From contig NZ_QSDR01000019.1 of NCBI RefSeq assembly GCF_003464085.1, forward strand, positions 1-64,000: a DNA stretch of 64,000 bases, in the 5' to 3' direction. The position numbers and the translations under genes were made by a program. This document shows, piece after piece, positions 1 to 64,000 of the stretch (position 1 is its first letter; each line of letters starts with the position of its first letter). The notes beneath the pieces are model-generated. The model made no database searches. It worked only from the letters and a program-made list of their open reading frames with translations, and had not been told where the DNA came from. The DNA comes from Clostridium sp. AM58-1XD (GTDB taxonomy: Bacteria; Bacillota; Clostridia; Lachnospirales; Lachnospiraceae).

Positions 1-28
1 ACGATAGTTGCTGTTATATATAAAACAA

Positions 29-60
29 GGGCTGAAAGTCCAAAAAGGAACTTTCAGCCC
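29..60. terminator. Hairpin, possible terminator or structured leader
   Basis: An 11-bp perfect inverted repeat (arms 29-39 and 50-60) with a 10-base loop. No T-run follows on the plus strand, so terminator function is uncertain. It lies in about 260 bases at the window edge where no convincing gene is seen before the leader peptide at 261. Confidence 0.35.
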
Positions 61-260
61 AGTGATTATCATAGAAGATCAGCATTTACAGACTTTTTTT
101 CACACACTCACAAAGCTAGTAAGAATATCCGTGATTTTAGGCACTTTTTCAAGCATATGGTGTTCACTGGCTATTAAGAGTTTATCTTTCTTACGTTTGG
201 GCGTTCAGAAATGAGCGTCTATTTTTCACCCAAAATCACGAAAGGAGGATTTACAAATAT

Positions 261-401
261 ATGAAAAAGATTATGAAACGCCTTTTAACTGGCGTACTAA
301 GTCTGGCTGCGGTATTCACAACCTTACACGTTTCACAGGTACAGGCTGCGGAAAAGCAATACTGTACTGGATTATCAACACTTTTTAGACAACTTTTTTA
401 A
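261..401 (+). pseudogene. 5' remnant of a secreted surface protein, cut by an IS3 element
   Basis: A clear ribosome-binding site (GGAGG, 244-248) precedes an ATG and a classic signal peptide: MKK start, a hydrophobic core of about 15 residues, then VQAAEKQY with a plausible cleavage site. The native sequence seems to end near residue 34, where the inverted-repeat end of the IS3 remnant begins; the frame then runs 12 more codons into IS sequence and stops. Leaders of this kind occur on sortase-anchored VaFE/Cna-B-type surface proteins of integrative elements in Clostridia, but too little remains to prove this. The mature protein is lost. Confidence 0.5.
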
Positions 402-1522
402 GGTTAGTAAGCCTGTATTCTTTTGGTGTTCGATATCCCAGTGAAGAGTGGATTCTGTGATTATTAAACCAGTTTACATAATCCGATAATCCGTACTGTA
501 ACTGCTTCAGTGTTTCGTAGATCTGTCCATTTACAAATTCTGTTTTGATGATTTTAACGGTGACATCCGCCACAGCATTATCATATGGACAGCCTTTCAT
601 GCTTAGAGAACGCCTAATGTGAAAAGTCTTAAGCGTTTCGTTTTTGAATTCGTTCCCCCTGGAAAATGCTTTGCTCACAAAGCTACGTCTTTGTTCTTTC
701 CAGCGCTATATCCTATGATACCGCGATTGAAAAGGTCAACAAGGACACATATATAATGCCAGCTCATTACGATCCGTACATATGTTAAATCATTTACCAC
801 CACGTTATATTACGGTTGATTGGAAAACTCTCTTTTGACCACATTCGCTACTTTGGATTCGTTGCACTTTTCCACGTGTGGTTTAAACTGTGCAACGGTA
901 TAGCCGGATACCAGAACTTCCTGTTTCATGGTCCTTCCAATGTGTCTGAGGGAAACGATAAGATTCTTTTTTCTAGCCCCACCTTGATTTTACGGGTGCC
1001 ATAATTATTTCGGGTCTGTCTGAATATTTTCCGGATTTCCGATGCCAGGCTATTCTCATCCGGTTTTTACTTTAATTCGTAATAATAAGTGCTCCTGGGT
1101 ATGCTTAGGACTTTGCACATTGCTGATACAGAGCATTTGTGGGCGTTTGCTTTTATCACATTTACTTTCGTCCTAAAATCAGCGCTGCTTGTTTTAAAAT
1201 GTTGTTCTCCATCTCCAACTGGCGGTTCCGTTTACGAAGCTGCACGAGTTCCTGCTGTTCTTCTGTACGGTCTCTTTTTCATGGAAAGAACCAGATGTTT
1301 CAGCCTGCTTGAGCCATTTATCAAGCAGAGAAGTGGCAATATCGTATTTCCTATAAATATCCTATTTGCATTTGCCATTTTGATAAAGCAGGACTAATTG
1401 CTGCTTGAATTCGTCTGTATAAGAACGAGGTTTTCTTTTTTGCTTTTTCTCAGCCATGTATGATGACTCCTTTGTCTGATAATTTTATTTTACATGACCT
1501 TAAAATAGCTGTCCAATTAATT
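376..1522 (-). mobile_element. Degenerate IS3-family (IS150-like) insertion sequence
   Basis: Imperfect terminal inverted repeats can be aligned: 385-404 reads inward as a GACAACT...TTTTAAGGT block and 1497-1517 carries the matching GACAGCT...TTTTAAGGT block on the other strand. Between them lie broken minus-strand orfA and orfB transposase genes. The left end falls directly inside the secreted-protein leader at 261. Exact ends and target duplication were not resolved by eye. Confidence 0.65.
385..1457 (-). pseudogene. IS3-family transposase (orfA + orfB), multiply broken
   Basis: OrfA starts at 1457 (MAEKKQKRKPRSYTDEFKQQ, an HTH of the IS3 orfA type), meets an in-frame TAG after about 31 codons, resumes as DIYRKYD...LLDKWLKQ, then shifts frame into the leucine-zipper part ([16 protein letters not shown]). 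OrfB traces (SVSAMCKVLSIPRSTYYYE) follow. Only the orfB C-terminus is still open (385-678), with the rve core end: GCPYDNAVAD, the NGQIYETL segment and YVNWFNNHRIHSSLGYRTP. The catalytic N-terminal half of orfB is disrupted by several stops, so the element is not autonomous. Confidence 0.8.
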
Positions 1523-1603
1523 GTAACCTATCCAAGGTGGTCGACTTCGGGATATGGGTGGCGTTACTCACCCAATGTGTATACTTATCTTTATAAATGT
1601 GGA

Positions 1604-2599
1604 CTAATCCCCAAGCGGCTTAAATGCGACTGTGATAACCGCTCCCTCTGTGTCAGTTGCCTGTGCCATTGAAAGACCTGACCCATCATTTAGCACAGCG
1701 GAGTATATCACAGTCTCCGAACCACTCCCGGCTGTTTTAACTTGAATTGAGATAGTGCCGGTAAAAGTCGCTTCATCTTCATCATAGATGGTAAAGGTGA
1801 TTTCGGCAGAAGGCTCATATTTATAATTTTCCTCTGCCTGGGGCGTCCAGTAAAGGGTACTGCCGCTTGGGAGTGATAGCTGTTTGCCCTGCGGATAAGC
1901 GGTGCCGTCGTGATCTTGATAGTCTATGAGCGTGCCGGTATCACATTCTGCTTGAATGGTCGAATAAGGCAAATCAAACTTAAACGGAAATGCGGGGAGT
2001 TTGGAGCTTAAAAGCGGCTCATATTCCCATACAACATTGGAGGCCGCGCTTGTATCCGGCGAGGTGTTATCGCGGATCGTCCATTCCCCGGTTTCCATGT
2101 CCTGTGTCAAATAAAAATACTGCTGTGTCTGGCCGTCGTCCATAAAGGTCTTTGTGTGGTCGTACTCCACATAATAGTTCGCATATACGACAACAAAGTG
2201 TTTTGCCAGATACTCGTCCGTCCAGCCCCGCGCCTGGGCAAGCTCGCTGCCTGAATACATGGCCGCGACACGCGCCGTTTCATCTTCATCCACCTTGATT
2301 TCATCGACACGCACGCTGACCGTATATTCTTTCCCGGCCTGACCTTCAATCGCGCTTTGGACGGTCTGCACCGGGTCGGCAGATGGCTTTTGCAGCCACG
2401 GGTCGAACCAGCCTAACTGATATGCGGCAAATCCGCAAAGGGTAAGCAGCGCGGCAATCACCGCGACGAGCGCCAGCGCCCGCGTCTGCTTCATGCTCCG
2501 GGCTTTTTTCGTAGTATTCATAAAAATTCTCTCTTTTGCTTCCATAATGTATTTATCCTCAATTGTTCCAAGTGCGTCAAGAATGTGACTTGCGTTCAT
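1604..2599 (-). CDS. Membrane-anchored anti-sigma-type protein
   Basis: 331 residues. An N-terminal cytoplasmic segment of about 45 residues (starting MNASHILDALGTIEDKYIME) is followed by one membrane helix around residues 40-63, then a large extracellular part rich in acidic and aromatic residues. The start overlaps the stop of the upstream ECF sigma gene by 4 bases (ATGA), the usual arrangement for a sigma factor and its membrane regulator. The extracellular part matches no family I can name. Function as anti-sigma factor is inferred from topology and coupling. The pair lies among mobile-element debris and may have arrived with it. Confidence 0.6.
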   Translation of the reverse strand: MNASHILDALGTIEDKYIMEAKERIFMNTTKKARSMKQTRALALVAVIAALLTLCGFAAYQLGWFDPWLQKPSADPVQTVQSAIEGQAGKEYTVSVRVDEIKVDEDETARVAAMYSGSELAQARGWTDEYLAKHFVVVYANYYVEYDHTKTFMDDGQTQQYFYLTQDMETGEWTIRDNTSPDTSAASNVVWEYEPLLSSKLPAFPFKFDLPYSTIQAECDTGTLIDYQDHDGTAYPQGKQLSLPSGSTLYWTPQAEENYKYEPSAEITFTIYDEDEATFTGTISIQVKTAGSGSETVIYSAVLNDGSGLSMAQATDTEGAVITVAFKPLGD

Positions 2600-3153
2600 G
2601 CCATTCCCTCCTTTTTTAGATGTGAAAGCAGCTTTTCCCTTGTCCTGTGGAGCATGGATTTTACTTTACTGGTGCTGAAACAAAAGTCTGTGCTGATTTG
2701 CTCGATAGAGTCCAGATACCAGTAGCGGCAGAGAAAAACTTGCCTTTCCGTAGTTGGCAGATTGGCGATAAAGCGATTGAGTGCTTTTGACAGCTCAGCC
2801 GCCATAATTTCATCTTCCACCTTAATATTTGACGGTACACACTCTGAAAGCTCGTCAAGGGCTAGGGAAACTTCGCCGCCGCCGCGCTTGTCCCGGTGGC
2901 TGTCCCGCCATTTCTTGAGGGATATGCGCCGGGTAATTTTACCGAGGAAAGAACGCAGGATGGACGGACGGTGGGGAGGCATGGCGTTCCACGCGCCAAG
3001 GTAGGTATCGTTAACGCTCTCGTCCGCATCTTCCCGGTCACAGAGAATGTTATACGCAATGGCATAGCAGTATTTCTCATACTTTGACGCGGTTTCCGTG
3101 ATTGCGCTCTCGTCTCTTGACCAATATAAATCTACAATTCGGTTATCCTCCAT
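2596..3153 (-). CDS. ECF-type RNA polymerase sigma factor
   Basis: 185 residues, the usual size for an extracytoplasmic-function sigma-70 factor. Region 2 is seen in CYAIAYNILCDREDADE and DTYLGAWNAMPPHRP; region 4 with its HTH is seen in LPTTERQVFLCRYWYLDSIE followed by FSTSKVKSMLHRTREKL. An AGGAGGTGGCAGG ribosome-binding site sits just upstream of the ATG at 3153. It is translationally coupled to the membrane protein downstream (4-base overlap), so it probably directs a small regulon in response to an envelope signal. The target promoters cannot be seen here. Confidence 0.85.
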   Translation of the reverse strand: MEDNRIVDLYWSRDESAITETASKYEKYCYAIAYNILCDREDADESVNDTYLGAWNAMPPHRPSILRSFLGKITRRISLKKWRDSHRDKRGGGEVSLALDELSECVPSNIKVEDEIMAAELSKALNRFIANLPTTERQVFLCRYWYLDSIEQISTDFCFSTSKVKSMLHRTREKLLSHLKKEGMA

Positions 3154-3299
3154 CCTGCCACCTCCTATGGTCTATGTAAGGTCCCTTCACCTATCTACTT
3201 CCCGTTTTTTGTTTTGGTTGCATTCGAATACAAATTTCTATGAAAAAATGAATATTATCTACATCTCTATTTTAGAGGATTTGCGAAGTATAGACAAGG

Positions 3300-3645
3300 T
3301 TGTCTTATCGAACATAGTACGGGGGGCATAGTTGGCAAGTAAGGCAAGAGTATAGACACTTGCCATTTTCGCCCTGCGAAAATGCTTGTTGGGGCGCCCC
3401 CAAACCAGCTGGACTTCTGGCCACACTGGCTATAAGTCCTGGGCACTTTGCGCCCCTTGACTGCGGCCCGTTGCTATCGTCCCTTGCGGCCCCGCCGCTA
3501 TTGCTTCCGGGCCTTACTTTCCCGCCTATCAAGACATCCCTGTCAATCGGTTCTGCACAGCCGGGGGCGCCACCTGCACTAGCGCGTGGTTCAGAGTGCC
3601 CAGGGAATCCGCAGTGGGAGAACTTTTGCACGCTGCTGAATTAAC
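3300..3645. other. GC-rich palindromic island, candidate oriT or structured RNA
   Basis: About 345 bases much richer in G+C than either flank, with several short palindromes: CATTTTCG/CGAAAATG arms at 3364-3384 with a 5-base loop, and GGGGCGCCCC at about 3392-3401. Open frames of about 100 codons exist on both strands but are Pro/Gly/Ala-rich, lack ribosome-binding sites and show no domain. Such islands occur near relaxase or transfer modules of integrative elements; here the rest of such a module is absent. Its role as oriT is inference. Confidence 0.35.
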
Positions 3646-3764
3646 GCGAAAGCAGTAGGGGATTCATCGGGATTAAAGAAAAATGATCATTTCTCGTGAT
3701 AGGTCACAGACCTATTCATCCGCTGCACAAAAATCCCATCCAAATGTGATACAAGTTTTAGACG

Positions 3765-3804
3765 AAAATACGGAAGGTGCCGTAAATGGCATCTTCCGTA
3801 TTTT
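3765..3804. terminator. Strong hairpin, probable (bidirectional) terminator
   Basis: A 17-bp stem with one G-U pair (arms 3765-3781 and 3788-3804, 6-base loop) bounded by A and T runs. It lies between the mobile-element debris and the convergent minus-strand repeat protein, so it could end transcription from either side. Apart from this hairpin nothing gene-like is seen between 3646 and 3959. Confidence 0.6.
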
Positions 3805-3959
3805 AAGTTTACCGTTTTATCATAAAACGTGTTTCAGCGAAAAATCGATTAAACCGTCGTTTACTGGCATATGGATATGGAGTATGAGAGGCTGAGGATA
3901 TTAATTAACGGTTTCTTTGACTTCTTTGCCTGGATGAAAAGTGACATTTTCTCAGCCGG

Positions 3960-4469
3960 TTATTTATATTGTGCATAAATATACTGGTCTGAGTCGTTGG
4001 TCCAGATGACTCCGGAAACTTTATTGCCCAGTACGGACGGATTGTTAAGCTTAGCTTCTCTCCAATGACTGAACTGACAGCCGACTTTACAGGGAACCGC
4101 TGTTTTTATAGTCTTAGCAATCGTTGTGGTATTGCCTCTGGAATTCTTGGGAACCTCGAATTCCGCAAATACCTCGCCAGGATCGTCTGGAGAAGAACCA
4201 GTCATAAAATACAGTTTTACATTCTGCGTATACTGCGCATAGATATACTGGTCCGTCTCATTGGTCCAGATAACACCGCTTACTTTACTCCCCAATTTAG
4301 AAGGATCTGACAAGTTTCTTTCTTTCCAGTGGCTGAATGTATAGCCTTCCTTCTTTGGCTTGCTTGAGCCAATTGTCTTTGCAATGGTAGTTGTGTTTTT
4401 TCTGGAATTTTTCGGTACCTCATACTGTGCATACACTTCTCCCGGATCGTCCGGAGAAGAGCCGGTCAT
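3960..4469 (-). CDS. C-terminal part of secreted InlB-type repeat protein (frameshifted)
   Basis: 169 residues containing two tandem copies of a repeat of about 80 residues. Each copy reads FMTGSSPDDPGEV, then EVPKNSR...NTTTIAKTI, FSHW and KVSGVIWTN..DQYIYAQY. This resembles the InlB/Listeria-Bacteroides surface repeat in spacing and in the Trp/Tyr pattern, but the match is by eye. The segment has no signal peptide or start signal of its own. The frame continues upstream past the first Met into an acidic Thr/Glu linker that joins the 5' gene part at 4466-5221; a one-base deletion near 4535 separates them. It is best read as the 3' half of one gene of about 420 codons. Confidence 0.6.
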   Translation of the reverse strand: MTGSSPDDPGEVYAQYEVPKNSRKNTTTIAKTIGSSKPKKEGYTFSHWKERNLSDPSKLGSKVSGVIWTNETDQYIYAQYTQNVKLYFMTGSSPDDPGEVFAEFEVPKNSRGNTTTIAKTIKTAVPCKVGCQFSHWREAKLNNPSVLGNKVSGVIWTNDSDQYIYAQYK

Positions 4470-5221
4470 AAAATACAGGGTAACTGTATCACTGGATTCT
4501 TCTGCCTCAGTCGTTTCTTCTTCCGAGGAGTTTCTGTCTCAGGGGGCGCTTCCGTTTCAGGTATAGATTCTTCAATCTTTGTCATCGTAAAATAGAGATT
4601 CCCCTCATCTTTACTTATTTTATCAATTCTGATGGATTCTGGTGAAAATGAATATCCTTCCAGTGAAGGTGTGACAACAACGTCGCAGCCTGCCGGAGCA
4701 GCACAGATAAAATCTCCTCCGCAGAAAGTTAAGTCTTTATCCTGTGACAGATTGGTTATATTAAAATTGACAACCGGACACAAATTGGCAGGCAGTGCTG
4801 CTCCATTCAGTGTAATCTGGCCGCCTACATTAAAGGCGTTAGCTGTATTATCCGCAACCAAAATTAAATCAGCGGAGTCCTCACCCATGAAAATACTTTT
4901 GGATGCGGAAGTGTAACCCGGCAGTTCTGCCTTTACATTGAGAACGGCGAGGGAATATATACTTACATCGGTTGGTATGGAATAGCGTCCGTTTGAATCA
5001 GGATTGCCTGTCCATTCTTTATCAGAGTCGCTGTTGGCGCCGTACCGGACAGATATCGTCACATCCTCCAGTCTGCCATTGCCACCGGAGAGAGTGATCA
5101 GGCCGGTTACTGTCTTTTTCGCCGACATATTTTCTGCCATGGCTGTCATGGGAGTGAACACCGTCATAACCATGGCTATCGTTAATACTGCTGTTATAAT
5201 GCGTTTAAACTTCTTAAACAT
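4466..5221 (-). CDS. N-terminal part of secreted repeat protein (frameshifted)
   Basis: 251 codons beginning with a signal peptide (MFKKFKRIITAVLTIAMVMT, cleavage near AMAEN). The mature part holds beta-rich segments that resemble carboxypeptidase-regulatory or prealbumin-like folds (VTGLITLSGGNGRLEDVTIS and a second copy from VGGQITLNGAALP), followed by a Glu/Pro/Thr linker. In the linker the frame changes: the visible frame ends in a basic tail of about 20 residues that is out of character, whereas the next frame gives SEEETTEAEESSDTVTLYF and runs straight into the C-terminal repeats. The intact protein would be a secreted adhesin-like protein; no sortase motif was seen. Confidence 0.6.
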   Translation of the reverse strand: MFKKFKRIITAVLTIAMVMTVFTPMTAMAENMSAKKTVTGLITLSGGNGRLEDVTISVRYGANSDSDKEWTGNPDSNGRYSIPTDVSIYSLAVLNVKAELPGYTSASKSIFMGEDSADLILVADNTANAFNVGGQITLNGAALPANLCPVVNFNITNLSQDKDLTFCGGDFICAAPAGCDVVVTPSLEGYSFSPESIRIDKISKDEGNLYFTMTKIEESIPETEAPPETETPRKKKRLRQKNPVIQLPCIL

Positions 5222-5607
5222 ACATTTCCTCCATTCGCTATTTTATTGTTCCATATTACGCAGATGATACTGCAATGATTGGTATAAAGCATTACGCAAT
5301 GCTTCTTGAAATCTTTATGGATTCGCCTCCCATCCCCATTTTTAAACAGAATATTCCATACTCTTTCGTAACCCGTTTCCAGGATAACATATCAAGCGTT
5401 ATGGATACATGGAAGAAGAGTTGCTTTAGTGTGAAAGTAAGCACAACAGCATGAAATCGCAGGACAAAACTGTACAACATATTCTTCTTATGCTAAAATC
5501 AAAGCACATTAATTTTTAGTGAACATTTTTTCACGCTTTTAGAACACTGTGAATGGTATTGTAATAATAAAATGAAGAATGACCTTTTCACGTCGGAGGT
5601 GTAGAAG
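5222..5607 (+). promoter_or_regulatory. Promoter region of the kinase/regulator operon, with TTTCACGCTTTT motif
   Basis: No credible gene lies in these 386 bases between divergent genes. A 12-base motif TTTCACGCTTTT at 5529-5540, followed closely by AGAAC, also occurs at 8793-8804 just upstream of the Tad pilus operon. An AT-rich TAATAAT stretch downstream may contain the -10 element. CGGAGGTG at 5595-5602 is the ribosome-binding site for the kinase. The shared motif is a candidate operator; this is inference from two copies. Confidence 0.4.
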
Positions 5608-7938
5608 ATGGCATACCAGAATATATTTAAAATCAATGTCCGCGAAGGGACAATGAGTTCCGTTACATCGGATACAGCGAAACAGAACGGGGCAAATCTT
5701 CTATATTATGAGGAATGGATGGAAGAATTTTTTGACAGCAAACGCGATATTTTTCCGGTCGGAGACAGTGGAATCATCTCTCTGCAGGTGCTCAGGGAAG
5801 CGGTCTGCAGCGGTGAGGAAAGGGCTGTGTATTTTCGAAGAGGAAAAGATGGACTTCGCTGGTATGAAGTTAAAGTGCTGGTTCAGCAGGGAGTGGAGGA
5901 ATGTCTGCTGATTGTCAGAGACATTCATGAGGGATTTGTAGAAAAGAGAAAAAAACTTAGAATATCCCTGTATCAGTCGATGCGCAGGAATCTGGCCCTT
6001 CTCAGAGAGCAGGGCCTGATTTGTGGGATTGTAGTACGTAATCTTACAGATAATAAAGTGTGTTTTGCAGACAGAAGATCAAAAGCATTTTACAATAACT
6101 TATTTTATGAAGAAAAGAGGGAAGAGTATAGGAAAAAATCAACAGTACTGACACAGCCGTCAGGCGGGTATAATCTGATGCAGGGAACCTATACTGCTTC
6201 CGACTGTTTCTGTATCGAGGCGGAGGATGGTCAGAACTTATGGGTGCATCTGTTTGGAGAGACTCTGGTGAGGGAATCAGGGAAACAGTTTCAATATTTG
6301 CGCTATTTTTGTGTCCCTCTGGAGGACAAGGCTCTGAGACCGGCTGGCGATCCGAAAAGCAGCCATTTGACGGAGTTGGTTGAGAGCTATCTTTTTGAGT
6401 GGAATATAGAGGACAATCATCTGACACTGGCAGATAACTGGAATACCAAATTCTGTGCCGTCGGGACCGGTAATCATGGATTTAGAAGGATTGAACGGTA
6501 TATTTATAAAGACGATATTCCTAAAGTGAGAAAGATGTTTAACGCGATACTTTCAGGCGATATTGAAGATAATATTCTAGCCAGATTTTTTGTGTCTGAT
6601 GAGCACGGGAAAGAACAGGCCAACTGGTGCAGTATCAGTCTAATCAGCGTATTGTATGACGGAAAAGTGCCCATGTATGTAATTGGGAGTGTCCGCGATT
6701 TGAGTTCCAAGCTGAAGATGGTGATGGAGACAACTTTAAAAGAGCACGGAGTGTCGAAGGAGATGGTAGGCAGGGCCAGGCTGCTGGTGGATCATCTGAT
6801 TTGTGAAGCCCCAATCGGAAGCAGACATGCCCTGATAGCGATAAAGATGCGTGCCCTGAATGAGGATAATAATTCGGGTATGGAGCTGCTTATTTATCAA
6901 TATATGGAGCTTGTTACACGTATGATTTATCCGGATGATATTGTCTGGGTGGATGACTGTAATCTGATGCTGTTCTTACACAATGTAGGTGATGATTTGA
7001 ATGCGCGGAAAAAAGCCGAGCGTATCTGCCGCATATTGGAGAACCGCGAGAACGGGGAACTGATGGCTGATGTAGGCGTGGCAATGTTCCCGGATAATGG
7101 AGAAAACTTCGACAGTCTGATGGCTCAGGTAAAGATCGATCTGTGGAATGGCAAGGATGCATTTGAAAGCAGAGAAAATGTTCACCTGGGAATGAATACA
7201 ATGAGTGCCTACAGCTCTGTAAACATAATTTCTGATATTTTGGATGAATGGTACCGCACGATCAAGACGAACAATGTACTGAAAGAGAGAATGGAGCTTA
7301 CAAAAGCTCAGCTGCTGCTCAGCCAGATTAAGCCGCACTTTATCTATAATGTCCTGGCGAATATTAAATCACTCATCTATACCGATGCGGATAAGGCGGC
7401 GGATATTGTAGTGGCTTTTACAAAGTATCTCAGAGTTCAGCTCAATGCGATTGCCAAGGAGGAGATGGCTCCCTTTTCGAAGATTCTCGGTTTTGTCCGG
7501 AATTACATAGAAATAGAGAAAAGCCGTTTTCCAGGGAAGATTATGGAGTACTATGATATTGGATATGAGGATTTCAAAATGCCTCATTTTATATTGCAGC
7601 CGGTTGTTGAGAATGCAATCAAACACGGTATCTGTAAGCGCGAAACTCCTGGAAGACTTATAATCAGATCCTGTCTCCGGGACGAGTTCATTGTAATTGA
7701 GGTGGAGGATGACGGTGTCGGATGCGAGGTCGGCAGCATAGAAAAGGAGCGAAAGGATGGAGGTGTCGGGCTTGAAAACGTAGGGGTAAGACTGCATCAC
7801 CTGGTAAAAGGGACGATAGAGATGGAGAGCCGTCTGGGGGTTGGAACCAAGGTTACGATAAAGATACCAAAGAAAAAAGATGATAAATGTGAGATGGCTG
7901 CGGAAGTGGTCAGAATTGCAGATAACAACGGGGAGTGA
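5608..7938 (+). CDS. Cytoplasmic sensor histidine kinase, LytS/YesM-type core
   Basis: 776 residues. No signal peptide or membrane helix is visible, so it should sense an internal signal. The N-terminal about 550 residues look like PAS-type and degenerate GGDEF-like modules. The catalytic part is of the His_kinase (PF06580) type: phospho-acceptor His at about residue 577 in QIKPHFIYNVL, N-box Asn near 669 in QPVVENAIKHG, then G-box motifs DDGVGCEVG and GGVGLENVGVRL. It precedes a response regulator gene by 4 bases and the Tad pilus operon by about 1 kb, so it may control piliation. Confidence 0.8.
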   Translation: MAYQNIFKINVREGTMSSVTSDTAKQNGANLLYYEEWMEEFFDSKRDIFPVGDSGIISLQVLREAVCSGEERAVYFRRGKDGLRWYEVKVLVQQGVEECLLIVRDIHEGFVEKRKKLRISLYQSMRRNLALLREQGLICGIVVRNLTDNKVCFADRRSKAFYNNLFYEEKREEYRKKSTVLTQPSGGYNLMQGTYTASDCFCIEAEDGQNLWVHLFGETLVRESGKQFQYLRYFCVPLEDKALRPAGDPKSSHLTELVESYLFEWNIEDNHLTLADNWNTKFCAVGTGNHGFRRIERYIYKDDIPKVRKMFNAILSGDIEDNILARFFVSDEHGKEQANWCSISLISVLYDGKVPMYVIGSVRDLSSKLKMVMETTLKEHGVSKEMVGRARLLVDHLICEAPIGSRHALIAIKMRALNEDNNSGMELLIYQYMELVTRMIYPDDIVWVDDCNLMLFLHNVGDDLNARKKAERICRILENRENGELMADVGVAMFPDNGENFDSLMAQVKIDLWNGKDAFESRENVHLGMNTMSAYSSVNIISDILDEWYRTIKTNNVLKERMELTKAQLLLSQIKPHFIYNVLANIKSLIYTDADKAADIVVAFTKYLRVQLNAIAKEEMAPFSKILGFVRNYIEIEKSRFPGKIMEYYDIGYEDFKMPHFILQPVVENAIKHGICKRETPGRLIIRSCLRDEFIVIEVEDDGVGCEVGSIEKERKDGGVGLENVGVRLHHLVKGTIEMESRLGVGTKVTIKIPKKKDDKCEMAAEVVRIADNNGE

Positions 7939-7942
7939 GTGA

Positions 7943-8755
7943 ATGGTTGCGATCGTGGTAGATGATGAAATTAATATTCTGGAGGATATAAAGAGAAACC
8001 TTTTAAGAATAAGCGGGGTGGAGTGTCATGGAGCATTTACCTCTTCGCTGGAGGCCCTTAAATTCGTTCATAAGAATAAGGTGGAGCTGGCTATTCTGGA
8101 CATTGAGATGCCGGGACTGAACGGGCTGGAATTGGCGTCCATGATGAAGGATGTGCAGCCGGATATACAATTTATATTTATTACGGGATATGATGACTAT
8201 GCACTGGCCGCATACCGCCTTCACGCAATGGACTACATAACAAAACCGTTTTCATTTTCTGAATTCAAGCAGGCTGTGGCCAGGGTGGGACTTCTGATAG
8301 ATAAGCTGGGGGATCAGGCTGAAAAGCCGGTCAGCCGGATCGAAGTACGGACATTTGGCAAATTCGATATATATGTGGACGGAACACCTCTGTTTTTTTA
8401 GTACAGCAAAGCAAAAGAACTGTTCGCCTATCTGGTCAACGCCAGGGGCGGGGATGTCTCCATGGAACAGGTCATCTCGGTCTTGTGGGAAGATCGTGCT
8501 TACGATTCCAAAGTAAAACAATTGTACCGGAAGGCCGTTTCCATCATGCGCGCTACATTCCGGGAAGTGGACTGCCAGGACATCTGTATCTACTATCGGA
8601 GTTATCTGGCAGTCAACAATAAGATGTTCCAGTGTGACTATTATCAGTTTATGGATGGGAATAAGGATAAACGCAAAGCCTTTATGGACAATTATATGCC
8701 GGAGTATTCGTGGGCGGAAGAAACCAACGCAATGCTTGGCAATATGACAGATTAG
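7943..8755 (+). pseudogene. Response regulator with winged-helix output, interrupted by an in-frame TAG
   Basis: One continuous frame of 271 codons broken only by TAG at 8399-8401. Residues 1-120 are a receiver domain with acidic pocket DDE at 7-9, phospho-acceptor Asp 53 in ILDIEMPG and conserved KPF. From about residue 135 starts an OmpR/SARP-like winged helix (RTFGKFDIYVDGTPLFF, stop, YSKAKELFAYLVNARGGDVS, VISVLWED, YRKAVSIMRATF). The stop sits where relatives usually have a basic or polar residue before the SKAKELFAYL helix, so a single substitution explains it. Without readthrough, only a receiver with no DNA-binding domain would be made. A later ATG at 8462 could not restore the whole domain. 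Confidence 0.7.
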
Positions 8756-8778
8756 AACGCTTCGGCGTTCTTTTTTTT
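8755..8778 (+). terminator. Rho-independent terminator of the kinase/regulator operon
   Basis: GAACGC-TTCG-GCGTTC stem (8755-8770) with a stable tetraloop, followed by eight T residues. It starts at the last base of the regulator stop codon, which supports the regulator reading frame ending at 8755. Confidence 0.9.
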
Positions 8779-8889
8779 AGAAAAATGTCATATTTCACGC
8801 TTTTGTATCAGATATAGAACGGAATTGTGCCCCTGCCTGTGATATGATGTAGCCATAAAAAAGAAGAGATAAACAGAAAGGATTTACAA
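8779..8889 (+). promoter_or_regulatory. Tad operon promoter region with TTTCACGCTTTT motif
   Basis: Lies between the terminator and the prepilin peptidase. The motif TTTCACGCTTTT at 8793-8804 is identical to that at 5529-5540. A TATGAT (about 8842-8847) is a plausible -10, but no good -35 is seen, which would fit activator-dependent transcription. AGAAAGGA precedes the ATG at 8890. Confidence 0.45.
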
Positions 8890-9588
8890 ATGGCAGGGAG
8901 TGTTTCACCGGGATTGATTTTGGGGTGTATAGCCGCAGGGATTGCCGGTTTGGTAGTTGGAAAGCGGACGCCGGAGATAAGCCTGTACTTGATTGAGTAC
9001 AAAGAGGCTAAAAGGGGAGAAGCTTATCAGTACTTTCTGTATCCGGCGTGGAGAAGCTGGCTTTATGCTGTGGGCCTGGCGGTTATCTGGATCATGGCCG
9101 TTTACTGGTATAATCCGATTCAGACAGTAGTCCTGGCGGTTCTGTCGACCGTGGCGATGATGATTATCTATATAGACAATCGCTACCGAATCATTGCCAA
9201 TGAGATTACATTTCCTTTAATGGTGTGCGGCCTTGTTTTGAGTCTGGCAGCCGGAGGGATGGAAGGAGTGGCCGGAAGTCTGGCAGCGGCAGCAATTGGT
9301 CTCCTGCTGTGTTTCCTGTCATCTGTCTTTACAGGAAAAAAAGGCGCTGTGGGTGCAGGTGATGTAAAACTCATGATGGCGGCGGCCCTTGTGAGCGGAT
9401 ATCCGGGTTTCATGTACTTACTGATCTTTATGGCTGCGGCGATGGGGCTTTACTGTATAGCCGGTCTTTTTACAGGAAAACTGTCATTGAAGAGTTATTT
9501 CCCAATGGGAGGATTTGTTGCTGCCGGTATGATATTCGCCTTTGTTGAAGGACAGCTAATGCCCTTGATATACCAGCTGCTGGAATAA
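8890..9588 (+). CDS. Prepilin peptidase, A24 family (TadV/CpaA)
   Basis: 232 residues with about six hydrophobic segments, typical of an aspartic prepilin peptidase embedded in the membrane. The two catalytic aspartates are seen in IYIDNRYRIIANEIT (about residue 97) and in the GxGD motif GAGDVKLM (about residue 157). It cleaves and processes Flp prepilins, two of which are encoded directly downstream. First gene of the Tad operon, 112 bases after the terminator of the regulator operon. Confidence 0.9.
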   Translation: MAGSVSPGLILGCIAAGIAGLVVGKRTPEISLYLIEYKEAKRGEAYQYFLYPAWRSWLYAVGLAVIWIMAVYWYNPIQTVVLAVLSTVAMMIIYIDNRYRIIANEITFPLMVCGLVLSLAAGGMEGVAGSLAAAAIGLLLCFLSSVFTGKKGAVGAGDVKLMMAAALVSGYPGFMYLLIFMAAAMGLYCIAGLFTGKLSLKSYFPMGGFVAAGMIFAFVEGQLMPLIYQLLE

Positions 9589-9624
9589 AGCTCCCAGTTG
9601 CGGGGAATGGGGATGGGGGATGGT

Positions 9625-9783
9625 ATGGACGTTATAAAATGGATACGGTATGAGGAGAGCGGCCAGAGTATGGTGGAGTACGCTTTGATTATGATCATTG
9701 TCTCGGTAGCGGCAGTCAGCGCTTTGAGAGTGATTGGAACCATAGCAACCGGGTATTTTGAACTGGCGGCAGACAAATTTTGA
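9625..9783 (+). CDS. flp: Flp/Fap-type pilin (first copy)
   Basis: 52 residues from the ATG at 9625, chosen because it has a G-rich ribosome-binding site about 5 bases upstream and gives a short leader like that of the second pilin; an in-frame ATG at 9598 is also possible. It carries the Flp signature ESGQSMVEYALI, where cleavage occurs after the Gly, followed by a hydrophobic helix of about 20 residues. It is the substrate of the peptidase encoded upstream and would form the pilus fibre outside the cell. Confidence 0.8.
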   Translation: MDVIKWIRYEESGQSMVEYALIMIIVSVAAVSALRVIGTIATGYFELAADKF

Positions 9784-9869
9784 ATCAATAAGCAAGGATA
9801 GGGAAGAGACGTTCTTTGCTTTTGAGATATATTAAGAAAAATAAAATAACAATAGCAGGAGGATGCAGG

Positions 9870-10064
9870 ATGAAAGGATTTAATGAAGTGAAAAAGTGGT
9901 TTGTGGAAGAAGAAAGCGGCCAGGGTATGGTAGAGTACGGTTTGATTATTGTACTGATCGCCATCGCGGTGGTAACAGCCTTTCGGGAGTGGGAGATAAA
10001 CTGGTTGCTACATTTGAGAACATTTCACAGTCGATTAACCCTACCCCGTAATTTTAGAAATTAA
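9870..10064 (+). CDS. flp: Flp/Fap-type pilin (second copy), C-terminus frameshifted
   Basis: Start at 9870 after AGGAGG. MKGFNEVKKWFVEEESGQGM then VEYGLIIVLIAIAVV is a textbook Flp leader, cleavage motif and helix. After VVTAFRE the visible frame reads WEINWLLHLRTF and ends at 10064. In the neighbouring frame the sequence reads GDKLVATFENISQSINPTP and stops at 10049-10051, which is the usual Flp C-terminus. A one-base deletion near 9989 (CTGGGA read as TGGGA) explains this. Either the major pilin is damaged or the base is a sequencing error. Confidence 0.75.
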   Translation: MKGFNEVKKWFVEEESGQGMVEYGLIIVLIAIAVVTAFREWEINWLLHLRTFHSRLTLPRNFRN

Positions 10065-10092
10065 CACAATAAAATTAATTTGCCGTAGACAG

Positions 10093-10150
10093 GAAAGAGA
10101 CATTGCAATAGAGAGAATTCAATCTCTTTATCTTGCAGTGTCTTTCTTTC
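10093..10150 (+). terminator. Imperfect long hairpin between pilin and cpaB, probable attenuator
   Basis: GAAAGAGACATTGCAA at 10093-10108 pairs imperfectly with TTGCAGTGTCTTTCTTTC ending at 10150, with a smaller GAGAG/CTCTC stem inside. The T-rich right arm fits a leaky terminator. Such a site downstream of a pilin gene would let pilin mRNA exceed that of the assembly genes. Confidence 0.5.
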
Positions 10151-10186
10151 ATAAAGGTAGAAATAAATTGCAGAAAGGGCAAGCCG

Positions 10187-10945
10187 ATGAAGAAGACAAA
10201 ACTGATCTCCCTGCTGGCCGCTATCATCGCGACGATTGCTGTGTGGTCCGCATTGAACAGCCGCAAAGAAGAACAGCTTTCAAATGAAAGGACACGGCCG
10301 GTTGTAACTGCCCGAGTTGAAATACCGGAGGGTACCGTGATTGAGGCGGGCATGCTGGAAGTGAAAGAGGTACCGGAAGAATTTGTGGCAGGCTCCGTCT
10401 TTTCAACCACCGGGGAGGTGGCAAAGAATGTGGCAAAAGGCGATATTGCCGCGGGGGAGCAGATTACAAAGGGCCGCCTTTCCTCTGCGGAGGCGGATGA
10501 AATAGGCCTTGCCTACCGGATTGAGAAGGGAAAAAGGGCAATTACGCTGGAAGTGGGAATCGAGGCCGGAGTTGCCAATACGATCCTTCCCGGCAACAAG
10601 GTGGATATACTGGAGACCAATCTGAATGAGTCCGGAGGACTGACAACCAGCTACTTGCTGCAGCAGGTGGAAGTTCTGGCGGTCGACTCCCATTTAAGAA
10701 GATGGGAAGGAGCAGGCGTGGATGAGTACGCCAGTGTCACATTGTCCGTCACACCGGAAGAGGCATTGCTGGTGGAAATAGACAGTTTCACCGCCAGAAT
10801 GGTAAATGACGGAAATCTGCGTCTGCTTTTAAGACCACAGGATGATGATGGACTCTCGACGGAGCTATCTGTAGAAGCCAGTGCCATTTGGGAGCAGGCA
10901 GCGGCGCCGCCGTCCGACCAGCCGGCAGAACCGGGACAGGAGTAG
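10187..10945 (+). CDS. cpaB: Flp pilus assembly protein CpaB/RcpC (SAF domain)
   Basis: 252 residues from the ATG at 10187, which has AGAAAGGG 8 bases upstream; an upstream in-frame ATG at 10133 lies inside the hairpin and is less likely. One membrane anchor (LISLLAAIIATIAVWSAL) is followed by an SAF domain (VVTARVEIPEGTVIEAGML, to about residue 100) and an RcpC-type region (GKRAITLEV, VDILETN). In monoderm Tad systems this extracytoplasmic protein helps build or guide the pilus through the wall. It is tightly linked to the tadZ gene (5 bases). Confidence 0.85.
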   Translation: MKKTKLISLLAAIIATIAVWSALNSRKEEQLSNERTRPVVTARVEIPEGTVIEAGMLEVKEVPEEFVAGSVFSTTGEVAKNVAKGDIAAGEQITKGRLSSAEADEIGLAYRIEKGKRAITLEVGIEAGVANTILPGNKVDILETNLNESGGLTTSYLLQQVEVLAVDSHLRRWEGAGVDEYASVTLSVTPEEALLVEIDSFTARMVNDGNLRLLLRPQDDDGLSTELSVEASAIWEQAAAPPSDQPAEPGQE

Positions 10946-10950
10946 GAAAA

Positions 10951-12144
10951 ATGAATATCAGGACGCTGTTAGTTGGATTTGATGATGATATGAGAGATCG
11001 GCTCACCTATTTTTTAAGTGAGTCTGAGATAGAGATTAAAGGCGAGATCGGAGATCTGTCACACGGGACGGAAGCGATCGATCGGGATAAACCGGGACTG
11101 CTTCTTGTTGCGGCAACGGCGGAACGCAAGCTTTTCATGTTTTGTCAGCAGGTTTACATTTTATATCCTGAAGTAACCATGGTCATGATTTCTGATATGG
11201 CCGAACCGGAATTACTTGAACTGGCAATGGAAGCTGGTATTCGCAGAGTGTTAGCGCCGATTCCTCAGCGGGAGGAGCTGATCAGCGCCCTTAAAGAGCT
11301 TTGTATTAATGAGAGTTCCCGGCATTTTAACCGTCTTGAACAGGATGCCTCTGTTCCTAAGACTGAGGTCCTCTTTGTGACAGGAGCAGGCGGCGGAATC
11401 GGCAAGACGACACTTGCCGTAAATCTTGCCGTGAAACTGGCTGCATCAAAGCGCAAAGTGGTTTTACTGGATTTTGATATGCAGTATGGAGACAGCGGAC
11501 TGTTTCTCGGGATTGAGTCAAGACAGACGCTGGCAGAGCTGTTGCAGGATCAGAAAACACCGACGCTGGATACGGTCAACTCCTATTTGGAGTACCATCA
11601 GTCGGGGATAAAAGTGCTGTTCGGCCCCAGAAGTCCGGAATACGCGGAGACGATCAGCGGAAAAAACATCGAGAAAATAGTCGGTATCCTGCGAAATTAC
11701 TATGACTATATCGTGATAGACGGAGCGGTTGGGTTCGGAGAGGTCAATCTGTCTGTACTGGATTTCAGTACCTCGGTTCTGATGGCTGTACAGCCGCAAA
11801 TCTGTAATTTGAGAAACACAAAGAAAGCGCTGCTTCTCCTGAACTCTTTAAATATGGAACAGAAGGTTCGCCTGGTACTCATAGAGACTCTTTCCAAATC
11901 TATTTCTACCGCTGATGTGGAGCGGGTTCTGGGCAGAAAGGTGGATACAATTCTCCCGTATGATGAGAAATTCACAACCTCAGCGCTCAATCAGGGAAAG
12001 CCTGTTGTTATGTGTGCGCCTAAAAGTCCCTATACGGTGGGAATATCCCGGCTCTGCGCCATGCTGGAGGGTTCTGTGCCATCAGCTGGAGGGAAACGGA
12101 AAAAGGGAGGACGCACACGGAGAAAATTTGCAAAACGGGGGTAA
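10951..12144 (+). CDS. TadZ/CpaE-like ATPase with receiver-like N-terminus
   Basis: 397 residues from the ATG at 10951 (AGGAG upstream). The first about 120 residues resemble a receiver domain; the rest is a ParA/MinD-type ATPase with P-loop GAGGGIGKTTLAVNLA near residue 145. The signature Lys of the deviant Walker A is replaced by Ala, as in many TadZ proteins. It also shows LLDFDMQYGDSGLFLG and DYIVIDGAVGFGE. TadZ proteins place the pilus machine in the cell. A basic tail (GGKRKKGGRTRRKFAKRG) may contact the membrane or nucleic acid. Confidence 0.85.
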   Translation: MNIRTLLVGFDDDMRDRLTYFLSESEIEIKGEIGDLSHGTEAIDRDKPGLLLVAATAERKLFMFCQQVYILYPEVTMVMISDMAEPELLELAMEAGIRRVLAPIPQREELISALKELCINESSRHFNRLEQDASVPKTEVLFVTGAGGGIGKTTLAVNLAVKLAASKRKVVLLDFDMQYGDSGLFLGIESRQTLAELLQDQKTPTLDTVNSYLEYHQSGIKVLFGPRSPEYAETISGKNIEKIVGILRNYYDYIVIDGAVGFGEVNLSVLDFSTSVLMAVQPQICNLRNTKKALLLLNSLNMEQKVRLVLIETLSKSISTADVERVLGRKVDTILPYDEKFTTSALNQGKPVVMCAPKSPYTVGISRLCAMLEGSVPSAGGKRKKGGRTRRKFAKRG

Positions 12145-12147
12145 AAC

Positions 12148-13473
12148 ATGGGCCTTTTGGAGCGACTGGAACGGGCCAAGCTCGTAAAGGCGGCACAGGA
12201 AAAAGACGTGCAGCCGGAAACTATTGAATACTATGATGAATATGAAGAGTTTAAAGATAAAATTCATATGACGCTGGTTAAACGGGCCAATACCTCATCC
12301 CCGGATGAAAAACCGGTTGATATCAGAACGGTGATAAGCCAGCTGGTGGAGGATGGAGGCGAAGAGCTTCCAAAATCGACGAAGCTGAAGCTGATTCAGC
12401 AGATTTATGACGAGGCGCAGGGACTCGGCCCTCTGGAAAAACTTTTGAGAGATGACTCAATCAGTGAGATTATGGTGAACGGACCGTACAGTGTTTATGT
12501 GGAGCGGAAAGGGCGCCTTGAATTGACGGATATTAAGCTGAAGGATGACCGCTATGTGATGGAGCTGATTGGAAAAATAGCAGGTCCCATCGGCCGCCGG
12601 TGTGATGAGGCCAGTCCGATGCTGGACGCCAGGCTCCCTGACGGTTCCCGTGTAAACGCAATTATTCCGCCCCTCTCTCTGAAAGGACCGTCACTGACCA
12701 TCCGTAAATTCTCAAAGGTTCCCCTCAGGGCGGAAAATCTGATTGAATTTGGTTCTGCTTCGTTTCAGATGATGAATTTTCTGGAGGCCTGCGTAAGAGC
12801 CAAGGCGAATATCATCGTCTGCGGAGGAACGGGAAGCGGGAAAACCACGCTGCTCAATATCCTGTCCGCCTATATACCGGATGACGAGCGCATTGTGACG
12901 ATTGAAGATTCGGCAGAGCTTCAGCTTAGCCAGCGCCATACGATTACGTTAGAGAGCAGGCCGGCCAACGCGGAAGGTATGGGATTGGTTACAATCCGCG
13001 ATCTCGTCAGGAACGCCTTGCGTATGAGACCGGACAGAATTGTGGTCGGAGAGTGCCGTTCCGGAGAGACACTGGACATGCTTCAGGCCATGAATACGGG
13101 TCACGACGGCTCCATGACCACGGCCCATGCAAACTCTTCCAGAGATGTCATATCCAGACTGGAGACCATGGTGCTGATGGCCGGAATGGACCTGCCCGTC
13201 AAGGCGATCCGGGAGCAGATATCTTCGGCTTTTGATATTATCGTAAATCAGGCGAGAATGAAGGACGGCAGCAGAAAGATTGTGGAAATTTCAGAGGTGG
13301 TCGGCATGGAATCAGATGTGGTTACGCTTCAGACGATCTATCAGTTTAATCTGGAAGGCTATGATAATACGGGAAAAGCGCTCGGACATTTCCGCCCCAC
13401 AGGTATATGGCCCAGAGTTGCTGCTAAAATGGAGGATCGCGGGATTCACGCTTTGGATTCCTGGTTCGCGTAG
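12148..13473 (+). CDS. tadA: Tad secretion ATPase TadA/CpaF
   Basis: 441 residues, the usual length. It is a type II/IV secretion ATPase with Walker A GGTGSGKTTLLN at about residues 226-236, Asp/Glu-box ERIVTIEDSAELQL, His-box region TGHDGSMTTAHANSS and Walker B RPDRIVVGECRSGE. It powers Flp pilus assembly at the inner face of the membrane. It begins 3 bases after tadZ and is followed 11 bases later by tadB. Confidence 0.95.
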   Translation: MGLLERLERAKLVKAAQEKDVQPETIEYYDEYEEFKDKIHMTLVKRANTSSPDEKPVDIRTVISQLVEDGGEELPKSTKLKLIQQIYDEAQGLGPLEKLLRDDSISEIMVNGPYSVYVERKGRLELTDIKLKDDRYVMELIGKIAGPIGRRCDEASPMLDARLPDGSRVNAIIPPLSLKGPSLTIRKFSKVPLRAENLIEFGSASFQMMNFLEACVRAKANIIVCGGTGSGKTTLLNILSAYIPDDERIVTIEDSAELQLSQRHTITLESRPANAEGMGLVTIRDLVRNALRMRPDRIVVGECRSGETLDMLQAMNTGHDGSMTTAHANSSRDVISRLETMVLMAGMDLPVKAIREQISSAFDIIVNQARMKDGSRKIVEISEVVGMESDVVTLQTIYQFNLEGYDNTGKALGHFRPTGIWPRVAAKMEDRGIHALDSWFA

Positions 13474-13484
13474 AGGAGGCTGTC

Positions 13485-14426
13485 ATGGAAATTTTGTTGT
13501 TGTCGCTGCTGTTCGGCGTATACGTGTTCTCGCTGGGCTTGTTTCTATTTAGAGTGGTTTTCAACGGAAAGAGTAATCTTGAGAAGGCGCTTGACGCAAT
13601 CCAGGCGATGGGAAAGAAGGGAGAGACCGGTAAGAGAGAGGCGCAGAAGAAAAAGAAGAAGAAAAAGATAATTGGCTTTGACGTATCTGAAAAGTTGAGA
13701 GAAGAGCTGGAAAGTTCCGGTATAAAGATGAGCGGTCAGGAATATCTGCTCCTCTGGGGCGGTCTGATTACATTTCCTTCTATGATGGTCTATTTCCTCA
13801 CCGGGAGAATCGGTATGGTACTGCCGCTGCTTGCCGTCTGTGTCGTGCTGCCCCCGGTTATAGTGAAAATGCTGCGGAAGAAACGGCTCGAAAAATTTTC
13901 CGGACAGCTGGGGGATGCTCTGATGACGGTGAGCAACTGTCTGCGCAGCGGATTTTCTTTCCGTCAGGCCATCGACCGGGTCAGTACGGATATGCCAAAC
14001 CCGATAGCGGAAGAGTTTAAGACGGCGCTTCAGGAAGTAAGTTATGGAGCGTCGATGGAGAGTGCGCTGGGAGGTATCGCCAGGCGCATGGAAAACAGCG
14101 ATATGGAAATGATTAATTCGGCGATTATAGTTCAACAACAGGTGGGCGGCAATCTGTCCGAGGTAATTGATAATATATCCGATACGATTAAAGACCGCAT
14201 TCGAATCCGCCAGAGCTTGAAGACACTGACGGCCCAGGGGAGGATGTCCGGCTTGATTCTGGGGCTTTTGCCGGTATTCGCGCTGGTTTTTCTGACTTTT
14301 ATAAACCCGGAGTATATGAGCACATTTTATACAACAGATTTCGGAAAAATGCTGCTGATTGTGTCATTTCTCATGGAGTGTACGGGATTCCTCGTTATAC
14401 GTAAAATCGTAAATATTAAAATTTAG
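13485..14426 (+). CDS. tadB: Tad pilus inner-membrane platform protein TadB
   Basis: 313 residues with a type II secretion GspF-like domain: SGQLGDALMTVSNCLRSGFS, ALQEVSYGASMESALGGIAR, IIVQQQVGGNLSEVIDNISD. Hydrophobic segments lie at the N-terminus, around residues 90-125 and at the C-terminus. A Lys-rich stretch (QKKKKKKKI) follows the first helix. It pairs with TadC and sits on TadA. GAGG lies upstream of the ATG. Confidence 0.9.
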   Translation: MEILLLSLLFGVYVFSLGLFLFRVVFNGKSNLEKALDAIQAMGKKGETGKREAQKKKKKKKIIGFDVSEKLREELESSGIKMSGQEYLLLWGGLITFPSMMVYFLTGRIGMVLPLLAVCVVLPPVIVKMLRKKRLEKFSGQLGDALMTVSNCLRSGFSFRQAIDRVSTDMPNPIAEEFKTALQEVSYGASMESALGGIARRMENSDMEMINSAIIVQQQVGGNLSEVIDNISDTIKDRIRIRQSLKTLTAQGRMSGLILGLLPVFALVFLTFINPEYMSTFYTTDFGKMLLIVSFLMECTGFLVIRKIVNIKI

Positions 14427-14437
14427 GGGGCCGGTCG

Positions 14438-15190
14438 ATGCGGTATTTATTGAAAACACACACCCTGGCGGGACTCACGGTGAGAGTGTTTATGTGTACA
14501 CTTATGCTGGTGCTCCTGCTGTCCGGGGCGGCGCCCGCGGACGACGGCAGCTCTGGAATCAGTTATGAAAATACAGGCGCAGTCATAATAAAGCTCATGG
14601 AAGATGAGAACAGCCAGCCGGGGTACATCTATACGGATGTTGTCTTTTCCAGCCAGACGGAGGTGGAGAGTTTCGCGCAGTATTTCTATAAAAGTTATTA
14701 TTATGGAAGCACGCAGGTGAAAGTGGGTTACTCGACACGTTCAGACATGCCGGGAGAGTACAGCCTCTGCGTCTATACGGAAAAGCCTCAGGAGGCAGCC
14801 AGAGAACAGCGGGTAGTCGAGAAAAAACTGGAAGAGGCGGCCGCCGGTATGAGTGCTCAGGGCGATTATGACAGGGCGATGGAAGTCTATCAGTGGACAT
14901 ACGATCAGTTTGAATACGATTACAGCTTAAAAAGTATTAATGTATACAGTGCCTTTGAGACAGGTAAAACGGTATGCAACGGTTACGCCCGGATTTTTCA
15001 GGCCCTTTGCGCCGGAAGAGGGCTGGAGTGTGAGATTGTGTATGGCGTGGATCATGCCTGGAATCGAGTGATGCTGGACGGCCAGTGGAGATATGTTGAC
15101 ATAACATGGAATAAGAATATATCTGAAAACAGATGGCTGTTTCTGCGGGAAGAAGAGATGGGCAGTCACCAAAAACAGCTGGAGGTATAG
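14438..15190 (+). CDS. Secreted transglutaminase-like protein
   Basis: 250 residues with an N-terminal signal or anchor (VFMCTLMLVLLLSGAAPADD) and a transglutaminase-like core: Cys 180 in GKTVCNGYARIFQALC, His 206 in VDHAWNRVML and Asp 221 in YVDITWN, so the Cys-His-Asp triad is intact. It is placed between tadB and tadC, with 11 and 3 bases of spacing, so it should be made with the pilus. In this family members act as cysteine proteases or cross-linking enzymes; cross-linking or trimming of pilin or wall partners is an inference. Confidence 0.8.
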   Translation: MRYLLKTHTLAGLTVRVFMCTLMLVLLLSGAAPADDGSSGISYENTGAVIIKLMEDENSQPGYIYTDVVFSSQTEVESFAQYFYKSYYYGSTQVKVGYSTRSDMPGEYSLCVYTEKPQEAAREQRVVEKKLEEAAAGMSAQGDYDRAMEVYQWTYDQFEYDYSLKSINVYSAFETGKTVCNGYARIFQALCAGRGLECEIVYGVDHAWNRVMLDGQWRYVDITWNKNISENRWLFLREEEMGSHQKQLEV

Positions 15191-15193
15191 GAT

Positions 15194-16096
15194 ATGAGAG
15201 ATTGGATTGCGGTAATGAGTACAGGAATCTGTATATACTGTACCGTCTTATTTCTCTTGGAGAGGAAAAATATGGCGCTTCAGGATCAGCTGAACGCGGT
15301 GGAAATGCTGGGCAAGGAAAACAAAGGGACGCAAAAACGGTACAAAGGATTTTTTATCACGCGGTTTCTGAAAGCGGTGCTGGGCAGGCTGCTTGTCCGG
15401 ATCGGCTCTTTTCTTCCAGTGAATAGTCAGGACCAAGAAAGGATTTCCCTTCTGATGTATCAGAGCGGATTCAATATGAAGCCGGAGGAATACATTGCGC
15501 TTCAGTTCCTGCTGATGGGCGGCGGCGGTCTGGCCGGGTTGTATTACGGTTATATGACGGGAATCAGTATGCCTTTGTCCGCTGGTATCGGAGTGTATGC
15601 GTTTTATGTCATCCTGCGCTTCAGCGCGTCGGGGAGAGCGGCCAGGAGAAGGGAAAAAATAGAAAAACAGTTTCCGGAAATCCTGGATTTGCTGAGTATC
15701 AGCGTGGAAGCCGGTCTTGGTTTCAGCCAGGCAATGCAGTACATTACAGAGCAGTGCCAGGGACCTTTGATAGAGGAGTTTCAGATCGCGGTGCGCGCTA
15801 TGGGGCTTGGACAGAGCCGGAGGACGGCATTAGAGGAAATGTCACTCCGATGTGGACTTGACGAGATTAATATCTTTGTAGGAGCAGTGATACAGGCAGA
15901 TGAGCTGGGGATATCACTTAAGAATATTCTGACCGCACAGGCCAGAGAAATGCGTAACTTAAGACGGATGAAAACGGAAGAGCAGGCTCAGAAGATCCCC
16001 GTGAAAATGCTGCTGCCTCTGAGCGTTTTTATCTTTCCAATTATGATGATTGTCATTATGGGACCTGCTGTCCCTAAGATGATGTCCATGTTTTAA
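15194..16096 (+). CDS. tadC: Tad pilus inner-membrane platform protein TadC
   Basis: 300 residues with an N-terminal membrane helix and a GspF-type domain: FPEILDLLSISVEAGLGFSQ, EFQIAVRAMGLGQSRRTALE, FVGAVIQADELGISLKNIL, ending in hydrophobic helices (MLLPLSVFIFPIMMIVIMG). It complements TadB in the assembly platform. ATG at 15194 follows the transglutaminase gene by 3 bases (GGAGGTATAGGAT upstream). Confidence 0.9.
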   Translation: MRDWIAVMSTGICIYCTVLFLLERKNMALQDQLNAVEMLGKENKGTQKRYKGFFITRFLKAVLGRLLVRIGSFLPVNSQDQERISLLMYQSGFNMKPEEYIALQFLLMGGGGLAGLYYGYMTGISMPLSAGIGVYAFYVILRFSASGRAARRREKIEKQFPEILDLLSISVEAGLGFSQAMQYITEQCQGPLIEEFQIAVRAMGLGQSRRTALEEMSLRCGLDEINIFVGAVIQADELGISLKNILTAQAREMRNLRRMKTEEQAQKIPVKMLLPLSVFIFPIMMIVIMGPAVPKMMSMF

Positions 16097-16109
16097 GGCG
16101 GTGAAAACA

Positions 16110-16493
16110 ATGAAATACTGTATGAGAGCCGGTGATGATACCGGGCTGTTTCTGGAGAATGTATCGATAGCAGATAATTTCTGCGCGCGTTTTTGGGGGC
16201 TGATGGGCCGAAAACAGATTGGAATGGAAGAAGGGCTTTTTTTGAAACGGGTATCGTGTATCCATACATGTTTTATGCGTTTTCCTATCTGCGCGGTATA
16301 TCTGGACAAGAACCTTTGTGTTGTGGATAAAGAGGTCATCCGGCCGTGGCGCTGCGGAAAGCTCTGTAAAGGGGCAGCCCACGTTTTGGAAGTACACCAG
16401 GAGCAATGGAAGAATGTCAGGGTATCTGCAAAGATGGTGCTGGAAAGCAGGGGGCAGGAAATGTCGGATGGAAACGGAGGAGATGGCAGATGA
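16110..16493 (+). CDS. DUF192 family protein
   Basis: 127 residues from the ATG at 16110; AAGGCGG at 16095-16101 is its ribosome-binding site, so the in-frame GTG at 16101 is rejected. The DUF192 signature is present: ARFWGLMGRKQIGMEEGLFL, then CIHTCFMRFPICAVYLDKN, VVDKEVIRPWR and ALHVLE-like AAHVLEVHQEQW. Small DUF192 proteins are often found next to Tad pilus genes, but their role is unknown. The stop overlaps the next start by 4 bases. Confidence 0.8.
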   Translation: MKYCMRAGDDTGLFLENVSIADNFCARFWGLMGRKQIGMEEGLFLKRVSCIHTCFMRFPICAVYLDKNLCVVDKEVIRPWRCGKLCKGAAHVLEVHQEQWKNVRVSAKMVLESRGQEMSDGNGGDGR

Positions 16494-17818
16494 GTAAGTT
16501 GGAAGATGAGCGGAAAGAGCCTGACAAAACGGATGAGCTGAGCGACATGCGCAGGGAATACGAGCAGGCGGATCTGGAGGAAAGCCTGAAGCGTGTGCTC
16601 TTTGGCGGATATTCAAAAAAGAAGGTAAATGAAGTTTTAAGCACTTATAAGGAAATGATTCGATGGATGCAGGAGAGCTTCGACTATCGCTTGAAAGAGC
16701 TGAACGAAGAGAAAGAACGTGTCTGGAATGAGCGCGTTGTCCTGAAAAAGCAGCTGAGTGCGGAGCTGGAAAAAAATAAAAAGACAGAGTCTCTGAAAGA
16801 GGAAGCCGAGCGTTGGAAGCAGCAGTATGAGGATGATTGCATTACTTTGAAAAAGCAGCTGAACGCCCAGATAGAAAAAAATGGAAATATAATTGCGCTG
16901 AAGGAGGAGGCCGAGCGCTGGAAGCGGCAATATAAGGATGACTGTGCTGTCCTGAAAAAACAGCTGAATGTGGAATTAGAGAAAAATAAAAAACTGGACT
17001 TACTGGAAGAAGAGGCCGAGCGTTGGAAGCAGCAGTACCAGGGAATGAAAGAGAAATATGAACGGTCTTACACAGAACTTCAGCGTGTCAATGAAGAGAA
17101 GACAAACCGGCCGGCTCAGGCGACGGATGAGGAAGGCAGTTCATCTCTGATTATCTCACTGACCAGTCAGCTGGAAGAACTGACATCGTACTGTGAATCC
17201 ATGGAGAAACAGCAGAGAAGCCTGGAGATTCAGATTTCAAGTATGAAGAATATCAGCCAGGAGCTGGAGCGTCTGTCCGCTCAGTATGAAGAAAATCAGG
17301 CGGAGTTAAAAGATGCCAGACTCAGATATGCCAATGTCAAGAACGAAAACAACGCATTAAACAGCGAGATGGAGTCAACCGGACGGATTCTCGAGGAGAT
17401 ACTGGAGCAGTTTGAGCAGAAGGAAGCTGAAAATGATGTGCTGCGTCGGCAGGTGGATGAATTTCAGGAACAGCTTCTGGCGGTTAAGAGAGAAAAGCTG
17501 ACGCAGGAACAGGCGAATCTAAGTTACATGGAGCGCGCCTATACTGCGGAACGAGAACGCCAGGAGGACAGGGAGGAGCTGTATCTTGTTAAAAAGGAGC
17601 TTGAAGAGCTTAGGAAAAAATGCGACTCTCTCGAAAAAAGCAAGGTTATAAAGATTCAGAGTGTGGCGGAACCGAAAGAGGCGGAAATTTCCGAAAAAGA
17701 ACGGATCGAGAGGATTCTCAAACGGGCTTCATCTGTGGCGGAGAGAGCGGCTGAACAGGGTGAGAAGAGCGTGAGAGAAGACACGGCAAGGTTTACAGAT
17801 GGAAAAGAAATACTGTGA
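16490..17818 (+). CDS. Coiled-coil protein with DivIVA-like N-terminus
   Basis: 442 residues from the ATG at 16490 (CGGAGGAG upstream; ATGA overlap with the DUF192 gene). Residues about 25-60 (VLFGGYSKKKVNEVLSTYKE) recall the DivIVA/GpsB membrane-curvature motif. Residues about 85-190 contain three tandem repeats of 34-35 residues built on LKKQL-x-E-x-EKN...EEAERWKQQY, and the remainder is continuous coiled coil. No membrane helix is seen. It may position the pilus machine at a pole or septum, which is inference. Its stop lies 23 bases before the chosen start of the CO dehydrogenase. Confidence 0.65.
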   Translation: MSKLEDERKEPDKTDELSDMRREYEQADLEESLKRVLFGGYSKKKVNEVLSTYKEMIRWMQESFDYRLKELNEEKERVWNERVVLKKQLSAELEKNKKTESLKEEAERWKQQYEDDCITLKKQLNAQIEKNGNIIALKEEAERWKRQYKDDCAVLKKQLNVELEKNKKLDLLEEEAERWKQQYQGMKEKYERSYTELQRVNEEKTNRPAQATDEEGSSSLIISLTSQLEELTSYCESMEKQQRSLEIQISSMKNISQELERLSAQYEENQAELKDARLRYANVKNENNALNSEMESTGRILEEILEQFEQKEAENDVLRRQVDEFQEQLLAVKREKLTQEQANLSYMERAYTAERERQEDREELYLVKKELEELRKKCDSLEKSKVIKIQSVAEPKEAEISEKERIERILKRASSVAERAAEQGEKSVREDTARFTDGKEIL

Positions 17819-17840
17819 CAGAGATAAAACGGAGGAAGCT

Positions 17841-19733
17841 ATGAGTCATCAGACAGAACAATTAAGATGTGACATCTGCCCCAGCGCGGATAAGGAGCTG
17901 GAAAAATATATTGGAGAACTGCCGTACGAAACGTCTTTTCACAGAGTGGAGGGACAGTCTGTCAAGTGTGGATTTGGGCTTATGGGAACATGCTGCCGCC
18001 TCTGCGCCAACGGACCCTGCCGGATTGTCCCGGGAGGTGAGCGGGGAATCTGCGGCGCAGATGCCGACACGATCGTAGTGCGCGGTTTTTTAAGAGCTGT
18101 GGCAAGCGGTTCCGGATGCTATATACATGTGGCTGAAAACGCAGTCAGAAATCTGAAAAAAACGGCTATGGCCAGAGGTAGATTTACGAGTGTCAGAGCG
18201 CTGGGACGTCTGGCAGCCATTCTCGGAATAGAGATGAAAGAAAATATTTACGAGACGGCGATGGAGCTGGCGGATGCCATTAAGCAGGATCTTTACCGGG
18301 AGACGGATCATAAGATGCGTTTTATAAGGGCGCTGAGTCTTCCGCAGCGGTATGAAGTGTGGAAACGGATGGAGATTCTTCCCGGCGGCGCCAAGGCGGA
18401 GGTATTTGACGGGGCGGTAAAAACATCTACAAACCTGTCCAGCGATCCGGAGGATATGCTCCTTCACTGTCTGCGCCTTGGGATTTCCACAGGGATTTAT
18501 GGCCTCAAGCTGACGAATCTGATCAGTGACATCCTGATCGGGGAGCCGGAAATCCACTTCGCTCCGGTCGGCCTTCAGGTGATCGACCCGGACTATATCA
18601 ATATTATGGTGACAGGCCATCAGGAAATACTCTTTTCGCAGATCATGCAGGCGGCATCCTCACCTGAGGGAATGGCTGCCGCAGTAAGCGCGGGGGCGAA
18701 GGGATTCCGCATTGTGGGCTGTACCTGTGTTGGACAGGATATGCAGCAGAGAAAGGCGCAGTATCAGGATGTTTATGCGGGAACAGCCGGCAACAATTTT
18801 GTGAGTGAAGCAGTCCTGTCCACCGGGGCAATTGACGGTGTCATATCTGAGTTTAACTGTACTCTGCCCGGAATCGAGGAGCTCTGCTCCTTACTGGACG
18901 TAGAACAAATCTGTATTGATAAAATGGCCAAAAAGAAGACGGCGGAGTTCATTCCGTACAATTTTGAGACAGCGGCCGAGGACGCAATGAAGATATTAAA
19001 TCAGATAGCAAAACGGTATAAAATCAGGCGGGGCAGGGTGAAAATATGTCTGCCGGAACACCATGGAAACAGACAAAGTCTGGCGGGTTTAAGTGAGCTG
19101 TCTCTGAAACAATTCATGGGAGGCGCCTGGAAGCCGTTACTCGAACTCATTATCAGCGGAAAAGTGAAAGGCATTGCAGGCGTAGTAGGCTGTTCCAGCC
19201 TGGATGGAGGCCATGATGTGCTGACGGAACGGTTGGTCAGGGAGCTCATAAAAAAAGATATTCTCGTCCTGAGTGCTGGCTGTACGTCAGGAGGGCTTTC
19301 CAACTGCGGGTTAATGGAAGCCGGCGCCGCCGAACTGGCCGGGGAATCTCTGAGGGAGGTGTGCCTTGCCCTTGGAATTCCGCCAGTGTTGAATTTTGGT
19401 TCCTGTCTGGCGATCGGAAGACTGGAGATGGTGGCGGAAGAACTGGCCGGAGAGTTGGAAATTGACATTTCCCAGCTACCGCTGGTTCTCTCGGCTGCCC
19501 AATGGCTGGAAGAGCAGGCTCTCGCCGATGGCGCGTACGGTCTGGCTCTGGGCCTTACGCTTCATCTTGGAAAAGCGCCGTTTGTGGCGGGAAGTCCGCT
19601 GGCAGTCGATGTTCTTACAAGACAGATGGAAGGGATCACAGGCGGCCGTCTCATCCTTGAGGAGGATGGATGCGCTGCCGCCAAGCAGCTGGAAGAGGTT
19701 ATTATGCAGAAGAGAAAAGCCCTTAACATATAG
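17841..19733 (+). CDS. cooS: Anaerobic Ni-Fe-S carbon monoxide dehydrogenase catalytic subunit
   Basis: 630 residues from the ATG at 17841, chosen for GGAGG at 17831-17835; an earlier in-frame ATG at 17799 would overlap the coiled-coil gene. It carries the D/B-cluster cysteines (CDICP; CGFGLMGTCCRLCANGPCRI; GICGADADT) and C-cluster ligand regions: His in TGHQEILF, Cys in VGCTCVGQDMQ, FNCTLP, GVVGCSS, SAGCTSGGLSNCGL and NFGSCLAIGR. It oxidises CO to CO2 (or the reverse). No acetyl-CoA synthase subunits are nearby, so a redox or CO-scavenging role with the next two genes is likely. Confidence 0.93.
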   Translation: MSHQTEQLRCDICPSADKELEKYIGELPYETSFHRVEGQSVKCGFGLMGTCCRLCANGPCRIVPGGERGICGADADTIVVRGFLRAVASGSGCYIHVAENAVRNLKKTAMARGRFTSVRALGRLAAILGIEMKENIYETAMELADAIKQDLYRETDHKMRFIRALSLPQRYEVWKRMEILPGGAKAEVFDGAVKTSTNLSSDPEDMLLHCLRLGISTGIYGLKLTNLISDILIGEPEIHFAPVGLQVIDPDYINIMVTGHQEILFSQIMQAASSPEGMAAAVSAGAKGFRIVGCTCVGQDMQQRKAQYQDVYAGTAGNNFVSEAVLSTGAIDGVISEFNCTLPGIEELCSLLDVEQICIDKMAKKKTAEFIPYNFETAAEDAMKILNQIAKRYKIRRGRVKICLPEHHGNRQSLAGLSELSLKQFMGGAWKPLLELIISGKVKGIAGVVGCSSLDGGHDVLTERLVRELIKKDILVLSAGCTSGGLSNCGLMEAGAAELAGESLREVCLALGIPPVLNFGSCLAIGRLEMVAEELAGELEIDISQLPLVLSAAQWLEEQALADGAYGLALGLTLHLGKAPFVAGSPLAVDVLTRQMEGITGGRLILEEDGCAAAKQLEEVIMQKRKALNI

Positions 19734-19742
19734 GAGAAAAAG

Positions 19743-20189
19743 ATGAAACGCATTATGATTGACGCATCCCTGTGTACCGGCTGTTTAAATTGCAGCATTG
19801 CGTGTATGAATGCCCATAGAGATTCCAAAAAAATTGGTGCGTTTAACGCAGCAGATCCTGAGAATCCGCCCAGGAACAGAGTGGAACAGCGAAAAAAGAA
19901 ATATTATCCGGTATTCTGCCGCTGCTGCAGCGATCCGGACTGTGTAAATACCTGCATGAGCAAGGCACTTTCAAAGGACAGTGAGACTGGTCTTGTCACA
20001 TATGACGAGAAAGCGTGCGCAAAATGCTTTATGTGCGTCATGGCGTGCCGGTATGGGCATCCGAGACCGTCCGCAGGTTTAGACAGAGTTATACGTTGCG
20101 ATTTCTGCCGGGATACGGAGGAGAAGGAACCGCAGTGTGTGAAAGCGTGTCCTGTAAAAGCCATTTATATACAGGAGGTAAGCCTATGA
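19743..20189 (+). CDS. cooF: CooF-like ferredoxin, four [4Fe-4S] cluster motifs
   Basis: 148 residues with four Cys clusters: CTGCLNCSIACMNAH, CRCCSDPDCVNTC, CAKCFMCVMACRYGH and CDFCRD...CVKACP. This is the CooF/HycB-type electron carrier that takes electrons from CooS. It lies 9 bases after cooS and overlaps the oxidoreductase start by 4 bases, so the three products should be made together. Confidence 0.9.
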   Translation: MKRIMIDASLCTGCLNCSIACMNAHRDSKKIGAFNAADPENPPRNRVEQRKKKYYPVFCRCCSDPDCVNTCMSKALSKDSETGLVTYDEKACAKCFMCVMACRYGHPRPSAGLDRVIRCDFCRDTEEKEPQCVKACPVKAIYIQEVSL

Positions 20190-21502
20190 AGTATGCGATT
20201 ATAGGAAGCAGCGCAGCCGGTATTTCCGCCGCAGAAGAGCTGCGTAAGCTGGAAGAAAACGCAGAGATCACTGTAATATCCATGGAGGATCGTATTTATT
20301 CCCGCTGCATGCTCCATAAGTATCTGAGCGGAGAGCGCACGGCTGACAGGATGAAATTTATTCGGGACGGTTTTTTCACAGAACTGGGGATACGGTTTCT
20401 GGGCGGCCGCAGCGTAATCTCAATACAGGAGACGGATCATATGCTGATTTTGGACGACGGTAGCCAAATTATATATGATAAGCTTCTGATCGCTGCGGGA
20501 GCCTCATACTATATTCCTCCCATCCCCAATTTCAGAGATGCGTTAAATGTTTTGGGGTTTCGCAGCATGGAGGATGCGGATAAACTTATAAAAGCCACTG
20601 AGAAGCCGGGCAGACAGGCCGTGATTATCGGAGGAGGACTGATCGGGCTGGATACGGCTTACGGCCTGGAAAAAAGAGGATGTAAGGTGACTCTGATCGA
20701 GAAGGAACCGTACCTCATGCCGCTACAGACCGACGCGTATGTGTCGGATCTGTACAGAGAGGCGTTTGAGCGGGCCGGCTGCAATATCATGTTGAATGCA
20801 GAGGTAAAAGATTCCACCCTTGACGAAAACGAGAGGATCACCCATGTGATTCTGGATGACGGCACGGAAATACCATGTGATTTTGTGATCGCGGCAACCA
20901 GTGTAAAACCGAGAATGGAATTTTTAAATGGAACAAGCATCCAGGCTTTGTATATGAATTACCATATTCATACCGTATTGAGCCGTTTTCTAAAAAAGAC
21001 AGATATTCATGTCAACAAGGGACTGGAGGTAGATGGACAGATGCGCACCAGTTCCCCCGACATCTATGCCGCAGGGGATGTAACCGGACTGTCCGCCATA
21101 TGGCCCGACGCAAAGCGCATGGGTAAAATTGCCGCAGCCAGTATGTGCGGGGGAGGCCCGGGAGAACAGGATTTTTATCAATTCAAAAATATGGCAAATT
21201 TTTATGGAATTGTCATGTTTTCAGCAGGTAAGACAAGGGTAGACGAAAAGCGGTATGAGGTGCTGGTGAGGCGCAGCCGCGGGACTTACAGAAAACTGAT
21301 CATCAAGGAAGGTGTGTTGGAAGGCGTTCTGATGGTGGGAGATGTGTCAAACGCGGGGGTCTATCTCCATGCCGTATCCCATCACCTGAATATTGAAAAG
21401 GTACGCAATCATCTGTTCCGGCTGTCATTTGCCGATTGGTATGGATATGATGAGACGACAGGTGAATTCTGCTATCAGGCAGAAGAGCAGGAGCCGCTAT
21501 GA
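20186..21502 (+). CDS. FAD-dependent NAD(P)H oxidoreductase of the CODH cassette
   Basis: 438 residues from the ATG at 20186 (AGGAGGT upstream; ATGA overlap with cooF). A pyridine nucleotide-disulphide oxidoreductase fold is shown by the FAD motif GSSAAGISAAEELRK, the NAD(P) motif VIIGGGLIGLDTAYGLEKRG and the second FAD motif SSPDIYAAGDVTG. It resembles NADH:rubredoxin or nitrite-reductase-type enzymes that follow cooS and cooF in other anaerobes, where they may pass CO-derived electrons to NAD(P)+ or to a peroxide-reducing rubredoxin. The final 4 bases overlap the start of a pilus gene. Confidence 0.88.
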   Translation: MKYAIIGSSAAGISAAEELRKLEENAEITVISMEDRIYSRCMLHKYLSGERTADRMKFIRDGFFTELGIRFLGGRSVISIQETDHMLILDDGSQIIYDKLLIAAGASYYIPPIPNFRDALNVLGFRSMEDADKLIKATEKPGRQAVIIGGGLIGLDTAYGLEKRGCKVTLIEKEPYLMPLQTDAYVSDLYREAFERAGCNIMLNAEVKDSTLDENERITHVILDDGTEIPCDFVIAATSVKPRMEFLNGTSIQALYMNYHIHTVLSRFLKKTDIHVNKGLEVDGQMRTSSPDIYAAGDVTGLSAIWPDAKRMGKIAAASMCGGGPGEQDFYQFKNMANFYGIVMFSAGKTRVDEKRYEVLVRRSRGTYRKLIIKEGVLEGVLMVGDVSNAGVYLHAVSHHLNIEKVRNHLFRLSFADWYGYDETTGEFCYQAEEQEPL

Positions 21503-22722
21503 GAGGTTTTATAAATAAAATGAAATACCGGTTTTTCCAAAATGAACGCGGACAGGGTTTGGTGGAGTTTGTGCTGATCTTACCGATTCTAATCATATTT
21601 TTAAGCGGAGTGGCCGACACCGGATGGATGATTTACAATTATACCAGTCTGTTTGACCTGACCGACACAGCGGTTCACGCGAATACGAAAGCGGATCAGG
21701 CCGAGGCGGAGGAATATATAAATTTATATATCCGCAATTCATTTCCGGAATTTGATATGGATTCTATGACGATTTCCCCTACTACCCAGGTAAGGCAGTA
21801 TGAATACTTCGAGTATATATGGAAGAAGAATCAGAGAAAGCATTGGAAGGTACCAATGTACTGCAAAACCCTGAAGACAGGTCTGACTATAACCTATCAG
21901 GTGGATTACCTGACGCCTATGGGCAAAATCATATTCGGAGACACGGATAACAGTATGGAAATGACGTCCCACTCCGTGGCTGTAAAGGTTCTGGAGAATG
22001 AAGCTACAAGCTGGAGGAAACGGATGAAGACTGATCTGAAAAAAAGGGCATGCAATGAGACGGGGCAGGCGATGGTTGAATTTATATTGATTCTTCCGCT
22101 GCTGTTACTGCTTATTATGGGTTGTCTGGAAATTTCCTGGTATTTGACCAGCAAGTACAATTTAAACCAGTATGCATCGACGGTAGGGCATAATGTGGAG
22201 GCTCCATTCTGGATATACTGGTCTGAATCAGCGGGACCCAGAGACTGGACAGATGTGAGGGATGGGCGAAAACCTTCCTGGCTCAGTCCGCAGGAACAGG
22301 CCCTGTGGAGTTTTGACGAGTATGACGGATGGTATGCGTTTGCAGAACCGGCTCCGGGTGAAGTGATCGGAAGCAATTATTTCCGGGCGGCGTACGACAA
22401 TAAGAATCTGTTCAACGAGCGTCTCGATGACAGTTTCACACTGCTTGACAGAAATGAGGTTTCTTATACGATGAGGGGAGGATGGTATATTAACGCAGAA
22501 GCGCTCCATCTTCCGGCAGGTGGCGGCGGAGACTGGAAACAGAAGCGGTTTTCAGAAAAAATAGAGTTTCATACGGCAGATATCCGGGTGGATATGGTTT
22601 ATCATTACAAACCCCTTACGCCCCTTGGAGAATGGCTGTTCTGCCAGGACGGAAGGGACTACGTTGAGATGAGGACAGAAGGCCGTTATGTATTCAATCT
22701 TCAACCTGCGATTTATGGATAG
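21499..22722 (+). CDS. Double TadE-like pilus assembly protein
   Basis: 407 residues. Two separate TadE-type units are seen: ERGQGLVEFVLILPILIIFL near residue 20 and ETGQAMVEFILILPLLLLLI near residue 190, each a G-Q-x-x-VEF prepilin-like motif followed by a membrane helix and an extracytoplasmic part. Most TadE pseudopilins hold one such unit, so this is probably a fusion of two tandem genes. It starts within the stop of the CODH oxidoreductase (ATGA). It would act as a minor pseudopilin of the Tad system. Confidence 0.8.
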   Translation: MRGFINKMKYRFFQNERGQGLVEFVLILPILIIFLSGVADTGWMIYNYTSLFDLTDTAVHANTKADQAEAEEYINLYIRNSFPEFDMDSMTISPTTQVRQYEYFEYIWKKNQRKHWKVPMYCKTLKTGLTITYQVDYLTPMGKIIFGDTDNSMEMTSHSVAVKVLENEATSWRKRMKTDLKKRACNETGQAMVEFILILPLLLLLIMGCLEISWYLTSKYNLNQYASTVGHNVEAPFWIYWSESAGPRDWTDVRDGRKPSWLSPQEQALWSFDEYDGWYAFAEPAPGEVIGSNYFRAAYDNKNLFNERLDDSFTLLDRNEVSYTMRGGWYINAEALHLPAGGGGDWKQKRFSEKIEFHTADIRVDMVYHYKPLTPLGEWLFCQDGRDYVEMRTEGRYVFNLQPAIYG

Positions 22723-22784
22723 CATTCTGGTGATATGTCAGGAGGAATTTAAAGAAGAAAACTTATTATACTAGGAGGCATAAT

Positions 22785-23303
22785 ATGTTGAAAGGTACCA
22801 TAAAAAATGTGGTGGAGAAAGAAGAGGGCAGCGTCATGGTGTTTGGCGCGTTTGGAATTGTCCTTTTGCTTATGTTTATGGCTGTTATGGTAGACATGGG
22901 GCTGTACTACGTAGAGCGTAAAAAATTAGAGACTGCTGCAGATTATATGGACGATGAAGTAAGACAGATGCTTCCTTATTATTCATATGCTGATGATTAT
23001 CAGGAGACAATGAAGAATGAATTTTACGCAAATATGAATGAGCTTGGCTATACGTCCGCCAATATAGACAATCTCCGCATCAAAAGAACATATGGAAGCA
23101 ATACTGGAAATCCGCTTATTTCGGTGCAGCTGAACATTTCCTTAAAAGATACATACCACTGCATATTTTTGCCGGTTATCGGAATATCGGAACTGAAGAT
23201 TCATGTGACCAACAATCAGATAGTACATTATAATGTGGATAAAATCTATAAAGAGGGAATGCCCTGTGTAGAATGGAAAGAGGGTATCGAGCTGACAGAT
23301 TAA
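22785..23303 (+). CDS. TadG-like pilus assembly protein
   Basis: 172 residues beginning with a short basic segment, then EEGSVMVFGAFGIVLLLMFM and a long helix (MAVMVDMGLYYVERKKLETA) typical of the TadE/TadG N-terminus that anchors the protein. The remainder is a small extracytoplasmic domain; no von Willebrand domain is present, so it is shorter than classic TadG. AGGAGG is upstream of the ATG. Last gene of the Tad operon. Confidence 0.75.
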   Translation: MLKGTIKNVVEKEEGSVMVFGAFGIVLLLMFMAVMVDMGLYYVERKKLETAADYMDDEVRQMLPYYSYADDYQETMKNEFYANMNELGYTSANIDNLRIKRTYGSNTGNPLISVQLNISLKDTYHCIFLPVIGISELKIHVTNNQIVHYNVDKIYKEGMPCVEWKEGIELTD

Positions 23304-23340
23304 ATTAACTAAATATTTTATGGGAAATAACAGAACCGGG

Positions 23341-23381
23341 GGTGCCGCAAAATCATCAAAAACAGATGATTGAGCGGCACC
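23341..23381 (+). terminator. Hairpin after the Tad operon
   Basis: GGTGCCGC (23341-23348) pairs with GCGGCACC (23374-23381), with an inner AATCATC/GATGATT stem. No strong T-run follows, so it may be a weak terminator. Its outer arms resemble those of the dispersed hairpin family listed at 58597. Otherwise nothing gene-like lies between 23304 and 23597. Confidence 0.55.
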
Positions 23382-23624
23382 TTCCTGTGCTTAAAATATC
23401 CGTAATTAAGGCAGTATCCGGTATGTCCCGGAATCTCTCTTTTTAGTAAGATACTCCCACGTCTGCATTTGAATACGGGTTAAACGAACGGATCCATGAG
23501 GAAAGCACACTAACCACATAACAGAAAATCTGATCTCCAGATAGCAAAAACAGGTATAATATGGTAAAATAAGATCAGTAAATTTCTTAACGGAACAATG
23601 ATTACAAATGAAAAGGACCTCACT

Positions 23625-26604
23625 ATGGATAGAAAACAAGATCTGGTCTCATGTCTGCGTTACTCCAAAGAAAACCATGTACTGCTTGAAATCACGAGCG
23701 CCAATGGCAAGAATTTTCCAATTCAGGTGACTGAATTGAAAGAAGACATGGTGCTCTATTTATTTTCCAATGGGACAGAAGGAAAAATTCGCTTATCCAA
23801 TATTCAGAATTGGAGATTTATTAATCCTGAAGACCAGGAAAAATATGAAGAACAGCAGGTTGCACAGTATTTTTCCATACAGGAGCCAGGTAAGCGGATT
23901 CAGCACTTTCAACAGTATTATCAGGAAATTTTGATGAAGCTCCAGCGTAAGCAGGCGGAAGGATCAGTCGAATATGGATTTTATGATTTTCGCCTTCGTA
24001 CATATGCCCAGATGTTTACGGGACTTTTATGGAAAAGGAATAACCTGCTGCTGAGTTATCTGATGGGGGATGGAACTCGTCTGGCAAAAGGTTCTTTAAA
24101 AAAAGAGCCTCTCCTTCTCCTGCAGCAGTCCAATCTGTCACAGAAGAGCGCAGTACATGCGGCGTTGGAAAACAGGGTATCTGTTATAGAGGGACCGCCC
24201 GGAACGGGTAAAACGACAACCATTATCAGCATAATTGCCAATATGGTTTATCGTGGACAGAAAGTGCTGATTGTGTCCAAGAACAATTCTGCCATAGATA
24301 ATGTGGCGGAGGAATTGGAGGCAATTCAGCTGCCTGATTTTTATGTCCGCATGGGTAACGAGAAGGTGATGAAGAGCGCCGGTGCAAGGCTCAAGGAAAA
24401 ATTAGATCGGTATAAACAGTCCATAGATGAATTACGGGACAGAAATAACTCGATAGATGAACTTCAGAATGAAGATAATGGAGATCATCCTGTAACGGAA
24501 GTTTATCAAAAATTAACGGTGCTGGAGGAAAAACTTAATCGGCTGACTGCCGCATCCAATGAACTGGATGAGCTTAAAAATCAGCTGAAGCATTTGGAAA
24601 AGAGAAGGGAAGCCTATGGGTTCAGCCGTCATGAAAAAAAGATAAGCAGACGTGTAACAAGATCTGAAAAGGCAAAACGAAAACTGGACTTTCTGTCCGA
24701 ATTGTCTGTCAGGCTTGAGAGAGGGGAGATGCCAGGATTATTCCGTCAGCTTTTCCTGCTGATAGCATACAGAGAATCGTTGGACAATTTCCGAACGAAC
24801 GGAATCTGTCAGATCCTTTTTTTAGAAGAAGCGTACCTGCGCCTCGGATTGAAGAGCTGGAACGGATGCTTGAAAATGAAAATCTGGAAACACTGAAAAG
24901 CCATATCAGAGACATTTACATCAACGAATATATTCCGCTTTCCAAAAAAATAATAGAGAATACGCTTGCGGTACAGTTTATTCCCGGCAGCTTTGAAAGT
25001 CTGTACGATGTTGTGGATCAGGCAGAGCGTTTAAACAAGACAGAAGGCATAATGAAAGAGGTAAAAGACCGGCTGCTGGACGTATTTCCGGTTGTACTTA
25101 CTACGGCTGACGCCGTTCAGAGTAATTTTTATACAAACATCAAGAATGATAATCCGATTGACTGTATTGTTATCGATGAAGCTTCTCAGTGCGATATTCT
25201 GTCGGCACTGCCGCTTCTGTATCTGGCCAGACGAATTGTGGTGGTAGGGGACAGTAAGCAGCTGGAAGCGATTAAAAATCTGGAACTGGAAGAAATTGAG
25301 ACTGAAGTGGAAGACGGGTGGGATTTTGTCAGAGAGAGTTTCCTGACTACAATCACAAAAACTCTTCATCCCGTTTCCAATATGCTGTTGGAGCATTACC
25401 GGTGTGATTATAATATTATTAATTACTGCAATAAATATTTTTATGATAACCAGCTTTTGATCTATCGTACCACAACGGGCCATTCCATGGTTTTAATCGA
25501 TAACGATAAGGGAAAATATGTGGAGCAGGAAGAGGGCTCTTTTTACAACAGCCGGGAACAGGAGACGATCAGCCAAAAAATCGGGGATGATGTATCACAC
25601 ACTTTCATTATTACCCCTTTCCGAAAACAGGGAGAAAAACTGAGCAGAAGGTATGGAAAACAGCGATGTGGAACAATTCATACGTTTCAGGGCAGAGGTG
25701 AGTCGGAAGTATGGTTCAGCACGGTGTTGAATGATACGCAGGAGGCGAAACGCCATTTAGCAGGGAACCACAATCTGTTCAGCAGAGAGTTAATCAATGT
25801 TGCCGTATCCCGGGCAAAAGACAAATTCAGTATGGTCGCGGATGTGGAATTTTTTAAACAGTATGACGAAAACGTAGCAAACCTGATTGAGTATATAGAG
25901 ACATATGGAGAACGAATTCCGGATAAAACGGTCTGCCTGTTCGATTATCTTTACCGGCAGATGCCTCTTTATAAAGCAGTGGGAACGATCGATAATCCAT
26001 TTGAAGAAGCGCTTTGGAAGTTTCTTAAGTCTTATCTGCCGAAACTGGAACATTTTGAATGTTCCATGAAATTGCCGCTGGCTGCAGTAGTGACAGATGG
26101 AAATTATCTGGCGCAGAATCCTGATGTGAAGCGCTATATAGAAAACCATGCACATCTGGATTACATCATTTATGATACGAGCTGAACCGGCCGGTTCTCG
26201 CCATTGAGCTGGACGGAAAATACCATAAGGAAAAAGTGCAGATGGAACGCGACCAAAAAAAGGACGAGGCGCTCCGGCATATGGGGATTCCTCTTTGGAG
26301 AATACGTTCAAAGGAGGCCTGGAGCGAAGCACAGCTGCGGGAGACGCTGGATCAGTATCTGGAAAAGTTTATATATTTGTCAGGTGGTTGTTATTCCGAT
26401 GAATTATGTATTCATCGTACAGCACCTGATATGAGAAAAGACAGGCTGTATCATGCCTGCCTTTTTAATTTCACAAAAAAAGTTCGTACTATGAAAGAAG
26501 AGCCTTTTCGGCAGGACAGTAGAGTACATTTGCTCTGGCATCAGCTGTTGGCAGAGTTGCATACCATACATTTATGCGTAAATTTTCTGGAAGTAATATG
26601 CTGA
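23625..26604 (+). pseudogene. Superfamily 1 (Upf1/AAA_11-AAA_12 type) helicase with C-terminal nuclease domain, two frameshifts
   Basis: Three frame segments join into one protein of about 990 codons. Segment 1 (to about 24790) has Walker A EGPPGTGKTTTIISIIAN and a long charged coiled coil. Segment 2 (from about 24790 to 26178) has Walker B DCIVIDEASQCDI, DSKQLEAI, RYGKQRCGTIHTFQGRGESE and LINVAVSRAKDKF. Segment 3 (from 26179) has a Vsr/DUF2726-like nuclease core: DYIIYD, VLAIELDGKYHKE, KKDEALRHMGIPLWRI. Start at 23625 is preferred (AAAGGA upstream); 23598 is possible. As read, the gene gives no full-length product. The domain pairing suggests DNA repair or defence against foreign DNA. Confidence 0.7.
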
Positions 26605-26840
26605 AAAAGCATGCAACACTATTTGATATAGGCATTTGATATTTTAACGATGCGGTATTAATATGGTGATAAAGACAGGAATTGTCGTTTGTGGAGTTTC
26701 TACAGATCTATTGGACCGAAAAATAGAGGATTGGATGGAACCAGGGCGGTAGAGAAGAGAAGGAGGAAACTGGCATTGTACGATTGCGAAAACCAGCTGT
26801 TCATGGAGTGAAAATGAAGAAATCGAAAGGGGAATGTGTT

Positions 26841-28220
26841 ATGAATTATATAAAGTTGTTATGTGATTTATATCAGATGAAAAGGAATGTGGGAAAAACC
26901 CGGGAGGAGATCAGAAAACTTCAATCTAAAAAGCTGAAGGAACTGCTTCTTTATGCATATGATCATTCGGAGTATTATCGCAAAACATTCGAGAAAGCGG
27001 GTATTACGAGAAAACTGATCCCTATTATGCCGCTTTCTGCATTTCCCATACTGGACAAACAGCTGCTGCTAGAACATTTTGACGAACTGGTTACTGCATC
27101 CGATCTAAAACAAGAGGATTTGCGCAGATACGACAAAGAAGTGATCCCTTCCCATTTACATTCGGCAGAAGGCGGGAAGAGCAGGGAACAAAAGACATTT
27201 AAGGGGAAATATCATGTCGTTCATTCTTCGGGCAGTACTGGTACACCAGGGTATTTTGTATACGGCGAGAGCGCGTGGGAACAAATGCTGCTGGGAATTA
27301 TCCGGGCCGCCCTGTGGGATATGACTATGCCTGAGATATGTAAACTCTTATGGAAAGGACCGCGGATTGTATACATCGCTGCAACTGACGGCCGCTATGG
27401 AGGTGCTATGGCTGTAGGAGATGGAATTAAAGGCGTCCATGCAAGTCAGCTATTTCTGGATGTAAAAACTCCTCTTACGGAATGGATCCGTCAGATACAG
27501 GATTTTAAGCCGAATATGGTAATCGGATATCCGTCTGCCATTAAAATTCTGGGAGAACTTGTGGAAAATAAAGAGGTGGAGCTGCAGGCATTCCGGGTCA
27601 TTTCCTGCGGGGAACCTCTTGGCGCAGGCTTAAGAAAGTATCTGGAAGAAACATTTAAAGCAGACGTGGTGAATATTTACGGGGCCAGCGAATCCCTAGC
27701 TCTGGGAGTGGAGACCAGCCATGCCGACGGAATGGTTTTGTTTGATGATTTAAACATAATAGAAGTGGAGAACGGAAGTATGTATCTGACCTCCCTTTAC
27801 AACTTTGTACAGCCGTTAATCCGTTACTGCATATCTGATCAGCTGAAATTAAGAGAACCGGATGAAAAGAATCCATATCCTTTTACCATGGCTGGCAATA
27901 TCACGGGGCGGAATGAGGATTTGATGTGGTTTGAAAATGAAGGCGGCAGCAGGGACTTTCTTCACCCTCTTGTAATCGAGGGATTCTGCCTTAACGGGCT
28001 GCTGGATTACCAGTTCCGCCAGTTGAGTAAAACCTCGTTTGAGATGCTTGCAGAGGTGTCGGACGGGAGACGAATTCATGAAATACGTTCTGAAATGATA
28101 AAGCAGATGGGGCAGATACTGAAAGAGAAACATCTGGAATATGTAGATTTCTCCATCCGTTTTGTAGATGAGATTCGTCCGGACAGGATGACGGGAAAAA
28201 AACGGCTGATTGTAGCGTAG
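26841..28220 (+). CDS. Phenylacetate-CoA ligase/CapK-family adenylate-forming enzyme
   Basis: 459 residues from the ATG at 26841 (AAAGGGGA upstream); an upstream in-frame start at 26784 has weaker signals. The P-loop-like AMP-binding motif is HSSGSTGTPGYF near residue 135, with further motifs NIYGASESL and a C-terminal lid containing RPDRMTGKKRL. Family members activate a carboxylate as acyl-adenylate and often pass it to CoA. The substrate is not predictable. The next gene, an ABC ATPase, starts 30 bases later, so activated product may be exported by that system; this is inference. About 230 bases upstream hold no visible gene. Confidence 0.75.
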   Translation: MNYIKLLCDLYQMKRNVGKTREEIRKLQSKKLKELLLYAYDHSEYYRKTFEKAGITRKLIPIMPLSAFPILDKQLLLEHFDELVTASDLKQEDLRRYDKEVIPSHLHSAEGGKSREQKTFKGKYHVVHSSGSTGTPGYFVYGESAWEQMLLGIIRAALWDMTMPEICKLLWKGPRIVYIAATDGRYGGAMAVGDGIKGVHASQLFLDVKTPLTEWIRQIQDFKPNMVIGYPSAIKILGELVENKEVELQAFRVISCGEPLGAGLRKYLEETFKADVVNIYGASESLALGVETSHADGMVLFDDLNIIEVENGSMYLTSLYNFVQPLIRYCISDQLKLREPDEKNPYPFTMAGNITGRNEDLMWFENEGGSRDFLHPLVIEGFCLNGLLDYQFRQLSKTSFEMLAEVSDGRRIHEIRSEMIKQMGQILKEKHLEYVDFSIRFVDEIRPDRMTGKKRLIVA

Positions 28221-28250
28221 GAGGCAGTACACAAAAATGGAGGAAATACA

Positions 28251-29084
28251 TTGAAAGAAGTAATATTATCTGCCAAAGAGATCACCAAAATATTTGGAAA
28301 GAGAAATGAGACGGCGCCAGTCTTGGATCACGTGACTTGCGATATCTATAAAGATGATTTTACCATTATCATGGGACCGTCAGGCGCTGGAAAGTCAACG
28401 CTTCTGTATACGCTCAGCGGAATGGATGAGGTGTCCGGCGGTAAAGTGGTCTATAAAGGAAAAGTAATCAGTCGTTTGAACGAAAAACAGATGGCGGATA
28501 TCCGTTCTCATGAATTTGGATTCGTGTTTCAGCAGACGCACCTTGTAAGCAATCTGACGCTTTTGGAAAACGTAGCAGTTGCAGGAATGGTCGGAAAACC
28601 ACATTTGCATGTGTCCGGCAAGAAGTCTGGAAATCCCCCCTCGCATATGTTCGGCGGGAAGTTTGGCAGTTCACGCCTGGATGATGGAATATGGCGGAGG
28701 GCGGAAACCTTATTGGAACAGATGAACGTCGGATTCGCCGGAAAAAGGCTGCCTGCGGAAGTTTCCGGCGGAGAGGCACAGAGAGCGGCGATTGCGCGGG
28801 CGATAATTCATGAACCGGAGCTCATTTTTGCAGATGAACCGACCGGAGCTCTTAACAGGCAGAACACTTTGGAAGTGCTGAATCTGCTTACAAATTTAAA
28901 TAAAGAAGGGCAGAGCATCCTGATGGTGACTCATGATATAAGGGCGGCAATCCGAGGAACGAGGCTCCTCTATCTGGAGGATGGAAAAATTCTGGATGAG
29001 CTGGAACTGCCGGTCTTTCATTCTTCAGACGAAAGAACAAGAGAAGCCACGGTAAATGAGTGGCTGGCTTCGTTCCAATGGTAG
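28251..29084 (+). CDS. ABC transporter ATPase, MacB/LolD type
   Basis: 277 residues from a TTG at 28251 with GGAGGA 6 bases upstream; the nearby ATG at 28237 is closed by a stop. Walker A GPSGAGKSTLLYTL, Q-loop FVFQQTHLVSN, signature VSGGEAQRAAIARAI, Walker B LIFADEPTGALNRQN and His switch VTHD are all intact. A Gly/Ser-rich insertion of about 30 residues (HVSGKKSGNPPSH and on) before the signature is unusual. The permease gene follows 11 bases later. Confidence 0.9.
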   Translation: MKEVILSAKEITKIFGKRNETAPVLDHVTCDIYKDDFTIIMGPSGAGKSTLLYTLSGMDEVSGGKVVYKGKVISRLNEKQMADIRSHEFGFVFQQTHLVSNLTLLENVAVAGMVGKPHLHVSGKKSGNPPSHMFGGKFGSSRLDDGIWRRAETLLEQMNVGFAGKRLPAEVSGGEAQRAAIARAIIHEPELIFADEPTGALNRQNTLEVLNLLTNLNKEGQSILMVTHDIRAAIRGTRLLYLEDGKILDELELPVFHSSDERTREATVNEWLASFQW

Positions 29085-29095
29085 GAGGATTCTCT

Positions 29096-31573
29096 ATGGA
29101 GTATAAGATTTTACTGAAAGCTGATTTAAAACGGCATAAGGGAAGCCTGACAGGGATTTTCTTCCTGATTTTGCTCGTTTCGTCATCTTTAGGAACCGTG
29201 CTTTCGATTTGGACGAATTCAGAGAACTATATTCGGGAGGAAATTCATCGGGCTGGATTCGGAACGCTGACTGCGTGGGTATCAGGCGTACATGATATGG
29301 AAGAATTAACCGGCAGTATAACAGATTTGGAGGAAGTCGACCGCGTAGAAACGCAGGATGTAATCTATTCAGATTATACGGTAAACGGTCAGAAATCGGA
29401 CAGCGAGGGACAATTAATTTTATTTGACGGAAATGAAAACAGATATCGTTTTTTTAAAGATGACCGTTTTTCCTATATAGAAGAGAAAGCACCTCTCACA
29501 TACAATCGTCAAGAGTCTCAGTGGAAAGAAGGGGAAATCGTCCTTACAGCTGATTCAGGGGAGGCAGAAAACTCTTCTGCTATAACAGACGTTTGGCGGA
29601 AGGCGGTACCGGAAATTTTACCGGGAGAGGTTTATGTTTCGCCGGCCATGGTATCTATGTTCGGAATCCAGGAAGGGGATGAAATCCATTTTGCAGTCGC
29701 GCGATCCGGAATTTCCGCTTCATTTACCGTAAAGGGATTTTACGAAGATCCATTCATGGGCAGTTCCATGATCGGTATGAAAGGATTTCTTATTGGTAAA
29801 TCGGATTATGAGAAAATTGAAGAAAATATACGGAAAGCCGGGATTGACGGACTGGCAAGGAGCGGAGCAATGCTGCATATTTTCCGGGAAGAAGGAAGCA
29901 CGGTCACTGTTTCAGAATTAAATGTTCTGATGAATGAACAGACAAAGCTGCCGGAATATACGGAATTTGTTCACAGTGAAGGAGCCATTGCCGGATTCAT
30001 GCTCATCCTTCAGAATGCATTTAGTGGTCTGTTAACTGTCTTCGCATCAGTGCTTCTGTTCGTAGTCATAGTAGCTCTGGGGCACGGCATCAGCAGTTCT
30101 ATCGAAGCGGACTATGTGAATATGGGAATCTTAAAGACCATTGGCTTTACAGGGAAAAAGCTGCGCCGGATTCAGATGATACAATATCTGGCTGTGATTC
30201 TTTCCGGGATGGCCGGCGGGCTGACCACCGCTGTGTTTCTCAGCAAAATCGTAAGCAGGGCGGCACTGACAATAACCGGTGTCAGGATACCAACTGGTCT
30301 TCCTCTTGTCTGGTGTTTTCTGGTATTTACCTTGATTTTATTGATACTTACCTGTTTTATCGCATTGAAAACAGGGAGAATCAACGCAGTCTCTCCTATG
30401 AAGGCAATCAGGGGAGAGACAGAAAATTCAACAGGAAAAGGAATAGAAAAAGGCTCCGTGCCGATTTTCAGCAGGCATTTAACGGCCAGTCTGGCTGTGC
30501 GTCAGCTGGTATCTGGAAAGCGTAAGTACGCAGGTGCCTGTACGATAGCCGTTCTTCTTGTATTCTTCGCCACTGTGGTCGGGCGCATGAATTCCTGGCT
30601 TGGATCGGAGGGCCAGGGGATGATGAGCGCGTTTAATCCGGCTGATCATGACATCGGTATTCAGGTATCTGGCCGCCATACAGCGGAGGAAGCGGAAAGT
30701 CTGGTCCGTTCTTATACAGAAATTACGGACCGTTATCTGCTTGCCATGCCGGGAGTATCAGTAAACGGGATCGATTATACGGCAAATGTTATTTCTGATC
30801 CGGGCAGGTTCCATATTGTAGACGGAAGAACCTGCCTGAACGAGGATGAAATCGTACTTACAGAATTTGTAGCCTCTGATTTGGGAGTATTTGTCGGAGA
30901 CGACGTTACGGTGCAGGCGGACAGCGGTAGCCAGGAATATACGGTATCAGGGATTTATACTTGTGCCAACGACATGGGTGACAATGTGGGGATGAGCCGG
31001 GAAGGCTATCTGAAAATCGGACGGGATCGTCCGAATATCTGGTGCAGCCACTATTTCCTTGCAGACGCTTCTAAAAAAGAAATCGCTGCAAAAGCGCTGG
31101 AGGCCGCCTATGGAGGGGATGTCCACGTCCATGAAAATACATGGCCGGGACTTGATGGTATGATAACCGCCATGCAGGCGCTGCTGGTGTTTCTGTACGC
31201 GATGGTAATAATATTTATTATGGTGGTCACGGCTATGACCGGCAGTAAAATACTTTCGGATGAGCGAAAGGATATTGGAATTTATAAGTCGATTGGTTTC
31301 ACCAGCGGACAGCTCAGAGGGGCCTTTGCCCTGCGGTTTGGCATGGCTGCCGTAACAGGTTCCGTGACTGGAACAGTTCTGGCGGCGTTACTGACGGATC
31401 CGCTTGTATCTTCAGTGATGAAAATGGCAGGAATCAGCAGCTTTTCTTCTGGCTTTACGCCAGGAAATACGCTGTTTCCAGCGGCGGCAGTCATCCTGCT
31501 CTTCACAGGATTTGCCTATGTCATATCCTGGAGAGTGAAACACACAGATTTGACAGTACTGATTACCGAATAA
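29096..31573 (+). CDS. FtsX-like ABC transporter permease
   Basis: 825 residues from the ATG at 29096 (AGGAGG 7 bases upstream). N-terminal membrane helix, large extracellular domain (about residues 40-300), a three-helix FtsX unit ending near residue 455, a second helix and extracellular region (about 480-690), then a second FtsX unit. This two-FtsX layout is typical of exporters or mechanotransmission complexes for peptides, lipids or antibiotics in Gram-positives. It works with the ATPase encoded just upstream. Confidence 0.88.
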   Translation: MEYKILLKADLKRHKGSLTGIFFLILLVSSSLGTVLSIWTNSENYIREEIHRAGFGTLTAWVSGVHDMEELTGSITDLEEVDRVETQDVIYSDYTVNGQKSDSEGQLILFDGNENRYRFFKDDRFSYIEEKAPLTYNRQESQWKEGEIVLTADSGEAENSSAITDVWRKAVPEILPGEVYVSPAMVSMFGIQEGDEIHFAVARSGISASFTVKGFYEDPFMGSSMIGMKGFLIGKSDYEKIEENIRKAGIDGLARSGAMLHIFREEGSTVTVSELNVLMNEQTKLPEYTEFVHSEGAIAGFMLILQNAFSGLLTVFASVLLFVVIVALGHGISSSIEADYVNMGILKTIGFTGKKLRRIQMIQYLAVILSGMAGGLTTAVFLSKIVSRAALTITGVRIPTGLPLVWCFLVFTLILLILTCFIALKTGRINAVSPMKAIRGETENSTGKGIEKGSVPIFSRHLTASLAVRQLVSGKRKYAGACTIAVLLVFFATVVGRMNSWLGSEGQGMMSAFNPADHDIGIQVSGRHTAEEAESLVRSYTEITDRYLLAMPGVSVNGIDYTANVISDPGRFHIVDGRTCLNEDEIVLTEFVASDLGVFVGDDVTVQADSGSQEYTVSGIYTCANDMGDNVGMSREGYLKIGRDRPNIWCSHYFLADASKKEIAAKALEAAYGGDVHVHENTWPGLDGMITAMQALLVFLYAMVIIFIMVVTAMTGSKILSDERKDIGIYKSIGFTSGQLRGAFALRFGMAAVTGSVTGTVLAALLTDPLVSSVMKMAGISSFSSGFTPGNTLFPAAAVILLFTGFAYVISWRVKHTDLTVLITE

Positions 31574-31621
31574 CAGATAAATTTATTTGTGCCCTAAAGG
31601 CAGTACAGGAAAGGAATAATT

Positions 31622-32218
31622 ATGAAAAAAGACAGATTAAACAGAACTTCATATGTACTGGCGGCGGCAGTTCTGCTTGCCGCTGTAATGACCGGTTGCG
31701 GCCGTAACGATGAGATTCAAAAGGAAAACGGTGGTCTGACAGGAGATATGGGCGTGGGCAGCAACCAGAACGGCCGTACGGCTGGTCAGTCTGGAATTCA
31801 GACAGTGGGAACGGAGCTGGAAGTCCGGTTTGGAGATGACGGAGAACCGTTTATACTCCACTTGGAGGATAATGGAACCGCTGAAGCGGTCGCCAGACAT
31901 GTGGGGACTTCTGACTGGAGACTGCCGATTTATCACTATGATGATTATGAGAACTGGGAAGTGATGCAGTATTATGATATTCCAGACAGATATGAAATCC
32001 CATCCAATGCGGAAACTGTGACTTCAGAGAAAGCGGGAGAAGTATATTACTCCGAACCGAACCGAATTGTCTTGTTCTATCAGGACGGATCGGTTACAGG
32101 AGAATTGACGAAGATTGGCAGTATTGCGGATACGGATGAATTCCGAAAGGCAGTTGAAGATAATCCAGTACTGGAAGGCTGGGGAAATAAGATTGTCTTA
32201 ATCAGCAGTCGTAATTAA
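31622..32218 (+). CDS. Lipoprotein with cyclophilin-like fold
   Basis: 198 residues with a lipoprotein signal (VLAAAVLLAAVMTGCGRND; lipidated Cys after VMTG). After a Gly/Asn-rich linker, the C-terminal about 120 residues follow the cyclophilin-like (Cyclophil_like) pattern: FILHLEDNGTAEAVARHV, YYDIPDRYEIPSNAETVTSE, GEVYYSEPNRIVLFYQDGSV. The fold is inferred from this pattern. It is 48 bases after the permease gene and may be an accessory of that transporter. A related lipoprotein is encoded at 35852. Confidence 0.65.
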   Translation: MKKDRLNRTSYVLAAAVLLAAVMTGCGRNDEIQKENGGLTGDMGVGSNQNGRTAGQSGIQTVGTELEVRFGDDGEPFILHLEDNGTAEAVARHVGTSDWRLPIYHYDDYENWEVMQYYDIPDRYEIPSNAETVTSEKAGEVYYSEPNRIVLFYQDGSVTGELTKIGSIADTDEFRKAVEDNPVLEGWGNKIVLISSRN

Positions 32219-32236
32219 AGGAGACAGAATACCTAT

Positions 32237-33316
32237 ATGCACCAAAATAGAAAGAAAATAAAGAATAGAACAAGAGTCCTTCTGACGATATTCATAATCA
32301 TATCTGCAGTTGCCATCTATATTTACTACCGTATCAGAACAGGGGTGATTTCAGCGGTAAGGATACAGGAACTGGAGGATGGATTTTATTACATGGAGTT
32401 CAGCGGAGATTATGGATTTGAACGTTTTCTGGATCAGGGAGGTGGGGAATCGGACCAGGATGTGGCAAAATTCGTTGCCCAGGATTTATTCAAAGGCCTG
32501 ATTTCTCCTGAATTTTTAAATAACAGTTTCGGCTGCAGTACGTTGACAGCACGAGGCACAGAAGGCGGAATGATGTATGGGAGGAACTTTGACTGGATGG
32601 AGTGTACGTCTATGGTGGTGAAATCAAAACCGACACATGGATATGCATCCGTATCCACAGTAAACCTGGATTTCCTGGACTTTGGAGTGAATTATGATCC
32701 GGATCAAATGGTATCCAAGCTTGTGTCGGCAGCGGCTCTTTATGCCCCAATGGATGGAATCAATGAGAAGGGACTTTGTGCGGCGGTATTGATGATAGAA
32801 GACTCTTCTGTCACAGAGCAGGATACGGGAAAGCCTGGAATTACAACTACGACTGCTATTCGTCTTCTCTTGGATCAGGCGGCCGATGTAAAAGAGGCAG
32901 TCCGGCTGCTCGAACAGTACGATATGCATTCGTCAGCCGGTATGATGCTTCATTTTGCTTTGGCGGATTCTTCCGGACAATCGGTAGCCATAGAATATGT
33001 CAATAACGAAATGGTGGTGATTGAAACACCTGTTGTGACTAATTTTTACCTGGCGCAGGGAGAGAAGTACGGAATCGGAACGGAACAGTCCCATACACGA
33101 TATGAAATGCTGACGGAGCGGTTAAAGACAAAATCTTCCATGAATATGGAAGACATGAAAGACGCTATGAAGAGTGTCAGTAAAAATAATTTCGGAGAAT
33201 TTGCTTCAACGGAGTGGACAGTGGTATACAGTCAGGACAGCGGAGAAATCAGATATTATCACAGGGAGAATTATGACAGATACTATACATTTTCCATTCG
33301 GCCAAACACGGAATAA
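32237..33316 (+). CDS. Membrane-anchored choloylglycine hydrolase-family amidase
   Basis: 359 residues. An N-terminal membrane anchor (VLLTIFIIISAVAIYIYY) precedes a linear-amide C-N hydrolase domain of the Ntn fold. Candidate nucleophile Cys is at residue 100 in SFGCSTLTARG, with the downstream GRNFDW motif, NEKGLCAAVLM and AGMMLHFALADSSGQSVAIE. In classic family members the Cys becomes N-terminal after Met removal or cleavage; here about 99 residues come first, so processing would be needed. Substrates of the family include bile-salt conjugates, penicillin V and N-acyl amino compounds; none can be assigned here. Confidence 0.75.
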   Translation: MHQNRKKIKNRTRVLLTIFIIISAVAIYIYYRIRTGVISAVRIQELEDGFYYMEFSGDYGFERFLDQGGGESDQDVAKFVAQDLFKGLISPEFLNNSFGCSTLTARGTEGGMMYGRNFDWMECTSMVVKSKPTHGYASVSTVNLDFLDFGVNYDPDQMVSKLVSAAALYAPMDGINEKGLCAAVLMIEDSSVTEQDTGKPGITTTTAIRLLLDQAADVKEAVRLLEQYDMHSSAGMMLHFALADSSGQSVAIEYVNNEMVVIETPVVTNFYLAQGEKYGIGTEQSHTRYEMLTERLKTKSSMNMEDMKDAMKSVSKNNFGEFASTEWTVVYSQDSGEIRYYHRENYDRYYTFSIRPNTE

Positions 33317-33404
33317 TGGGGCAGAAGACTTTGTGCAGCAGCCGTTTCAGATGAGTCGGACAGGCATTTATTTGCTGTTCTTACGAGGGGAAAGGACGAA
33401 GGGG

Positions 33405-34034
33405 ATGATAGGGAACTATTTGATAAAAGGATTTGTGATAGGGATTGTATTTGGAGTACCCGTTGGTGTGGTCGGCGTGTTATCCGTCCAGAGGGGGCTG
33501 ACTTATGGCCCAGCTGCTGGTTTTATGACCGGAATGGGATCTTCTGTGGCAGATGGAATCTATGCATGTGTCGGAGTATTTGGAATCACCTTTATTTCAG
33601 ATTTCCTGCTAAGGCATCAGGACATAATCTGCTTGGCGGGCTGCCTGGCGGTGACCGCCATTGGAATTAGGGGGGTCAGAAAGGCAGAAACGATGGAATG
33701 GAAGGCTGCGCGGCAGACAGAAGGCTCCGGGAATCTGGCTTCGTGTTTTCTTACATCATTTGCCATAGCCATTACCAATCCGACCGCAGTTCTGTCCTTC
33801 ATGGCAGTATTTTCAATGTTCCGCATTAAAGGGACGGAAACGCTGGGAGCGAGGATGGGACTGATTGCCGGAATATTCGGCGGTACGTGTCTATGGTGGT
33901 TTGCGGCCGCTCTGATTGTGAGCCGGTTCAGGGAGCGGGTAACAGGAGACATTTGCGTGAAAATGAACCGGATTTTTGGTATTCTTATGGTTCTGTTCGG
34001 GATGGGTATTGGGATACACATGCTTTTGAATTAG
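33405..34034 (+). CDS. LysE-type amino-acid/metabolite exporter
   Basis: 209 residues from the ATG at 33405 with AAAGGACGAAGGGG upstream. Six hydrophobic helices and the LysE/RhtB features: GFVIGIVFGVPVGVVGVLSV near the N-terminus with conserved Pro, then AIAITNPTAVLSFMAVFSMF. It lies 88 bases after the amidase gene and could export an amino product of that enzyme; this is inference from order only. Confidence 0.8.
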   Translation: MIGNYLIKGFVIGIVFGVPVGVVGVLSVQRGLTYGPAAGFMTGMGSSVADGIYACVGVFGITFISDFLLRHQDIICLAGCLAVTAIGIRGVRKAETMEWKAARQTEGSGNLASCFLTSFAIAITNPTAVLSFMAVFSMFRIKGTETLGARMGLIAGIFGGTCLWWFAAALIVSRFRERVTGDICVKMNRIFGILMVLFGMGIGIHMLLN

Positions 34035-34051
34035 ACGAAATCAACGATTGA

Positions 34052-34237
34052 TCGGAGGGAGAGACAAAGAATGACGGGATTCAGTCGGCCCAGAGCCTGA
34101 TCTATACTTATCAGCGGGAATTGTGGGAGAATAATTGGAGGCAGGGGGTACATACGGAGCTGACGGAGGAGATCGAGAAAAGCGATAAAGTTCCGTTTGA
34201 TAAGATGGAAATATTCTTGAAAGAGGCAATGAAGTAA
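34052..34237 (+). pseudogene. Orphan C-terminal gene fragment next to IS110
   Basis: An open frame of 61 codons with no start codon, just after a TGA, encoding NDGIQSAQSLIYTYQRELW... and ending DKMEIFLKEAMK. Composition is protein-like. It is most simply the last part of a gene lost before or during insertion of the IS110 element immediately downstream. I do not recognise the family. Confidence 0.35.
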
Positions 34238-34383
34238 TGAAAAACTTAGAATAAAAGAACCGAAAGACCAACTATCAAAAGTCAATAGGTAAATGAAAAA
34301 TATTTTTTGAATATTGGAAGCATTTTTATGCACTACAAAAAGACCTACAAAAGCAAGTAGAAAAAAATATAGATGAATATTTG

Positions 34384-35562
34384 TTACTCTTGTGGTGCTT
34401 GCACCTCATAAGGAACATCGTTTTTTAGCACAGCATAAATGGTGTAGCATAACTTACGGGCAACTGCACCAACAGCAACATTGTGATGCTTTCCCTCCAT
34501 GCGTTTCTTTTGATAGTAAGCTTTAAAAACAGGGTCAGTGTTAGAGGCAACAAAGGCAGCTCGAAAGATAGCCTTGCGTAAATAAGGTGACCCCCTTTTA
34601 CTCATATGATTGTTGGTGGATTCATATTCACCGGATTGGAAAACAGAGGCATCTATTCCAGCATAGGCAACAAGCTTTGCACCATTGCTAAAGCGATTGA
34701 TGTCTCCAATTTCACCAAGTATGGTGGCTCCAATTACATTGCCGATTCCCGGAATTGTAGTAATGGGAGTTTGAATGTTTTCGAGAAGCTCTGCCATTTG
34801 TTTTTCTACATCAGATACCTGCTTTTCTATAAAGTTGATTTGCTCAATCAGAAGCTTTAGCTGAAAAGAAAAGCTCTCAACACAGAATGTAATACCAAAG
34901 GAAGTCTTTGCTAAGGAAGATACATCTTTGAATTTTTTGGCAGCATAGCCCTTTAAAGTGACTTGAGACAAAAGTTCTTCTAATTGTTCCGATGTCACAT
35001 CTTCATAATCCGAAGGGGAATTTAATTGTAGCAAAAGTTCCTTTGATGTTTTACCAAAGATATCGGAGAAAGCGTGATGGTATTCAGGGAAGATTTGATC
35101 CAGAACACAAATGGTTTTTCTTTTGAGGTCACCAATAGAGCCGACGAGATAGTTTCGAAAGCGTGATAAATTACGCAAAGACATGGTGTCTTCGTCAGCA
35201 AGAGAGGTTTCCAAAAAGTCACCATAGCGGATAAAATGAGCAATTAGAACCGAATCAATAATGTCTGTTTTACGTTTTCTGATTTCAGTTCCTTTCCGCC
35301 AACCATCGGTTTGAATGGGATTGATGACATGCACAACCAAGTGATTTTCCACAAGGAAGGAATAAAGAGAAAGCCAGTAATGTCCAGTGGCTTCCATGCC
35401 AATTTCAAGTTCTGCCACATAGGGAGTGATTTTTTCCAGAAGTGTGGCTGCTCCATCAGAAGTGTTGGAGAAAGAATGAGCTTTGAAAATAACCTTCGCT
35501 TTTTCATCTATAAGGGAAGCAACATGTGTATTTTTACCGATATCAATTCCTAAGTAAAACAT
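34384..35562 (-). CDS. IS110-family transposase (DEDD recombinase)
   Basis: 392 residues from the ATG at 35562, with GGCAGGTG 6 bases upstream; a GTG 9 bases earlier is less likely. The N-terminal RuvC-like DEDD domain shows YLGIDIGKNTHVASL, IGMEATGHYW, INPIQTDGWRKGTE and KTDIIDSVLIAHF. The C-terminal Tnp/helix-hairpin domain shows ITTIPGIGNVIGATILGEIG, AYAGIDASVFQSGEY and the serine region MSKRGSPYLRKAIF. Full length, so the element may be active. Confidence 0.93.
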   Translation of the reverse strand: MFYLGIDIGKNTHVASLIDEKAKVIFKAHSFSNTSDGAATLLEKITPYVAELEIGMEATGHYWLSLYSFLVENHLVVHVINPIQTDGWRKGTEIRKRKTDIIDSVLIAHFIRYGDFLETSLADEDTMSLRNLSRFRNYLVGSIGDLKRKTICVLDQIFPEYHHAFSDIFGKTSKELLLQLNSPSDYEDVTSEQLEELLSQVTLKGYAAKKFKDVSSLAKTSFGITFCVESFSFQLKLLIEQINFIEKQVSDVEKQMAELLENIQTPITTIPGIGNVIGATILGEIGDINRFSNGAKLVAYAGIDASVFQSGEYESTNNHMSKRGSPYLRKAIFRAAFVASNTDPVFKAYYQKKRMEGKHHNVAVGAVARKLCYTIYAVLKNDVPYEVQAPQE

Positions 35563-35800
35563 AAGCAGCACCTGCCATAAAAGTATTTTAGATAGGTTCC
35601 ACTGACTGGTAAACGTTACTGCCTTATTGTATATGCGAAGTACCCATTAGGGTCAACATCCAACTGATTCGTAAACTTGTTTACCAGACAGAGGCATCAC
35701 TCTTTCAAGGACGAGATCATGGTCTCAAGGAGGACTCGATGTCACTCTATCTAATGAAACAATTATACAGGATAATCCTGAATAATTATACAGCTAACAA
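35563..35800 (-). ncRNA. Candidate bridge-RNA region of the IS110 element
   Basis: The non-coding end lying upstream of the transposase. In IS110-group elements this end is transcribed as a bridge RNA whose loops pair with target and donor DNA. Here about 230 bases lack coding potential and contain short imperfect hairpins, for example GAGATCATGGTCTC near 35722. Presence of the RNA is inferred from family knowledge, not shown by a clear structure. Confidence 0.3.
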
Positions 35801-35851
35801 AGGATTATAGGTTACCTTTATCAACCTAAATACATTATATAAGGAGGACGT

Positions 35852-36406
35852 ATGAGAAAACGATCTATTTTAAGCCTGTTTCTGCTGGCTGCCCTGCTGA
35901 CGGCATGCAAGGGAGATCCGGCCAAGGCATCAGCACAGATCATCCGTGGGGCTTCGGAGACGGAGGCAGGAAAAACAAAGATATCGGCAGAAGCACAAGG
36001 GCTGGGAGCAGAAGGCACAGAAAAAGGAGGAACGGATGATGAAGATTCTATGCAGATCCTGGTGCAGTGGAACGGACATACGATTATTTTTGAACTGAAT
36101 GGCAGTCCAGCGGCCAGGAGCCTGTACAGCCAGCTGCCGCTGAATGTTGAGATCGAGGATTACGGCAGCAATGAGAAAATTTTCTATCCTCCAGACGAAT
36201 TGGAAATTGGGGATACACCTCTCACAGAGGGCGGAGAGAAAGGTGGTCTGGCTTATTTTGCACCATGGAAAGACGTGGTCATGTATTATGGGAGCTTTGG
36301 TTCCTATAATGGATTGTATGATCTGGGAACGGCCATATCCGGAAGTGAATGGATCGAAGAGCTGTCCGGCAAAATTTTGATTGAACCGGCAGAAAAGCCG
36401 GTATAA
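35852..36406 (+). CDS. Lipoprotein with cyclophilin-like fold (second copy)
   Basis: 184 residues after AAGGAGGACGT. A lipoprotein signal ends in LLAALLTACKGD. A charged Glu/Gly/Thr linker leads to a cyclophilin-like domain: ILVQWNGHTIIFELNGSPAA, LYSQLPLNVEIEDYGSNEKI, FYPPDELEIGDTPL, GLAYFAPWKDVVMYYGSFG. This is the clearest cyclophilin-like pattern in the window. Such lipoproteins or their cytosolic relatives often occur beside alcohol dehydrogenase, flavodoxin and cupin genes in Clostridia, as here. Confidence 0.75.
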   Translation: MRKRSILSLFLLAALLTACKGDPAKASAQIIRGASETEAGKTKISAEAQGLGAEGTEKGGTDDEDSMQILVQWNGHTIIFELNGSPAARSLYSQLPLNVEIEDYGSNEKIFYPPDELEIGDTPLTEGGEKGGLAYFAPWKDVVMYYGSFGSYNGLYDLGTAISGSEWIEELSGKILIEPAEKPV

Positions 36407-36438
36407 AAAAAGAAATGACAACAAAATTAAAAAAAGTA

Positions 36439-36469
36439 TTGACCTGAAGTTAGGTTTAGGTACTATAGT
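36439..36469 (+). promoter_or_regulatory. MerR-type promoter of the iron alcohol dehydrogenase
   Basis: TTGACC (36439-36444) and TATAGT (36464-36469) are separated by 19 bases, longer than the usual 17. Within the spacer lies an imperfect inverted repeat ACCTGAA...TTTAGGT. Long spacers with a centred dyad are the hallmark of MerR-family activated promoters. No merR gene was found in the window. Confidence 0.55.
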
Positions 36470-36507
36470 CATAACAGAATCGATTCAAATACAGGAGGAA
36501 ATAAGAT

Positions 36508-37680
36508 ATGTTAGGAAACTTTGTATATTCCAACCCGACGAAATTATATTTTGGAGTGGACTCATTAAATGGTCTCAATGAAGAACTGCAGAAGTATGGA
36601 AAAAATGTACAGCTTGTGTACGGCGGCGGTTCCATCAAGAAAAACGGGATCTATGATCAGGTGACTGCTATTTTAAAAGCAAACGGGAAGGAGATCATTG
36701 AAGACGGCGGTGTTATGCCGAATCCAACCGTGGAAAAGCTTTATGATGGCTGCAGAATTGCAAGAGAGGGAAATGTGGATCTCATTCTGTCTGTGGGCGG
36801 CGGTTCATGCTGTGATTACGCAAAAGCGGTTTCGATTTCGGCCTACTGCAAAGAGGACCCGTGGAAAAAGTACTATCTGAATTTTGAAGACGTGGATGAT
36901 GACACAAAAATCATTCCGGTAGGATGTGTGCTGACTATGGTAGGCACCGGTTCTGAAATGAACGGCGGAGCTGTTATTACAAACCACGAAAGTAAGCTGA
37001 AAATCGGTCATGTTTTTGGAGAACGTGTATTTCCTAAGTTCGCTGTCTTAAATCCAACGTTTACCTATTCGCTCTCAAAATATCAGATGACAGCCGGGTT
37101 TTACGACATTTTAAATCACATCTGCGAACAGTATTTTTCCGGTGAGGATGATAATACGTCGGACTACATTATGGAAGGCCTGATGAAATCCCTGATTCAC
37201 AGCTCCGTAATTGCGGTGAAAAATCCAGAGGATTACGAGGCGAGAAGCAATATCATGTGGACAGCAACATGGGCGCTGAACACTCTGGTTGCCATGGGTA
37301 AATCGACGGACTGGATGGTGCATATGCTTGGCCAGGCAGTCGGCGCCCATACGGATGCAACTCACGGAATGACTCTGTCAGCCGTAGCCCTGGCATATTA
37401 CCGTTATATTATGCCTTATGGACTGGAGAAGTTTAAACGGTTTGCGGTAAATGTCTGGAATGTGAACCCGGATGGAAAGACAGACGAAGAAACGGCCTTG
37501 GCAGGTTTAAGTGCGATGGAAGACTGGATGAAGGAAATCGGAGTCGTTATGAATATCAGTGAGCTTGGTGTGACCGAAGATATGCTGGACGGCCTGGTAC
37601 AGAGTACCCTTGTGATGGAGGGCGGCTATAAAGTGCTGACAAAGGATGAAATCCGGCATATCTTTCAGGAGAGCATGTAA
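36508..37680 (+). CDS. Iron-containing alcohol dehydrogenase (butanol dehydrogenase/YqhD type)
   Basis: 390 residues, full length. NAD(P) site GGGSIKKNGIY and SVGGGSCCDYAKAVS; metal ligands in MTAGFYDILNHICEQYF (Asp and His near residues 199-203) and HMLGQAVGAHTDATHGMTLS (two further His). It reduces aldehydes to alcohols or the reverse in the cytoplasm, probably for aldehyde detoxification given the redox genes downstream. AGGAGG precedes the ATG, and a MerR-type promoter lies about 40 bases further upstream. Confidence 0.93.
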   Translation: MLGNFVYSNPTKLYFGVDSLNGLNEELQKYGKNVQLVYGGGSIKKNGIYDQVTAILKANGKEIIEDGGVMPNPTVEKLYDGCRIAREGNVDLILSVGGGSCCDYAKAVSISAYCKEDPWKKYYLNFEDVDDDTKIIPVGCVLTMVGTGSEMNGGAVITNHESKLKIGHVFGERVFPKFAVLNPTFTYSLSKYQMTAGFYDILNHICEQYFSGEDDNTSDYIMEGLMKSLIHSSVIAVKNPEDYEARSNIMWTATWALNTLVAMGKSTDWMVHMLGQAVGAHTDATHGMTLSAVALAYYRYIMPYGLEKFKRFAVNVWNVNPDGKTDEETALAGLSAMEDWMKEIGVVMNISELGVTEDMLDGLVQSTLVMEGGYKVLTKDEIRHIFQESM

Positions 37681-37716
37681 ATACAGCATGTAAGTACAGT
37701 ATGTGAAGAAAGCATT

Positions 37717-37802
37717 CGAAACAGCGTGAAAACAGTGTGGAAATGACACGTTGTTTCGGAAAAGGGCGCTGAAGACAATGCCTGAATTGAGTCCGGCAGC
37801 GC
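37717..37802. terminator. Two adjacent hairpins between convergent genes
   Basis: CGAAACAGCGTG (37717-37728) pairs with CACGTTGTTTCG (37747-37758, one G-U), and GCGCTG (37766-37771) with CAGCGC (37797-37802). They lie between the convergent alcohol dehydrogenase and LysR genes and could terminate either transcript, though T-runs are weak. Confidence 0.45.
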
Positions 37803-37836
37803 ACTTTTCCATATCGAAGAAATCAGACATGAATGA

Positions 37837-38721
37837 TCAGCTGTGCTGGAACGCCTCCTGCACCCGTTTGAGAAAACGGTCGGCAGCTCCAGAAAAGACC
37901 TGATATTTTTTCCAAACAATATCCAGCCTGGCCTCCATCTTAGGCTTCAGCGGGCGGAAACAAAGACGGCTGTTTTCTGATGTATTGACCAGTTTATCAA
38001 GACACAGAGCACAGCCCATGCCTTCTTCCACCATAAGAGAGGCGTTGTAAACCAGGTTATAGGTAGCTGTGATGTTCAGTTTGTCAAAATCTTTTTTCAG
38101 CCAGCCGGAAAATTCATTGCTGATCGCAGTCTGCCGGGAGGTGATGATGGGAAGATCCCATATATCTTCCGGCCGTATGAAATCATGAGCAGCCAAGGGA
38201 CAGCTTTTGGGCATTAAAAGACCCCATGTATCCGTAGCAGGCATACGGATATAATCATATTTTTTCATATCTGCAGGCTCGATCAGGATTCCGAAGTCCA
38301 GAAGGCCTTTATCCAGCCGTTCCGTCACATCGTCTGCATTTCCGCTGAACAGGTGATATCGGATATTAGGGCAGGATTTTTGCAAATCTGTCGCAATTCT
38401 GGCAATCTGTCGCATGGCATCGGTTTCCCCGCCTCCGATGTATATATCTCCGCTCACGATTTCATCCGGCGCCGTCAGTTCCGCCTCCGTCTTATCAACC
38501 AGATCAATGATTTCCGCTGCCCGTTTTCGCAGAAGCATCCCTTCTTCAGTCAGAGTAATTCTACGGTTTCCGCGTATTAACAGCTTTTTTCCGATCTCTT
38601 CTTCCAAATCCATGAGCTGCCGTGACAGGGTAGGCTGTGTCATATGGAGGGATTCGGCCGCTCCTGATATGCTTTCTTCCCGGGTAACGGCCAGAAAGTA
38701 TCTTAAAACACGAATATCCAA
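37837..38721 (-). CDS. LysR-family transcriptional regulator
   Basis: 294 residues. N-terminal winged HTH (DIRVLRYFLAVTREESISGA, LHMTQPTLSRQLMDLEEEIG) and a LysR substrate-binding domain (VSGDIYIGGGETDAMRQIAR onwards, to about residue 290). It is divergent from the small-gene/DUF3737/MalY operon starting near 38889 and probably controls that operon or the nearby dehydrogenase. The inducer is unknown. Confidence 0.9.
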   Translation of the reverse strand: MDIRVLRYFLAVTREESISGAAESLHMTQPTLSRQLMDLEEEIGKKLLIRGNRRITLTEEGMLLRKRAAEIIDLVDKTEAELTAPDEIVSGDIYIGGGETDAMRQIARIATDLQKSCPNIRYHLFSGNADDVTERLDKGLLDFGILIEPADMKKYDYIRMPATDTWGLLMPKSCPLAAHDFIRPEDIWDLPIITSRQTAISNEFSGWLKKDFDKLNITATYNLVYNASLMVEEGMGCALCLDKLVNTSENSRLCFRPLKPKMEARLDIVWKKYQVFSGAADRFLKRVQEAFQHS

Positions 38722-38888
38722 TGTGATTTCCCCTTTCTCAATAATGTTTTCAGTGAGCTATATGTTACTGATATTATAGTGAAAAAAATATATGCCTGTC
38801 AAGTATAGGAAATCATGTAATATAAGTATTTGATATGAAATCCCATCTGGATTACAATTAAGACATAAATTGAGAAGAGGTGGAATTC
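38722..38888. promoter_or_regulatory. Divergent promoter region between LysR gene and small-gene operon
   Basis: An AT-rich spacer of 167 bases between two divergent genes. It contains AT-rich half-sites (for example AAATATATGCCTGTC and GATATGAAATCC) where a LysR protein would be expected to bind. No single operator stands out. AGAGGTGG lies upstream of the ATG at 38889. Confidence 0.3.
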
Positions 38889-39008
38889 ATGAATAGACGC
38901 AGAGCATTAATGATTTTGACGTCAGGTGGCGGCAGGACGCTGAACACAGAAGGGTGCAGCAGAGGCGGGCGACGTACTTCTGATTGTCAAATAAGTCAAG
39001 TGAGGTGA
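38889..39008 (+). pseudogene. Short Arg-rich ORF, likely gene remnant
   Basis: A 39-codon frame after AGAGGTGG: MNRRRALMILTSGGGRTLNT, then a Gly/Arg-rich tail. The neighbouring frame gives AAEAGDVLLIVK and a stop near 38998, so the sequence looks like two ends of a gene joined by an internal deletion. The start resembles those of Tat-signal proteins. Real expression is doubtful. Confidence 0.25.
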
Positions 39009-39012
39009 TATC

Positions 39013-39252
39013 ATGGCAGAATATATGGAAGATTCTGCTGCGGTCATCCGAAATCTTGAGGATGCCGGATGCGGCAAAAGGATTGTGGAACAGTTTATGA
39101 AATTGGGGAAGACAGGAGAGAGGCAGGGCCAGCTGAGCCTGCTGGAGAAACACAGAAGAAATCTGCTGGAAAAGGTTCATAAAAGTGAAAAACAGATCGA
39201 CTGTCTGGATTTTCTTGTTTTCCAGATGACAAGAGGAATAAATAAGAAATAA
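39013..39252 (+). CDS. Small coiled-coil protein of unknown function
   Basis: 79 residues with a GAGGTGATATC ribosome-binding region upstream. Helical and charged (GCGKRIVEQFMKLGKTGERQ; LLEKHRRNLLEKVHKSEKQI), no signal peptide or membrane helix. The pattern of one Cys in AGCGKR, the QGQLSLLEKHR segment and CLDFLVFQM recurs in small proteins next to oxidoreductase genes of Clostridia, but I cannot name the family securely. It precedes the DUF3737 gene by 60 bases. Confidence 0.6.
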   Translation: MAEYMEDSAAVIRNLEDAGCGKRIVEQFMKLGKTGERQGQLSLLEKHRRNLLEKVHKSEKQIDCLDFLVFQMTRGINKK

Positions 39253-39312
39253 ACTGCCGGGAAGCGGCAGAAACAACATTCAATTACTAATATTTAGGAG
39301 GACAAAGACAGA

Positions 39313-40167
39313 ATGAAAAATATCAATCAGAAATATTTAACAGGAGAACGGGCGTTGTTTCAGGGTGAGGACTTGAAAATCTGCGATACGACCTTTGCAG
39401 ATGGAGAATCCCCTTTAAAAGAAAGCAGAAATATTGAACTTTACGGCAGCATGTTTAAATGGAAATATCCATTGTGGTACAGCAGGAATATTAAACTGGA
39501 GGACTGCGTGGTGTTCGATATGGGGCGTGCCGGAATCTGGTATACGGAGAATATTTCCATGAAAAACTGTATGATCGAAGCTCCGAAAAACTTCCGTCGT
39601 ACCAACGGAATCCAGCTGGACCGGGTAACGATGACGAATGCGGCAGAGACTCTGTGGAGCTGTGACAGAATCAGGATGAACCAGGTAACCGCCAAAGGCG
39701 ATTACTTTGCCATGAACAGCAGCAACATCTACATCGACGGCTTCGAACTGGTAGGGAATTACTCCTTTGACGGAGTAAAAAATGTGGAAATCCACCATGC
39801 GAGAATGCTGTCCAAAGATGCTTTCTGGAACAGTGAAAATGTAACGGTTTACGATTCTTTTATCTCCGGTGAGTATCTGGGCTGGAATGCCAGGAATCTT
39901 ACGCTTATTAACTGTACGATTGAAAGCAATCAGGGGATGTGCTACATCGACAATCTGGTGATGAAAAACTGCCGCCTTTTAAATACGACCCTGGCTTTTG
40001 AATATTCTACGGTAGACGCAGAGGTGAATAATACGATTGACAGCGTCCTTAATCCAGCTGGAGGAAGAATCCAGGCAGAAAAGATCGAAGAACTGATTAT
40101 GGAGGCTTCCAAGGTGGATGTGTCAAAGACAGTCATTCAGACAGCTGAACTGAAGGAGGCAGTATAG
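39313..40167 (+). CDS. DUF3737 family protein (right-handed beta-helix)
   Basis: 284 residues. Repeated short strands with Asn/Cys ladder positions (ESRNIELYGSMFKWKYPLWY, SRNIKLEDCVVFDMGRAGIW, NISMKNCMIEAPKNFRRTNG, YFAMNSSNIYIDGFELVGNY) form the pattern of a pectate-lyase-like parallel beta-helix and match DUF3737 by eye. No signal peptide. Its function is unknown. AGGAGG lies upstream, and the gene is followed 1 base later by the aminotransferase. Confidence 0.8.
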   Translation: MKNINQKYLTGERALFQGEDLKICDTTFADGESPLKESRNIELYGSMFKWKYPLWYSRNIKLEDCVVFDMGRAGIWYTENISMKNCMIEAPKNFRRTNGIQLDRVTMTNAAETLWSCDRIRMNQVTAKGDYFAMNSSNIYIDGFELVGNYSFDGVKNVEIHHARMLSKDAFWNSENVTVYDSFISGEYLGWNARNLTLINCTIESNQGMCYIDNLVMKNCRLLNTTLAFEYSTVDAEVNNTIDSVLNPAGGRIQAEKIEELIMEASKVDVSKTVIQTAELKEAV

Positions 40168-40168
40168 G

Positions 40169-41389
40169 ATGCGTATCAATCAGGAGGGCGGCCCTTGCGC
40201 GGAGCGTTCCAGCTATCACTTTGAGGAACTGAAGGAACGGCGCGGAACAGGTTCCATGAAATGGGATGTTCCGGAAGGCGAACTGCCCATGTGGGTGGCG
40301 GATATGGATTTTGAAGCCGCCCCGGAAATAAAAGAAGCGATCAGGAAGCGGGCGGAACATGGAATTTTTGGATATACGGTGGTTCCGGATACATGGAGAG
40401 AGGCGGTCGCCGGCTGGTGGAAACGCCGCCATGGCTATGAGATGGAGAACGGCTGGCTGATTTTTGCTACAGGTGTGGTTCCTGCGATCTCCAGCGCTGT
40501 CAGAAAGTTTACAACGGCTGGAGAGAATGTACTGGTACAGACGCCAGTTTACAACATTTTTTTCAATTCGATCCGGAATAACGGACGCAATGTTCTGGAA
40601 AACAGGCTGTTATATGACGGCAGGACTTACCGGATTGACTGGGAGGATTTAGAAAGAAAGCTTAGAGACCCTCAGACATCGATGATGCTCCTGTGCAATC
40701 CTCACAATCCCACCGGTATGATCTGGACCAGGGAAGAGCTGGAAAGAATCGGAAAACTCTGCGCCGCTAACCATGTGAAGGTGCTGTCAGATGAAATCCA
40801 CTGTGATTTAACCGAGCCGGGATATGACTACATGCCATTCGCAGCAGTATCGGAAGAATGTGCGCAGAACAGCATAACATGCATTGCGCCTACAAAAGCG
40901 TTTAATCTGGCAGGACTGCAGACGGCCGCAGTGATGGTGCCGAACGAAGATTTACGTCATAAGATGGATCGGGCGCTGAACACGGACGAGGCAGCGGAGC
41001 CAAATACCTTTGCCATTGACGCTGCGGTTGCGGCATTTACAAAAGGGGATGGCTGGCTGGACGCCCTCAGGGAATACCTGGCAGAAAACAGGAAAACGGT
41101 GCGATCATTTCTGGAATCTGAGATACCGAATGTGACATTCGTCCCATCTCATGCAACCTACCTTCTCTGGCTGGACTGCCGCGGCATCATGGGAAATGCG
41201 GCGGAATTAGGCAGATACCTCAGAAGTGAAACGGGACTTTACCTGTCGTCAGGCACGGTATACGGCGGAAACGGAGACGATTTCCTGCGCATGAATATAG
41301 CATGCCCGAGAGAGCGCCTTCTGGATGGCCTGAAACGGCTGAAAAATGGAATCAAATCCTATGAAGAATATCTGATGGAACAGTGCTGA
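40169..41389 (+). CDS. MalY/PatB-type PLP-dependent C-S lyase (aminotransferase class I/II)
   Basis: 406 residues. A fold type I PLP enzyme: LPMWVADMDFEAAPEIKEAI at the N-terminus is typical of MalY/PatB, followed by NPHNPTGMIWTREEL, LSDEIHCDLTEPGYDYMPF and the PLP-binding Lys 243 in APTKAFNLAGLQ. MalY/PatB enzymes cleave cystathionine or cysteine conjugates to give pyruvate and a thiol; some have aminotransferase activity. Translationally linked to the DUF3737 gene (1 base). The 3' end overlaps the convergent LysR gene by 31 bases. Confidence 0.88.
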   Translation: MRINQEGGPCAERSSYHFEELKERRGTGSMKWDVPEGELPMWVADMDFEAAPEIKEAIRKRAEHGIFGYTVVPDTWREAVAGWWKRRHGYEMENGWLIFATGVVPAISSAVRKFTTAGENVLVQTPVYNIFFNSIRNNGRNVLENRLLYDGRTYRIDWEDLERKLRDPQTSMMLLCNPHNPTGMIWTREELERIGKLCAANHVKVLSDEIHCDLTEPGYDYMPFAAVSEECAQNSITCIAPTKAFNLAGLQTAAVMVPNEDLRHKMDRALNTDEAAEPNTFAIDAAVAAFTKGDGWLDALREYLAENRKTVRSFLESEIPNVTFVPSHATYLLWLDCRGIMGNAAELGRYLRSETGLYLSSGTVYGGNGDDFLRMNIACPRERLLDGLKRLKNGIKSYEEYLMEQC

Positions 41390-42270
41390 AGCCTCTGCAC
41401 CGTTTCCACAAAGCGAAGCACATCTTCCGAAGCCTTAAGGCTGTACAGCAGGCCATAAGGGATACTGTAATCCCAGTTTACGGGAATCGATACGAGGCCG
41501 GGATGAACTTCCTGCCAGCATTCAATCGTGAGCAGGACGTTGCCTGTTTCTGCACAGCGGTTGAATACGGACAGATCATAGAACGGGGGCGTGTCTTCAA
41601 TGGTAATCTGAGGATGATTCATGTTCAGGTCGTTGCGCAGGAAATCATTGACGCCGGAATCCCCCTGTTCTACCATCATCAATGTTTCTCCATGCAAATC
41701 TTCAATATTAATTCGCTCTTTGCCGGCAAGACGGTGTTCCCTGGATACAGCCACCATCTTTTTATATCGGCCGAGAGCGAGAAATTTACATCTCGAGAGC
41801 CATGCTTTCGAATCACAGACTCCAATCAAAAAATCAAATTTCTTTCCCAACTGTTCAATCTCAGTAAGAATTCCATCATGATTATCTTCAAATGTCACAA
41901 GATGCAGCTTATAGTCAGGAAAATCCCTATTCACGCGATACCACAAATCCATAAAAGGCTTTGCAGGGTTCAGAAGCGAAGTGCCTATGCAGAAGGTCGT
42001 GTCCCCTGCATGCATGGCGGCCCTGGCGCCTGCAATGGATTTTCTTGAATAGTCAATCATAAATTTAGCGTCCTGATAAATGACAGCACCTGCAGCCGTT
42101 ACACGGACGCCGGAAGGCGTACGTTCAACCAGCTTGATTTCCAGGTGGTTTTCCAGGGAATTCATCTGCTTCATAACGGCAGTAGGTGAGATGTACAGGC
42201 GTTCCGCAGCTTTTGTAAAGCTGCCACAGTCAGCAACCGCTATAAACGTATCGAGCATATGATTATACAT
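41359..42270 (-). CDS. LysR-family transcriptional regulator
   Basis: 303 residues from the ATG at 42270, which has AGGAGG just upstream; a Met at 42327 lacks such a site. HTH: MLDTFIAVADCGSFTKAAER, LYISPTAVMKQMNSLENHLE. The rest is a LysR effector domain. It is divergent from the flavodoxin-cupin-carboxymuconolactone decarboxylase genes, and the dyad at 42343 is a likely operator. Confidence 0.9.
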   Translation of the reverse strand: MYNHMLDTFIAVADCGSFTKAAERLYISPTAVMKQMNSLENHLEIKLVERTPSGVRVTAAGAVIYQDAKFMIDYSRKSIAGARAAMHAGDTTFCIGTSLLNPAKPFMDLWYRVNRDFPDYKLHLVTFEDNHDGILTEIEQLGKKFDFLIGVCDSKAWLSRCKFLALGRYKKMVAVSREHRLAGKERINIEDLHGETLMMVEQGDSGVNDFLRNDLNMNHPQITIEDTPPFYDLSVFNRCAETGNVLLTIECWQEVHPGLVSIPVNWDYSIPYGLLYSLKASEDVLRFVETVQRLQHCSIRYSS

Positions 42271-42342
42271 GAGAAATCCTCCTGACTTTATAAAATATAC
42301 CGGGAAATAATCCGGCAGACTGTCCATTCTTTACACGACATA

Positions 42343-42363
42343 GTATAAACTTTTTGTTTATAC
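42343..42363. promoter_or_regulatory. LysR-type operator dyad GTATAAAC-N5-GTTTATAC
   Basis: A perfect 8-bp inverted repeat with a 5-base T-run centre. It lies between the divergent LysR gene (start 42270) and the flavodoxin gene (42483), with the T-N11-A spacing of LysR boxes inside it. It is 120 bases from the flavodoxin start, a suitable place for activator binding. Confidence 0.6.
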
Positions 42364-42482
42364 AATAATAACATATTGGAGATTCAAAAACAAGGAAACA
42401 GAGGGTAGAATGATATTGAAAACAGTGCAAAATCCAGTATGAAGTACAGCTGTAAGATACAGGAGAAAGAGGAGGTGAAATA

Positions 42483-43028
42483 ATGGCGGAATTAATCGCA
42501 TTTTTTTCAAGAGGTGATGAGAACTATGTGAATGGTGAGATCAGAACACTTGCGACGGGAAATACGGAGGCGGCGGCAGCCGTCATTCAGAAGCTTACGG
42601 GGGCAGCACGTTTTAAAATAGAACCGAAACAGGCATATTCCAGGGACTATAACGAGTGCATCGCACAGGCGCGGGCAGATCAGAAACGGGACGCCCGTCC
42701 GGAGCTGAAAGCATATCCGGAGAGTCTTGATCAGTACGATGTGATCTATCTGGGCTTCCCCAATTATTGGGGAACGATGCCCATGGCAGTTTTTACATTT
42801 CTGGAACATTTTGATTTTACCGGAAAAACGATCAGGCCGTTCTGCACCCATGAGGGAAGCGGAATGGGCAGCAGCATAAAAGATATGAAAAAGCTGTGTC
42901 CCGGCGCTTATGTGGAAAATGGTCTGGCGATTCGCGGAGGAAGCGTAAACAGATCACAGAAAGATATTGAAAAATGGCTGTGTACAGGAGGGATAGAAAA
43001 TGAATCCGGAAGAGATGAGCGTATTTAA
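42483..43028 (+). CDS. Flavodoxin family protein
   Basis: 181 residues. FMN-binding pattern: AFFSRGDENYVNGEIRTLAT, GNTEAAAAVIQKLTGA (phosphate loop), DVIYLGFPNYWGTMPMAVFT and FCTHEGSGMGSSIKDMKKLC. This is the longer flavodoxin-like (Flavodoxin_4) type used by oxidoreductases. AGGAGGTGAAATA upstream. First gene of a flavodoxin-cupin-decarboxylase-reductase operon. Confidence 0.85.
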   Translation: MAELIAFFSRGDENYVNGEIRTLATGNTEAAAAVIQKLTGAARFKIEPKQAYSRDYNECIAQARADQKRDARPELKAYPESLDQYDVIYLGFPNYWGTMPMAVFTFLEHFDFTGKTIRPFCTHEGSGMGSSIKDMKKLCPGAYVENGLAIRGGSVNRSQKDIEKWLCTGGIENESGRDERI

Positions 43029-43410
43029 GACAGGAAACGCCAATGAGGGGTTTGCAGAGTATTTCGTAGGACAGAGTTATCTGAATATGCTGTCCACAGA
43101 GATGGTTAGTATTGGAAATGTGACATTTGAGCCTGGGTGCCGCAACAACTGGCATATTCATCACGCGGATCAGGGCGGCGGTCAGATTTTGCTGGTGACT
43201 GCCGGAAGAGGTTATTACCAGGAATGGGGAAAAGAGGCCAGGGAGCTTCGGCCGGGCGACGTAGTCCACATTCCAGCAGAGGTGAAGCATTGGCATGGGG
43301 CGTCTGCGGACTCCTGGTTCCAGCACCTGGCTGTTGAAGTGCCGGGAATCAACGGTCGGAATGAGTGGTGCGAGCCTGTTTCTGATGAAGATTACGGAAA
43401 ACTGAAGTGA
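43000..43410 (+). CDS. Cupin-domain protein
   Basis: 136 residues. Cupin motif 1 in NWHIHHADQGGGQILLVTAG with metal-binding His residues and motif 2 in RPGDVVHIPAEVKHWHGA. It starts 29 bases before the flavodoxin stop, so it is coupled to it. Cupins of this kind occur beside carboxymuconolactone decarboxylase and flavodoxin genes; the substrate is unknown. Confidence 0.88.
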   Translation: MNPEEMSVFKTGNANEGFAEYFVGQSYLNMLSTEMVSIGNVTFEPGCRNNWHIHHADQGGGQILLVTAGRGYYQEWGKEARELRPGDVVHIPAEVKHWHGASADSWFQHLAVEVPGINGRNEWCEPVSDEDYGKLK

Positions 43411-43435
43411 TTATAAACAGAAAGGAAGGAACAGG

Positions 43436-43750
43436 ATGAAAAAAGTGACTTCAGGAAGAGATCAGCTTGGAGAATTTGCTCCGGAGTTCGCAAAACTGAA
43501 CGATGACATATTGTTTGGAGAAGTGTGGGCAAGAGAAGATCAACTGTCGGCGAGAGACCGCTGTATCGTCACGGTGACTGCCCTGATGGCAGGTGGAATT
43601 TTAGACAGCTCCTTAAAGTTCCATCTCACAAACGCAAAAAACCACGGTATTATGAAAGAGGAAATTGCGGAAATATTGACCCATGCGGCCTTCTATGCCG
43701 GGTGGCCGAAAGCATGGGCTGCATTTAACATGGCAAAAGAGATATGGTAG
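43436..43750 (+). CDS. Carboxymuconolactone decarboxylase/AhpD-like protein
   Basis: 104 residues. CMD-family pattern SARDRCIVTVTALMAGGILD, LKFHLTNAKNHGIMKEEIAE, ILTHAAFYAGWPKAWAAFNM. The conserved His is present in LTHAAFYAG, but the CxxC of AhpD is absent, so peroxidase support by disulphide is not expected. AGAAAGGAAGGAACAGG upstream. Middle gene of the operon. Confidence 0.88.
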   Translation: MKKVTSGRDQLGEFAPEFAKLNDDILFGEVWAREDQLSARDRCIVTVTALMAGGILDSSLKFHLTNAKNHGIMKEEIAEILTHAAFYAGWPKAWAAFNMAKEIW

Positions 43751-43786
43751 TAACCCACACGTATCTGTAGAAAGGACAGCTTCTAT

Positions 43787-44749
43787 ATGGAATATATAAA
43801 ATTAGGAAATTCAGATATTAAAGTGTCACGTTTGTGCGCAGGATGTATGAGCTTTGGAGATCCTGCCAGCAAAATGCATGCATGGACGCTGAATCCTCAG
43901 GAGAGTGAGGAGATAATAAAACATGCACTCGATCTGGGCATTAATTTTTTCGATACGGCTAACTGCTACTCGGCGGGAACAAGTGAAGAGTATCTCGGAC
44001 GGGCAGTTAAAAACAACGTCGCAAGAGATCAGGTAGTTCTCGCTACGAAAGTCTATTTTAATGAGGGGAAACTGTCAAAGGAAGCAATACCGAGAGAAGT
44101 AGAGGGATCGTTGAAACGTCTTGGTACAGATTATATCGATCTTTTAATTATTCATCGTTTTGATTATGACACGCCGATTGAAGAGACAATGGAGGCTTTA
44201 CATAAGGTGGTTCAGTCGGGGAAGGTCCGAGCGATCGGCGCTTCAGCCATGTATGGATACCAGTTTATGAACATGCAACATGTGGCAGAAATCAATGGAT
44301 GGACAAAGTTTATTTCTATGCAGAATCATTACAATCTGCTTTACCGTGAAGATGAACGAGAGCTGATTCCGATCTGCGAGGAACAGAATGTGGCTAGAAC
44401 GCCGTACAGCCCTCTAGCTGCCGGAAGACTGTCACGTCCCACATGGTCTGCCGATACGTTGAGGAGTAGAACGGATGTGACTGCGAAGGGAAAATATGAC
44501 AAGACCCAGGTCGGTGATATGGAAATTGTCAGACGTGTTGCTGAGATTGCTGAGAAAAAATCTGCAACAATGACCCAGATTGCCCTGGCATGGCAGTTTG
44601 CAAAAGGGGTTGCAGCGCCAATTGTTGGCGCAACGAAAGCAGCATATCTCGATGATGCGGCAGGCAGTTTTGATATTGGACTGGATAACAGGGAAATTGA
44701 CTATCTGGAAGAGCTATATATGCCTCATCATATCGTCGGCGCATTATAA
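43787..44749 (+). CDS. Aldo/keto reductase
   Basis: 320 residues. AKR pattern: GCMSFGDPASKMHAWTLN, INFFDTANCYSAGTSEEYLG with catalytic Asp and Tyr, VVLATKVYFNEGK with Lys, LLIIHRFDYDTPIEETME with His, and YSPLAAGRLSRPTWSADTLR. It reduces carbonyl compounds with NAD(P)H in the cytoplasm. It ends the flavodoxin-cupin-decarboxylase set and is followed by a strong terminator. Confidence 0.92.
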   Translation: MEYIKLGNSDIKVSRLCAGCMSFGDPASKMHAWTLNPQESEEIIKHALDLGINFFDTANCYSAGTSEEYLGRAVKNNVARDQVVLATKVYFNEGKLSKEAIPREVEGSLKRLGTDYIDLLIIHRFDYDTPIEETMEALHKVVQSGKVRAIGASAMYGYQFMNMQHVAEINGWTKFISMQNHYNLLYREDERELIPICEEQNVARTPYSPLAAGRLSRPTWSADTLRSRTDVTAKGKYDKTQVGDMEIVRRVAEIAEKKSATMTQIALAWQFAKGVAAPIVGATKAAYLDDAAGSFDIGLDNREIDYLEELYMPHHIVGAL

Positions 44750-44848
44750 GCTTTTACCGGAATTATACAGGGAATAGCAGTTATCAGGCGGCTGGGTTTG
44801 GGACCGGGGTCATAACTGGTGACAGAAAAAGATTGTATCTTTAATAGG

Positions 44849-44895
44849 GCGCTGCAAATAAGGAATTGGCTGATTCCTTTTTGCAGCGCTTTTTT
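44849..44895 (+). terminator. Strong rho-independent terminator after the aldo/keto reductase gene
   Basis: GCGCTGCAAA (44849-44858) pairs with TTTGCAGCGC (44880-44889); inner AAGGAAT pairs with ATTCCTT; six T residues follow. Its outer arms also resemble the hairpin family at 58597. Confidence 0.9.
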
Positions 44896-44950
44896 ACTTT
44901 CCAGGAAAGGCCTTGCCCATACGCGCCTTCCTGGAAGCAGCGGCAAATGA

Positions 44951-44979
44951 TTGCTATTTTTTCTTTGCTTTGCTATACT
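44951..44979 (+). promoter_or_regulatory. SigA-type promoter for the binding protein/kinase operon
   Basis: TTGCTA (44951-44956), 17-base spacer, TATACT (44974-44979). It would give a leader of about 165 bases before the lipoprotein start at 45154, in which no further gene or clear structure is seen. Confidence 0.45.
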
Positions 44980-45153
44980 TAAAGTAATTATTTGGTATAT
45001 GAACAAAGGAAAATACCTCTTACCAGGGATTCGTTCTGAAACTCCCTTTCATCAGGAGAGCTGGATGAAATAAAATGGATTTCAGAGAGATGTATGATTT
45101 CGGATTATATCGATGAGTCGGATTATTGGTATGATGAAAGGAAGATAAAACAT

Positions 45154-46460
45154 ATGAGAAAAAAATGGCGCTGCATTTTGCTTATGCTGTCTTTTTCTGT
45201 GCTTTCTATGGCGGGCTGCAACGATAAAACGACATCGGGAGAACTCCATATACAGCCGGAAAAAGAGGAAAAACAATGCTCACCCTGTTTTTGCCGATTG
45301 AATCCAATAAGACTGCTGCGAACGACAGTTATCAGTATATTATCTCAGAATTCAACGCCCAGAGTGACACAATCGAGATTCGGGTAGACGGGCTCCTGTC
45401 GGAGATGGTTACAACGAGGCGCTGGCGCGGCGGCTGGATGATGGAAAGGGCGTTGACCTGTTTATTGTAAATGCAGATTGGGTGAAACAGCTGAATTCCA
45501 AAGGCTATTTTTATGATCTCTCGGAACAGCCGGTGTTTCAAAGACTGAACGCTGCTGCCAGGCAGCAGGCGGTTGTAGACGGCACGGTCTACTGCATTCC
45601 AACGAATATGACGGCTTATGGCCTTTATGTGAATGTGGGGCTTTTAAGACAGTATGGCCTTAAACCGCCTCAGAATGCGGACGAGTTTCTCCACTGCTGC
45701 CAGGTCCTCAAGGAAAACGGCATTACGCCTGTCAGCATTAACCGATGGTATGCGATGACAACGATTGCCATGGCCCGCGGACTTTATCCGGTCTATCAGG
45801 CGGAAAATACAGAGGAAATCATAGCTGGCCTGAATGACGGCAGCATTAAAATCAGCGATTATATGCTGGAGGGATTCCGCTTTTTCAATGAACTGATAGA
45901 GAAGGGATATTATGGGGACGGCCTCACCGCAGAAGAGGTGGATACAGTCAAAGCCAATACCTCAGACTGGGAGGCGTTCCGGACAGAAAAAACGGCATTT
46001 GCCGTGTTTCCCTCTGGGAAAGAGGCGGATATAAAAAAAAATGGCTCCTGAGATGGAATTTATCCAACAGGGATTTCCGGTGCTGCCGGACGGCACCATA
46101 AGCCTCCCGTCCATTGACTCCCGTATCTGTGTCAATGCAAAGGGAGAGCATGTAGAGGAGGCACTGAATGCTTTGGAATATTTTACAATCAGTAAGGCAG
46201 AAGAGCTTTCGTCAGGAAATAAGGGACTTCTTTCCGGATTTGAAGGCGAAAATCCGGAGGCAGACCCAACGGTCCTGGCGCTGCAGACTGATGCGGTCTC
46301 TCCAGGACAGATACCGATAGAAGATATGCGGCTTTGCTTTGATTACTGGGGGACCATACGGATTCTGTGCCTGGATATGATCGATGGTATGACGCCGGAG
46401 GAAGCCGCTATGGAATATGACCGCATACAGGCGGAGAAGGTGGAAAAAAATGTTCCGTAA
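45154..46460 (+). pseudogene. Sugar-type ABC substrate-binding lipoprotein, three frameshifts
   Basis: Lipoprotein signal MRKKWRCILLMLSFSVLSMA then GCNDK. The reading frame changes near 45275 (to MLTLFLPIESNKTAANDSYQ, YIISEFNAQSDTIEIRVDG), near 45400 (to GDGYNEALARRLDDGKGVDL and TVYCIPTNMTAYGLYVNVGL) and at 46033-46041, a run of nine A residues (to MAPEMEFIQQGFPVLPDGTI). Together these give an extracellular solute-binding protein, family 1 (about 430 residues). No permease genes follow; the gene runs into a hybrid kinase, so the protein may have served as a periplasm-side sensor for it. Confidence 0.7.
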
Positions 46461-49029
46461 AGTATGGAAACGTCCGGAGACAGAAGAGAAAAGAGGAAGC
46501 CGGTACCGGCTGACGGCAGCCATTGCAGCCGTATCCATTCTGACTCTGGCTGTTTCCGGCATAGTTAGATTTTGTGTAAATTATATCAGTACCAATGTCC
46601 GCAGCACCACGATCCAGACCATCAGTGAGCTGACCGGAAGTAAAGCAGCAACTCTGGCAGCAATTCTGGATGAAACGGCACGTGATATGTATAATGTAAC
46701 GTACGCGCTCAGTGCCGCCAAGGATAGGCGTTCTGCATCACTGATTTTAGAGGCTTTTCAGGAAAGCCATGAACTGAAGGCACTGGTCGCATTCGATAAA
46801 GAAAGGAATGTTCTTTATGGGGATATGGAGTCGCTTGTAATGAAGGGGATTCCAGATGATTTTTCGTCACAGGTGGAATCTGACGGATTCGCCATGTCGG
46901 ATACCCTTTTTGGCGTGGATGGGGATCGGGAGATTTTACTGGGTGCTGCAATTCCGGGAGGAGGCGTCGTTTATGCTGCCCTTTCTACGGATTCTCTGCA
47001 GAAGACATGTGGAGAAGATACATATTTGGGAGAAGGCTACAGCTATGTGGTGGAAAGAAACGGGAATATTATTATTCCGCCTTTCCGCTACAGTTATGAG
47101 CAGATATACGAAAATATCCGCGTGCTCCTGAGCGACAGCAAAAATACGGAGGAGGAGCTGGAACCATTTATGAAAGCGCTGTCCGACGGCCGGTCAGGCT
47201 CTGTTGTTTTTATGATTAACGGTCAGGAACAGATTCTGTGCTTCACTCCGGTAGAAACTGAAAAAGAGTGGCAGTTTGTTACGGTTGTACCGCTGAAGGT
47301 GGTGGAGAAAGAGGGAACCAGGATCATGCAGACAACGGTCTGCATGGCAGCTATGATAATCGCTGTTATCATCATAGCGCTGTCAACGGCGGTTCTGTTT
47401 TATCTGTCAGCTCAGCGGAGGCAGAGGAAAAATGACCGTTTTCTTCTGGATATCTATCAGGCAATTTCCAGAAATACAGACACGGTTATTTTCATTCTGA
47501 ACAAGAGAACAGGACGTCTCGATTATGTATTTGAAAACAGCGAACGGCTTCTTGGAATCTCATTTGATGAATTTTTAAAGGGCGAAGAACAGGAAACGGG
47601 AACAGGCGCTTTTTTTAAAGAGCTGCAGGCGCTGCTTTTGGAAACATGCCCGGTTGAAGGATGTCAGCGGAAGATTCATATATATAATGACCGCCTTCAC
47701 CGCGATATGTGGTTGAAAATTTTGACATGTCCATTCTATTTGGGCAACGATCCGAAATGCATTTACGCGGTTACAGACATAACAAAGGAACAGAATGACC
47801 GAGAAACGATTGCAGCGGCAGTAGTTGCAGCTGAGCAGGCGAATGCGGCAAAGAGCAGCTTTTTCTCTAATATGTCCCATGATATGCGAACTCCGATGAA
47901 TGGGATCATTGGTATGACCGCTATTGCAAAACGTAACATAGAGAATAAGGACAGGGTAATGGACTGCCTGAACAAGATTGACTTTTCATCGAAACACCTG
48001 CTGGATCTGATAAATGATGTACTGGATATGAGTAAAATAGAAAGCGGAAAGCTGGCGCTGGCGAGTGAATCTTTTTCTTTACCGGAAATATTCAACGACC
48101 TGGAAGCTATTTTAAAATCTCAATGTGACGACAGGAAGCAGAAACTGAGCTTCGATCTCCATATAAAACAGGAAAGAATCAGAGGGGATGCCCTGCGCCT
48201 GAAACAAATTTTTATGAATCTGCTTTCGAATGCGGTGAAATTTACTCCAATTGGAGGTACTATTGTGCTGACTGCAGAGGAACGAGAGCCGAGTAAGCCG
48301 GGCTATGCGGCCTGGCGTTTTACGGTTGCGGATAATGGGATCGGTATGTCATCCGATTTTCAAAAAGTCATTTTTACTCCTTTTGAGCGGGTGGGGGATA
48401 CGTATGTGTATCAGACGGAAGGCACCGGCCTCGGCCTGGCGATCACAAAGAATCTGATTTCTGCTATGGGAGGCCAGATTTCATTAAAAAGTGAAATCGG
48501 TCATGGTACCACATTCTTTGTGGATCTGGAACTGCCGCTTCAGGAAAAAGAGCCTGCAGTTTGTAAACCCACCCGAAATCCGGAAATGAACGAAGCTTTC
48601 TTTGCGGGAAAGCGTTTTCTTCTGGCTGAGGATAATGCCATCAATCAGGAGGTCGCTGTGGAACTCTTGTGTGGATACGGCGCCAAAGTCGATGTGGCCG
48701 CCAATGGTGATCAGGCGCTGACGTACTTTAAGGGATCTACCCCTGGCTACTACGATGCAATTCTGATGGATATCCAGATGCCGGTAATGAATGGGTATGA
48801 TGCCGCCAGGGCGATCCGGTCGTGCGGCCATATTCAGGCGGAAACCATACCGATTATCGCTATGACTGCAAATGTTTTTACAGAAGATGTCCTGGCTGCC
48901 AGAAATGCAGGCATGGATGCCCATATACCAAAACCACTTGATTTCGAACAGTTATATTATGCACTGGAGAACCGGGCAGCTGATGATCGCTCCGGAAAGG
49001 ATTCAGATGACAAATCAGCGTTTCGATAG
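46450..49029 (+). CDS. Membrane hybrid sensor histidine kinase
   Basis: 859 residues from the ATG at 46450 (GGAGAAGGTGG upstream), overlapping the binding-protein gene by 11 bases. N-terminal helix (AAIAAVSILTLAVSGIV), extracellular sensor domain of about 250 residues, second helix near residue 305, PAS-like region, HisKA with phospho-acceptor His near 477 (NMSHDMRTPMNGI), HATPase_c (NLLSNAVKFTPIG; ADNGIGMSSDF; GTGLGLAI) and a receiver domain with Asp near 774 (ILMDIQMPVMNGY). No HPt domain is seen. Confidence 0.92.
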   Translation: MFRKVWKRPETEEKRGSRYRLTAAIAAVSILTLAVSGIVRFCVNYISTNVRSTTIQTISELTGSKAATLAAILDETARDMYNVTYALSAAKDRRSASLILEAFQESHELKALVAFDKERNVLYGDMESLVMKGIPDDFSSQVESDGFAMSDTLFGVDGDREILLGAAIPGGGVVYAALSTDSLQKTCGEDTYLGEGYSYVVERNGNIIIPPFRYSYEQIYENIRVLLSDSKNTEEELEPFMKALSDGRSGSVVFMINGQEQILCFTPVETEKEWQFVTVVPLKVVEKEGTRIMQTTVCMAAMIIAVIIIALSTAVLFYLSAQRRQRKNDRFLLDIYQAISRNTDTVIFILNKRTGRLDYVFENSERLLGISFDEFLKGEEQETGTGAFFKELQALLLETCPVEGCQRKIHIYNDRLHRDMWLKILTCPFYLGNDPKCIYAVTDITKEQNDRETIAAAVVAAEQANAAKSSFFSNMSHDMRTPMNGIIGMTAIAKRNIENKDRVMDCLNKIDFSSKHLLDLINDVLDMSKIESGKLALASESFSLPEIFNDLEAILKSQCDDRKQKLSFDLHIKQERIRGDALRLKQIFMNLLSNAVKFTPIGGTIVLTAEEREPSKPGYAAWRFTVADNGIGMSSDFQKVIFTPFERVGDTYVYQTEGTGLGLAITKNLISAMGGQISLKSEIGHGTTFFVDLELPLQEKEPAVCKPTRNPEMNEAFFAGKRFLLAEDNAINQEVAVELLCGYGAKVDVAANGDQALTYFKGSTPGYYDAILMDIQMPVMNGYDAARAIRSCGHIQAETIPIIAMTANVFTEDVLAARNAGMDAHIPKPLDFEQLYYALENRAADDRSGKDSDDKSAFR

Positions 49030-49076
49030 TAACCGGAATTACTGAACAAAACACAGCAGACATAAGGAGAACGAAT

Positions 49077-51590
49077 ATGGAACAGAAGAAATGGAATCAG
49101 CCGGGGGAGAGCCCCTGTACAACGCTGCCATCTGGCGGATGCCGTTGGATATTGGACGAAATGCAGATTGAAGCGCTGGGATTCTGCCTGGATGAGAATC
49201 TCACGATCCTGTGGGCAAGCAGCCCGTTTTACAAAAAAACAGGATATACAGAGGCGGAGTTCGGCGGACAATTTCAAAATCTTCGGCAGTTTTATCAGGA
49301 GAATCCCGATGAATTTGAAGATATAAAGAGCCGGCTTGCAGAGTCGGCTGCAAAAGCAGAGTCGGCCGTGGAATGGATATCTCCGATTCCAAAAAAGGAA
49401 GGCGGTGCCGCATGGGGACGGATGACTGCGACGTTTGCCGGAAGGGATTCCAACGGACGGGCGGAATGCCGGGCATTTTACAGGGAACTCGACGGAAAGC
49501 AGCAGGAACTGACAGAGTCGAACCATTGTCTGAAGAAATCGGCAGGATATTTTAAATGGGTGCTGGATGAGTATTCCGGAAATGCGTATATAGCAGATAT
49601 GGAAAATTATGACCTTCTTTATATCAACAGAACATCCTGTGAAACGTTGAAACTTCCTGTAGAGAAAGTGATCGGCCGTAAATGCTATGAAGTAATACAA
49701 AACCTTACGTCGCCGTGTCCATTCTGTACAAATTCCTGCCTGACGGAGGACGAATTCTATCAGTGGGAATACTACAATCCGTTCTTAAAACGCAAGTATC
49801 TGCTGAAAGACCGCATTATAGACTGGGAGGGGAGGAAAGCCCGTCTGGAACTTTCTCTCGACAATTTCAGCCCGGAATACAAACTGGAAAAAATGGACCG
49901 GGAACGGGGGGCGATCCTGCGGACCATTCCAGGCGGTTTTGCCAGAGTGGATGCACGGGATGGAAAGACCATTCTCTGGTATGGCGGAGATTTCCTGCAT
50001 TTAATCGGATATACGAAAGAGCAGTTTGAGAACGAACTCCATTCTCAGTGCACGTATCTCCATCCGGAAGATTTAATACGGGCGACCGACATCATGAATC
50101 ATTCCAGGGAAACAGGAAGGCCTACGGCAGCGGAAGGCCGTATCATAAACAGGGACGGAACGCAGAAAATAGTGACTATGACGTTCAGTTATGTCAGCGG
50201 AGAAGACAGCTGGGACGGTATTGAATCCTACTACAGCGTCGGAATCGATATAACGAGGGAGCGGGAAGAGCAGGAACGGCAGCGCAATGCACTGGAAGAG
50301 GCATATCAGGCGGCCCGCGTGGCAAATGCGGCGAAGACAAATTTCCTGTCGTCCATGTCCCACGATATACGGACGCCTATGAATGCAATTATGGGCATGA
50401 CGGCGATTGCACAGGCCAATCTGGATTGTCAGGAAAAAATGGAAGACTGCTTAGATAAGATTAACAGGTCGAGCAGGCATCTGCTCGGCCTGATTAACGA
50501 AGTGCTGGATATGTCTAAAATTGAGAGCGGAAAAATCAGCTTTGCATTAGAGCAGGTGAACCTGCCGGATCTGGTCCAGACAGTCATAGATATGTGCCGT
50601 CCTCTGATCAGTGAAAAGCGTCAGCAGTTTCGGGTGAACTTCGGGCACATGCGCCACGAAAATGTGATTACGGACGGAGACCGCCTGCGCCAGGTGCTGA
50701 TGAATATTCTTTCCAATGCCATTAAGTATACTCAGGAAGGCGGCGCCATTACTTTAAAAGTGAATGAACGGAAATCATTGATATCCGACAAGCGTCAGTA
50801 TGAATTCATCTGTACAGATAACGGAATCGGAATATCAAAAGAATACCTGCCGCACATTTTCGATCCGTTTTCACGGGCAGACGATTCGAGAATCAGCAGA
50901 ATCCAGGGGACTGGGCTCGGGATGGCGATTACTGAGAATATCGTCCGTATGATGAACGGAACGATTGATGTAAAGAGCGAGGAAGGCATAGGAAGTGTCT
51001 TTACCGTTTCGATTCCAATGGAGGTCTGCGGAAAAGAGAAACTGTTAAACGGAAAACAGGCCGAACAGCGGGTGACGGCTGCCTCCGGCATTTCCGTATA
51101 TGAGAATGATGCGGCAATCCCGTATGATTCTGAGAACACAGAGAGTGAAGGTTCGGCAGTACTGTCTGGAAAAAAGGTACTGCTGGTAGAGGATAATGAG
51201 ATTAACAGAGAGATTGTGGTGGAGCTGCTCCAAATGCATCAGGTCCGTGTGGATTGTGCGGAGAACGGCCTGGAAGCAAAAGTAGCATTCGAGACCTCAG
51301 AACCAGGGGAATACAGCGCCATTTTGATGGACATCCAGATGCCTGTTATGAACGGCTATGAAGCGGCGGCCGCAATCCGCAGGCTGCAGCGGGCAGATGC
51401 CCTTACGGTTCCCATTATTGCGCTGACGGCCAACGCCTTTACCACAGACGCGGCAAAGGCACGCAGCGTCGGAATGAACGATCATCTTGCAAAGCCAATC
51501 GAGATAGAACGGCTGCTGGAGGTTCTGCAAAAGTGGATCAAAACGAACAGGAACCGAACGGATGGGCCCTCTGATTTCAGGATTAATTAA
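49077..51590 (+). CDS. Soluble PAS-containing hybrid histidine kinase
   Basis: 837 residues without a membrane helix. At least two or three PAS-like units precede the kinase core, one with SPCPFCTNSCL, a Cys-rich motif that could bind metal. HisKA His near residue 429 (MSHDIRTPMNAIM), HATPase_c (NILSNAIKYTQEGG, DNGIGISKEY, GTGLGMAITENI) and a receiver with Asp near 752 (ILMDIQMPVMNGYEA). Placed 47 bases after the first hybrid kinase; the two share the core layout and probably feed one pathway. Its stop overlaps the convergent GntR gene by 4 bases. Confidence 0.92.
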   Translation: MEQKKWNQPGESPCTTLPSGGCRWILDEMQIEALGFCLDENLTILWASSPFYKKTGYTEAEFGGQFQNLRQFYQENPDEFEDIKSRLAESAAKAESAVEWISPIPKKEGGAAWGRMTATFAGRDSNGRAECRAFYRELDGKQQELTESNHCLKKSAGYFKWVLDEYSGNAYIADMENYDLLYINRTSCETLKLPVEKVIGRKCYEVIQNLTSPCPFCTNSCLTEDEFYQWEYYNPFLKRKYLLKDRIIDWEGRKARLELSLDNFSPEYKLEKMDRERGAILRTIPGGFARVDARDGKTILWYGGDFLHLIGYTKEQFENELHSQCTYLHPEDLIRATDIMNHSRETGRPTAAEGRIINRDGTQKIVTMTFSYVSGEDSWDGIESYYSVGIDITREREEQERQRNALEEAYQAARVANAAKTNFLSSMSHDIRTPMNAIMGMTAIAQANLDCQEKMEDCLDKINRSSRHLLGLINEVLDMSKIESGKISFALEQVNLPDLVQTVIDMCRPLISEKRQQFRVNFGHMRHENVITDGDRLRQVLMNILSNAIKYTQEGGAITLKVNERKSLISDKRQYEFICTDNGIGISKEYLPHIFDPFSRADDSRISRIQGTGLGMAITENIVRMMNGTIDVKSEEGIGSVFTVSIPMEVCGKEKLLNGKQAEQRVTAASGISVYENDAAIPYDSENTESEGSAVLSGKKVLLVEDNEINREIVVELLQMHQVRVDCAENGLEAKVAFETSEPGEYSAILMDIQMPVMNGYEAAAAIRRLQRADALTVPIIALTANAFTTDAAKARSVGMNDHLAKPIEIERLLEVLQKWIKTNRNRTDGPSDFRIN

Positions 51591-53020
51591 AGGTCGGGAA
51601 TCAGGAGACGTTCGGCCTCGAAGATCCCTAGCTTCACCAGATTGCCGACTGCGAAACGAAATTCGTGAATCAAGAGTTCTTCCAGTTTATCGGAAAAAAG
51701 AGCCGCATCTGCTTCATCCAGGGCGCTTGTAAACGATTCGAAACAGCTGAGATAGAACTGCATCCGGTCATCCTTCTTTTGCCACATACTGCGCAGGGCA
51801 TATCCCCAGAAGAGCTGCTGCATGAGTTCACCATAGACCGTCCGGATGGCCTGATAAGGGGCGAACCGTTCCAGCAATTCCAGGGCGGCATAGGTGACCA
51901 GCTCATACTGCTGCCTGCTTTTCACAGAAGACAGCTCATTTTTGCATTTTTGCAATCCGGCGGTATCCAGTGAAGCTACTGTGATCTCAGACACCGCTTT
52001 GCAGGACAAGGTCAGAATCTGCAGGCTTTGAGCCATATCCAAGAGGCGCTTGCGGACAGCAGGGCTGGTAAGATTACAGTTCTGAGCCGTCTCGTGTAAA
52101 GGCAGGACTCTTGTGCCGATCCGCTGAGAAGATCTGGTGGCTCCAACGCCATTCAGCAATGAAAGGGCTCTTCTAACCGTGCTCACAGATACATTTCTTT
52201 CTGTGGAGAGCTTCTCCAGAGATGGCAGCAAGGTATTTACCGGATATTGGCCGCGACAGATCGAAATGAGGAGATCCATGGCAAGAGAGTAGCAGATCTG
52301 GGAAGCTTTTTTGTAGCAGCTCCATGTAAACGGAATCTCCTGCTGGGGCGGCGGTGCAGTAATCCGCCTTTCATAAAGCTGGCTTAAGGTCAAAGACAGA
52401 GAATCCTGGGCCTCATAAATGGATTCCCGGAGCGCGTTCCAATCCTTTCTAAGCCAATGATCCAGCGAGCTCAGAGAATAGTCCCTGACCACAAAGAGGC
52501 GCCATGGATTTTCCGGCATGCTGAAAAATGGAGCTTCATAAAACATGAAAATCTGCCAGACAAGCCGAAGAAGAAGCTCATTTCCAAGGGACGCATAGGC
52601 CTGCATAATATGGTTAAAAGCAGTAAACGGCGGCAGCGGATTATGAGACTCCAGCTGCTCTATGCTCTTGTAAATTTCAACAGGAGCATTTTTAAGCCCG
52701 ATCCACTGTGCATGGCCCAGCAGTGGACGCAGGGATTTGCTCAAATCGATCAGGGCGTGTTTTCGATGGGAAAAGAAATGCTGGACGTGAAGTTCCACTT
52801 CCTGCTTGTTGTAGTCCTTGATGACCATCGTTCCTATGTTCTGAGACAGAGTAACATAGCCTTCGCGCTGCAGGCGGAGATAGGCGGCACGTACCGTATC
52901 GAGGGAAACAAGAAAATTGCCGGCGGCATTTTCCATAGTTGGAAGGATATCGCCTGCCTTATAAGCTCCAAATTGAATCTGTGTTTTAATAACGTCGTAG
53001 ACGATCTGTCGCAGCTCCAT
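51587..53020 (-). CDS. GntR-type regulator with two winged-helix domains
   Basis: 477 residues from the ATG at 53020 (GGGAG upstream); a GTG 7 codons earlier is possible. The first GntR winged helix is at about residues 5-75 (MELRQIVYDVIKTQIQFGAY; AGDILPTMENAAGNFLVSLD; REGYVTLSQNIGTMV). A second is near residues 240-320 (SLAMDLLISICRGQYPVNTL, LPSLEKLSTERNVSVSTVRR, ALSLLNGVG). Between and after them lie helical regions not matched to a known effector domain. It is divergent from the GGDEF-EAL gene. Confidence 0.75.
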   Translation of the reverse strand: MELRQIVYDVIKTQIQFGAYKAGDILPTMENAAGNFLVSLDTVRAAYLRLQREGYVTLSQNIGTMVIKDYNKQEVELHVQHFFSHRKHALIDLSKSLRPLLGHAQWIGLKNAPVEIYKSIEQLESHNPLPPFTAFNHIMQAYASLGNELLLRLVWQIFMFYEAPFFSMPENPWRLFVVRDYSLSSLDHWLRKDWNALRESIYEAQDSLSLTLSQLYERRITAPPPQQEIPFTWSCYKKASQICYSLAMDLLISICRGQYPVNTLLPSLEKLSTERNVSVSTVRRALSLLNGVGATRSSQRIGTRVLPLHETAQNCNLTSPAVRKRLLDMAQSLQILTLSCKAVSEITVASLDTAGLQKCKNELSSVKSRQQYELVTYAALELLERFAPYQAIRTVYGELMQQLFWGYALRSMWQKKDDRMQFYLSCFESFTSALDEADAALFSDKLEELLIHEFRFAVGNLVKLGIFEAERLLIPDL

Positions 53021-53117
53021 ATCTGCTCCCACAATTCGCACCCCATTTCATTAAAAATAATCCAGTATATAAAATAATTATATCATTTTTAAGAGCGTTT
53101 TTCTACAAGATTTAATC

Positions 53118-53157
53118 AAGCCGGAGTGAATGAGCATCATTTAGACTTCGGCTTTTT
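53118..53157 (+). terminator. Hairpin with T-run upstream of the GGDEF-EAL gene
   Basis: AAGCCGGAGT (53118-53127) pairs with ACTTCGGCTT (53145-53154, one G-U), followed by T residues. It lies between the divergent GntR and GGDEF-EAL genes and so is not clearly tied to one transcript. Confidence 0.5.
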
Positions 53158-53175
53158 ATTTTTATGAGAGTTAAA

Positions 53176-53204
53176 TTGTACTTTCGTCATTTTTGTGATA
53201 TCAT
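53176..53204 (+). promoter_or_regulatory. SigA-type promoter of the GGDEF-EAL gene
   Basis: TTGTAC (53176-53181), 17-base spacer and TATCAT (53199-53204), about 100 bases upstream of the ATG at 53307. Confidence 0.45.
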
Positions 53205-53306
53205 GACATTGTGATAAAGGCTGATTGAACCAAAAATTCAGGGAGGGGGGAGATCGCTTGAAGGATCCTGAATATTTTGGCTGGGGACTGTTAACGGGGG
53301 TGAAAG

Positions 53307-55165
53307 ATGAGGCGTTTTATAAAAAGTGGGCTGGTGATACTGTTTGCATTGCTGATTTTATTCGGCGGAATGACTCTTCATACTGTTGTGCAGTCTCAGC
53401 ATTATAGCCGGCTGGTCAATTATGTGGGAATTGTAAGGGGAGCGACACAGCGCTGGTAAAACTGGAGCTGATGGATCAGCCAAGCGACCCGCTGGTAGAA
53501 TATCTGAATGGGATTTTAAAGGAATTGACTACAGGAAGCGGAGAGTATGGGCTTCTCTCTCCGGAAGATGAAACTTACCAGCATAATTTGAGCGAGCTCA
53601 ATCGTATGTGGGAAGAGATGAAAGAACAGATCGAAACCTACCGAAATGGGCAGGGTGACGGACGGGCGCTTCTGTCTCTTAGCGAATCTTATTTTATTCA
53701 GGCGAATGACACCGTTTTTGCGGCTGATGATTACGCGGCGAGGCGCGTGCGTACGCTGCTTATCATCTGCATGGTGACGTTGGGGATCATGATGCTTACA
53801 TGGATACTGATCTTGCTGGCCTATTGGAAGAAGCTGCTGCGGTTGGAAGATACCAACCAAAAGCTGAACGAAATGGCCAGGAGGGACGGTCTGACCGGCG
53901 TATATCAGCTGGAGGCATTTAAAGAAGAGGCACAGCATTATTTGGATCGGAAGTCTGTGGAAAAGATGGCGGTTGTTTACACGGATTTTTCTGATTTTAA
54001 ATACATAAACGATGTGTTCGGTTATGAATACGGAGACAGCATATTAAAGAAATACGGCGAAATACTGAATCAGCTGATTGGGGAAGGGGAACTTTGCGGC
54101 CGTGTATCAGCGGACAATTTTGTCTTATTGCTTCGGTATGAGGATCGGGAAGAGATCGCGGCAAGACAGAGAGAGGCGGACGAGGAAATCATTCGTTTTA
54201 TGCGTTCTCATGACAGGCAGTCAGTTCCAACCTGCTGTGGAATCTGCTGTGTAGAGGATGTCATTGAGGATTTAACCATTGACGGCTTCTTGGACCGGGC
54301 CAACTTTGCACGCAAAACTGTAAAAAACGGCAGCAATACCAATTATGTATATTACAATGAAAGCATACGAAATCGCCTGAGGGAAGAAAAAGATGTGGAG
54401 AGCCGTATGCTGACAGCGCTGGAAAACCGGGAATTTACCGTGTTCTATCAGCCGAAGGTGGAACTAAAGACAGGAAAAGCAGCATGTGCCGAATCACTGG
54501 TCCGCTGGAAATTGAAGAATGGATCGATTATTCCTCCAGACCGGTTTATTCCTGTATTTGAAAGCAAGTACCTGATTGACCTTCTGGATCAATATGTATT
54601 TGAAGAGGTCTGCCGTTTTCTCCATCAGCGGTTAGAGGCTGGAAAACCGGTATTTCCTGTATCCGTTAATGTATCCAGGCTTCAGTTTTTCGATCAGAAT
54701 TTTGTGAAGAGATATGTGGAAATACGGGACAAATATCATGTTCCGCCGGGATTGCTGGAAATTGAATTTACAGAATCGATTGCCATCGATAATTCCAACC
54801 TTCTGACACACGTTGTAAATCGTTTAAGAAAGGCTGGTTTTTCCTGTTCGATCGACGACTTTGGAAAGGGATATTCTTCTCTCAGCCTGCTGAAGACTCT
54901 GCCTATTGATGTGCTTAAGATAGACCGCTTCTTCTTTGCGGAAAGCAATGATCCCGTACGTGATATGGCTGTAGTACAGGGGATCGTGGAACTGGTTCAT
55001 AAATTTCACATCCGTACAGTGGCAGAGGGGGTGGAATCTAAAAATCAGGTGGAAATGTTGAAGGAGATCGGCTGTGATTATGTGCAGGGTTACGTTTTCT
55101 ATCGTCCGATGCCGCAGGATGAGTATGAAAGGCTGTTGGATGAGGAGAACATCATTTCATTATAA
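53307..55165 (+). pseudogene. Membrane GGDEF-EAL protein, frameshifted near its N-terminus
   Basis: Start at 53307: MRRFIKSGLVILFALLILFG membrane helix, then VQSQHYSRLVNYVGIVRGAT. Near 53455 a one-base deletion gives an early stop; the next frame continues LVKLELMDQPSDPLVEYLNG through the gene. A second helix (LLIICMVTLGIMMLTWILIL) leads to a degenerate GGDEF domain, whose signature reads RVSADNF, and to an EAL domain with AESLVRWK, NVSRLQFF, EFTESIAI, IDDFGKGYSSLSLL, LKIDRFFF, AEGVESK and QGYVFYRP. The EAL catalytic residues look kept, so cyclic-di-GMP hydrolysis is plausible if the protein is made. A downstream ATG at 53471 would give an EAL protein lacking the first helix. Confidence 0.7.
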
Positions 55166-55237
55166 AGACCAGATTTCGCCATAAATTATTACAGCAAATG
55201 TATGACATGGAACGAAAGCTATGAGAAAATATAAGTT

Positions 55238-55319
55238 AAAAAGAGTGTTGTAAGAGTAAAAATCTGACATGCCATTGATATCGAGGGCAATGATTTTTGC
55301 TTTTACCAACACTCTTTTT
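55238..55319. repeat. Intergenic hairpin element, copy 1 (also terminator)
   Basis: A 13-bp perfect outer stem (55238-55250 with 55307-55319) extended by imperfect pairing, containing the core TGCCATTGATATC. It ends in a T-run and lies between the convergent GGDEF-EAL and ytaF genes. It shares outer-arm and core features with the elements at 58597 and 62960. Confidence 0.7.
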
Positions 55320-55383
55320 CCGTTTTTGTTATGGAAGATAAAATGGGAAATCCTGCACCGGTTTATGGGCGTAAAACATGTTA

Positions 55384-55941
55384 TCAGACGAACATTTCAT
55401 ATATGCCCAGTCCGACCATAAACAGGTTTGCCAGAGGTTCCGCATGCTTACCGATCGATCGTGCCAGCTGTGAGCGGCCGATCCTGTTGCCGAGCGAAAG
55501 GAACAGCAGACTGACAAAAAAAGAACAGCAGGCCGTAGGCAGCACCTGAAGGCCGGTAATACTGGCTCCGATACCAAGTCCTACGTTATTGACTGTGAGG
55601 GAAACGCCGAGAAAAAGGACCTCCCAAAGTTTCAGCTCTGCAGATCCATCGAGTTCGGAGCCTTCAATCTTATATCGATTGATCCAGTACCGCAACATCC
55701 CCACGATACCAATTAAAATGATAATAAGTCCGCCCAGGATTTCGGCAAGATTCTCAGGCAGAAGAAAACGGATACTTTTACCAAAAAACATGGACAGGAT
55801 GGTGCCGGTAAGAGAAATGAAACCTATAATCAGATTAAAGAGCCAGCCGATCGAAATTTTTCTGATCCCATAAGACAGACCGATCACAAAACAGTCCATA
55901 TTCGATGACAGCGCAAAAATAAAAGAGGATAAAAAGTGCAT
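55384..55941 (-). CDS. ytaF: Sporulation membrane protein YtaF (MntP-like)
   Basis: 185 residues from the ATG at 55941, which has AAGGAGC 7 bases upstream; a Met at 55983 is less likely. Six hydrophobic helices. MntP/YtaF pattern: FALSSNMDCFVIGLSYGIRK near the N-terminus with the conserved Asn-x-Asp pair, and GVSLTVNNVGLGIGASITGL in the second half. YtaF is a sporulation-linked relative of Mn2+ exporters. Confidence 0.85.
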   Translation of the reverse strand: MHFLSSFIFALSSNMDCFVIGLSYGIRKISIGWLFNLIIGFISLTGTILSMFFGKSIRFLLPENLAEILGGLIIILIGIVGMLRYWINRYKIEGSELDGSAELKLWEVLFLGVSLTVNNVGLGIGASITGLQVLPTACCSFFVSLLFLSLGNRIGRSQLARSIGKHAEPLANLFMVGLGIYEMFV

Positions 55942-56236
55942 AAAGATGCTCCTTAAGAAGAGCTCTTTATTTATTTTACGCAATAAATGAGAATGGGTGT
56001 CAATTGAGGATCGATTCGTTCCATGAGAGGACGTCTGGCCGTTGTTTCATTTATTTATAAATCAACAAATGAAATACCATGGCTTATAAAAGTCTGCTAT
56101 AATAAAGTGTGGAATGCTTTAGTTATTAGAGCATGAGGCGGCAAAGTGGCTGAAGAAAGAGGAACTGTACAGCGTTGCATAGCGGTCGGCAGATTTAAAA
56201 CTGCTTAAATCAAATAAATTCCGAAAGGAACGGTAA
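55942..56236 (+). promoter_or_regulatory. Upstream region of the DbpA-type helicase gene
   Basis: 295 bases between divergent genes; no gene is seen. It probably holds both promoters. The last about 130 bases before the helicase ATG form a GC-richer leader (GAGGCGGCAAAGTGGCTGAAG and on) that may fold, but no clear single structure or riboswitch was recognised. AAAGGAACGG is the helicase ribosome-binding site. Confidence 0.3.
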
Positions 56237-57688
56237 ATGGAAAAGAAACGTATAGATACAAATCAGTTTTACAAATATTCATTGTCAGAAGAGATCGTGG
56301 GAGCGCTGACGCTGCTTGGGTATACGGAGCCTACGAAAATTCAGGAAGAGGTAATTCCTGCGGCGTTGGAAGGAAAGGATATTGTTGCAAAATCTCAGAC
56401 AGGAACCGGAAAGACGGCTGCATTTGCTATCCCCATCTGTGAAAAGGTCCGCTGGGAAGAAAATTTACCTCAGGCTCTTGTATTGGAGCCGACGCGGGAA
56501 CTGGCGGTGCAGGTGAGGGACGAAATCTTTTATATCGGCAGAAAAAAGCGGTTAAAGGTACCTGCCGTTTTTGGCGGATTTCCTATTGATAAACAGATAC
56601 AGACGCTCAGACAGAAGTCTCATATTGTGGTAGGTACCCCGGGCCGTGTGATGGACCATATCCGCAGGGATAGCCTGAAGCTGAATCAGGTAGAATATCT
56701 GATTATCGACGAGGCGGATTTAATGCTGGACATGGGATTTTTGGAGGATGTAAAACAGATCATATCGCTGCTTCCCTCAGAGAAGCAAGTGCTGCTGTTC
56801 TCCGCCACGCTGGATAAAACGATAAAGGATCTGGTGGAGGAATATATGACGGACGCAGTCTCTTTTATACACGAATCTGAGACGGAAACGGCTCCTGAAA
56901 TTCGTCATGCCGTTTATGAAGTGGATGCGGATGATAAATATGACGTATTCGTGGATGTACTTATGCAGGAGAACCCGGACAGCTGCATGATATTCTGCGG
57001 TACGAGAGAGATGGTAAATGTACTTTATCAGAAGTTAAAGAGGGATCATATCCTTTGCGGCATGATACACGGGGAAATGGAACAGCGGGATCGTTTGAGG
57101 ACAATTGACCAGTTTCGGACCGGCCAGATCCGCTGCCTCATTGCTACAGATGTTGCATCGCGCGGCGTTGACTTTGAGAATATGACTCATGTAATTAACT
57201 ATGATTTTCCCACAGGAAGGGAAACGTATGTCCATCGTGCCGGAAGAACGGGGCGGAACGGAAAGAGCGGGAGAGCCATCAGCTTCGTATGCCCGTCTGA
57301 TCAGAACATGAGACATCAGGTAGAAGCGTATATCGGCATGAATCTGCCCGTGGAGAGATGTCCGGACAAGAGTGAGCTGGATACCAGGGCGTTTTGGGAA
57401 CATCAGAAACGGAAAGTGAAGCCGAAGGCGAGGAAAGGTGCGGCACTGAATAGTGCAATTACAAGGCTTTCTGTCGGCGGCGGAAGAAAGTCAAAGATGA
57501 GGGCGGTGGATATTGTGGGTACGATCTGCAGCATCGATACAATAAAGGCGGAGGATATAGGGATTATTGATGTCAGGGACAGCCTCACATATGTGGAAAT
57601 CCTGAATGGAAAAGGGCACGTGGTGCTGGAAGCTCTGCAGGATAAGCCGATTAAGGGAAAGGTCAGAAAGGTAAGGATAACGAGATAA
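56237..57688 (+). CDS. dbpA: DEAD-box RNA helicase, DbpA type
   Basis: 483 residues. Q motif region TEPTKIQEEVIPAALEGKD, motif I AKSQTGTGKTAAFA, Ia EPTRELAVQ, II DEAD at residues 158-161, III SAT, IV-VI CMIFCGTREM, RCLIATDVASRGVDF and HRAGRTGRNG. The C-terminal about 75 residues (ITRLSVGGGRKSKMRAVDIV, GIIDVRDSLTYVEILNGKG) form the DbpA RNA-binding domain that recognises 23S rRNA hairpin 92. It acts in late assembly of the large ribosomal subunit. Confidence 0.92.
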   Translation: MEKKRIDTNQFYKYSLSEEIVGALTLLGYTEPTKIQEEVIPAALEGKDIVAKSQTGTGKTAAFAIPICEKVRWEENLPQALVLEPTRELAVQVRDEIFYIGRKKRLKVPAVFGGFPIDKQIQTLRQKSHIVVGTPGRVMDHIRRDSLKLNQVEYLIIDEADLMLDMGFLEDVKQIISLLPSEKQVLLFSATLDKTIKDLVEEYMTDAVSFIHESETETAPEIRHAVYEVDADDKYDVFVDVLMQENPDSCMIFCGTREMVNVLYQKLKRDHILCGMIHGEMEQRDRLRTIDQFRTGQIRCLIATDVASRGVDFENMTHVINYDFPTGRETYVHRAGRTGRNGKSGRAISFVCPSDQNMRHQVEAYIGMNLPVERCPDKSELDTRAFWEHQKRKVKPKARKGAALNSAITRLSVGGGRKSKMRAVDIVGTICSIDTIKAEDIGIIDVRDSLTYVEILNGKGHVVLEALQDKPIKGKVRKVRITR

Positions 57689-57849
57689 GGCATTCGAGCG
57701 GTTATTGTGATCCCTCTATACATTTGGAACGAGACCCTGGTTACAGTAATATTTCAACGTTTCATATGGCATATTTACAAGAATGCATGTTTCTTTCATC
57801 GTATGCATGGCAATACCTCAAAGTTTACAAAATGTTTATTATTTTCCTA

Positions 57850-57880
57850 TTGACCGGTAGTAACTACCGGTTGTTACAAT
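57850..57880 (+). promoter_or_regulatory. MerR-type promoter with perfect 19-bp dyad
   Basis: TTGACC (57850-57855) and TACAAT (57875-57880) are 19 bases apart. The perfect palindrome ACCGGTAGT-A-ACTACCGGT covers 57853-57871, starting within the -35 and filling most of the spacer. This is the arrangement seen with MerR/SoxR-type regulators. No merR gene is adjacent. The FMN reductase start lies 55 bases downstream. Confidence 0.65.
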
Positions 57881-57934
57881 CGTAGTATACACATTGTATG
57901 AAATGAAGTCAATGCCGCAAAGGAGGATTTTGGC

Positions 57935-58552
57935 ATGAAAGTATTAATGATTAACGGCAGTCCCCATTTAAAGGGAAATACATCCATTGCCCTGCATGAA
58001 ATGGAAGAGGTTTTTGAGAAAGAGGGCATCGAAACTGAAATCATTCAGGTGGGAAATAAAGATATCAGAGGCTGCATTGCCTGCTATTCCTGCAAAGAAA
58101 AGGGAAAATGTGTGTTTGACGATATTGTCAATGAGACTGCGCCCAAGTTTGGGGAGTGTGACGGACTTGTAATTGCTAGTCCCGTTTATTATGCATCTGC
58201 CAACGCTACATTGATCGCGCTGCTGGACCGTCTCTTTTACAGCACCGGGTTCGATAAGACGATGAAGGTCGGAGCGAGTGTTGTAGCGGCGAGAAGAGGC
58301 GGCTTATCGGCGACATTCGATGAGCTGAATAAGTATTTTACAATTGCAGGAATGCCGGTCGCATCCAGTCAGTACTGGAACAGTATCCATGGCAGAGAGC
58401 CGGGAGAGGCGGAGCATGATGAGGAAGGGCTTCAAATTATGAGAACCCTTGCGAGAAATATGGCATTTTTAATGAAGAGCATTGAACTCGGCAAGAAGAC
58501 GTACGGACTGCCTGAGAAAGAGACATTCAGACAGACAAATTTTATTCGATGA
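57935..58552 (+). CDS. NADPH-dependent FMN reductase/flavodoxin-like protein
   Basis: 205 residues. FMN-binding start MKVLMINGSPHLKGNTSIAL, then IRGCIACYSCKEKGKC with a CxxC-type pair and a third Cys, and DGLVIASPVYYASANATLIA, typical of the iron-sulphur flavoprotein/NAD(P)H-FMN reductase group. GTVVAARRGG-like SVVAARRGGLSATFDELNKY follows. It probably reduces flavin or quinone-like compounds; the MerR-type promoter suggests induction by redox-active chemicals or metals. AGGAGG upstream of the ATG. Confidence 0.88.
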   Translation: MKVLMINGSPHLKGNTSIALHEMEEVFEKEGIETEIIQVGNKDIRGCIACYSCKEKGKCVFDDIVNETAPKFGECDGLVIASPVYYASANATLIALLDRLFYSTGFDKTMKVGASVVAARRGGLSATFDELNKYFTIAGMPVASSQYWNSIHGREPGEAEHDEEGLQIMRTLARNMAFLMKSIELGKKTYGLPEKETFRQTNFIR

Positions 58553-58596
58553 TTATGTGAAAATGAAGAATGGAATAAAATAAAGTTTGTTATTAA

Positions 58597-58720
58597 AAGA
58601 GGGTGTGCAAAAAGGAATAAAGCGTTGCCACTGATATCAGAGGTAGTGACTTGGTCGCTGCCTGGAACGAAATCAGGTATCAGTGGCACAGCTAATTCGA
58701 CTTTTTGCAACACCCTTTTC
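58597..58720. repeat. Intergenic hairpin element, copy 2
   Basis: Outer arms GGGTGTGCAAAAAG (from about 58601) and CTTTTTGCAACACCC (ending near 58716) pair with one bulge; inner TGCCACTGAT (58626-58635) pairs exactly with ATCAGTGGCA (58679-58688). A T-rich end allows terminator function for the FMN reductase gene. It shares ends and core with copies at 55238 and 62960. Confidence 0.7.
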
Positions 58721-58796
58721 TTCGTCTGTATCATAGGAAAAAGCTTCTATGATATAAAACATGCGACATCAGATCGGTGTGAAGATTTTGTTATAA

Positions 58797-58866
58797 GTAT
58801 GAAATCATACTTGACATGAGTACGATTTCATACTATAATCTGTAGTAAATGAGTACGAAATCATAC
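58797..58866 (+). promoter_or_regulatory. MarR-controlled promoter with three operators
   Basis: Three near-identical 14-bp dyads: GTATGAAATCATAC (58797-58810), GTACGATTTCATAC (58820-58833) and GTACGAAATCATAC (58853-58866). TTGACA (58811-58816) and TATAAT (58834-58839) have a perfect 17-base spacing; the three dyads lie just before the -35, in the spacer, and after the -10. Repressor binding would block RNA polymerase. The adjacent marR gene is the likely source, giving autoregulation. Confidence 0.85.
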
Positions 58867-58882
58867 ATAAGGAGGCTGTACG

Positions 58883-59320
58883 ATGATGAGACAGAAAGAA
58901 CATGAGATACGGGAATTTAACCGGCTTTATAAGGAAATGGACGACATTTTTCATGATATCGCTTTAAGAATAGGCGTATCGGATAGTGCGTTTACCATTT
59001 TTTATATTATCTGTGAGCTTGGAGACGGCTGCCTGCAGAAGGATATCTGCTATGAATCTTTTGCCAATAAGCAGACGATCAATTCCTCGATCAGGAAGCT
59101 GGAGCAGGAGGGATATCTTTACCTGAAACAGGGAAAGGGCAGAGATAAGCATATTTATCTTACTGAAATGGGAAGACAGTTTGTCCAGGAAAAAATAAAG
59201 CCTGTTATGGAGATAGAAGACCAGTCGTTTTTAGCCCTGTCGCCAGAGGAACGGTCAGAATTTCTCCGTCTGTACCAAAAATATGTGGAAAATTTTCGTG
59301 AGAGAGAAAAAAAGTTATAG
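58883..59320 (+). CDS. MarR-family transcriptional regulator
   Basis: 145 residues. Winged helix pattern: VSDSAFTIFYIICELGDGCL, QKDICYESFANKQTINSSIR, KLEQEGYLYLKQGKGRDKHI, YLTEMGRQFVQEKI. AAGGAGG lies upstream of the ATG. It starts 17 bases after the third operator and is followed 33 bases later by a two-gene ABC exporter, so it most likely represses itself and the exporter until a drug or toxic compound binds. Confidence 0.93.
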   Translation: MMRQKEHEIREFNRLYKEMDDIFHDIALRIGVSDSAFTIFYIICELGDGCLQKDICYESFANKQTINSSIRKLEQEGYLYLKQGKGRDKHIYLTEMGRQFVQEKIKPVMEIEDQSFLALSPEERSEFLRLYQKYVENFREREKKL

Positions 59321-59353
59321 AATCAAAATCAGACTTGAGAGGATTTGTGGTAT

Positions 59354-61087
59354 ATGAAAATTATTCTGCGGTTCTTAAAACCGCATAAACGGCTTTGCAT
59401 TTTTACCATGTTGGTCATGTTGCTGGATGTAGCAGGAGGATTGCTGATCCCTACCTTGACGGCCGACCTGATCAATATTGGCGTCGAAGGGGGAAATATT
59501 CAGTATATCTTCCGGAATGGGATCATTATGCTGGGAGTCACTGTTCTGACGAGTTTTGGAACACTGATGGGAAGCTACCTCTGTGCAGACCTCTCGGCGA
59601 GAATCGGGCGGGATATGCGAAATGTCCTTTATGATAAGTCCCTCGCATTTTCTTCTCATGATTTCGAAGAATTCGGAACGGGATCCATGATTACCAGAAC
59701 GCTCAGCGATGTCAACATCATTCAGCAGTCCATTGTCTGGTGTATCCAGCTTGTAATCCCTGTTCCGGCCATGTGTATTATGGGAATCGTAATGGCATTT
59801 TCTATCGATTTCATGATGGGACTTCTTCTGATTGCCGTTACGGGTGTAATCGTCATTCTGGCTGTCCTGGTTACGAGAAAAGCTTCGCTTATTCTGGAGA
59901 AATTCCAGAGCTTTCTTGACAGGATGAATGTGGTGCTCAGGGAAAATCTGACAGGAGTTCGGGTAATCCGCGCATTTAATAAAGAACGCTATGAAGAAGG
60001 GCGTATGAAAAAATCTTTTGAAGACTATGCAGAAGCGGTTATTAAGGCGAATCAGCTGTTTGTCAGTCTCGAGAGTACGGCGCTTCTGGGCATTAATTTA
60101 TGTATTGTCGCCATTCTCTGGATCGGTGGAAACAGAATTGGTTCCGGATATATGAAAATCGGAGATATTACAGCTTTGACACAGTATGCTGTTTTGATCC
60201 TGTACTATATTATTATGGCACAGATGGTTTTTCTCGTACTTCCAAGAGCCCATATCTGCATAGGAAGAATTGGAGAGGTGCTTGCGAAAAAACCGGAAAT
60301 TGCGGATGGAATGACAGCGGGTCCTGGGATCGGGCAGAAAGAACAGGTCGTTGTCTCTTTTCAGAATGTAGCGTTTCGTTTTGCCGATGCAGACGAGGAC
60401 ACTTTGGAAAATCTCACATTTTCCTGTAAAAGAGGAGAGACGACTGCGATCATCGGCAGTACGGGAAGCGGGAAGTCTACCATAGCAAAATTAATTCTGA
60501 GGTTCCACGATGCCACGGCCGGCTCCGTGCAGTTAAACGGAAGGGATATCCGTGAAATGACACAGAGAGAACTGAGGGATTTGATTGCATACGTTCCCCA
60601 GAAGGCATGGTTGTTTTCCGGTACGATTGCGGATAATCTGCGTTACGGAAATGATCTGGCCGAGAAAGAAGATATGGAACATGCACTTGCGGCTGCGCAG
60701 GCAGAATTTGTCAACACCCTGCCGGACGGCCTTGCAGCCAATGTCGCCCAGGGAGGAACAAATTTTTCAGGAGGACAGAAGCAGCGTCTTTCCATTGCCA
60801 GGGCTCTGATGAAGCGGGCTGAGCTGTACATCTTTGACGACAGCTTTTCCGCACTGGATTTTAAAACGGACGCCGCATTGCGAAAGGCTCTGATAGATGA
60901 GACGAAGGAAGCGGCTGTATTAATTATCGCGCAGCGCATAAGTACCATCCTGCATGCCGAACAGATTATTGCTTTGGAGGATGGAAAGATCGCCGGGATC
61001 GGGAATCACAGCCAGCTGATGAAGACGTGTGCAGTTTATCAGGATATTGCGAAATCTCAGATGAAAGGGGGGTATGACGGTGAGTGA
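59354..61087 (+). CDS. ABC exporter half-transporter (subunit 1)
   Basis: 577 residues from the ATG at 59354; a TTG at 59345 sits too close to the GAGAGGA site. Six-helix membrane domain (to about residue 320) and ATPase domain: Walker A GSTGSGKSTIAKLIL near 367, Q-loop VPQKAWLFSG, signature FSGGQKQRLSIARAL, Walker B YIFDDSFSALD. The residue after Walker B is Asp (FDDS), not Glu, as in the degenerate site of heterodimeric exporters such as BmrC/LmrC. Pairs with the next gene. Confidence 0.92.
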   Translation: MKIILRFLKPHKRLCIFTMLVMLLDVAGGLLIPTLTADLINIGVEGGNIQYIFRNGIIMLGVTVLTSFGTLMGSYLCADLSARIGRDMRNVLYDKSLAFSSHDFEEFGTGSMITRTLSDVNIIQQSIVWCIQLVIPVPAMCIMGIVMAFSIDFMMGLLLIAVTGVIVILAVLVTRKASLILEKFQSFLDRMNVVLRENLTGVRVIRAFNKERYEEGRMKKSFEDYAEAVIKANQLFVSLESTALLGINLCIVAILWIGGNRIGSGYMKIGDITALTQYAVLILYYIIMAQMVFLVLPRAHICIGRIGEVLAKKPEIADGMTAGPGIGQKEQVVVSFQNVAFRFADADEDTLENLTFSCKRGETTAIIGSTGSGKSTIAKLILRFHDATAGSVQLNGRDIREMTQRELRDLIAYVPQKAWLFSGTIADNLRYGNDLAEKEDMEHALAAAQAEFVNTLPDGLAANVAQGGTNFSGGQKQRLSIARALMKRAELYIFDDSFSALDFKTDAALRKALIDETKEAAVLIIAQRISTILHAEQIIALEDGKIAGIGNHSQLMKTCAVYQDIAKSQMKGGYDGE

Positions 61088-62921
61088 AAACAACAAGGAA
61101 CTGAGCGGTGAGTTCAGCAATGATTTTTATGACAGTGATATGGAATATGCCGTTCCGGATCATATGGGGAAAACGCTGAAACGCCTTTGGAAATCTGTGG
61201 ATGATCAGCATAAGCGCCTGATGGTGGTGCTGGTTTCCGTAATTTTCTATACGCTGTTTTCTGTAGCCGCGCCCCTGTACAGTGCCTATATCGTGGATCT
61301 TCTCTGGAGCAGCATTAAAGAAGCGGCGGCAAATAAAACGGCCTTTCGTGTGACATGGATCAATGGCGGCAGGGATATCTTCTGCCTGCTCATGATTTAT
61401 GCAGCTACGGCAGTTTTCTATACACTGCAGTCCTATCTGATGTCCAGTTTTGCAGAACGGCTCAGTCTCCGGCTGAGAACGGAAATCAGCGGCAAGCTGA
61501 ACCGCCTGCCCCTGTCCTATTTTGACAGAAATAAACCGGGAGCAGTTTTAAGCCGTGCCACAAATGACCTGGATAAAATGTCAGAGGCTCTCCAGTCGGG
61601 AATCCTGAAGCTCTTAATGGCCGCCGGTATGGTCACCGGCTCTCTGGTTATTATGTTCCGGTTCAGCGCGATTCTCACCTTGATCTTTTTATTCTTTATG
61701 GGCGCGGCGCTTTATTCCACGAAGCTGTTTGCTGCAAAAACATTAAAATATGCCATGATACGCCAACAGCGTATGAGCAGCGTAACAGCCCTGGTAGAAG
61801 AGTCATACAGCGGCCGGGTGATTGTGAAATCGTTCAACCAGGAGACGAACAGCTCTCTCAGGATTCATGAGGCTACGAAAGAATTGGCTGAGGCTTCTAA
61901 AAAAGCAGATTTTATAGTAAATGCGATCAACCCGGCCATTCGTCTGATTAACCGCTTCGGACAGATCATAATTGCTGTGACAGCGGGATGGATGCTTATA
62001 AAGGGAAGACTTACTGTCGGAGTATTCCAGGCGTTCTTTCAGTATGTTAACCAGTCCGCAGAACCGCTTACAGAGCTGGCCTATATGGTAAATACCATGC
62101 AGTCGGCCCTTGCCTCTTTAGAACGGATTTATGAAATGCTGGATGAAGAAGAAATTGCCCGTGACCCAGAAAAACCTGCTGTTGTAAACGGTGCAGAGGG
62201 AAATGTGGAATTCCAAAATGTCCAGTTTGGGTACTCACCGGACAACTTACTGATGCGGGGAATCAGTTTTTCTGCCCGCCCCGGCCAGAAAATTGCAATA
62301 GTAGGCAGCACCGGTGCTGGGAAAACCACGCTGATTAATCTGCTGATGCGCTTTTATGAGGTAAACGGAGGGAGAATTCTCTTAGACGGACAGGATACGA
62401 AGATGATGACAAGGGAAAATCTGCGGAGCAACTTCGGCATGGTTTTGCAGGACACCTGGCTGTTTGAAGGAACGATTGCTGAAAATATCGCATACGGCAG
62501 GCCAGACGCATCACGCAGCGAAATCATTGCGGCGGCAAAAGCGGCAAGGGTCGACTTCTTTGTACGTACCATGCCTCACGGATATGACACCATACTCAGC
62601 AATGATGCGGAAAACATTTCCGTCGGACAGCGTCAGCTTCTGACAATAGCGAGAGTTGTTCTTTGCAATCCAGCCGTATTGATTCTGGACGAGGCGACGT
62701 CAAGCGTCGATACACGTACGGAGATGGAGATTGGTAAGGCGATGAAAGCCCTGATGAGAGACAGGACCAGCTTCGTTATCGCACATCGTCTTTCCACGAT
62801 CATGGATGCAGACCTGATTCTTGTAATGAAAAATGGAGATATCATCGAACAGGGGAATCACCGTTCGCTTATCAAGGCAAAAGGCGCTTATGCAGACCTG
62901 TACTACAGCCAGTTTGCATAG
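61074..62921 (+). CDS. ABC exporter half-transporter (subunit 2)
   Basis: 615 residues; the start overlaps subunit 1 by 14 bases, with AAAGGGGGG upstream. Longer N-terminal tail, six-helix domain, then Walker A GSTGAGKTTLINLLM near residue 411, Q-loop VLQDTWLFEG, Walker B LILDEATSSVD with the catalytic Glu, and signature ISVGQRQLLTIARVV, in which the usual SGGQ is SVGQ. One canonical and one altered site between the two subunits fits a heterodimeric multidrug exporter. Confidence 0.92.
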   Translation: MTVSENNKELSGEFSNDFYDSDMEYAVPDHMGKTLKRLWKSVDDQHKRLMVVLVSVIFYTLFSVAAPLYSAYIVDLLWSSIKEAAANKTAFRVTWINGGRDIFCLLMIYAATAVFYTLQSYLMSSFAERLSLRLRTEISGKLNRLPLSYFDRNKPGAVLSRATNDLDKMSEALQSGILKLLMAAGMVTGSLVIMFRFSAILTLIFLFFMGAALYSTKLFAAKTLKYAMIRQQRMSSVTALVEESYSGRVIVKSFNQETNSSLRIHEATKELAEASKKADFIVNAINPAIRLINRFGQIIIAVTAGWMLIKGRLTVGVFQAFFQYVNQSAEPLTELAYMVNTMQSALASLERIYEMLDEEEIARDPEKPAVVNGAEGNVEFQNVQFGYSPDNLLMRGISFSARPGQKIAIVGSTGAGKTTLINLLMRFYEVNGGRILLDGQDTKMMTRENLRSNFGMVLQDTWLFEGTIAENIAYGRPDASRSEIIAAAKAARVDFFVRTMPHGYDTILSNDAENISVGQRQLLTIARVVLCNPAVLILDEATSSVDTRTEMEIGKAMKALMRDRTSFVIAHRLSTIMDADLILVMKNGDIIEQGNHRSLIKAKGAYADLYYSQFA

Positions 62922-62959
62922 GCGGTGGGACGGCAGTGCCGTTTTACCAGGAAAAACAC

Positions 62960-63085
62960 TAAAAAGAGAGTACCGCAAATGTAAAGTGAGACAGTGCCAT
63001 CAATATCAGATTCTGTACCAAGGCGGCGGCCAAGTCACGGAATCTGGTACCGATATCACTGTTTTTTTCTTTATTGCAGCACTCT
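62960..63085. repeat. Intergenic hairpin element, copy 3
   Basis: Outer arms AGAGAGTACCGCAAAT (about 62964 onwards) and ATTGCAGCACTCTC (to about 63087) pair imperfectly; inner ACAGTG (62991-62996) pairs with CACTGT (63057-63062) and GATTC with GAATC. Core TGCCATCAATATCAG matches those of copies 1 and 2. It lies between the convergent ABC exporter and His/Cys-rich protein genes and has T-runs that could terminate either transcript. Confidence 0.65.
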
Positions 63086-63119
63086 CATCTTAAATTACAA
63101 ATAAATATACTGCTGTCTA

Positions 63120-63383
63120 TTATCTTGCAGAATGACACCTGCCGCTTCCGTGTCCTGATCTCATTCCCCGGCTGCTCTCGTATCCGCAATTGCTGTCCGT
63201 ATGGTATTCGCAGCCCTCGATATCACAGTAGTCTCCAGTGCCGTCGCAGTAGGACTGATGATGACTGTAAGATGAGCCGTCTTTGTGGGCATGATGGGGA
63301 GAAGCAGCGAATGCAGTGAATGGGGCAGCAGAAAGAGCCAGAACAACGGCGCAGCCGGCAATTCCTTTTTTTGTTATTTTCAT
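63120..63383 (-). CDS. Small secreted His/Cys-rich protein
   Basis: 87 residues with AAAGGAG upstream. Signal peptide MKITKKGIAGCAVVLALSAA with cleavage near AFAAS, then a mature part of about 60 residues rich in His, Cys, Ser and Gly (SPHHAHKDGSSYSHHQSYCD, CDIEGCEYH, SGHGSGRCHSAR). The composition suggests metal binding outside the cell. I do not recognise a defined family. Confidence 0.65.
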   Translation of the reverse strand: MKITKKGIAGCAVVLALSAAPFTAFAASPHHAHKDGSSYSHHQSYCDGTGDYCDIEGCEYHTDSNCGYESSRGMRSGHGSGRCHSAR

Positions 63384-63569
63384 AATATCAGACTCCTTTT
63401 TGTGTTTTTATGAGTTACCTTTCGGTACTGTTATCTTACTGCCTGTATATGGCAATTATGTGGCAGCAGGAAAAAATATTTGCGTTTCCTGCGCCCGGCT
63501 CTTTTTTTGCCATTCGGTTGCCTTATATGGGAGTTATCTTTATAATGAAGGGAACAGGAGGTATTGGTT

Positions 63570-64000
63570 ATGGCGTTAATGCTGATCGCGGATGACAATC
63601 CGCATTTGCTGAATATTTTAAAAAGTGCGGCTCAGAAGGAAGGATTCGATACGGTTCTGGCCCAGGACGGCCGGCAGGCGCTGGAGGAATTTTATGCCAG
63701 GACGCCGCAGATTGTTCTGCTGGACGTCATGATGCCCAAACTGGACGGATTCCAGGTATGCAGGGAAATCCGCAGGGAATCCAGCGTTCCGGTCATTATG
63801 GTTACGGCTCGGGGGGAAGACTTTGAAAAGATTATGGGGCTGGATATCGGGGCGGACGATTATATTGTCAAACCGTTTTCACCGGGGGAAGTTATGGCAC
63901 GGGTGCGCGCAGTGATGCGCAGAATTGAACGAAACGGAGAAGCAACGGAAAAAATACTCAGGATTGAAAATCTGACAATCAGTCTGGAGGACTACAGTGT
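63570..64000 (+). CDS. OmpR-family response regulator (partial, runs off the window)
   Basis: At least 143 codons from the ATG at 63570, with AGGAGG 9-14 bases upstream. Receiver domain complete: ADDNPHLL acidic pair at 8-9, phospho-acceptor Asp 52 in LLDVMMPKLDGF, VTARGED and KPFSPGEV with conserved Lys. The start of a C-terminal winged-helix domain (ILRIENLTISLEDYS) is seen at the edge. A partner kinase is probably encoded beyond the window. Confidence 0.88.
   Translation, partial: MALMLIADDNPHLLNILKSAAQKEGFDTVLAQDGRQALEEFYARTPQIVLLDVMMPKLDGFQVCREIRRESSVPVIMVTARGEDFEKIMGLDIGADDYIVKPFSPGEVMARVRAVMRRIERNGEATEKILRIENLTISLEDYS

Follow-up and report, generated by a model that had tools for sequence, protein, structure and literature searches.

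What is a nickel carbon monoxide dehydrogenase (CODH) doing inside a pilus operon, and how did it come to be there? The question arises from a window of 64,000 nucleotides (the whole stretch analysed) from Clostridium sp. AM58-1XD, in which a CODH gene and its partners lie within a Tad locus. Tad pili are assembled from the products of tadA, tadB, tadC, a prepilin peptidase gene, the Flp pilin gene, rcpC/cpaB, cpaE/tadZ and tadE. The genes concerned in the window are as follows.

5608..7938, + strand: histidine kinase, upstream of the Tad operon (PF06580, PF02518 and PF00072 across the kinase/regulator stretch 5608..8755)
7943..8401, + strand: response regulator, upstream of the Tad operon, with a similar remnant to 8755
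8890..9588, + strand: prepilin peptidase, tadV-like (PF01478, E 3.6e-15)
9870..10064, + strand: Flp pilin (PF04964, E 5.2e-7; 29.8 bits, just below the cut-off of 32.2)
10181..10945, + strand: cpaB/rcpC (PF16976, E 1.9e-16)
10948..12144, + strand: cpaE/tadZ-like ATPase (PF13614, E 2.5e-14)
12148..13473, + strand: tadA ATPase (PF00437, 221 bits; TIGR03819, 337 bits, below the cut-off of 373)
13485..14426, + strand: tadB (PF00482, E 2.4e-20)
14438..15190, + strand: transglutaminase-like protein inside the Tad operon (PF01841, E 3.5e-11)
15194..16096, + strand: tadC (PF00482, E 2.3e-20)
16101..16493, + strand: DUF192 gene, directly 3' of tadC (PF02643, E 1e-10)
16490..17818, + strand: coiled-coil protein with a DivIVA-like N-terminal motif, 442 aa (open reading frame listed from 16406)
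17841..19733, + strand: cooS, clade C Ni-CODH-like, 630 aa (TIGR01702, 699 bits against a cut-off of 478; Prismane, PF03063)
19743..20189, + strand: cooF-like polyferredoxin, 148 aa with 17 Cys (Fer4_11, E 2.4e-16)
20186..21502, + strand: FNOR, an FAD-NAD(P) oxidoreductase with a Rubredoxin_C domain, 438 aa (Pyr_redox_2, PF07992, E 7.3e-52; Rubredoxin_C, PF18267, E 4.9e-9)
21499..22722, + strand: tadE, two TadE domains in a single ORF (PF07811, E 7.1e-20, two stretches)
22785..23303, + strand: tadG-like (PF13400, E 7.8e-8)

The Tad (type IVc) locus is complete in the window, with the Flp pilin and TIGR03819 matches falling below curated cut-offs, and it follows the order of other Clostridia Tad (type IVc, Flp) loci, namely tadV, flp, cpaB, cpaE, tadA, tadB, tadC, tadE and tadG; the double tadE corresponds to two genes in relatives and is split in the related genome G150. 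Profile matches bear out the first-pass annotation, which had placed a cooS-cooF-oxidoreductase cassette between the coiled-coil gene and the double TadE gene: cooS, cooF and FNOR are adjacent on one strand and make up a full CODH-CooF-FNOR cassette. The two 4-base overlaps that it had described, cooF/FNOR and FNOR/tadE, are real, each being ATGA (20186-20189 and 21499-21502). Its span for the cassette, 17799..21502, holds for the end and the gene set and has to be amended at the start of cooS; the listed frame from 17799 would run over the last 20 bases of the coiled-coil gene, whereas the ATG at 17841 has GGAGG just upstream and coincides with the start of the G150 homologue, so that the gap between the coiled-coil gene and cooS is 22 bases. 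Third-position GC of the cassette genes (0.50-0.56) lies inside the range measured for the Tad genes (0.45-0.59), which argues that the cassette is no fresh arrival. The earlier impression that there is no internal terminator agrees with a pattern scan in which none is listed on the + strand between 16184 and 23417, a noisy scan given that weak terminator-like sites also occur inside the Tad genes of the window. G150 has two weak + strand sites of this kind (5 pairs each), one inside the end of FNOR (12677-12693 of locus L035) and one inside tadE (13110-13123). Promoter-like sites between 8400 and 23700 show no excess (20 vs 18.3, sd 4.1, in shuffles), a result that speaks neither for nor against a promoter of the cassette's own. 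The shared transcript and coupled translation of the first-pass annotation are predictions on this footing.

The same cassette-in-Tad order is present in two other species, with CooS 76% (G150, the nearer) and 61-65% (G001) identical to that of the window. In G150 (loci L056/L035) the genes run histidine kinase, response regulator, tadV, flp, cpaB, cpaE, tadA, tadB, tadC, DUF192, coiled coil, cooS, cooF, FNOR, tadE, tadE, tadG, and the order from kinase to tadG, cassette included, is identical on contig 8 of G001 (L101/L054); homologues of the kinase and regulator head the Tad locus in both. Junction spacing in the window and G150 is equal base for base, with gaps of 22 and 9 and overlaps of 4 and 4, a recurrence suggesting that the layout is more than chance. 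Complete cassette-bearing Tad loci found number only three, that of G001 coming from a draft with frame breaks. The adjacency of cooS and tad genes that the first-pass annotation proposed to seek in related genomes is thus conserved in two species, and its view of a cassette built into the operon and kept gains from the fact that these two, the closest Tad loci found, both carry it; a cassette-free version of this locus in a close relative, which would have spoken against that view, is seen in neither. TadA of the three forms a single clade (support 100/100), their CooS proteins fall within one 14-row group (99 in a quick tree of 58 rows, 100/98 in a careful tree of 36 rows, these trees including 32 and 20, respectively, of the 120 database CooS listed), and G001 branches outside window plus G150 for both proteins. 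The arrangement is rare: in 250 genomes drawn from the family, CooS of 50% identity or more occurs at 22 places, two of them inside a Tad locus, and TadA as close as in G150 and G001 was listed for no other genome of three overlapping draws (250, 397 and 392).

Protein records extend the comparison a little. The coiled-coil, CooS and TadE proteins come from equal-sized contigs (15219 bases) in one case and the coiled-coil and CooS proteins do so in another (19530 bases), which is suggestive of further cassette-bearing contigs. For the other nine of 11 coiled-coil relatives (window excluded), no size-matched CooS contig was found among the 14 of 120 CooS compared. Clostridium sp. AN503 is one of those nine, its coiled-coil protein (P0125) sharing an equal-sized contig with a TadE (P0138), and the CooS list behind that comparison consists of cluster representatives.

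More distant related Tad loci (TadA 55-62% identical) differ from the window, in that none of 14, of which 13 are informative, carries the cassette. In one of them (L138) the coiled-coil gene runs straight to tadE, its stop overlapping the first possible tadE start. Absence solely from the more distant loci shows a gain: an existing Tad operon acquired the cassette, probably once, and the lineage kept it. A recent chance insertion can be rejected because three species with ordered divergence share the arrangement and because third-position GC bears no foreign signature. Plasmid carriage was also considered and discarded, a tblastn search of 72,556 plasmid records (E 1e-60) giving a single match, 32% identical, on a 2.6-Mb record.

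The two genes 5' of the cassette are found in cassette-free relatives as well. DUF192 stands at the same place in 12 of the 13 informative loci, and a profile of the coiled-coil N-terminus matches the genes at the corresponding position in L138 and L090, both cassette-free. The coiled-coil protein of the window matches no Pfam family, DivIVA included, and Pfam DivIVA falls below its cut-off of 28 bits in L108 and L107 (23.5 and 18.8 bits). Judged by position and profile, the DivIVA-like coiled coil and DUF192 are Tad-locus genes older than the cassette.

G001 holds a second block on contig C3, where DUF192, the coiled coil, cooS, cooF and FNOR are followed by a kinase and a regulator resembling the pair that heads the Tad locus. 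No Tad genes were found near this block; the locus, known from one draft genome, encodes a TraG-like ATPase and a coupling protein of type IV secretion (PF02534, E 9.7e-50). CooS occurs at two places in G001 and at one in G150, each time in a locus with the coiled coil. Trees place the C3 CooS outside the group of Tad copies, but a topology that unites it with them withstands the AU test (p 0.27), so either one or two recruitments are possible. Among 30 other cooS loci, 24 have all three cassette genes and none has tadE, tadC, DUF192 or the coiled coil as a neighbour (some contigs being short); judged by these contexts, the enzyme needs no pilus. The second block strengthens the case for a putative functional link between cassette and pilus.

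In CooS of the window the C-cluster ligands (His260, Cys296, 340, 451, 481 and 522) are present, and all B-, C- and D-cluster ligands are kept in 140 of 140 aligned CooS; since every metal ligand is kept, the protein does not look decayed and a decayed enzyme is not supported. Tyr94 and Gln559 replace the acid-base His and Lys in all 140. On alignment to 6t7j these residues stand opposite a His and a Lys, which we take to be the catalytic pair. This assumption agrees with Table 2 of Inoue et al. (2019). A type II D-cluster (Cys-X7-13-Cys-Cys) is present as Cys43 and Cys51-Cys52, and the N-terminal motif of 2-4 Cys as Cys10 and Cys13 (Cys in 98 and 139 of the 140, respectively). By the residue signature given for clade C in Inoue et al. 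(2019; PMC6344411), the CooS of the window is assigned to clade C, group C-1. As described in passages of that paper, the clade C (C-1/C-2) enzymes of C. ljungdahlii and C. autoethanogenum share the three genes, the Tyr/Gln replacement, the type II D-cluster and the N-terminal Cys pair; unlike in the window, the partners named there are FNOR, CooF, an NsrR/IscR-like regulator and unknown proteins, with no pilus operon among them. Clade C CODHs are poorly understood and show little or slow CO activity; PMC13056359 considers them likely to be low in activity or inactive, drawing no firm conclusion. The CO oxidation written into the first-pass annotation finds no support, as worded, in a protein with the Tyr/Gln signature of a clade of uncertain role.

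The reading that we favour, with a little more confidence than doubt, is that a clade C cassette was gained ancestrally in the Tad operon and kept as a redox module whose expression goes with that of the pilus. As the comparison shows, an ancestor shared by three or more species acquired Ni-CODH, CooF and FNOR precisely where the DivIVA-like coiled-coil gene adjoins tadE; the cassette is probably on the same transcript as the pilus genes, where it would serve the pilus-making cell. Going by the families, electrons would pass from the CODH C-cluster through the B and D clusters to CooF, FNOR and NAD(P), or in reverse. A likely use would be to cope with redox stress, with trace O2 or with CO on the surfaces at which Tad pili operate; the cassette would be linked to the pilus through common timing, perhaps set by the kinase/regulator pair, and not as part of the filament. 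This role in stress is an extrapolation from what other species do; C-1 cassettes are O2-induced in C. ljungdahlii according to PMC6344411. Direct control of the pilus by the cassette is possible, in that the coiled coil might be a scaffold holding CooS, CooF and FNOR at the pilus or secretion machine, with redox state or CO/O2 sensing gating assembly. The coiled-coil setting of every CooS in G001 and G150, and the C3 block with its two-component pair beside secretion genes, are what one would then expect, yet the coiled coil occurs without the cassette in L138 and L090, all 30 other loci have cooS or the cassette without the coiled coil, and C3 comes from a single draft, so that such coupling seems rather unlikely. 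The broader proposal that CODH-CooF-FNOR, the DivIVA-like coiled coil and the two-component pair form a module that senses redox state and controls or powers envelope machines (Tad, type IV secretion) is similarly speculative.

A chance landing at a harmless, expressed site, the cassette working for general metabolism, would account for the clean junctions and for the same cassette elsewhere in loci lacking these neighbours; against it stand an order kept down to 61-65% CooS identity, junctions identical in two species and the second G001 block with coiled coil and regulators, and we consider it improbable. Least probable appears a cassette that genuinely oxidises CO and supplies NAD(P)H to attached cells exposed to CO from the host. 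Its C-cluster ligands are complete, and T. kivui CooS, which PMC13056359 assigns to clade C, oxidises CO with a Km of 5 uM and is required for growth on CO (PMC8683389), but Tyr and Gln occupy the acid-base positions throughout, PMC8683389 gives activities of T. kivui CooSF1 that lie 15- and 231-fold below that of the CODH/ACS complex, and PMC13056359 notes that CooSF1 is early-branching and from a CO-adapted strain, besides its low estimate of the clade at large. That the cassette stayed in the pilus locus while a few related gut-type Clostridia diverged hints that the two work together.

With the cassette wired in a pilus operon, cassette-free relatives of the same locus offer natural controls for its function. 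If the link is true, anaerobic redox or CO metabolism would be tied to surface attachment in gut-type bacteria. An envelope-machine module would, to our knowledge, give a CODH its first role at the cell surface and the enigmatic clade C a use, a clade for which PMC13056359 gives no settled function. Among the open-licence PMC papers listed in searches, judged by title and the start of the abstract, none appeared to link a CODH to Tad, Flp or pilus assembly; in one of these papers the pilus words stand in the title of a reference. A survey of human-gut CODH contexts whose main text, unlike the Tad setting of the window, does not contain the word pilus (PMC11338639) distinguishes eight types, including an FNOR type that the cassette of the window resembles.

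The Tad locus of the window and its CO dehydrogenase-like cassette lie on one strand, in the order prepilin peptidase, Flp pilin, cpaB/rcpC, cpaE, tadA, tadB, a transglutaminase-like gene and tadC, followed by a DUF192 gene, a coiled-coil gene with a DivIVA-like N-terminal motif, cooS, cooF, the gene for a FAD-NAD(P) oxidoreductase (FNOR), a two-domain tadE and tadG. The cooS gene most likely starts at 17841; the gaps are 22 bases between coiled coil and cooS and 9 between cooS and cooF, and 4-base overlaps join cooF to FNOR and FNOR to tadE. A two-component pair stands ahead of the Tad genes:

5608-8755, same strand as the Tad locus: histidine kinase and response regulator

The regulator frame (7943-8755) is interrupted behind codon 152 by an in-frame stop, possibly a sequence error, and beyond it remains similar to the open homologue of a relative, G150 (L035, 1-792). 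The ORF at 21499-22722 carries two TadE domains, which are separate genes in G150 and in two other relatives' Tad loci (L090, L138); just 54-57% of its length is matched by database relatives (17 of 17). A pattern scan lists no + strand terminator-like site in 16184-23417 of the window and a clear one behind the regulator (8754-8771), which fits, without proving, a single message for the Tad genes and cassette. In G150 the same scan finds weak + strand sites within the end of FNOR and within tadE.

CooS matches occur in 60 of 250 genomes of one draw from the family, mostly distant; those at least 50% identical occupy 22 places in 21 genomes of this draw, and all 22 were fetched. A complete Tad operon surrounds the cassette, in window order, at two of them, in G150 (L035) and on contig 8 of G001 (L054), a draft genome with frame breaks. 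The sole departure is the transglutaminase-like gene, which has no match in L035; the junction lengths of G150 are those of the window, and the kinase and regulator are found in both relatives (L056 and L035 in G150, L101 in G001). The remaining 19 places, and one on contig 3 of G001, lie outside any Tad locus. In a class-wide draw, 12 of 391 genomes have CooS at E 1e-150 or better, G150 among them; the other 11 and the 19 from the family make up 30 non-Tad loci (at most 20 kb per locus, some of the contigs being short). All three cassette genes are present in 24 of the 30, and none has a match to tadB, tadC, tadE, tadG, DUF192 or the coiled coil. Only L038 has an ATPase resembling TadA (31% identical), 8 kb off, and other matches are regulator-like in two loci and transglutaminase-like in one. 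Among 145 relatives of G150, the seven with CooS at 1e-200 or better are G150 and six of the 19.

The cassette was gained into an older Tad operon. Window TadA is 87% identical to that of G150 and 76% to that of G001, every other locus found in overlapping draws of 250, 397 and 392 genomes being clearly more distant. Fourteen cassette-free Tad loci (L090, L091, L107, L108, L138-L147; TadA 55-62% identical) were included at E 1e-125 (397-genome draw) or 1e-130 (392-genome draw). None has cooS or FNOR, 13 being informative since L141 stops short of the place; L145 has a CooF-like match (28%) about 4 kb further on. DUF192 lies immediately behind tadC in 12 of the 13, and the N-terminal profile of the window coiled coil recognises the next gene in four of 13 searched loci, L091 being outside the search (L138, 7.8e-9; L090, 1.4e-8; L140, 1.2e-4; L139, 4.7e-4). 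At this place L107 and L108 have a gene matching DivIVA below the cut-off; in the remaining loci the gene at this position was not recognised. As in the window, the coiled coil of L138 and L090 is followed by a pair of tadE genes and then by tadG, with an additional short coiled-coil ORF ahead of tadE in L090. The L138 coiled-coil gene (to 9966) overlaps the earliest possible tadE start (9959), a junction that marks the empty site. TadA proteins from the three cassette-bearing loci form one clade (100/100), and their CooS proteins fall within one group of 14 rows, 11 of them proteins without seen genomic context; G001 lies outside the window and G150 pair in both trees. One gain is the simplest history.

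DUF192 behind tadC is a constant feature of this Tad subfamily (L090, L107, L108, L138-L140, also L142-L147), and a DivIVA-like coiled coil follows it in several loci; both are possibly uncharacterised Tad components of Clostridia.

G001 contig 3 repeats DUF192, coiled coil (31.6% identical), cooS, cooF and FNOR, with kinase and regulator homologues (regulator 52%) behind. Coiled coil, cassette and two-component pair are thus kept together in a place where the 60 kb covered (L109, L058, L059) revealed no Tad gene. The upstream genes encode a T4SS coupling protein, a TraG-like ATPase and a further protein matching PilN below threshold; this T4SS-like locus (L001, L058, L109) also has a choline-binding protein. 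Its CooS is placed outside the Tad group in trees that do not reject a single group. Coming from one draft genome, the block is a hint, and the best sign, of a functional unit.

Window CooS passes TIGR01702, its B, C and D cluster ligands are complete, and Tyr94 and Gln559 stand as acid-base pair. Ligands and Tyr/Gln pair are common to it and all 139 other aligned proteins (19 from genomes and 120 from a protein search, without the broken G001 copies and G141). Tyr plus Gln is confined to clade C according to Inoue et al. (2019, PMC6344411), which also gives the N-terminal Cys pair as indicating group C-1, accompanied by CooF and FNOR; the cassette is therefore of an already known kind. Clade C activity is described as likely low or absent, its authors drawing no firm conclusion (PMC13056359). 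The Thermoanaerobacter kivui enzyme, assigned there to clade C with the caution that it branches early and derives from a strain adapted to CO, is a slow CO oxidiser (Km 5 uM) required for growth on CO (PMC8683389), and the C-1 cassette of C. ljungdahlii goes up with oxygen exposure, as told in PMC6344411. The "CO oxidation" of the first-pass annotation is therefore possible, yet not established.

The comparisons establish the gene order, its conservation, the metal ligands and the gain into an older operon; a single message for cassette and pilus genes, an electron route from the C-cluster through CooF and FNOR to NAD(P), and the use of the module are inferred. We lean towards a redox or O2/CO stress module produced simultaneously with the pilus. 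A scaffolded gate on the pilus machine seems doubtful, a neutral passenger cassette slightly more doubtful, and plain CO feeding the least probable. These readings are not mutually exclusive, and their likelihoods do not add up to certainty.

Cassette and Tad locus are each of known kinds; as far as open-licence PMC papers tell, their lasting union is apparently undescribed. The main texts of the CODH-context papers PMC6344411 and PMC11338639 do not contain "pilus", nor that of PMC13056359 "pil" or "Tad". Protein relatives with names, from Clostridium sp. AN503 and chh4-2 and from Robinsoniella, make a Lachnospirales bacterium the probable source of the window. Within the cassette, window FNOR (20186-21502) has a Cys close to its N-terminus, in the motif YSRCMLHKYLSG. 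This Cys may lie roughly at the position of the redox Cys in related disulfide reductases and NADH oxidases.
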